Part shown: positions 1 through 21,905 of the stretch, piece by piece
Position numbering within the stretch: position 1 is the first letter of the stretch
Layout of the letters: every line of letters starts with the position of its first letter
Source of the DNA: a virus
IMG/VR virus record: IMGVR_UViG_3300031223_000047
Location: 1-21,905 of that record
Strand: one strand, 5' to 3'
Length of the DNA stretch: 21,905 nt
The notes under the pieces: model-generated
The model's input: only the letters and a program-made list of their open reading frames with translations
What the model was told of the DNA's origin: nothing
Database searches by the model: none
Position numbers and translations under genes: made by a program

Positions 1-672
1 GGCGTGGAGTATGATCCGAGCTGGCGGAACCAGGCGGGTGCGGCCAAGACAAAACGCACCGGCAAGGTGCTGAATGACGACCGCGCGGATTGGCGCGAGG
101 CCTGGGCGCTCTTTCCCGGCGATGTGGTCTATGTCTGGCATGGCGCGCTGCATGCAACGACGGTGGCCGAAAGCCTCGAGGCCTGCGGGTTTGCGATCCG
201 GTCGCAGATCATTTGGGCCAAGGAACGACTTGTTCTGAGCCGTGGTGATTATCACTGGCAGCACGAGCCTGCGTGGTACGCGGTCCGCAAATCCGGCAAG
301 GGTCATTGGGCCGGGGATCGCAAGCAGACAACGCTGTGGCACATCCCGAGCAAAGATCAGGATGCCAGCACCATACACGGCACCCAAAAGCCGGTCGCCT
401 GTATGCGCCGGCCCATCGAGAACAACTCAAGCCCCGGTCAGGCCGTCTATGAGCCCTTCATGGGATCGGGCACCACGCTGATCGCCGCAGAGATGACCGG
501 GCGGGTCTGCTACGGGATTGAATTGAACCCGGCCTATGTCGATGTGGCCGTCAAACGCTGGCAGGATTTCACTGGAGAGGTTGCAGTGTTGCACGGCAGC
601 GGGGACACGTTCAACGATTTGTATAGGGCAAAAGAAAATGGCCAGCACAAGGCTGGCCAAGTTACAGGATAG
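1..672 (+). CDS. DNA methyltransferase, N6-adenine/N4-cytosine type (5' truncated)
   Basis: The window opens inside this gene. Reading from base 1 gives G-V-E-Y-D-P-S-W-R-N, which in phage methylases directly follows the catalytic DPPY motif, so that motif and the N-terminus lie upstream; the GTG at base 4 is an internal Val, not a start. Visible are an HGTQKPVA motif (about residue 125 counted from base 4), the SAM-binding motif EPFMGSGTT (150-158) and the acidic GIELNPAYV strand (171-179). Catalytic motif before SAM motif is the order of beta-class amino-methyltransferases. It would methylate adenine or cytosine in phage or host DNA, plausibly for protection from restriction. Related phage proteins often carry an N-terminal ParB-like domain, which cannot be checked here. 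The last ~20 residues are encoded by a hairpin-containing, AT-richer stretch and may be an extended, non-conserved tail. Confidence 0.9.
   Translation, partial: GVEYDPSWRNQAGAAKTKRTGKVLNDDRADWREAWALFPGDVVYVWHGALHATTVAESLEACGFAIRSQIIWAKERLVLSRGDYHWQHEPAWYAVRKSGKGHWAGDRKQTTLWHIPSKDQDASTIHGTQKPVACMRRPIENNSSPGQAVYEPFMGSGTTLIAAEMTGRVCYGIELNPAYVDVAVKRWQDFTGEVAVLHGSGDTFNDLYRAKENGQHKAGQVTG
631..659 (-). terminator. Candidate intrinsic terminator for minus-strand transcription
   Basis: TGGCCAGC (639-646) and GCTGGCCA (652-659) form a perfect 8-bp GC-rich stem with a 5-nt loop. Read on the minus strand, the stem is followed directly by TTTTCTTTTG (638-629), the usual architecture of a rho-independent terminator. 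On the plus strand the stem is followed by AGTTACAGG, with no U-tract, so it should not stop late transcription. It lies inside the last codons of the methyltransferase. I see no convincing minus-strand gene that it would serve. Confidence 0.45.
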
Positions 673-691
673 GGGCGTGGGGTTCATATCA

Positions 692-844
692 ATGAAGTCC
701 AATACCCGAGCAGTCCAATTGGATCAGGTCAAAACAATCGGCAACCGGACTAAACACCAACCAAAACTCGCTGGCAAAAGGGCGGGCATCAAGATTTACG
801 ATGCGTGTTCAAAAAGACACGGCACCGAAGAGCGCAGCCCATGA
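692..844 (+). CDS. Small basic hypothetical protein (50 aa)
   Basis: An ATG at 692 opens a 50-codon frame rich in Lys and Arg, ending in a TGA that overlaps the ATG of the next small gene (ATGA, 841-844). That overlap is the same coupling arrangement used by several solid genes in this window and is the main support. The frame stays open upstream to about 536, but that part lies antiphase inside the methyltransferase, so I take the start after its stop. The Shine-Dalgarno is weak (only a GGGG run about 8 nt upstream), and the region is AT-richer than its neighbours. There is no recognisable domain. It may be spurious. Confidence 0.35.
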   Translation: MKSNTRAVQLDQVKTIGNRTKHQPKLAGKRAGIKIYDACSKRHGTEERSP

Positions 845-1041
845 CACCAAAGCCCCCGTATGCCTCCCTCCTGGAAAACGGGCCGCAGGAGCCGACTGTA
901 GAGGTTCTGGCCCGTTGCGAACAGGCGCTGCGCGAGGGTGGCTTATGGGAGAGTGAGATCAAAACCTTTCTCGCAGAGGCCACAGCAGGTGACGACACTC
1001 ACCTGTTTCAGACGGCCATGCGGTGGTTTGACGTTCTCTGA
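841..1041 (+). CDS. Small conserved-looking phage protein, function unknown (66 aa)
   Basis: ATG at 841, preceded by GAAGAG (827-832) at 8 nt and overlapping the upstream ORF's TGA by the ATGA arrangement. An in-frame GTG at 805 would add 12 residues but has no ribosome site, so 841 is preferred. The product is acidic and mainly helical in appearance, without membrane segments or cysteine clusters beyond one Cys. I do not recognise a family. Its position directly ahead of the terminase genes is typical of short accessory genes at the left edge of a late operon. Codon usage is GC3-rich like the structural genes, which supports translation. Confidence 0.55.
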   Translation: MTPKPPYASLLENGPQEPTVEVLARCEQALREGGLWESEIKTFLAEATAGDDTHLFQTAMRWFDVL

Positions 1042-1073
1042 ACCAACACCTGCGCCAACATATCAGCAATGTC

Positions 1074-1199
1074 ATGGAGAAATGGCAACGCCGCAGCGTC
1101 TCCGCCCAGACCAAAGCCAGCCATGGCATCCAGGAAGGCCCTCCCCGGCTTGATGGCTGGGTTACCCGCTTCGCCATTTTGGCCGAGACCGACGACTAA
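1074..1199 (+). CDS. Possible small ORF (41 aa from ATG; up to 53 aa if CTG 1038 is used)
   Basis: A frame open between stops at 1029-1031 and 1197-1199 has strongly G/C-biased third positions (most codons end in C or G), and its product reads like a real basic/polar peptide. The only ATG is at 1074 and has no good Shine-Dalgarno. A CTG at 1038 overlaps the preceding TGA in a CTGA arrangement that would mimic the ATGA couplings nearby, but CTG initiation is rare. The product has no recognised domain. It fills most of the otherwise empty space before the small terminase; bases 1200-1287 hold only that gene's leader. Confidence 0.35.
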   Translation: MEKWQRRSVSAQTKASHGIQEGPPRLDGWVTRFAILAETDD

Positions 1200-1287
1200 G
1201 CCTGACCAATCTCGCTCCACAGGCTGCAGTCCTACCATCAGAGTTGCTGCTTTTTGTGATCACGTTTCTTGCCGGAGAGTATGACCC

Positions 1288-1785
1288 ATGTCCACATCCC
1301 GCGCACGCGGCCAGACCATCACCGTCTCCCAAGCGGCTGCCTTGCTTGGGCGATCCGACCGCTGGGTACAGGGGTTGGTCAAGGCGGGGTATATCGAGCG
1401 CGCCACGCGCGGGGAGTACACGCTGGTGGCGGTTATCCGCGGGGCGCTGGCCTATTACGAAGACCAGATCAGCAAAAACAACAAGGCTGCGGCGGCGACG
1501 CGCGCCTCAGAAGCCCGTACCCGGGAGATTGAGCTGCGCATCCGCGAACGCAGCCGCGAGTTGATTGCCATGGAGGATGCCCGCGCAGTTGTTGGAGAGA
1601 TGGCGGCTCTTGTTCGCGCTGAACTGGCCGGGCTGGCGGCCCGGTATACACGAGACATAGAGGCGCGGCGGGTGCTCGAAGAGGTGATTGATGGTTCCCT
1701 CCAGCGCATTGCAGGCGGCGCGGAAAAAGCAGGCGCAGCTCTGGGCGCTGATCGCAGCGATCTGGAGACCGAGCGAGAAGCGTGA
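1288..1785 (+). CDS. terS: Terminase small subunit (Nu1-like DNA packaging protein)
   Basis: 165 aa, directly upstream of and overlapping the large terminase. Residues ~10-45 look like a winged-helix or MerR-type HTH (VSQAAALLGRSDRWVQGLVK, then a wing segment), the DNA-binding fold used by lambda Nu1 and related packaging subunits to recognise the packaging site. A long charged helical region follows (about 60-130), suited to oligomerisation. The start is ATG 1288 because GGAGAG (1274-1279) sits 8 nt upstream; the ATG at 1281 would be too close and is out of frame. The role is inferred from fold pattern and location; the sequence family diverges widely. The C-terminal ~30 residues are read in two frames because terL starts inside them. 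Confidence 0.82.
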   Translation: MSTSRARGQTITVSQAAALLGRSDRWVQGLVKAGYIERATRGEYTLVAVIRGALAYYEDQISKNNKAAAATRASEARTREIELRIRERSRELIAMEDARAVVGEMAALVRAELAGLAARYTRDIEARRVLEEVIDGSLQRIAGGAEKAGAALGADRSDLETEREA

Positions 1786-3748
1786 CCCGGCGGCCTGGGC
1801 GGCTGCCCACCGCATCTATCCCGAAACCGCCGGTATTCCCGGTCCCCGCGATCCAAAGCTCACACCTTACATGATCCCGTGGTCGGCGGCGGTGCATCGC
1901 GGCGGCTATCGCCGGGTGGTCGCGGTGACCTCGGCGCAGTCGGGCAAGACCGACAGCATGCTCGACATCATCGGCGCGCGGTTGGACCAGCGCCCGGCAC
2001 CGATCCTGTATGTGGGGCCCACGAAGGAGTTCCTGACGGATCAGTTTGAGCCGAGGCTGATGGCGCTTCTGGATGAGGCCGACACGCTTGCGAATAAGGT
2101 GGTGCGCGGTCGGCGGATGAAGAAGACACTGAAGCATGTGGCAGGCGTCCGGGTGCGGCTTGCGCATGCAGGGTCCTCGACAGCGCTGAAATCCGATCCT
2201 GCCGCGCTCGCGCTGATCGACGAATACGACGAGATGATGGCCAACGTGAAAGGCCAAGGCGATGTTCTGGGTCTGGTGGAAGCGCGCGGGGAAACTTACG
2301 CGGATTTTGTCACGGCCATCACCAGCACACCGGCGCGAGGTCTTGTGGAAATCGAACCAGATGAGGGCAGCGGTCTGGAGTTCTGGGCACGCTCCAACCC
2401 GGATGATGTTGAGAGCCCGATCTGGAAACTGTGGCAGGAGGGCACACGGCACCATTGGGCCTGGCCGTGCAAACAGTGCTCGGAGTTCTTCATCCCGCGG
2501 TTCAAGCAGCTGCGCTGGCCCGAGCGCGCGACACCAGCGCAGGCAAAACGCGCCGCTGTATTGATCTGCCCCCGCTGCGACGGAGAACACGATGAGGACG
2601 ACAAGGTCTGGATGAACGCCCGCGGCGCGATGGTGGCACCCGGGCAAACGGTAACGCTGAAGGACGATGCGTCGCATGTCACCGGCGCGCCTGCGGACAG
2701 TGCGACGCTATCGATGTGGACCTCGGGCCTGTGCTCGCCCTTCGTCACCTGGGGCCAGCGGGCCGAGACGTACCTGACGGCGCTGCAATCGGGCGACCAC
2801 GGCCGGATCCAGACCGCGATGAACGCGGGCTTTGGCGAATGCTACGCCATGACCGCTTCGGGCGATGTGCCGGACTGGCAGGAAATCATGGAGCGGCGCC
2901 AGCCGTATCGGCCGGGGGACGTGCCAGCCGGGGGCTTGCGCCTTGTAATGGGCGTCGACGTGCAGAAGTTCAGCCTGGTCTATGTGATCCGGGCGTTTGG
3001 CGCGCGCGGGACGTCCTGGCTGGTGGAGTTTGGTCAGCTTTACGGACCCACGGAGGATGACGATGTCTGGTCGGCGCTGGCGGACCTGATGCTGGTGCCG
3101 GTGGGCGGCATGCAGATCGAGAAGGTGTTTGTGGATTCAGGGTTCCGGCCCGACAAGCCGGAACTGGGCAACGAGCACAAAGTCTATGAGTTCTGTCGAC
3201 GCTACAGCTGGCTGTGCTCGCCCACCAAGGGCCGGGATCAGCAAAACCCGCCCTACAGAGTGTCGAAAATCGAGGTAAAGCCGGACGGCAAACGCGCGCT
3301 CTATTCGATCGATCTGGTGACGCTGTCGACGGATTTCTTCAAATCGCTGGTGATGTCGCGCATCCGCACGCCCGCCGATCAGCCGGGAGCGTTTCATGTC
3401 CATGAGGCGGTGTCGGAGGATTATTGCAAGCAGCTGACCTCGGAGGCGCGGATTGTCGTGCAGGGCAAGCCGGTCTGGGTCAAACGCTCGCGCAACAACC
3501 ACTTTCTCGACTGCGAGGCGCTCTGTGCCGCCATAGGCTACACGCTGAACGTTCAGCGGATCCCGGAAGGGGTAGAGCGCAAGCTGTCCATTGAGGCGGC
3601 GGTGCCAGATGGCCATGACCCGTCAATGGTGGCCGCACCGGAGCCTGATCGATCAGGTCTGGCAGCATCTCATGCATCACCGGGTCCTGACAGCACCGCC
3701 AAACTGCGCGGGCGGTTTGCACGCCAGGGCAGCCGATTGAACAGGTAA
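1691..3748 (+). CDS. terL: Phage terminase large subunit (GpA family ATPase/nuclease)
   Basis: 685 aa, close to the ~640 aa of lambda gpA. It pumps DNA into the prohead and cuts the concatemer. N-terminal ATPase: Walker A-like SAQSGKT at 81-87 and Walker B LALIDEYDE at 173-181. A CxxC...CxxC pair (C260/C263, C293/C296) could bind zinc between the domains. The C-terminal RNase H-like nuclease shows acidic residues in GVDVQ (D423), VFVDSG (D482) and HFLDCEA (D607). The start is ATG 1691, preceded by GAGGTG; an adjacent in-frame TTG at 1688 is less likely. The gene overlaps terS by 95 bases in another frame, longer than the other overlaps here. Downstream ATG choices would remove conserved N-terminal sequence. 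Confidence 0.96.
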   Translation: MVPSSALQAARKKQAQLWALIAAIWRPSEKRDPAAWAAAHRIYPETAGIPGPRDPKLTPYMIPWSAAVHRGGYRRVVAVTSAQSGKTDSMLDIIGARLDQRPAPILYVGPTKEFLTDQFEPRLMALLDEADTLANKVVRGRRMKKTLKHVAGVRVRLAHAGSSTALKSDPAALALIDEYDEMMANVKGQGDVLGLVEARGETYADFVTAITSTPARGLVEIEPDEGSGLEFWARSNPDDVESPIWKLWQEGTRHHWAWPCKQCSEFFIPRFKQLRWPERATPAQAKRAAVLICPRCDGEHDEDDKVWMNARGAMVAPGQTVTLKDDASHVTGAPADSATLSMWTSGLCSPFVTWGQRAETYLTALQSGDHGRIQTAMNAGFGECYAMTASGDVPDWQEIMERRQPYRPGDVPAGGLRLVMGVDVQKFSLVYVIRAFGARGTSWLVEFGQLYGPTEDDDVWSALADLMLVPVGGMQIEKVFVDSGFRPDKPELGNEHKVYEFCRRYSWLCSPTKGRDQQNPPYRVSKIEVKPDGKRALYSIDLVTLSTDFFKSLVMSRIRTPADQPGAFHVHEAVSEDYCKQLTSEARIVVQGKPVWVKRSRNNHFLDCEALCAAIGYTLNVQRIPEGVERKLSIEAAVPDGHDPSMVAAPEPDRSGLAASHASPGPDSTAKLRGRFARQGSRLNR

Positions 3749-3753
3749 CGCAT

Positions 3754-5379
3754 ATGTCGATGATCGGAAGGCTGAAACACCTGCTGGCCGAGGCGCTGCC
3801 TCCGACAGTGGGGCCTGAGGGGATGACCCTCCCCAAACCCTCGGGCAAATACATGCGCGGTGGGCGCGGTGTCACCTTCGCGGGCTGGAAACCGGCGCTG
3901 CGGGAAAGCCAGGATGATATTGGCGAGGCCTGGGACGATGCGGCCGCGCGGGTGGGTGACCTCTTGCACAACAGCGGCTGGCTGGCCGGGGCCATGGAGC
4001 AATGCGTCGCCAACACCGTGGGCACGGGGCTGCAGCTGAAGGCGCTGCCAGAGAACGAGACTTTTGGCATGACGCCAGCCGAGGCCTCGGACTGGGCGAA
4101 GACGGTGGAGCGCCGGTTCGAGCTCTGGGCGCGCAGCGCGCAGGAATGCGACATTCAGGGCTTGCGCACTTTTGGCCAGATGCAGGCGGCGGCGTTTCGA
4201 TCCTGGCTGGTCACCGGTGAAATCCTCGCGGAACTGCCCTGGCGCAAACGGGCCTGGAACCGCTACGGCACCAAGGTGCGACTGCTGCCGCCGCAGCGGC
4301 TGTCGCGCAAGACGGAAAGCATGAAGCGGCTGATCAACGGTGTCTATACGGACGCCGATGGCATGCCCGTGGGCTACCGCGCGATCCGCAAGGACCTGTT
4401 CCGGCATGACGTGGAATACGATGTGCGCGCCCGCGACCGGGCAGGTCGACCACGGGTGATCCACATCTTCGAGGGCGCGCCTGGCACACACCGGGGCATC
4501 TCGCCTCTGGTTCCGGCACTGCAGGTGGCGCGGCAGTTTGACCAGTTGGCGGATGCCACGCTGATGGCGGCCATCGTGCAGACGCTGTTTGCGGTGACGA
4601 TCACCTCCGACGAGCCGACGGAACAGGTGTTGCAGGGGCTGCTGACGCCACAAGAACAGGCGCAGATGCTGGCGCAAGGCATATCGCCGATGGAGGCCTA
4701 TATCGAGATGGTCGCAGGATATTACGACGGCAGCACGCTGGATGTGGGGATCAATGGCCGCCTGGCGCATCTGTTTCCGGGTCAGGAGCTTAAGTTTCAC
4801 ACCAGCAACCACCCGTCTTCGGATTATGCCGCCTTCGCCATGCATCTGCTGCGCGAACTCGCGCGCTGTCTCGGGCTGACCTATGAAAGTGCGACGGGCG
4901 ACAATGTGGGGGCGACCTATTCCTCGCTGCAGGCGGCCACGACAGAGATCTTTGCCATCACGAAAGCCCGGCGTCGCAACATCATGGCGCCGTTCTGCCA
5001 GCCGATCTTTGAGGCCTGGCTCGAGGAAGAGATCGAGGCGGGAGCCCTGCCGTTCCCGGGCGGGATTGCCGGGTTCATGGCCAATCGCACCGCTGCATGC
5101 CGCGCGGAATGGCGGGGTGATCCGCGCCCGCAGGCCGATGATCTGAAAAAAGCCAAGGCGCATGAGGTCTGGAAGCGCCTTGGTGTGATGTCGGACGCGA
5201 TGATCTGCACCGATCTCGGGGCCGATGTGGACGATGTTTACCAGCAACTGGCGCAGGAACAGGCGCTGCGGGCCGAATACGGCCTGCCGGAGCCGCAGAT
5301 GATGGGCGCGCAGGGCGGTGGACCGAGTGCCGCTGTCGCAGATGAACAGGACGAAACTAGTGGTGAGGCGGAGACATGA
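3754..5379 (+). CDS. Phage portal protein (lambda gpB family)
   Basis: 541 aa (lambda gpB is 533). It forms the dodecameric ring at the capsid vertex through which DNA enters, and on which terminase and the neck assemble. Family signatures are the N-terminal tip/stem region with NSGWLAGAMEQ (73-83), the HRGISPLVPAL segment (246-256), and the clip/crown region with LGLTYESATGDN followed by TYSS (373-391). The start ATG 3754 lies 5 nt after the terL stop, with AGGT (3743-3746) upstream. Its stop overlaps the next start as ATGA. The last ~30 residues are Gln/Gly-rich and probably disordered. A 525-codon open frame on the opposite strand is a high-GC shadow. Confidence 0.96.
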   Translation: MSMIGRLKHLLAEALPPTVGPEGMTLPKPSGKYMRGGRGVTFAGWKPALRESQDDIGEAWDDAAARVGDLLHNSGWLAGAMEQCVANTVGTGLQLKALPENETFGMTPAEASDWAKTVERRFELWARSAQECDIQGLRTFGQMQAAAFRSWLVTGEILAELPWRKRAWNRYGTKVRLLPPQRLSRKTESMKRLINGVYTDADGMPVGYRAIRKDLFRHDVEYDVRARDRAGRPRVIHIFEGAPGTHRGISPLVPALQVARQFDQLADATLMAAIVQTLFAVTITSDEPTEQVLQGLLTPQEQAQMLAQGISPMEAYIEMVAGYYDGSTLDVGINGRLAHLFPGQELKFHTSNHPSSDYAAFAMHLLRELARCLGLTYESATGDNVGATYSSLQAATTEIFAITKARRRNIMAPFCQPIFEAWLEEEIEAGALPFPGGIAGFMANRTAACRAEWRGDPRPQADDLKKAKAHEVWKRLGVMSDAMICTDLGADVDDVYQQLAQEQALRAEYGLPEPQMMGAQGGGPSAAVADEQDETSGEAET

Positions 5380-5636
5380 CCATCAGCATTGACGATGCCG
5401 ATCCCTGCGCGGCGGCCGCCAGCCTGCGGCAGGTCTATGTCCGGCTTGTCGCAGGTGAAGGGGCCATGGAGGTGCGCTTCCGGGCGGGATCGAACGGGGT
5501 GGAACGCTCGGTGACCTATCACCGGGCGCATCCAGACCGGCTCTTGGCCGTCCTTCGCGGCTTTGAAGAGCAATGTGCCCAGCAACAGGGCCGTGGCCCG
5601 CGGCGGTTTGCGCTTGGAACAGGAGGGGTGCGATGA
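5376..5636 (+). CDS. Head-tail joining protein, gpW-like
   Basis: 86 aa, translationally coupled on both sides (ATGA at 5376-5379 with the portal and again at 5633-5636 with the protease). The pattern matches lambda gpW (68 aa): an N-terminal helix with Ala-rich ASLRQ, a short beta-hairpin (MEVRF ... RSVTY), a second helix (LLAVLRGFEE), and a basic RGPRRF tail reminiscent of gpW's RRGPAGF end. In lambda, gpW plugs the portal and completes the head for tail attachment. Here the gene follows the portal gene, whereas in lambda it lies between terL and the portal. The family call rests on size, pattern and neighbours. Confidence 0.75.
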   Translation: MTISIDDADPCAAAASLRQVYVRLVAGEGAMEVRFRAGSNGVERSVTYHRAHPDRLLAVLRGFEEQCAQQQGRGPRRFALGTGGVR

Positions 5637-6979
5637 CGGAACCGCCCGATGTTGAACACTCTGCGGTGGCGCCGGCGGGGCCGACGCTGGCACAAATTGC
5701 GGGCCGCGTGTTGAACCGGCCGCTGCTGCTGCACCCGGAAAAGGCCGATCTGATCCTGCATGTGCTGCAGGGCCGGATTGGGATCGAGCCTATGAGCCTG
5801 CCGGGGCCCGAGGCCAACCGCTTTGTCGGCAGTTACCGCCGCGACAACGGCAGCGTCGGTTCCATGCGCGTTGCAAACGGTGTTGCCATCCTGCCCATCG
5901 TGGGCAGCCTGGTGAACCGCGGGGCCTGGATCGGGGCCAATTCGGGGCTGGTCTCCTATGAAGGCATCGCCGCGCAGCTGCGCGAGGCGCAAGCCGACCC
6001 GGATGTGCGGGCGATCCTCTTAGATATCGACAGTCCCGGCGGTGAGGCCACGGGCATGTTCGCGACAGCCAACCTCGTTCGCGCTGTGAACCAGGTGAAG
6101 CCGGTTCTGGCCTTCGTCAATGATGTGGCCGCCTCGGCCGCCTATGGCATCGCCAGTGCTGCGCGCGAAATCATCGTCTCGCCCACCTCCATGGTCGGCT
6201 CCATCGGTGTGGTGCTGACCCATCTCGACCGCTCGGGCGAGCTGGAAGATCGCGGCGTGAAGCCGACGCTCATTCATGCCGGGGCGCATAAGGTCGACGG
6301 CAACCCGTTCGGACCGCTGTCGGACGCGGTGCGCGCGGATCTGCAGGCCGAAGTTCTCAAAATATATGATCAATTCATCGGCTTGGTCGCGGAAGGTCGG
6401 ACTGGTCGCATGACTGAGCAGGCGATCCGCGCCACAGAAGCCCGCACCTATCTTGGCGCGGATGCCATTGCTCAAGGTCTCGCCGATCGCATGGCGAGCC
6501 TGGACGAGGTTATCGCCACGCTTTCGCAACCGCCCTCCGTGGCAATTTCCCAGAGAAAGGGAGGACCCATGACCAGAACCATCCAGAACGAGGCGCCCGC
6601 GAGTGACGTCTCGGCCATTAGCCCAGCCGACCTGCAAGCGGCTGTCGATGCCGCCCGCACCGAGGCGCATACCGCCGGTGTCACCGCTGGCAAAGCCGAG
6701 GCCACGTCCCGCATCAAGTCTATCCTGACAGCGCCCGAGGCCGAAGGCCGGGAAGCCCAGGCGCTGGTTCTGGCGCTTGAAACCGAGATGTCGGCTGTGG
6801 ATGCAGCGAAAGTTATGACGGCGTCCCCCAAGGCATTGGTCCCCACGACGATTGCCGACCGGGCCGCACACGAGACTGAACTCGGGGCTGAAACCCCAGC
6901 AGATCAACACAACCGCGCCGAGCGCAGCGTGGCGGGGTGGTCCAAAGCCATCACCCACGCCAATGCGCGCTTTGGCTGA
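5633..6979 (+). CDS. Prohead protease, S49 (SppA/lambda gpC-like), with scaffold at C-terminus
   Basis: 448 aa (lambda gpC is 439). Residues ~75-285 form an S49 (ClpP-fold) peptidase: ILLDIDSPGGEATG oxyanion region (128-141), nucleophile Ser168 in NDVAASAAYG, and general-base Lys220 in AGAHKVDG. The 52-residue Ser-Lys spacing matches what I recall for lambda gpC (S166/K218). It acts inside the prohead, removing scaffold and itself before packaging. The start is ATG 5633, coupled by ATGA to the gpW-like gene and preceded by GGAGGGG; a longer frame from 5573 would overlap that gene with no ribosome site. From residue 313 the sequence becomes Ala/Glu-rich and helical and coincides with the nested scaffold gene. 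It is not a host SppA: no signal peptide, and it sits between portal and capsid genes. Confidence 0.95.
   Translation: MTEPPDVEHSAVAPAGPTLAQIAGRVLNRPLLLHPEKADLILHVLQGRIGIEPMSLPGPEANRFVGSYRRDNGSVGSMRVANGVAILPIVGSLVNRGAWIGANSGLVSYEGIAAQLREAQADPDVRAILLDIDSPGGEATGMFATANLVRAVNQVKPVLAFVNDVAASAAYGIASAAREIIVSPTSMVGSIGVVLTHLDRSGELEDRGVKPTLIHAGAHKVDGNPFGPLSDAVRADLQAEVLKIYDQFIGLVAEGRTGRMTEQAIRATEARTYLGADAIAQGLADRMASLDEVIATLSQPPSVAISQRKGGPMTRTIQNEAPASDVSAISPADLQAAVDAARTEAHTAGVTAGKAEATSRIKSILTAPEAEGREAQALVLALETEMSAVDAAKVMTASPKALVPTTIADRAAHETELGAETPADQHNRAERSVAGWSKAITHANARFG
6558..6565 (+). promoter_or_regulatory. Internal ribosome-binding site for the nested scaffold gene
   Basis: AGGGAGGA lies a few bases upstream of an in-frame ATG (6569) in the middle of the protease gene. 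A near-consensus Shine-Dalgarno is not needed for the protease itself, so its presence here argues for a separate internal start. Confidence 0.72.
6569..6979 (+). CDS. Nested capsid scaffolding protein (Nu3-like), in frame with the protease
   Basis: 136 aa, identical to protease residues 313-448 and made from an internal ATG with its own strong Shine-Dalgarno (6558-6565). Composition is Ala/Glu-rich, with long amphipathic helices (about residues 22-90 of the short form) and no Cys, as expected of an internal scaffold. In lambda the same layout is known: Nu3 (about 130 aa) initiates inside gene C in the same frame, guides gpE shell assembly, and is then degraded by gpC. Length, position and order here match closely. 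The short product itself is inferred from sequence only. Confidence 0.78.
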   Translation: MTRTIQNEAPASDVSAISPADLQAAVDAARTEAHTAGVTAGKAEATSRIKSILTAPEAEGREAQALVLALETEMSAVDAAKVMTASPKALVPTTIADRAAHETELGAETPADQHNRAERSVAGWSKAITHANARFG

Positions 6980-6995
6980 ATAAGGGAGAAGGACC

Positions 6996-7367
6996 ATGAC
7001 TGTTCTCACAGAAGGCCGCCATCCCGGCGAATTCCTGATGACCGAGGCCAATGGCCAGCGCTCGCGGGAAAATATCACCATCGCCAGCGGTGCTGGCATC
7101 ATCGCCCCGGGCACCGTGCTGGGCAAAATCACCGCCAGCGGCAAATATCTGGCCAGCGCTATCGGTGCCACCGATGGCAGCCAGACCGCGGTGGCCATCG
7201 CGCTCTATGGCTGTGATGCCACGGCAAGTGATGTTGCAGTTGCCGGCATCACTCGGGACGCTGAGGTGAACGGCAAGGTCCTGACCTACCATCCCGACCG
7301 GGATCAGCCTGCCGAAAAGGCTGCGGCCCAGGGTGATCTGGCCGCTGTCGGCATTATCGTGCGCTGA
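6996..7367 (+). CDS. Head decoration protein (lambda gpD family)
   Basis: 123 aa (lambda gpD is 110). It trimerises on the outside of the expanded capsid and stabilises it after DNA filling. The family pattern is visible: an extended N-terminal arm with EGRHPGEFL, then a beta-rich body with APGTVLGKIT, repeated short strands, and a C-terminal LAAVGIIVR strand. The start is ATG 6996 behind AGGGAGAAGGA. It sits between protease/scaffold and major capsid genes exactly as D sits between C/Nu3 and E in lambda. One Cys is present (GCDAT). Confidence 0.92.
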   Translation: MTVLTEGRHPGEFLMTEANGQRSRENITIASGAGIIAPGTVLGKITASGKYLASAIGATDGSQTAVAIALYGCDATASDVAVAGITRDAEVNGKVLTYHPDRDQPAEKAAAQGDLAAVGIIVR

Positions 7368-7443
7368 GCGCGCGTGACTTTCGCCGTGCGCTAACGCCAG
7401 CCCCGAACTCCTCACATTTCAAATTTGATCCCTCGCGCCCTCA

Positions 7444-7468
7444 GGCCACGGGCCAATCCCGCGTGGCC
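7444..7468 (+). other. Hairpin in the leader of the major capsid gene
   Basis: GGCCACG (7444-7450) pairs with CGTGGCC (7462-7468), and inner GG pairs with CC around a CCAAT loop, leaving a small bulge. It lies in the 136-base gap between decoration and capsid genes, the longest untranslated gap within the head module. No U-run follows, so it is not a classical terminator. It could protect or separate the mRNA for the most abundant protein, but that is speculation. Confidence 0.35.
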
Positions 7469-7503
7469 AGTCGCTGGCGCGCCGCCGCAATAAAGGACTT
7501 CCC

Positions 7504-8535
7504 ATGTCGATCCTCAATATCTTCAGTCAGGACGCCTTCAGCGTCATGCGCCTCACGGATGCGCTTCGTGAGATCAAATACACCCCGTCGCGCATTGGCC
7601 AGATGGGGCTGTTCCAAACGACCAGCATCGACACGCTTGATATCGCGATCGAGAAGGATAAGGAGCAGAACCGAATGCTGGTCTCGGCCAGCCCGCGTGG
7701 CGGTCCCGGCCAGACCTTCGACAAATCCAAACGCGCCATGCGGATGCTCAAGGTGCCCCACTTCCAGGTGGACGATGCGATCTATGCCGATGAGGTCCAG
7801 CAGGTGCGCGCCTTTGGGCAGGAAGTCGCCGTTGAGCGGTTGCAGCAGAAGATCGCGGACCGTGCGGCGGAAGCCAGCCAGTTCTTCGCGCTGACCGAGG
7901 AATACCACCGCCTGAACATCCTCAAGACCGGCCAGCTTCTGGACGCTGACGGCTCGGTGCTCTTTGACTATTTTACCGAGTTTGGCGAAAACCAGCAGGC
8001 CGTGGTCGACTTTGACCTCGACAACGCCAGTGCCACCGATGGTGCGCTGCGCAAAAAATGCGCCGGTGTCATCCGCCAGATGGCCGGCATTCTCGACGGT
8101 CTGCCCTACACGAGCGTCATCGCGCTGTGTGGCGACGCGTTCTTCGATGATCTGATCGGCCACAAGGAAGTCCGCGAGACCTACAAGGGCTATGCCGACG
8201 CCGCCTCACTGCGAAACGCTTACATCAATTCCGGCAATTCCGGCATCTATGGTGCGTTCGAGTTTGGCGGCATCACCTGGATGAACTACCGCGGTGGTCA
8301 GAATGTCGGCATCGAGACCGACAAGTGCCATCTCGTGCCCATGGGCGTGCCCGGTCTCTTCCGCACGGTCTATGCCCCGGCGGATTACATCGAGACGGTG
8401 AACACGCCGGGCCAGCGGCTCTATGGCAAGCAGTGGGAAATGCAGAACGGCAAGGGTGTGAACCTCGAGTTCCAGATGAACGCCCTGCAATACTGCACCC
8501 GTCCGCGCGTGCTGATCCCTGGCAAGCGCACCTGA
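7504..8535 (+). CDS. Major capsid protein (lambda gpE family)
   Basis: 343 aa (lambda gpE is 341). It is the shell-forming subunit with an HK97-type fold. Family features: the N-terminal arm (FSQDAFSVMRLTDALREI), the FQTTSIDTLDIAIE E-loop region, a long spine helix (about 100-125), and a C-terminal LYGKQWEMQNGKGVNLEFQ stretch with an ALQYCTRPRVL ending, all typical of gpE homologues. The start is ATG 7504 with AAAGGA (7492-7497) 7 nt upstream. There is no N-terminal delta domain, in line with a separate scaffold (nested in the protease gene). Confidence 0.96.
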   Translation: MSILNIFSQDAFSVMRLTDALREIKYTPSRIGQMGLFQTTSIDTLDIAIEKDKEQNRMLVSASPRGGPGQTFDKSKRAMRMLKVPHFQVDDAIYADEVQQVRAFGQEVAVERLQQKIADRAAEASQFFALTEEYHRLNILKTGQLLDADGSVLFDYFTEFGENQQAVVDFDLDNASATDGALRKKCAGVIRQMAGILDGLPYTSVIALCGDAFFDDLIGHKEVRETYKGYADAASLRNAYINSGNSGIYGAFEFGGITWMNYRGGQNVGIETDKCHLVPMGVPGLFRTVYAPADYIETVNTPGQRLYGKQWEMQNGKGVNLEFQMNALQYCTRPRVLIPGKRT

Positions 8536-8572
8536 TTGGTGCGTGAGGCCGCCCGCTGAAAGGACCTGAGCC

Positions 8573-8989
8573 GTGGCTTCCATGTTTGACGATCTCGACG
8601 CCGCTCTCTCGGGCGCGATCAAGGGCGCCTTCGCGGAGGTTGCGGTTCATCGGCCGCGCGTTTCGGCCCAATATGTCGAGCGCGCAGTCGACCCGGACCG
8701 GCCGCAGCACCTCATCTACGGGGTGTTCTCCGCGGGCCCTGCAGATGACGGGCTGAAGGGGATCGCCCGGGGCTCCGAATTCTCGGGGACGACGCGCGTG
8801 GCATCGGCCAGCGCCGAGTTCTGGCTCGCCAGGGCGCAGGTCGATGGGCTGACCGCGCTTCCGGCCAAGGGCGACACGCTCACACTCACCAGCCGGGCTG
8901 CCAGCCCGACCTATGCGGTCTCCTCAGTTCAGCACACGGACATGGGCGACATGAACCTTATTCTCGTATGGGAGGACCTGCCGTCATGA
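8573..8989 (+). CDS. Head-tail joining protein, FII/Phage_attach-like
   Basis: 138 aa, starting at GTG 8573 with AAAGGA (about 8559-8564) correctly spaced; the in-frame ATG at 8582 is the alternative. It opens with MFDDLDAALS, and the rest alternates short beta strands, ending in a strand with DMGDMNLILVWED. Size and the position just after the major capsid gene fit the lambda gpFII (117 aa) family, which caps the connector and forms the surface to which the tail docks. Identification is by pattern and location, not by a unique motif. Its stop overlaps the next ATG (ATGA, 8986-8989). Confidence 0.7.
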   Translation: MASMFDDLDAALSGAIKGAFAEVAVHRPRVSAQYVERAVDPDRPQHLIYGVFSAGPADDGLKGIARGSEFSGTTRVASASAEFWLARAQVDGLTALPAKGDTLTLTSRAASPTYAVSSVQHTDMGDMNLILVWEDLPS

Positions 8990-9777
8990 GCCTGACCCGT
9001 CTTGCCATGCGCCTCGCGGCCGCCCGTGCGCTGCTCGACCGGACGCTGGCCGGGCCACGGGTCTTCGACAGCGCGGTCGACCCGATCGACCAGACCATTG
9101 CTGAACAGCGCCAGCCGCTGATTGTGCTGACGACTGATGAGCATGAGCTGGACGTCACCGGCCGCGATCTTGGCAGCGGAAACCATCGTTGTGAGCTGGT
9201 GATCGAGATCGCCATTGCATCCCGGGTCGAAGTGCCCGCGTCTGATGGGGACGGCGGTCAAATCACCATTGCCATTCCGCACACCGATGAAGGGATGGAG
9301 CTGACTCTCGACATCATGGAGCATCAGGTGGTCCGCGCCCTGAACCGCGACGACAACGCGTGGTCGCGTGTCTGGATGATGCTGGTCCCCCGGATCACTC
9401 GCAGCCTTTCCCGGCGCGGCGCATCGGCCGAAAACGGCGTGCGCTTTGCTGCGCGGCAGCTGGTCTTGAGCTGCGATCTGGTGGAAACGCCGGTTTCTGG
9501 CGGGGCTGTGGCGTCGACCAGCGCGTGGGGCCAGCTCCTCGCGCTGATGGACGACGACGCGGCGCTGGCGGGCATCGCGAGCCTGCTGCGGGCAGAAATA
9601 GAGGGCGAGCTCGCGGATTGGCGCCGGGCTGCGGAAACACTCGGCGTGCCGCTGGAGGTGGCAAACCAGATCGGCATCGGGCCGGTTGCGGATCTTGACG
9701 CGGACCCGCAACCGCTCGCGGACATCACGTTTCTGGATTTCGACCAGACAGTCGTCTTTGAGCCACAAGGGTCATAG
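8986..9777 (+). CDS. Unassigned neck/tail-completion protein; candidate tail terminator
   Basis: 263 aa, coupled to the FII-like gene by ATGA; an ATG at 8968 in the same frame would only add six residues inside that gene. I do not recognise a named family. The first ~160 residues have the layout of tail-terminator proteins such as lambda gpU: an N-terminal helix, strands with PLIVLTTDEHEL and HRCELVIEIAI, a helix with TLDIMEHQVVRAL, and a final AARQLVLSCDLVE strand. The remaining ~90 residues are acidic and helical, an extension not expected of gpU. Between the head completion gene and the spike gene, P2-like phages need a tail-completion protein, and this is the only candidate. The role is inference. 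Confidence 0.55.
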   Translation: MSLTRLAMRLAAARALLDRTLAGPRVFDSAVDPIDQTIAEQRQPLIVLTTDEHELDVTGRDLGSGNHRCELVIEIAIASRVEVPASDGDGGQITIAIPHTDEGMELTLDIMEHQVVRALNRDDNAWSRVWMMLVPRITRSLSRRGASAENGVRFAARQLVLSCDLVETPVSGGAVASTSAWGQLLALMDDDAALAGIASLLRAEIEGELADWRRAAETLGVPLEVANQIGIGPVADLDADPQPLADITFLDFDQTVVFEPQGS

Positions 9778-9779
9778 CC

Positions 9780-10292
9780 ATGGCGATCCGCGAAATCGTC
9801 GAGCTCGTTGCGCGCGTGACCGATCTGGAGCGCCGTGTCGCAGGCGTCATGCGGCATGGCACGGTGGCGGAGGTCGACCCCGGACGCCAGCGCATCCGGC
9901 TCGATTTTGGACCCACGCATGGCGGACAGGGCCGGTTCCTGTCACCCTGGCTGCCTTATGCCCAGTTCTCGGGTGCGTTGCGTGTGCACACGCCGCCCAC
10001 GGTTGGGCAGCAATTCACGGTGATGTCGCCTACGGGGGATTTCCAACAGGCGGTGGCGGTGCCGCTGACCCATCACGCGGGCAATCCGAGCCCCTCAACC
10101 GCGGGGGATGAGAATGTCATCACCTATGGCAATGCCCGGATGACGCTCGCGGATAATCTGGTGCATGTCGATGTGGGCGGGTCGATGCTGAAGTTGACAG
10201 CGGCAGAGATCACGCTTTCGACCAATGGCAGCAGCATCGTGCTGAACGCAGACGGCGTCACCATAAACGGTGCGCGGATTGATTTGAACTGA
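9780..10292 (+). CDS. V: Baseplate assembly/spike protein (P2 gpV family)
   Basis: 170 aa. It forms the trimeric central spike that pierces the outer membrane when the sheath contracts. An N-terminal helix with ELVARVTDLERRV (7-19) leads into an OB-fold (GTVAEVDPGRQRIRLDFG, then a VGQQFTVMSPTGDFQQAV segment). The C-terminus is a row of short strands (MTLADNLVHV, SMLKLTAAEITLS, SSIVLNADGVTING) typical of the triple-stranded beta-helix. P2 gpV ends with an HxH iron-binding tip; this protein ends at ARIDLN without it, which fits the separate PAAR tip gene that follows. Start ATG 9780, with AAGGGT (about 9767-9772) upstream. Confidence 0.92.
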   Translation: MAIREIVELVARVTDLERRVAGVMRHGTVAEVDPGRQRIRLDFGPTHGGQGRFLSPWLPYAQFSGALRVHTPPTVGQQFTVMSPTGDFQQAVAVPLTHHAGNPSPSTAGDENVITYGNARMTLADNLVHVDVGGSMLKLTAAEITLSTNGSSIVLNADGVTINGARIDLN

Positions 10293-10309
10293 TCGAAAAG
10301 GGGCACCTC

Positions 10310-10603
10310 ATGCCAGCTGTCACCCGCCGCGGCGACGCCTGCACCGGGCATGGTTGCTGGCCGCCCCGGCCGAGCACGGGGGGCAGTCCGGATGTCTTTG
10401 CCAACAGGATCGCGGTCCACCGCCAGAGCGATGGATGGGATGCGCATACCTGTCCAGCGATCCCACAGACCCATGCCAGCGTGCTGGCCTCTGGATCCAC
10501 CACGGTCTTTGCCAATGGCCGCCAGCTAGGGCGGATTGGCGATCCGGTGGCTTGTGGATCCTCAGTCGCTGCCGGGTCACCAGACGTTTTTGCCGGGGAA
10601 TAA
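10310..10603 (+). CDS. PAAR-motif spike-tip protein
   Basis: 97 aa, Gly/Ala/Ser-rich, with the PAAR pattern: GDACTGHGC near the N-terminus, two copies of GSPDVFA (about 25-31 and 89-95), and HASVLASGSTTVFANG in the middle. His and Cys residues are available for a metal ion at the cone tip. PAAR proteins sharpen the trimeric spike of contractile tails and type VI systems. Here it sits directly after the gpV gene, whose own metal tip is missing, so it should cap that spike. ATG 10310 follows AAAAGGGG at good spacing. Type VI secretion is excluded by the surrounding phage genes. Confidence 0.88.
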   Translation: MPAVTRRGDACTGHGCWPPRPSTGGSPDVFANRIAVHRQSDGWDAHTCPAIPQTHASVLASGSTTVFANGRQLGRIGDPVACGSSVAAGSPDVFAGE

Positions 10604-10614
10604 GGCTGCTGAAG

Positions 10615-10641
10615 TTCAAGGTTGGAAACGCCAACCTTGAA
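10615..10641 (+). other. Perfect 11-bp hairpin between PAAR and the following gene
   Basis: TTCAAGGTTGG (10615-10625) and CCAACCTTGAA (10631-10641) are exact inverted repeats around a 5-nt AAACG loop. Neither strand shows a U-tract after it, so it is not a standard intrinsic terminator. It lies 12 bases past the PAAR stop and 46 bases before the next start. Confidence 0.75.
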
Positions 10642-10687
10642 ATCGCCACTGCGCTGCAAGGCGCGATATGCAGGAAAGGACATCGGA

Positions 10688-10966
10688 ATGAACCGATACG
10701 CGATTACCGAGAAAGCTGGCCGCTTCATTGCGGGCCAGACCAACACTGGCGTGGGCACCGTGCTGACGCTGACCGACAAGCAGGCCGAGCATGAGCTTCG
10801 GCTTGGCACGCTGCGACGGCTCGATGTGCCGCCGGTGAAGGCCGAACCAGAGACCGATGAAGCGCTGGCAGAAACGCCCGCGGCCAAGGTAAGCAAGTCC
10901 AAGAAACCATCGCGCATCAAACCTGATCTTGGTGAGGATCATGCGACTGCTGATGATGCGGGCTGA
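10688..10966 (+). CDS. Small phage protein of unknown function (92 aa)
   Basis: Start ATG 10688, with AAAGGA (10675-10680) 7 nt upstream; the longer frame from TTG 10622 would read through the hairpin and has no ribosome site. Residues 1-50 are beta-like, with a Tyr-x-Ile-Thr opening, GTVLTLTDKQAEHEL and a LGTLRRLDVPP end. Residues 55-92 are charged, Ala/Lys/Asp-rich and probably disordered. I do not recognise a family. It lies inside the baseplate cluster, between PAAR and gpW. The first half loosely resembles the 56-aa protein at 15882 in length and layout, which may mean a shared small fold. Confidence 0.68.
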   Translation: MNRYAITEKAGRFIAGQTNTGVGTVLTLTDKQAEHELRLGTLRRLDVPPVKAEPETDEALAETPAAKVSKSKKPSRIKPDLGEDHATADDAG

Positions 10967-10969
10967 CCG

Positions 10970-11395
10970 GTGGCCACGCGCAGCATAAACCCGTCCGTTG
11001 GCCTGAACGCCGTAACGGGCGGTGTGATTGAGGGCTGGCCACACGTGGCCCAGAGCCTGCAGGACATCTTTACCACGCGGTTTGGCGCCCGGATCATGCG
11101 TGAATGGTATGGATCGTTTGTTCCGAACCTGCTGGGGCGCACCATCACGCCCAATGAGGTGACGCCGTGGTTTGCCGCGGTGACCTCTGCGATCGAGCAA
11201 TTCGAGCCGCGCTACCGCGTGACCCGCATTCAGATCGTTGAGGTGACACGCGACGGTCGGCTGCATCTCTTCCTCGAGGGCGAGTACCGGCCACGGGCCA
11301 CCTATGGCGACTTCACGGTTGAAGGCGCGCGCCGCATCAATGCCTATGCCAACCCGGACGGGGTGCTGATCGAGGAACGCGAGGCCCAAGCATGA
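10970..11395 (+). CDS. W: Baseplate wedge protein (P2 gpW / T4 gp25 family)
   Basis: 141 aa (P2 gpW is about 115). It has the gp25-like layout, with a helix carrying HVAQSLQDIFTT, the conserved RFGARIMREWYGS turn, a long helix with VTSAIEQFEPRYRV, and strands IQIVEV and HLFLEGEY. The protein links the baseplate hub to sheath polymerisation and has lysozyme-unrelated gp25 architecture. Start GTG 10970 is 3 nt after the previous stop, with only a weak ribosome site, so expression may depend on translation from upstream. Its end overlaps gpJ by ATGA. Confidence 0.92.
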   Translation: MATRSINPSVGLNAVTGGVIEGWPHVAQSLQDIFTTRFGARIMREWYGSFVPNLLGRTITPNEVTPWFAAVTSAIEQFEPRYRVTRIQIVEVTRDGRLHLFLEGEYRPRATYGDFTVEGARRINAYANPDGVLIEEREAQA

Positions 11396-12279
11396 GCCGT
11401 TTCACCGCCATCAACCTTTCCGGTCTGACGCCGCCGGATGTGATCGAGACGCTGGACTATGAGACAATCGTCACCGAGATGCGCGATGATCTGGTCGCGC
11501 GGTTTCCGGCGATCACCGGCGTCATTGATCTCGAAAGCGAGCCCGCGCGCAAGCTGATCGAGGCCTTCGCCTATCGCGAGATGCTCCTGCGTGCGCGGAT
11601 CAATGATGCGGCCCGTTCGGCTTTGCTGGCCTCGTCTTACGGCAGCAACCTCGATCATCTGGCCGCATTGTTCGCCACGCAGCGGATGCAGGTCGAGGAT
11701 GCTACCGGCGTGTTGGTGGTGGAAGACGATGATCGCCTGCGCCGTCGCGTGCAGCTGGCCCCAGAGGCGTTCTCCGTGGCCGGGCCTGAAGGGGCGTATG
11801 TCTATCATGCGCTCACCGCCGCGCCTTGGGCGCGCGATGCCACGGCGATCATGACGACGCCCGGCCGGGTGCGTGTCACCATGCTGCGGGCGGGACCTGA
11901 TCCGGTTCCCAGCCTTACGGAACGCGAAACCGTCCGCCTGTCGCTCATCGACAATGACGTGCGCCCGCTGACGGACATGGTCGAAGTCCTGGGCCCCCAG
12001 GTTTACCGGGTCTCGGTCGAGGCAAAGCTGACCCTCTATCCGGGCCCTGACGGCAACGTGGTGCATCAACGCGCGCTCACCGCGCTGACGGAATGGATGG
12101 CAACGAACCGGATGCTGGGGATGAACCTGCGGCGTTCTGCGATCTTTTCGAAGTTGCATGTTGAAGGTGTGCATTCGGTGGATCTGGTTACGCCTGCTGC
12201 GGACATCGTGCTCGGCCCGACCGAGGTCTATGCCCTCGACGCCATGACCATCACTGTCGCGGCCCTGCGCGATGAATAG
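11392..12279 (+). CDS. J: Baseplate assembly protein (P2 gpJ family)
   Basis: 295 aa (P2 gpJ is 302). The signatures are an N-terminal GLTPPDVIETLDYETI segment, LIEAFAYREMLLRARINDAARS (about 52-73), the YGSNLDHLAALF segment, the GPEGAYVYHALTA turn typical of baseplate J proteins, and VRVTMLR followed by a C-terminal domain with ALTEWMATNRMLGMNLRRS. It forms the wedge dimer that rearranges during sheath contraction. It is coupled to gpW by ATGA, and gpI follows at 11 nt. No anomalies seen. Confidence 0.95.
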   Translation: MSRFTAINLSGLTPPDVIETLDYETIVTEMRDDLVARFPAITGVIDLESEPARKLIEAFAYREMLLRARINDAARSALLASSYGSNLDHLAALFATQRMQVEDATGVLVVEDDDRLRRRVQLAPEAFSVAGPEGAYVYHALTAAPWARDATAIMTTPGRVRVTMLRAGPDPVPSLTERETVRLSLIDNDVRPLTDMVEVLGPQVYRVSVEAKLTLYPGPDGNVVHQRALTALTEWMATNRMLGMNLRRSAIFSKLHVEGVHSVDLVTPAADIVLGPTEVYALDAMTITVAALRDE

Positions 12280-12290
12280 GATCCCCGTCC

Positions 12291-13550
12291 ATGACCCGTG
12301 AGACCCTGCTGCCGGACAACCGGACGGCCTTCGAAGAGGCGGCCGATCTCACTGGCGCACGCATTGCCGATCTTCCCATCGGGTTGCGTCCGTTGGTGCA
12401 ACCGCATCAGATCCCCAGCAGCCACCTGCCTTGGCTCGCTTGGAGCCTCTCGGTCGATCTGTGGGACAAGGACTGGCCGGAGGAGACAAAACGCGCGCGC
12501 ACCGCGCGATCACTGCCGTTTCACGCGATCAAGGGCACACAGACCGCCATCGCGGAAGCGCTCGCCGTGATGGGGGCGCAAGCGCGGCGCTTTATCGTGC
12601 CGCCTGCCAAGACGTTCATGACACAGGCGCTCAGGGATGAGGAACGCGCCGCCTATCTCGACCGCTTTGCCCAGCTTCGGGTCTATCCGTTCATCGCCCG
12701 GGGTGTTTCCGGTCGGAACACCCGGTATCTTTCGGCGCCTGACGGCCCGGGCACGGCCTTTGCCGGGCCAAACAATCCGGTCTCAGTGCAGGGCACGCGC
12801 TATGTGCGCACCGCCAAGCTGCATGATCGTGGCCGCGAAACGACCCTGACGCTGCGCACGGTCACGCCAGAACGCGTTGGGGAGTTCAACACGATTGCCT
12901 ATGACGAGGTGGTCCTAGCCCCCAAACCTACGGCGGCCATCCACCTGAACGTCGCGCCCAAAGCCCGCGCGTTTCTGATCGATGATATCGGTGTGCGCCA
13001 ACGCATCGTGCGCCTCCCGCGGGCCACGACCTACAGCTACCGGCTGGGCCGCGAGCAATACACAACCGTGCTGCCAAAAGGCGAGCTGATCGATGTGCGC
13101 CCACAGCAGGTTGCTGAGACACATCCGCGCCGGTTTGGAGCGATTTTCCCCGGTGTGCCGTGCCAGCATGTGGCAGGCACGTTCCTGCCCGAGACCATCG
13201 CTTGGCAGTATCTCTATGATCGCTGGCACATCCACGATCCGGCCCGCGTGCTCGACGAGCGCAAGCGGTCCACCCATCTGGGCTACACCCGGCTCGGGAT
13301 GCCGCCATACCACGCCGAGGTGCTGACCCGCATCACGGGGCGTCGGTATCCGCGTACGGTGGGCCGTTTCGTCAATGGCTATGTGGTGGCCGCCAGTACC
13401 AAGCCGGTCGCGGATGCGCGCGAGGCGGTGATGGTCGCCAAATCGCTGCGGGACAAGGTCCTGATCAACACCAAGACCTGGCGCGTGCCGCGACCGGGCG
13501 ACCGCCGCACAGTGGGCGATATCACGCTCGGCACTTTGACAGAGGTTTGA
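12291..13550 (+). CDS. I: Tail protein gpI family with long C-terminal extension
   Basis: 419 aa, far longer than P2 gpI (176). The N-terminal ~130 residues match the gpI pattern: LLPDNRTAFEEAADL, HLPWLAWSLSVDLWD, FHAIKGTQTAIAEALA. That region is the wedge part that contacts gpJ. The remaining ~280 residues (from about 140) look beta-rich, with repeated Arg and Thr strands such as RETTLTLRTVTPE, and could replace part of the fibre-attachment function. A comparable extension is common in alphaproteobacterial phages as far as I recall, but the fold of this part is unknown to me. ATG 12291 follows AGGA (12278-12281). Confidence 0.9.
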   Translation: MTRETLLPDNRTAFEEAADLTGARIADLPIGLRPLVQPHQIPSSHLPWLAWSLSVDLWDKDWPEETKRARTARSLPFHAIKGTQTAIAEALAVMGAQARRFIVPPAKTFMTQALRDEERAAYLDRFAQLRVYPFIARGVSGRNTRYLSAPDGPGTAFAGPNNPVSVQGTRYVRTAKLHDRGRETTLTLRTVTPERVGEFNTIAYDEVVLAPKPTAAIHLNVAPKARAFLIDDIGVRQRIVRLPRATTYSYRLGREQYTTVLPKGELIDVRPQQVAETHPRRFGAIFPGVPCQHVAGTFLPETIAWQYLYDRWHIHDPARVLDERKRSTHLGYTRLGMPPYHAEVLTRITGRRYPRTVGRFVNGYVVAASTKPVADAREAVMVAKSLRDKVLINTKTWRVPRPGDRRTVGDITLGTLTEV

Positions 13551-13553
13551 GAC

Positions 13554-15860
13554 ATGGAACGCACCGTCATCTACCGCGATCGGCAGGAACTGCAATCCGC
13601 CGATCTCAACAACATGCAGGACTTTGCCCGCACCTCGATGGATCACATCGTCCGCGATGCGGTTGAAAGCGGCAAGGCCTATTCCGGCTTTTCCGCCACC
13701 AAGACCGCCGCGACCGAGATCACACTGTCGGCAGGCAGGCTTTACGCCGGTGGAGCGGTCTATGCGCGCGGTGAGGACATCATCGTTGATCTCTTCAACG
13801 TGCTGCCGCTGGTGACCCGCAAGCGCGTGGCGATTGTCAGCTTCGGCCAGGAGGTCGAGACGGATATCCAGCCGCGCGACTTTCTGATCGACGCGCAGAC
13901 CGGCACCACTGAGCCGCAATCAGTCGCGATGGAGAGCCTTCGCCGCGCGGAAATCTCAACCGTGGCGGGTACCGAAGGGCCGGACCCCAGCTATCCCGCC
14001 ACGGATGCCAATGTGACGGTCATCGCCTATGTGCTGCTCGACACCACCGGCGTTGTGGCGATCGAGCAGTGGCAGGCGACACAGCTGCCAAACCTGCGCA
14101 ATGTCGCAAACCGCACGATTGCGCTGGAGCGCTGGCGCGGCCAGATCAGCGGCCAGGTCGATACGCTGCGTACGGATCTGTCGGCGCTGGCAGACCGGCT
14201 GGCGGGCTATGCCACCAAGGCCGAGATTGTGGAATTGACGGAGCAGCTCGATGAACTGCGCACCGAGGTCTATGCGCCGGGCGCTTATATCTACTACGGC
14301 ACCAACCATTTCCTGACGGCTGATGGCTCAAATGTCGATCACCCCGATTTTGACGCGGTGGTCGAGGAAGGCATCCGGTTTCCACGGGCGGGGTCCGAGA
14401 CCTCGGAACTGGCACTGCTGAACCCCAACAACGTCTATATCGCCAATACCAGCGGGTTCGTGCTGCCCAAATACGCCCATGGCATCCGGCTTGATCTGAC
14501 GGGCTATGCCTCCGAGACGCGGCTGGCGCAGTACACCTTCGAGACCACGGATATTCGCCAGCTGACCCGAGCGCGCACGCGGCGGCGCTATGGCAATTCC
14601 ATGGTGGTCTGCACCAACAGCCGCTGGTGGCGTCAAGGCACCTACGATCTGGCGGGCAATATCTTCCGCCGGGATGGAGAGACCTGGGAGGTCACCAACG
14701 GCCTGCCGGACCGCATGCCCAATGGCGCGCGCGTGCCCAACGGCAATGTGCACTGGATCCGGGTGCGGCGATTTTGGATCGACACCTATGAGGAGCAATA
14801 CTGGGACCGGGTCACGACCACGGCCACGATCAACGGCCAACAAGTGGCGCAGACCTTCCTGAACTCGCAAGATGGCTGGCTGAGCCAGGTTGGGCTTTAC
14901 TTCTCACGCAAGGCCGCTGCGGGGGATGTCACACTGCTGGTGACCGAGACCGCCTTTGGCATGCCGGACCTGTCCCGCGTGATCTCGCGCACAACGCTGC
15001 CAGTGGCGGATATTCAGGTGGGGGCGATCTCGACGGAGGTGGGCTTGCCGTCGCTGGTGGAGAGCAAACTGCCGATCACGCCAACCTTCCTGACGGCCGG
15101 ACGGCGCTACGCGATCGTGCTGGTCACCACCGGTGATCATTATGTCGCCATGACCAATACCGACAACGGGGTCGTGCAGGGCACGTTCTTTGTCTCGACC
15201 GATGGCGCGTTCTTCGCGGGCAACCTCGTCGATGACATGAAAATGCGGCTCTACTTTGCGCGGTTCGAGCGCACACGGCTCTCGGTCGAGCTGACAGCGC
15301 TGCAGCTGGCAGGCGGCATTCTCGATCTTGATGTGCTGCACGAAGGCGTGACGCCGCCTGCCTGCCGCACGGATATCGAGGTGCAGGTGAACGGGGCCTG
15401 GGTGGCGCTTGATGGTGATACCAGCGGTCCGGACCTCTCGGGTCTGCCGGGCATCCTGCCGCTGCGCATGACGCTCACGGGCACCACGGACCTGATGCCG
15501 GGCTTTGGGCTTGCGGGCTCACAGACGGTCGCAACGCGGCCAAAGACTGCGTTCACCTGGGTGTCGGATGAGCGCACGCTCGGCTCGGCCACAACAAGCG
15601 TCAAGGTGGTCACCGACCTGCAGCATTTTGAAGAGGTGAACCACGATTGCACCGTGACGCTTATGACCGGTGCCGCGCTGGACCGGGTGGAGTCGGCCGA
15701 TGTGGTTGAGGATGTGGTGCTGGCCGATGGCACGGTACGGCGGACCTCGATCTTCAACGTAGCCTCGGTCAGCACCTACGCGGTCAAGATCATTGGCTCG
15801 ACGGTGAGCGCGGCAGTGCCGTTTCTGGTCAGTGAGCTGATCGAATACGCCCAGACCTGA
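13554..15860 (+). CDS. Large tail fibre / baseplate-attached structural protein (DUF4815-like N-terminus)
   Basis: 768 aa. The N-terminus (YRDRQELQSADLNNMQDFAR, 7-26, then a GFSATKTAATEITLSAGRLY region) resembles the baseplate-binding head of DUF4815-type tail proteins. Residues ~187-240 are a heptad-rich coiled coil (ALERWRG ... LSALADRL ... IVELTEQLDEL), suggesting a trimeric stalk. After that the protein is long and beta-rich, with several lectin- or jelly-roll-like strand sets (about 250-768). It may be a fibre shaft or a receptor-facing baseplate component. It follows gpI at 3 nt, where P2 has gpH (fibre). The receptor-binding role is inferred from position. Confidence 0.78.
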   Translation: MERTVIYRDRQELQSADLNNMQDFARTSMDHIVRDAVESGKAYSGFSATKTAATEITLSAGRLYAGGAVYARGEDIIVDLFNVLPLVTRKRVAIVSFGQEVETDIQPRDFLIDAQTGTTEPQSVAMESLRRAEISTVAGTEGPDPSYPATDANVTVIAYVLLDTTGVVAIEQWQATQLPNLRNVANRTIALERWRGQISGQVDTLRTDLSALADRLAGYATKAEIVELTEQLDELRTEVYAPGAYIYYGTNHFLTADGSNVDHPDFDAVVEEGIRFPRAGSETSELALLNPNNVYIANTSGFVLPKYAHGIRLDLTGYASETRLAQYTFETTDIRQLTRARTRRRYGNSMVVCTNSRWWRQGTYDLAGNIFRRDGETWEVTNGLPDRMPNGARVPNGNVHWIRVRRFWIDTYEEQYWDRVTTTATINGQQVAQTFLNSQDGWLSQVGLYFSRKAAAGDVTLLVTETAFGMPDLSRVISRTTLPVADIQVGAISTEVGLPSLVESKLPITPTFLTAGRRYAIVLVTTGDHYVAMTNTDNGVVQGTFFVSTDGAFFAGNLVDDMKMRLYFARFERTRLSVELTALQLAGGILDLDVLHEGVTPPACRTDIEVQVNGAWVALDGDTSGPDLSGLPGILPLRMTLTGTTDLMPGFGLAGSQTVATRPKTAFTWVSDERTLGSATTSVKVVTDLQHFEEVNHDCTVTLMTGAALDRVESADVVEDVVLADGTVRRTSIFNVASVSTYAVKIIGSTVSAAVPFLVSELIEYAQT

Positions 15861-15881
15861 TCCGATTGAGGAGACAGCCAA

Positions 15882-16052
15882 ATGGCATCCAAACTAACCC
15901 ACTACCGGGTGACGGTGAACCGTCCCCTTGAATTTGCCGGGGCCCGGTTCCGGCCGGGCGCGCGCTATACGGTGACAGCTGCCATCTTCGACGGCCTGCA
16001 AGCAGACCATCCCGAGGCGATCGCCACATCCGAGCCGCTGAAGAAAGGGTGA
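15882..16052 (+). CDS. Small phage protein (56 aa), function unknown
   Basis: ATG 15882 is preceded by a very good GAGGAG (15868-15873) at 8 nt, and the frame ends at 16050-16052, 4 nt before the next gene. Codon use is GC3-rich. The product is basic, with two short strand pairs (YRVTVNRPLEFAG, ARYTVTAAIFDGL) and an ADHPEAIAT helix. I recognise no family. It is wedged between two fibre genes, so a role in fibre assembly or attachment is plausible. Compare the 92-aa protein at 10688. Confidence 0.75.
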   Translation: MASKLTHYRVTVNRPLEFAGARFRPGARYTVTAAIFDGLQADHPEAIATSEPLKKG

Positions 16053-16056
16053 CGCC

Positions 16057-16863
16057 ATGCTGAGGTTTGAAGATCTGCGGGTGCGGGACAATCAGGACCT
16101 TGATCGGGACTTCTTCAATCGCCGCTACCGCTTGATTGCCGAAAGCCTCGGCGATCTCGATGCCCAGCTTGCGCGCATCCGCGGTGCCACCGACAATCTG
16201 GTGACCCTGGGGCTGTCGCGGGTAAATGAGGTATTGGGTCCTGCGCTCGCCACGGCAACAGCGGCGGCCGAGAACGGGTTTCTGGTGGCCACGTCCTCAA
16301 CGCCGCTCACTGTGTCGGTGGGTCTGCAGACCACCTTTGAGATCGATAACACACCCGCACGAGCGCTCTTTGCGCCGACACCCTATGTCGTGCTGACGCG
16401 CGATGTCGACGACAGCCTGAACGACTGGGCGGTGTTCCGGGTCGACGGCTACAGCCGCGCCAATGGCGGGCTCGCGGGCGAAGTGGTGGCCGTCAACGGA
16501 GATATTGGTGCGGCCGTCCATGGCGACTGGGTGATTTCTGCAAGCGCGGGCCTTGCAGCTTCCGTGATTGAAACGGCCGCCGCAGTTTCAAGTGCGCTAG
16601 CCCTGGCCCAGCAGGCGGCACAGGATGCGGCGGCGGCGGCGGATATTGCCGAAAGCGTTCTGGCCAATGGCCCGGTGTCGTCCGTGAATGGCCAGGCGGG
16701 GGAAGTGGCGCTCGGGATCGGGGATATTCCCAACCTCACGGCGCAGCTCGCCAGCAAAGCGGCCAGCACTCATGGCCATACGATTGCGCAGGTCTCCAAC
16801 CTGCAATCAACGCTGACGGCGCTGCAAGACCGGATCGATCTGGTTGATGGCGGGACGTATTGA
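16057..16863 (+). CDS. Tail fibre protein
   Basis: 268 aa. The N-terminal ~60 residues are charged and helical (DLRVRDNQDLDRDFFNRRY) and probably bind the baseplate or the preceding fibre. A beta-rich middle follows (about 75-170). Residues 178-205 are an Ala-rich heptad segment ending in DAAAAAD. The C-terminus carries VSSVNGQAGEVALGIGDIP and LASKAASTHGHTIAQVSNL, repeats widely seen in phage fibre shafts. It should form trimers that contact the host surface. ATG 16057 follows AAAGGGTGA. No typical tail-fibre assembly chaperone gene follows, only the 74-aa unknown. Confidence 0.8.
   Translation: MLRFEDLRVRDNQDLDRDFFNRRYRLIAESLGDLDAQLARIRGATDNLVTLGLSRVNEVLGPALATATAAAENGFLVATSSTPLTVSVGLQTTFEIDNTPARALFAPTPYVVLTRDVDDSLNDWAVFRVDGYSRANGGLAGEVVAVNGDIGAAVHGDWVISASAGLAASVIETAAAVSSALALAQQAAQDAAAAADIAESVLANGPVSSVNGQAGEVALGIGDIPNLTAQLASKAASTHGHTIAQVSNLQSTLTALQDRIDLVDGGTY
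16627..16642 (+). repeat. GCG trinucleotide run in the fibre gene
   Basis: Five GCG codons in a row encode an Ala5 stretch in the fibre's heptad region. Slippage would change the shaft by whole residues without a frameshift. Confidence 0.85.
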
Positions 16864-16877
16864 CGGAGGAGGTGCAA

Positions 16878-17102
16878 ATGCGATCCACCTTGACAGAGAT
16901 CAGCACCAAGCTGGGCATCACCGATGTGCGCGATGTGCAGGTGAGTGAGATTGTCGATGACGGGGCCGGTGGTTTCATCCGTGCAATCCGGGTCTTCGGG
17001 GAACCCTCCGCATCCGCAGGCCCGGCGCTGATCCTCGAGGTGCAGATCCAGTCCGACACAAAGACCGACCTCGATATCACGACACCGACGCTGTCGTTCT
17101 GA
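16878..17102 (+). CDS. Small protein between fibre and sheath genes (74 aa), function unknown
   Basis: ATG 16878 is preceded by an exceptionally strong GGAGGAGG (16865-16872) at 5 nt, and an in-frame TTG at 16860 that only overlaps the fibre stop is rejected as the start. The protein starts with a short helix (LTEISTKLGI) and is then beta-strand-rich (VRDVQVSEIV, IRAIRVFG, ALILEVQIQS, LDITTPTL), with no Cys. No family is recognised. It sits where many P2-like phages have a tail-fibre assembly chaperone, but the size and strand pattern do not match that family. The RBS suggests high expression, so it may be a virion component. Confidence 0.7.
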   Translation: MRSTLTEISTKLGITDVRDVQVSEIVDDGAGGFIRAIRVFGEPSASAGPALILEVQIQSDTKTDLDITTPTLSF

Positions 17103-17142
17103 ACCTCGGCCAACCGCCGATCCCAAGCATCCAATATACCTT

Positions 17143-17165
17143 CACGCGCGCCTGACGGTCGCGTG
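17143..17165 (+). other. Small hairpin in the sheath leader
   Basis: CACGCG (17143-17148) pairs with CGCGTG (17160-17165) around an 11-nt loop with two further possible G-C pairs. The intergenic stretch 17103-17194 otherwise shows nothing but the sheath ribosome site. No U-run follows. Confidence 0.3.
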
Positions 17166-17194
17166 GGTGTTCATCTATTCAAGGAGACCTTCTC

Positions 17195-18442
17195 ATGTCT
17201 GACCCGACCTTCGGGATTTCGATCACGCGGATCGATACTGAGCCGCGCCCGCCCGTCTGGAGCGATATGTCCGTTGTGGGCCTGATCGGCACGGCGCCCG
17301 ATGCGGATGCATCGGTGTTCCCGGCCGATACGCCAGTGTTCCTCTATTCTGACGATGCCACCAAGCTGACAGCGCTCGGGGCAACTGGCACGCTGCGCGA
17401 CGCGGTCACACTGATCAACGCGCAGCTTGGTGAGTTCCAGGTGGCAGCCAAGGTCGTGGTTGTGCGCGTTGAAGACGGTGCCGATGCTGACGCGACCATC
17501 GCCAATATCGTCGGCGACGGCGTCGCGACCGGCCTGCAGGCGTTCATCGCCGCGGGTCCAGAGCTTGGTATCATCCCACGCCTGATTTGCGCTCCGGGCT
17601 ATACCAGTCAACGCGGTGTCGGTGAGGCCAACCCGGTCTGTGCAGCGCTGCCCGCGATCTGCGAAAAACTTCTGGCGCATGCGGTTGTCGATGGCCCCGC
17701 CACCACTGAGCAGGACGCCATCGATTGGCGAGAGACGATTGCCTCGCAGCGCCTGATCCCGGTCGACCCTGCAGTGAAAGTGTTTGCCGGTGGCGTTTCT
17801 GTCGTGCAGCCGCTTTCGCCGGCCATCATTGGCATCGGCGTGCGCCGCGACCACGAAAAGCAGGGCCGACCGTTCCACAGCTGGGCCAACCAGCCGGTGC
17901 AGGGCATTGTTGGTCCCTCACGTCCCATCAACTTCTCGCTCACCGATGGCGCGACCGAAGGCCAGCGCTTGCTGTCGGCCAATGTCGGCGTGCTCCTGCG
18001 CGGTGAAATGGGCGTGGAGAGCGCCATCGGTCAGGGTGGTTTCATCTTCGTGGGCACTGACAACGCGGGCGAGGACGACCTCTGGCGGTTTTATAACGTC
18101 ACCCGGGGGCGCGACTTCATCCACCTGATGCTGCTTCGGACCCTGCGGTTCTATCTCGGGCGGTTCAACATCACGGGCCAGACCATCCAGGCGATCCTGA
18201 ACACGATGGAAACCGGCCTGCGCAATCTCAAGGCCGATGGCGATATCCTTGGCTTCGAGATGAAGTTCACGCGCGATCAGAACACGCCTGAGGAACTGCG
18301 TCAGGGCCGCTTCACGGTCAGCTTTGCTGCCGAGGAAGCACCGGTGCTGCGCTATCTCGGCATTCAGTCCGCGCGGTACCGCCCGGCGCTTGATGCGCTG
18401 CTTGATGATCTGCTGGCGCAGGTCGGCACGATCACCGGCTAA
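17195..18442 (+). CDS. FI: Contractile tail sheath protein (P2 FI family)
   Basis: 415 aa (P2 FI is 396). It forms the contractile outer tube whose shortening drives the spike. Visible are the N-terminal DPTFGISITRIDTEPRPP arm, a domain with VVGLIGTAPDA and VFLYSDDATKL, IPRLICAPGYTS in the middle, then RDFIHLMLLRTLRFYLGR and the C-terminal TVSFAAEEAPVLRYLGIQSARY, which resembles the conserved FI C-terminal domain that carries the extended arms linking neighbouring subunits. The start ATG 17195 has AAGGAG (17180-17185) at 9 nt. It is followed by tube, chaperone and tape measure genes, as in P2. Confidence 0.95.
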   Translation: MSDPTFGISITRIDTEPRPPVWSDMSVVGLIGTAPDADASVFPADTPVFLYSDDATKLTALGATGTLRDAVTLINAQLGEFQVAAKVVVVRVEDGADADATIANIVGDGVATGLQAFIAAGPELGIIPRLICAPGYTSQRGVGEANPVCAALPAICEKLLAHAVVDGPATTEQDAIDWRETIASQRLIPVDPAVKVFAGGVSVVQPLSPAIIGIGVRRDHEKQGRPFHSWANQPVQGIVGPSRPINFSLTDGATEGQRLLSANVGVLLRGEMGVESAIGQGGFIFVGTDNAGEDDLWRFYNVTRGRDFIHLMLLRTLRFYLGRFNITGQTIQAILNTMETGLRNLKADGDILGFEMKFTRDQNTPEELRQGRFTVSFAAEEAPVLRYLGIQSARYRPALDALLDDLLAQVGTITG

Positions 18443-18467
18443 TTACTGAACAAAAGGAGACGCTCTG

Positions 18468-19004
18468 ATGAGCAACATTTACGTCATGGAGGCCGCAAAC
18501 CTTTTTTGCGGCGACGAGGACCCGTCGGCCTCCAAGCACCTGACGCTGACCGAACTGCAATTGCCGAACCTGCAGGAGATGTTTCAGGACCATCATCCCG
18601 GTGGGTCGCGCGTTCAGGTCGAAGTTGCGCTTGGCATCGAAAAGCTTGAGGCCAACTTCAAGCTAGCGGGCTGGGACCCACAGGTTCTGGCGCAGTTTGG
18701 TCTAGGTGCCCGGGCGCGCAAGAAGTTCACCGCCTACGGCTCGGTGCGAGACAAGCGCAACGGCGTGGCCATTGAGGCCAAGGCGGTTTTTGAGGGTCGT
18801 CTTGGCACGGCCAATGCAGAGTCGTTCAAGCGCGGCGATCTGCAGAGTTTCGATTACGCGATTGGCGAAATCATGCACTATGAGCTCTATTTCGAGGGCA
18901 AGGAAGTCTACTACTGGGACTTTTTCACAACCGACTGGCGTGTCAACGGCGTGTCGGAAAACGCAGATGAGCGCGGCATCCTGCGCATCCCCAATGGTTT
19001 CTGA
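18468..19004 (+). CDS. FII: Tail tube protein (P2 FII family)
   Basis: 178 aa (P2 FII is 172). It polymerises into the inner tube through which DNA passes. The pattern matches: YVMEAANLFCGDEDP N-terminus, KHLTLTELQLPNLQEM, HHPGGSRVQVEVALGIEKLEA, KFTAYGSVRDKRNG, and a C-terminal YELYFEGKEVYYWDFFT. ATG 18468 follows AAGGAG (18454-18459) at 8 nt. Its stop lies within the GAGGTGAT ribosome site of the next gene. Confidence 0.94.
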   Translation: MSNIYVMEAANLFCGDEDPSASKHLTLTELQLPNLQEMFQDHHPGGSRVQVEVALGIEKLEANFKLAGWDPQVLAQFGLGARARKKFTAYGSVRDKRNGVAIEAKAVFEGRLGTANAESFKRGDLQSFDYAIGEIMHYELYFEGKEVYYWDFFTTDWRVNGVSENADERGILRIPNGF

Positions 19005-19012
19005 GGTGATCC

Positions 19013-19333
19013 ATGTCTGACGCAGTAAAACAAAAAACCGTTTCCCTGTCCGTGCCGGTGACCTTTGAGGGCCGGGAAATCACCGAGATCCGCATTGCCA
19101 AGCCCAAGGTCAAGGACCTCAAGCGGATGAATGCGGCACTGGACGGCATCACCGATCGTCTGGATCAGGGCATTGTCATGGCTTCGGCACTGACGGGATA
19201 CCCGATCGAGATGATCGAGGATCTGGACACTGATGACTTCACCGCGCTGTCGGAGGTGATTGCGGATTTTTTCCCCAAGGGCACGGCTTCGCCTCCTGGC
19301 GATCGGTCGTTGCCGAAACTGCCCACTGGCTGA
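19013..19333 (+). CDS. E: Tail assembly chaperone gpE (unshifted product)
   Basis: 106 aa in frame 0. The first ~85 residues match the gpE pattern (TVSLSVPVTFEGREI, IAKPKVKDLKRMNA, and MIEDLDTDDFTAL). Beyond the slippery site (Phe86-Phe87) the frame-0 tail (about 88-106) is Pro/Gly/Ser-rich and looks like read-out sequence after a frameshift signal. In P2 the short and shifted forms chaperone the tape measure and help determine tail length. ATG 19013 follows GAGGTGAT. Confidence 0.9.
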   Translation: MSDAVKQKTVSLSVPVTFEGREITEIRIAKPKVKDLKRMNAALDGITDRLDQGIVMASALTGYPIEMIEDLDTDDFTALSEVIADFFPKGTASPPGDRSLPKLPTG

Positions 19334-19431
19334 ACACGCCGCTCACGGCTTTTGAAGAGATGGAGTGGGCCGAGGTGGTGCTGTGGCACGCGGAGGCCCG
19401 ACGTATGGCCGTTGCCAAGAGGATGAGGTGA
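19013..19431 (+). CDS. gpE+E' tail assembly chaperone by -1 frameshift (139 aa)
   Basis: Frame 0 is read to TTC 19271-19273, then the ribosome slips back one base and continues from 19273 to a TGA at 19429-19431, adding 52 residues. The added part reads as a real protein: HGFASWRSVVAETAHWL, then FEEMEWAEVVLWHAEARRMA, the acidic-Trp-helix pattern of P2 E' extensions. It has no obvious start of its own, consistent with expression only by frameshift. The fusion ends 4 nt before the tape-measure start, as expected for P2-like gene order. The frameshift itself is known for P2; in this phage it is inferred. Confidence 0.88.
19267..19273 (+). promoter_or_regulatory. Programmed -1 frameshift site T TTT TTC
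   Basis: The heptamer falls exactly in X XXY YYZ register: codons GAT TTT TTC, so both the P- and A-site Phe tRNAs can re-pair after a one-base slip. P2's gpE uses a very similar T-rich heptamer. Two C-rich codons follow, and TCGCC/GGCGA (19289-19302, TCCT loop) forms a short hairpin about 15 nt downstream, which may be the stimulator but is further away than the usual 5-9 nt. Confidence 0.85.
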
Positions 19432-19435
19432 CCAG

Positions 19436-21905
19436 ATGACACAGCTCACATCCCAACTGGTCATCGAACTGCTGGACCGAGTAACCAGCCCGGCGCGCCG
19501 GGCGGCGAATGCGCTGGCGGGCATCTCGAACACGGTCCGTGAGACCAATGGCCAGCCCATAACCTTCGGGGATCGCTTGAACGCGGCCATCACCCGCAAC
19601 AACCGCGCCTTGGCTGACGCACGCGGCGGGCTGGTGGATGCGGTGGCCAGCTTTTACGCGCTGCGCAGCGCGATCGGCGCGCCGATCCAGGCCGCGTCGG
19701 ATTTTGAAAGCGCCATGGCCGATGTGGCCAAGGTGGTGGACTTTCCGACACCAGACGCTTTCGCGCAGTTCCAGCAGGACCTCTTTGCGCTGTCGCGCGA
19801 CATTCCCATCGCGGTGACAGGCCTTGCAGACATTGCCGCAGCAGCGGGACAGGCCGGAATTGCTGGTGAGGACCTGATCCGCTTCACGGATGCGGCCGCC
19901 CGGATTGGGGTGGCGTTTGATATCAGCGCCGAGCAGGCGGGTGGCTCGATGGCCAACCTGATGACCGCCCTCAACCTGACCATCGACGAGACGGTGTCGC
20001 TGGCCGATGCGATGAACCATCTGTCCAACAACCAGGCCTCGAGTGCGGCGGACATTCTGAACGTGGTCCAGCGTGTGGGCGCGCAGGCGACCATGTTTGG
20101 CTTTACCGCGGAGCAAACATCCGCCTTCGCCTCCGCGATGCTGGCAGCAGGCTCGACCAGCGAGGTTGCTGCGACGTCATTCCGAAACATGGGGGCCGCC
20201 CTTACAAAGGGCGAGGCAGCCACCGCCGGACAACGCCGGGCTCTACAGGCGCTTGGACTGGACGCGGAAGATACCGCGCGGTCCATGCAGGAGAACGCGG
20301 TTGAAACCACGATCGACGTGCTGCGCCGGATTGGCCAGTTGCCAGCCGAGCAGCGCGCGGCGATCTCGTCGCAGCTCTTTGGCAATGAGGCCCGTGCGCT
20401 TGGGCCGCTGCTGACCAATCTCGGGCTGGTCGAGGACACCCTTGGCATGGTGGGGGATCGCGCGACCTATGCGGGGTCCGCCTTTGCGGAGTTTGCAGCC
20501 CGCAACAACACGTTCCAAGCCAATATGCAGCGGTTCCAGAACGTTCTGACCGAGCTGCAGATCAATATCGGCAATGCGCTGATGCCCGCGATCACGCAGC
20601 TCGCCGAAGCCGTCACGCCGTTGATCACCCGTCTCGCCGACCTGGCGAATGCCTATCCGGAGGTGACGCTGCGCGTGGTGGGGGCGACTGCAGCGGTGAT
20701 CGCCTTCAAAGGCGCCATGGCGGCGCTGCGCTTTGCCGGGCTTCTGGGACGCGGGGGTGTCTTGTCACTGATTGCGGCGGGCTACAACAGCATCGGCCGG
20801 GCGGCCATCGGGGCGCGCACGGCGGCAAGTTCGATGATCGGATTGCAATCTGCGCTGGCGGCCATGTCTGGCCAGCCCCTCGGGACGCTTGGTCGTTTGC
20901 GTGCCGGGCTCACCGGGATCGCGCTGGCGGTCCCGGGCGTCGCGGCCTTGTCATCGGGTATTGCGGCCATCGGCGGAGCCGTGGCCACGATCTCGGCACC
21001 TGTCTGGGGGACCTTTGCGCTGGTCGCCGCTGCTGTGGCGGCCGCCGGTTTGACAATTTACCGCTACTGGGACCGGATCAGCGCGATCTTCACCGGCGTG
21101 GGACAGGCGATCGGCGCAGCGCTGCAGCCGGGTCTCGATTGGGTTGGCGAAAAGCTCTCCTTCCTGACGCCGCTGGTCGATGGGTTCGGTGCAGCCTGGG
21201 ATTGGGTACGGGACAAGCTGTCGGGTCTTGGCGAGTTGCTCTCGGGTCTGTTCACCCGCGAAACCTTGTCTGAGGAAGACGTCGCCCGGATCACCGAACG
21301 GGCGCGGGAAGTCACCGAAAACATCATCGGCTGGTTTGCTGGCTTGCCTGCCCGGATAGGCGAGGCGGCCAGCGCATTGGTCGCGGCGGGTCGCGGTCTG
21401 ATCCAGTCCATCTGGGACGGGGCCCGTGAGCGGTTTGGGGAATTCATCGACTGGGTTGCGGGCATTCCGGGGCGTATCATCGACGCAATTGGCAGCATTG
21501 ATCTGTCCAGCCTGATCAACTTTGGCGAGCCGCCGCGCTGGCTGCGCTGGATGATGGGCGATGAGGAGGTCACACCGCCAGAGATCCCGGCACTGCCGCG
21601 GCAGGCTGAATTTGATTTGTTGCCGACCGATCAAAGAGGGGCTGCAGAGACGCTGGCGGCGGCGCGCGCGGCCGGGGATCTGCCAACGCCGCAATATCTG
21701 CAGGACCTGTCAGACTACGCCGCACACCTGCGCGGTGAAATGGCCGGGGTTCAGGTACAGATCGACCAGATTGATCAGAACGGGCCGATGGGAGACAGCC
21801 TGGCAGCTCCCTTGCTGGCCAACCTTGGACGGTTGCAGGAAGAGCTGGTTGGGGTCGAAGCAGATCTCGATGCGGGTCGCCTGCGCGCGGATGAGGTGAC
21901 AGAGG
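19436..21905 (+). CDS. T: Tail tape measure protein (P2 gpT / TP901 family), 3' end beyond window
   Basis: Open from ATG 19436 (GAGGTG 19424-19429 upstream) to the window edge: 823 codons without a stop. Residues ~85-290 carry the TP901 tape-measure core (SDFESAMADVAKVVDFPTP, then IAAAAGQAGIAGEDL, QRVGAQATMFGFTAEQTSAF, and SFRNMGAALTKGEA), which recognises the gpE/E' chaperones and the baseplate. Residues ~492-547 are a long hydrophobic, Ala/Gly-rich stretch ending in YRYWDRI, the kind of membrane-active segment thought to help DNA cross the inner membrane. Repeated Trp-containing helices (WDWVRDKL, WFAGLPARI, IDWVAGIPG) follow. The protein fills the tail lumen and sets its length. P2 gpT is ~815 aa, so the full protein is at least as long. 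Confidence 0.95.
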   Translation, partial: MTQLTSQLVIELLDRVTSPARRAANALAGISNTVRETNGQPITFGDRLNAAITRNNRALADARGGLVDAVASFYALRSAIGAPIQAASDFESAMADVAKVVDFPTPDAFAQFQQDLFALSRDIPIAVTGLADIAAAAGQAGIAGEDLIRFTDAAARIGVAFDISAEQAGGSMANLMTALNLTIDETVSLADAMNHLSNNQASSAADILNVVQRVGAQATMFGFTAEQTSAFASAMLAAGSTSEVAATSFRNMGAALTKGEAATAGQRRALQALGLDAEDTARSMQENAVETTIDVLRRIGQLPAEQRAAISSQLFGNEARALGPLLTNLGLVEDTLGMVGDRATYAGSAFAEFAARNNTFQANMQRFQNVLTELQINIGNALMPAITQLAEAVTPLITRLADLANAYPEVTLRVVGATAAVIAFKGAMAALRFAGLLGRGGVLSLIAAGYNSIGRAAIGARTAASSMIGLQSALAAMSGQPLGTLGRLRAGLTGIALAVPGVAALSSGIAAIGGAVATISAPVWGTFALVAAAVAAAGLTIYRYWDRISAIFTGVGQAIGAALQPGLDWVGEKLSFLTPLVDGFGAAWDWVRDKLSGLGELLSGLFTRETLSEEDVARITERAREVTENIIGWFAGLPARIGEAASALVAAGRGLIQSIWDGARERFGEFIDWVAGIPGRIIDAIGSIDLSSLINFGEPPRWLRWMMGDEEVTPPEIPALPRQAEFDLLPTDQRGAAETLAAARAAGDLPTPQYLQDLSDYAAHLRGEMAGVQVQIDQIDQNGPMGDSLAAPLLANLGRLQEELVGVEADLDAGRLRADEVTE

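Follow-up and report, generated by a model that had tools for sequence, protein, structure and literature searches.

The head-protease gene of this virus appears to be one gene for two capsid-assembly proteins with a common stop: a 448-aa protease with a scaffold-like tail, and a 136-aa scaffold that would be started from an internal Shine-Dalgarno (SD) sequence and ATG (6559-6571). To this reading, based on sequence comparison, we give a probability of about 0.92; very probably the scaffold would be made from a second start inside the head-protease gene, as in phage lambda. The window, i.e. the whole stretch of DNA analysed here, is a 21,905-base virus record; it is a fragment, and our search for other scaffold genes covers this stretch only. 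The head genes and the elements of the proposed nested gene are listed in Table 1.

Table 1. Head genes of the window and elements of the proposed nested gene
Feature	Position	Strand	Evidence
Terminase small and large subunits	from 1288, 1688		
Portal, lambda family	3754..5379	+	Pfam PF05136, E 5e-85
W-like head-tail adaptor, overlapping protease start	5376..5636	+	phrog_75 head-tail adaptor Ad1, E 1.3e-5
S49-family head maturation protease with C-terminal scaffold region, 448 aa, lambda gpC-like	5633..6979	+	Pfam PF01343, E 4.4e-33; phrog_53 head maturation protease, E 2.1e-117; 37% identity to HK629 (lambda-type) gpC over 397 columns
Ser168 codon	6134..6136	+	aligned with lambda-type Ser166 (pairwise); invariant in 39-sequence alignment
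Lys220 codon	6290..6292	+	aligned with lambda-type Lys218 (pairwise); invariant in 39-sequence alignment
Codons 294-312, strongest synonymous constraint of the protease gene in the window's clade, upstream of internal ATG	6512..6568	+	51 sequences; lowest of 394 eight-codon windows
Internal Shine-Dalgarno GGGAGGA	6559..6565	+	sequence; duplex energy -11.3; conserved
Candidate nested in-frame scaffold gene, Nu3-like, 136 aa	6569..6979	+	phrog_8399 head scaffolding protein, E 1.8e-6; internal ATG in place in 116/124 family ORFs
Head decoration protein D	6996..7367	+	Pfam PF02924, E 5.8e-38
Major capsid protein E	7504..8535	+	Pfam PF03864, E 1.5e-87

The earlier note, made from the sequence alone, had reported a near-consensus SD and ATG at codon 313 of the head-protease gene, and this observation was confirmed: the ATG (6569-6571) is codon 313 counted from the ATG at 5633, is in frame, and follows GGGAGGA (sequence at this codon, GGGAGGACCCATGACC). 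The spacing from GGAGG to the ATG, 4 nt, is slightly short; the anti-SD duplex energy, -11.3 kcal/mol, is the best among the 10 in-frame ATGs of the protease gene, the gene's own start having -10.8 and the next best, at codon 142, -9.3 kcal/mol. The nested ORF would encode a protein of ~14.0 kDa; its stop, TGA at 6977-6979, is that of the protease and is only 16 nt from gene D.

The ATG had also been claimed to lie just where the peptidase domain ends and an Ala/Glu-rich helical region starts. In agreement with this, the Pfam PF01343 match ends at residue 299, and the region that follows is Ala-rich (24% A, 9% E). In an AlphaFold2 model of the protease (mean pLDDT 77, pTM 0.54) the protease domain was confident, the linker 308-327, which includes Met313, had pLDDT below 50, and residues 331 to 447 formed helices only; as modelled, the linker that holds the internal start is disordered and the region after it is all-helical. 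A search of solved structures with the protease returned SppA-type proteases only, over about residues 82-299, and the nested product had no match to solved structures up to E 1. The Ser168 and Lys220 residues (lambda-type Ser166 and Lys218) are, we presume, the catalytic residues of the head protease. With a disordered linker in a protein that is itself a protease, one could speculate that self-cleavage near the linker, rather than internal initiation, frees the scaffold from the full-length protein; this would leave the conserved ATG and the nucleotide conservation of the SD codons (see below) unexplained, and we consider it very improbable.

The likeness to lambda C/Nu3 in position and length, also proposed in the earlier note, is on sequence evidence more exact than that note could tell, because the starts coincide in pairwise alignment: G-G-P-M-T of the window aligns with G-G-R-M-T of the lambda-type protein, window codon 313 with lambda-type codon 309. 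Both systems have an S49 protease with Ser and Lys at the same positions, an in-frame internal ATG after a GGAGG-type SD, a stop common to both products (the shorter one having 136 aa in the window and 131 aa in lambda) and a neighbourhood of W/portal, protease, D and E. They differ in that identity is 37% over the alignable part, that the portal precedes the W-like gene in the window, and that the tail genes of the window are of contractile type (sheath, baseplate). The Nu3 profile, too, covers only a part of the window product: the match to phrog_8399 (head scaffolding protein) spans only residues 7-90 of 136, the last 46 residues being unaligned, whereas the 131-aa Nu3 product of HK629 is matched over 1-131 of a PHROG scaffold model 131 positions long.

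How the start is kept among relatives was assessed in protease scans that gave 80 viral-contig loci (the best 80 of 235) and 77 genome-contig loci; with the window's own locus these made 158 loci, with 156 ORFs having a stop, 129 of them distinct and 124 of the latter >300 aa. An intact site, defined as an ATG with SD score -3.3 or better (a cut-off chosen after the values had been seen), no more than 12 codons from the aligned position and with at least 100 codons remaining, was present in 116 of the 124 distinct ORFs; the start was taken to be the best-scoring candidate no farther than 12 codons from the aligned column, a procedure that favours the site. The linker peptide around the internal start is highly variable among relatives, and the SD is held in differing codon phases, encoding differing residues (e.g. 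in loci L001, L127 and L064). In a 39-sequence alignment, restricted to sequences with an intact site, Met313 was the sole invariant residue after Gly282. The SD-like stretch falls in the disordered linker, precisely where one domain gives way to the other, a location that would also suit a ribosome pause allowing the protease domain to fold first, with no internal initiation; a pause, however, does not require an ATG spaced for initiation, and nearly all ORFs have one despite the variable linker, and loci with a split gene (see below) begin the scaffold half as a gene of its own. We regard pausing as a quite unlikely substitute for internal initiation.

A second test treated all 40-codon stretches alike. 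It used 134 sequences, including 16 added phage proteases, reduced to 36 representatives with <60% identity; rows that were broken, split, short or cellular, 11 in all (L094, L105, L110, L121, L144, L146, L147, L152, L153, L157 and L158), were left out before counting. Of the 36 representatives, 34 had an ATG with SD of -5 or lower within the 40 codons that follow the S49 domain; in the same stretch the two remaining frames gave 4 and 0. Elsewhere in the gene, too, some in-frame ATGs are preceded by SD-like stretches (on average in 8.0 of 36 per 40-codon stretch, in 16 for the best non-overlapping stretch; the -9.3 of codon 142 is one instance), as one would expect if a Met codon just happened to follow a purine-rich stretch. 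The difference between frames and the conservation, with the lowest synonymous variation of the whole gene at this very place, contradict such a coincidence, which seems to us barely credible. The two misses were locus L107, with no ATG there, and Vibrio phage K290, with an ATG at codon 291 and SD of -4.2; locus L164 has an ATG at codon 299 of its stored part with SD score -6.0.

Loss of the SD or ATG in close homologues, named beforehand as evidence against a nested gene, was seen in none. In the window's clade (51 distinct sequences with at least 77% amino acid identity, the rearranged L094 being left out) the ATG is present in all 51 sequences; wherever the two SD codons encode Gly they are GGA (50/50 and 49/49 sequences), the remaining 1 and 2 sequences having another residue, while elsewhere in the protease gene of the clade GGA makes up 98 of 1801 Gly codons (5.4%). 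Among 44 representatives the SD was stronger than with synonymous recoding of the same peptides (-6.61 vs -4.13, Wilcoxon 2e-8; individually p<0.05 in 15/44), with the start picked here, too, in the way that favours the site.

About 50 nt before the internal ATG (6512-6568) are nearly without synonymous change in the 51 relatives, which is more than the SD alone requires. The lowest synonymous windows coincide with the site in three groups: the window's clade (51 sequences), a beta/gamma group (8) and a Mesorhizobium group (9); in a second Rhodobacterales group (20) they start 22-32 codons before the ATG, and few columns could be scored at the SD itself. The extended constraint is uneven between groups. 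RNA structure in 6512-6568 gained no support from folding, either against shuffles or against synonymous recoding: the window region folded no better than shuffles (z -0.20), and for 38 representatives SD accessibility was 0.51 both in the native sequences and after synonymous recoding (p 0.86), i.e. there was no special accessibility around the start, the folding energy tending toward weaker structure (p 0.055). A hairpin hiding the SD was also considered, as codons 300-302 (CCGCCCTCC) seem complementary to it and small hairpins appear in many folds; it was rejected as a general mechanism. The upstream element had one exact and one 3-mismatch match elsewhere in the window, with 4.1 expected, and thus gave no signal there. 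We put forward tentatively, and as a rather doubtful proposition when taken whole, that the dual-product gene is ancestral and near-obligate in phages pairing an S49 head protease with an E-type capsid protein, mostly unmarked in non-lambdoid annotations, and that the start in the window's clade has in addition a cis element, ~50 nt long and lying upstream of the SD, by which the ratio of scaffold to protease is tuned.

The eight of 124 ORFs without an intact site were (i) a cellular SppA-like protease, L157, so classed by length and sequence; (ii) the split gene of L147; and (iii) six phage loci, L094, L095, L105, L107, L110 and L121. Capsid E was found by an improved search in 111 of 124 loci, namely 110 with the site and the split L147; four of these loci (L103, L067, L071 and L113) have Pfam capsid E genes missed by the first E search. 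For five of the six phage loci that lack the site, >1500 nt of downstream sequence was available and yielded no E; for L121 only 900 nt was available. In a single locus, L065, the site is present and no E was found. With the split L147 left out, 110 phage loci had 1500 nt or more of downstream sequence; of these, 104 had both site and E, 1 had the site without E, 5 had neither and 0 had E without the site (Fisher test 4.9e-8, with related loci taken as independent). The loss in L107, counted as such in this test, is doubtful and may not be a true one because an in-frame GTG with SD-like score -8.8 stands at the aligned place.

In L107, L110, L105 and L095 the protease ORF is open, and neither capsid E nor decoration protein D was seen in the 2.5-2.9 kb downstream; the next ORF after the protease in L107 and L110 is tape-measure-like, as read by eye from the translation. 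These four may be decaying prophages or tail-only elements that retain the S49 protease. Where capsid genes are absent, loss of the signal could serve as a marker of head-module decay.

Three loci carry the scaffold half, or what is probably its counterpart, as an ORF of its own. In L146 the protease ORF ends at 297 aa and a 170-aa ORF with AAGGAG...ATG starts 37 nt later; in L144 the protease itself is broken and a 171-aa ORF follows; in L147 a 310-aa protease is followed by a 167-aa ORF. The separate scaffold ORFs have their own SD in L144 and L146. Each of the two has hits to the Nu3 scaffold family and to the C-terminal portion of the family of head proteases (phrog_8399 4.7e-13 and phrog_53 1.5e-12 in L144; 0.0059 and 8.9e-7 in L146). 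The 167-aa ORF of L147 matched neither of the two families; it is probably a separate scaffold half, an assignment made by position only. A further rearrangement was noticed by eye in L153 (2740-4115, Yanghanlia caeni), where the protease end overlaps a scaffold-like ORF seemingly running into capsid-E-like sequence; this is apparently a deletion fusion.

The earlier note had also named a separate scaffold gene elsewhere in the genome as evidence against a nested one. Within the 21,905-nt fragment, no scaffold-family match was found among the other window ORFs scanned against PHROGs (24 window proteins including the protease and the nested product), and the reading of a scaffold gene nested in frame in the S49 prohead protease gene gained support, with translation of the short product predicted from the sequence. 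One could argue that the short product, though made, serves chiefly to regulate or anchor the protease, instead of being the bulk scaffold; several divergent nested products lack recognisable Nu3 similarity, and a C-Nu3 interaction is among those listed for lambda in PMC3224144. As the nested product of the window matches a scaffold family and no other scaffold candidate appeared among the ORFs scanned, we hold a mainly regulatory or anchoring role to be improbable.

In the dual-product reading, initiation at 5633 would yield the 448-aa protease with its C-terminal scaffold-like tail in few molecules, as in lambda, and initiation at the internal SD/ATG would yield the tail alone, the 136-aa scaffold, presumably in excess over the protease. 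By analogy with lambda C/Nu3, the scaffold would join portal, protease and capsid protein E into the prohead, the tail on the protease would bring the enzyme into the prohead as a minor core member, and the scaffold would finally be degraded by the protease, ahead of packaging. For lambda, C and Nu3 are described as both essential by CRISPRi (PMC10695390), and Nu3 as interacting with itself, C and E (PMC3224144).

The arrangement itself is already in print for lambda, Mu and KS10, and the window is a further nested scaffold of the lambda C/Nu3 type. The overlap of the lambda C and Nu3 genes was described by Shaw and Murialdo 1980, as cited in a passage of PMC8508860. A passage of PMC4378225 places the scaffolding protein start of Mu and P. 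aeruginosa Mu-like phages in frame inside the protease gene, an arrangement like that of the window by description, with PaMx73 differing in that its proposed scaffold start is a Val codon (177). The portal, D and E of the window match lambda families; we liken Mu to the window by description only. The same holds for gp28/gp29 of Burkholderia phage KS10, a nested protease/scaffold arrangement in PMC2628397, which are BcepMu/Mu-like proteins. We found no survey of this start across S49 proteases in the open-licence literature.

What is notable is the near-universality of the site in this sample together with its poor annotation. Among 18 phage records picked for diversity from lists of 60 of 1016, the S49 domain is closely followed by an in-frame ATG whose SD reaches -5 or better in 17 (including Aeromonas C4), the remaining one, K290, having -4.2; a nested CDS was annotated in 0 of the 16 non-lambdoid records examined. 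Two proteins very probably come from what gene callers give as a single gene in these phages, and therefore the scaffold seems 'missing' from many genomes. A simple rule follows from the comparison: seek an SD and ATG in the linker just after the S49 domain. The nested products of momo, barba, TAC1, WO and K405 had no scaffold-family match; among distant nested products, those of L172 and L175 had no family hits and those of L173, L174 and L176 hit only families of other or unknown function. The scaffold function suggested for those distant phages rests on position, since their nested products match no scaffold family.

Two lambdoid records (L159, 2197-2802; L160, 2194-2799) annotate Nu3 from codon 239, with 201 aa. 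The lambda-type codon 309, at which the SD and ATG are conserved throughout the family, is preceded by AGGAGG and has SD of -10.8, vs -6.4 at the annotated codon 239; to judge by these signals, the comparison supports the short 131-aa Nu3 start over the annotated 201-aa start. The record of phage 434 carries a note on the 'real Nu3 start'.

Profile scans of the window placed baseplate, sheath, head-closure and tape-measure genes downstream of capsid E, and over 9780-21904 the lambda-type head module is seen joined to contractile-tail genes (baseplate, sheath, PAAR, tape measure). Amid the tail genes, 13554-15860 encodes a 768-aa protein, with function not assigned, that matches phrog_17470 near end to end (E 3.2e-176). 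The host of the virus is probably a member of Rhodobacteraceae, because the nearest named relative in the genome collection is a Tateyamaria pelophila contig with 92% protease identity.

Follow-up and report, generated by a model that had tools for sequence, protein, structure and literature searches.

A putative −1 frameshift site preceded by a conserved internal Shine-Dalgarno element in a P2-type tail chaperone gene of a marine bacterial virus

Does the short gene between the tail tube and tape-measure genes of this marine bacterial virus encode one protein or two? The window, i.e. the whole stretch of DNA that was analysed, is an entire IMG/VR record of 21,905 bases. The features that bear on the question, all on the plus strand, are as follows.

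17195-18442, plus strand: tail sheath gene, P2 FI type (phrog_23, E=2.8e-59)
18468-19004, plus strand: tail tube gene, P2 FII type (PF04985, E=2.6e-22)
19003-19010, plus strand: ribosome-binding site (RBS) of E, GAGGTGAT (from sequence; duplex −11.0 kcal/mol)
19013-19333, plus strand: E, tail assembly chaperone, short frame-0 product of 106 aa (ORF; PF10109, phrog_166)
19252-19260, plus strand: internal Shine-Dalgarno (SD)-like element GGAGGTGAT, probable frameshift stimulator (duplex −15.8 kcal/mol, conservation, motif search)
19267-19273, plus strand: slippery heptamer T TTT TTC in register with E (from sequence; kept in relatives)
19273-19431, plus strand: E', −1 frame extension of 52 codons plus stop (translation; pN/pS 0.22; profile match to P2-type E')
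join(19013..19273,19273..19431), plus strand: predicted E+E' fusion, 139 aa (translation)
19280-19314, plus strand: possible hairpin starting 6 nt past the heptamer (predicted stem, window clade only)
19436-21904, plus strand: tape-measure gene in the P2 T position, running off the contig (PF10145, E=5.3e-37)

The position of the gene, with a tail tube gene (PF04985) on its 5' side and a tape-measure gene (PF10145) on its 3' side, is the one given by an earlier sequence-only reading of this DNA. The tape-measure RBS, GAGGTGA (19425-19431), overlaps the stop of E'. PF10109 (Phage_TAC_7, 'E, or 41 or 14') covers residues 9-87 of E (E=7.7e-15, 55.1 bits against a cut-off of 25), so that the end of the domain coincides with the slip site, and E also matches phrog_166 (E=4.4e-15). 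Within GAT TTT TTC CCC, the heptamer is in frame with the ATG at 19013, and the −1 frame is open from 19273 to the TGA at 19429-19431, which would add 52 aa and give a 139-aa fusion with the predicted junction peptide ...ADFFPQGHGFASWR. The perfect register and the length of the fusion, both proposed in the earlier reading, were thereby confirmed.

TTTTTTC occurs twice in the window and is not rare by base composition alone. Because such a string is common by chance, the case depends on register and conservation. As to register, a scan of 17 plus-strand ORFs for in-register X XXY YYZ heptamers (Y = A/T) yielded E's T TTT TTC and no other, and the codon usage of the contig predicts ∼0.01 in-register T6 sites per 106-codon ORF.

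As to conservation, relatives were gathered by protein searches blind to the heptamer, which found ∼50 close loci and ∼40 further ones; Antarctobacter heliothermus, Thalassovita litoralis, and a Pseudooceanicola MAG carry close relatives. All close loci with an intact frame reaching the site have T TTT TT[C/T] and an open −1 extension (the DNA of L049 stops short of the slip site). The relatives at 44-70% identity came from searches using E' or a deeper alignment of E, and one large clade among them uses T TTT TTG, the P2 form. Down to ∼44% identity, all relatives covering the site have T TTT TT[C/G/T] followed by a −1 extension of ∼49-56 codons, a steady length alongside a frame-0 tail that varies from 4 to ∼29 codons. 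In addition, when 298 genomes of a single family were searched by profile, eight places emerged in six genomes, and the heptamer and −1 extension are present in 8/8, one of which is the Antarctobacter heliothermus DSM 11445 locus (L051); more divergent family members have longer extensions of ∼56-84 codons. The heptamer is thus conserved, and neither homologues without it nor homologues with stops in the −1 frame, the two kinds that the sequence-only reading had proposed to look for, appeared among relatives down to ∼44% identity or in the eight family places.

Codon usage at the site was assessed in a set of relatives that had been selected by the heptamer itself, and this set therefore served for codon and SD statistics only, with no evidence for heptamer conservation drawn from it. 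The protein searches had thrown out no intact relative without a heptamer. The two most biased codon columns in the E gene are those of the heptamer, which are fixed as GGT (17/17, background 12%) and TTT (23/23, background 26%).

Several relatives show departures around the site. L043 has an E frame that is broken upstream of an intact heptamer and E', as read from that contig in L104 (IMGVR_UViG_3300028223_000043), reflecting either a real mutation or a sequencing error. In L007, L010, L042, L047, L048, L050, L066, L068, L116, and L280-L287, the first heptamer is overlapped by another in-register one, C CCA AAG (TTTTTTCCCAAAG), and a slip at either would give an identical product. In Wolbachia phage WO (L054 2498-2883), separate gpG and gpGT ORFs are annotated, but the T run is T8 and the −1 extension is open, which suggests the same frameshift, or slippage.

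These variants bear on the idea that the frames are joined by transcriptional slippage, in which the polymerase would insert an extra base into some mRNAs at the T6 run. A homopolymer run is present, and it is T7 instead of T6 in L045/L293 and T8 in phage WO. However, bacterial transcriptional slippage has been described for runs of 9 A or T (review, PMC5009743), and the run here is 6; the exact codon register is retained, and an SD at frameshift-site distance would lack a role. We consider slippage by the polymerase highly improbable.

The −1 extension is coding, as codon-position statistics show. In 35 non-overlapping pairs, substitutions in the extension fall at −1-frame codon positions 1/2/3 as 114/63/334. 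Its pN/pS in the −1 frame is 0.22, as compared with 0.21 for the E core in frame 0 and 2.6 for the E core in the −1 frame, i.e. past the heptamer it is the −1 frame on which purifying selection acts. Where both frames are open, each is moderately constrained (pN/pS 0.53 and 0.63), and the frame-0 tail therefore does not evolve entirely freely. Synonymous change is low for ∼20 codons past the heptamer (19274-19335 and relatives; 0.07-0.22 versus ∼0.33 upstream), for which dual coding with the frame-0 tail or local structure could be the cause.

It could be argued that the heptamer is a chance occurrence and that the two frames belong to overlapping genes or stem from an assembly or sequencing error. 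The contig is metagenomic and the string, as noted above, is common. This explanation is refuted by the relatives, since the heptamer arrangement recurs in independent contigs by the dozen as well as in genome records of isolates; the purifying selection on the −1 extension and the fixed heptamer codons likewise speak against it, leaving it a negligible likelihood.

The earlier reading had also described the extension as P2-E'-like. The window E' alone has no significant match to Pfam, PHROG, or NCBIfam models, the P2 GpE model included, and tblastn of E' in phage records gave a single weak match. E' of relatives scored 0.0026-0.08 against PF06528 (Phage_P2_GpE), below the cut-off. Profile-profile comparison gave 94% for the E' families against P2-type E', 0.6% for a negative control, and 98.4% for the E family against P2-type E, these percentages being pairwise values rather than database E-values. 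By profile comparison, then, the E' extension appears to be remotely related to P2 E'; the resemblance stood at the level of families, whereas a direct match of the window sequence to the P2 model did not.

We next consider how the shift might be promoted. Upstream of the heptamer lies an element that the sequence-only reading had overlooked, and its conservation is the result added here. GGAGGTGAT is complementary to nine bases of the 16S rRNA 3' end. Its predicted duplex (−15.8 kcal/mol) is stronger than that of any of the 16,853 other windows tested within genes and of any of the six start-site RBSs examined. GGAGG (19252-19256) stops 10 nt short of the heptamer (from 19267), a spacing within the published range of 6-17 nt between an SD and a slippery site (PMC4066793). 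The element is clear in the window clade and near relatives, and weak or absent in more divergent family members, as judged by eye.

Such a strong SD raises the question whether E' is instead a separate protein, made by internal initiation or by termination-reinitiation with the internal SD as its RBS. That the element beats the start-site RBSs is in keeping with this idea, as is one relative, the sole exception to the conservation described above. Paracoccus phage Pyei1 (L053 2474-2904, 31% identity) has no T6 heptamer, its second ORF begins at the E stop (TGATGG), and no tape-measure gene follows directly; this layout suggests reinitiation, or that the frameshift was lost. In the window, however, the −1 frame has no ATG, GTG, or TTG before 19360, which falls within the conserved part of E', and no start codon in that frame lies at RBS distance from the SD, which is therefore not a hidden RBS for E'. 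Relatives have no conserved start codon either, and separate initiation leaves the fixed heptamer unexplained. We regard it as very improbable, if marginally less so than transcriptional slippage, and a programmed −1 frameshift, taken on its own, is by these sequence comparisons very probable.

A more serious objection concerns the SD alone, which might have arisen as a by-product of peptide conservation (E-V-I/M-A) together with high-GC codon usage, with no role in shifting. The peptide is indeed conserved, and GAG, GTG, and ATC are frequent codons here. Against this, the SD valine is encoded by GTG at 16/18 versus a background of 38%, making it the third-ranked biased column, and synonymous change per site, ∼0.33 upstream, drops to 0.118 across the seven SD codons (0.065 at the heptamer). 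In tests that treat lineages as independent, the mean SD duplex of 13 lineages at <75% identity is −11.0 versus −7.7 ± 1.0 under synonymous resampling, and 1/2000 resamplings was as strong. Furthermore, a codon-swapped control pattern, detailed below, finds few chaperones. The SD is conserved, and these statistics indicate that it is kept beyond amino-acid need; a by-product therefore appears unlikely, though clearly less so than the alternatives above, and the internal SD probably stimulates the shift. In the openly accessible papers searched, an SD stimulator was not described for this gene. An IMG/VR scan with P2-type E for SDs in P2-like phages was dominated by near-identical copies and was left out.

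Downstream RNA structure was considered as a general stimulator and rejected: z-scores were mixed, no covarying stem is common to different clades, and an Rfam search gave no match. In the window clade, the predicted hairpin at 19280-19314 has z = −0.9 and almost no covariation; on the basis of the folding model, it is a possible 3' stimulator.

A DNA-only search with the SD and T6 combined, GAGGTGATNGCNGNTTTTTTB, matched 72 IMG/VR contigs, almost always in tail-chaperone genes and mostly in those of the E/E' family. In L405, L417, L427, L428, and L433, the gene with the motif lies directly before a tape-measure-like gene and has a −1 extension of 44-125 codons; Pfam identifies a tube or tape-measure neighbour in all five (below the Pfam cut-off in L433). 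The L428 gene is a remote PF10109 member (E=2e-4), and the other four have no significant Pfam or PHROG match. Judged by motif and position, these four are probably unannotated frameshifted tail chaperones:

L405, 7191-7792: motif-only candidate gene
L417 (reverse complement), 4014-4615: motif-only candidate gene
L433, 1324-2021: motif-only candidate gene
L427, 9904-10701: motif-only candidate gene

A further gene found by the motif adjoins a terminase-like gene, an unusual place for a tail chaperone. It has T TTT TTT after EVIAGFF and a conserved 102-codon −1 extension (WNYWMIAK..AEFT.QTFWQV), which is common to L482, and is probably another programmed frameshift:

L393, 3217-4013: terminase-adjacent gene
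L412 (reverse complement), 1556-2352: terminase-adjacent gene (also in L482)

The control pattern swaps the valine and glutamate codons while keeping the peptide, and was expected to be commoner by codon usage. It matched 27 contigs, four of which are E-like chaperones and one L482, while the rest look unrelated; GAG is retained in all five of the chaperone-like and L482 matches. Because an EVIADFF-like peptide is common to the genes found, remote homology, rather than convergence, may account for the spread of the motif. On balance, we lean slightly towards the view that SD, fixed spacer, and T6 form one composite signal of several tail-chaperone families, some without a recognised sequence family, such that a motif search by DNA finds unannotated chaperones and rRNA pairing would tune the E:E+E' ratio, unlike in tailed phages thought to be stimulator-free.

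Taken together, these findings suggest that the gene very probably yields both E and E+E' by a −1 slip at T TTT TTC, with the SD probably promoting it. Most ribosomes would end at 19333 and release E (106 aa). In a minority, the P- and A-site tRNA-Phe would re-pair one base back on T TTT TTC, and translation would continue to 19431 to give E+E' (139 aa). The internal SD, 10 nt upstream, would probably pair with 16S rRNA during elongation and so promote the backward slip in a dnaX-like manner. In lambda, the short form serves as a coat for the tape-measure protein, and tube subunits are recruited by means of the extension; by analogy, E and E+E' may play these parts.

The window gene thus appears, with good support from sequence, to join the P2-type E/E+E' frameshift family, the mechanism of which is already known. 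This corrects the annotation of a tail gene of which gene callers would overlook the second product. It also brings into the set of conserved phage tail frameshifts a family that is well sampled and occurs in Rhodobacterales hosts. Where conserved RNA structure is not found, the conserved SD offers a testable answer to how frameshift rate is set, and the SD plus T6 motif locates tail chaperones from DNA alone.

Among known systems, the closest is P2, whose record annotates E and E+E' via a −1 shift at T TTT TTG (Christie et al. 2002, as cited in PMC3931495 and PMC3091744). Common to both are an E of the PF10109 family, one start with two products by a −1 shift on T6N, an E' with a GpE-type Trp motif, and the gene order sheath-tube-E/E+E'-tape measure. 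They differ in position seven of the heptamer (C here, G in P2), in the length of E (106 aa here, 91 in P2), and in the strong conserved SD 10 nt upstream here, where P2 has a weaker AAGGTGG. The P2-like phages Smp131, KS5, KS14, and KL3 (T7G/T7C, T6G) have a conserved E/E+E' shift site, as here; their hosts differ, and no SD is discussed in the passages describing them. In KS5, KS14, and KL3, the site is conserved and a downstream hairpin was not found (PMC3091744), and shifting in certain tailed phages apparently occurs without stimulators (review, PMC5009743). Wolbachia phage WO (gpG/gpGT) and Pyei1 (chaperone E) have remote E homologues at ∼30% identity: WO is like the window in its T run and open −1 extension and unlike it in having T8, whereas in Pyei1 the heptamer is absent and the second ORF starts from the E stop. 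Lambda G/GT involves a protein unrelated by annotation and a different slippery site. Nevertheless, lambda shares with the window two chaperones from one start, a −1 frameshift, and a gene between tail tube and tape measure (mechanism, PMC5009743). Finally, Escherichia coli dnaX differs in being a cellular gene with A AAA AAG, a defined 3' stem-loop, and ∼50% efficiency (PMC5009743, PMC3711429), but it is like the window gene in having an internal SD ahead of its slippery heptamer at a similar spacing.
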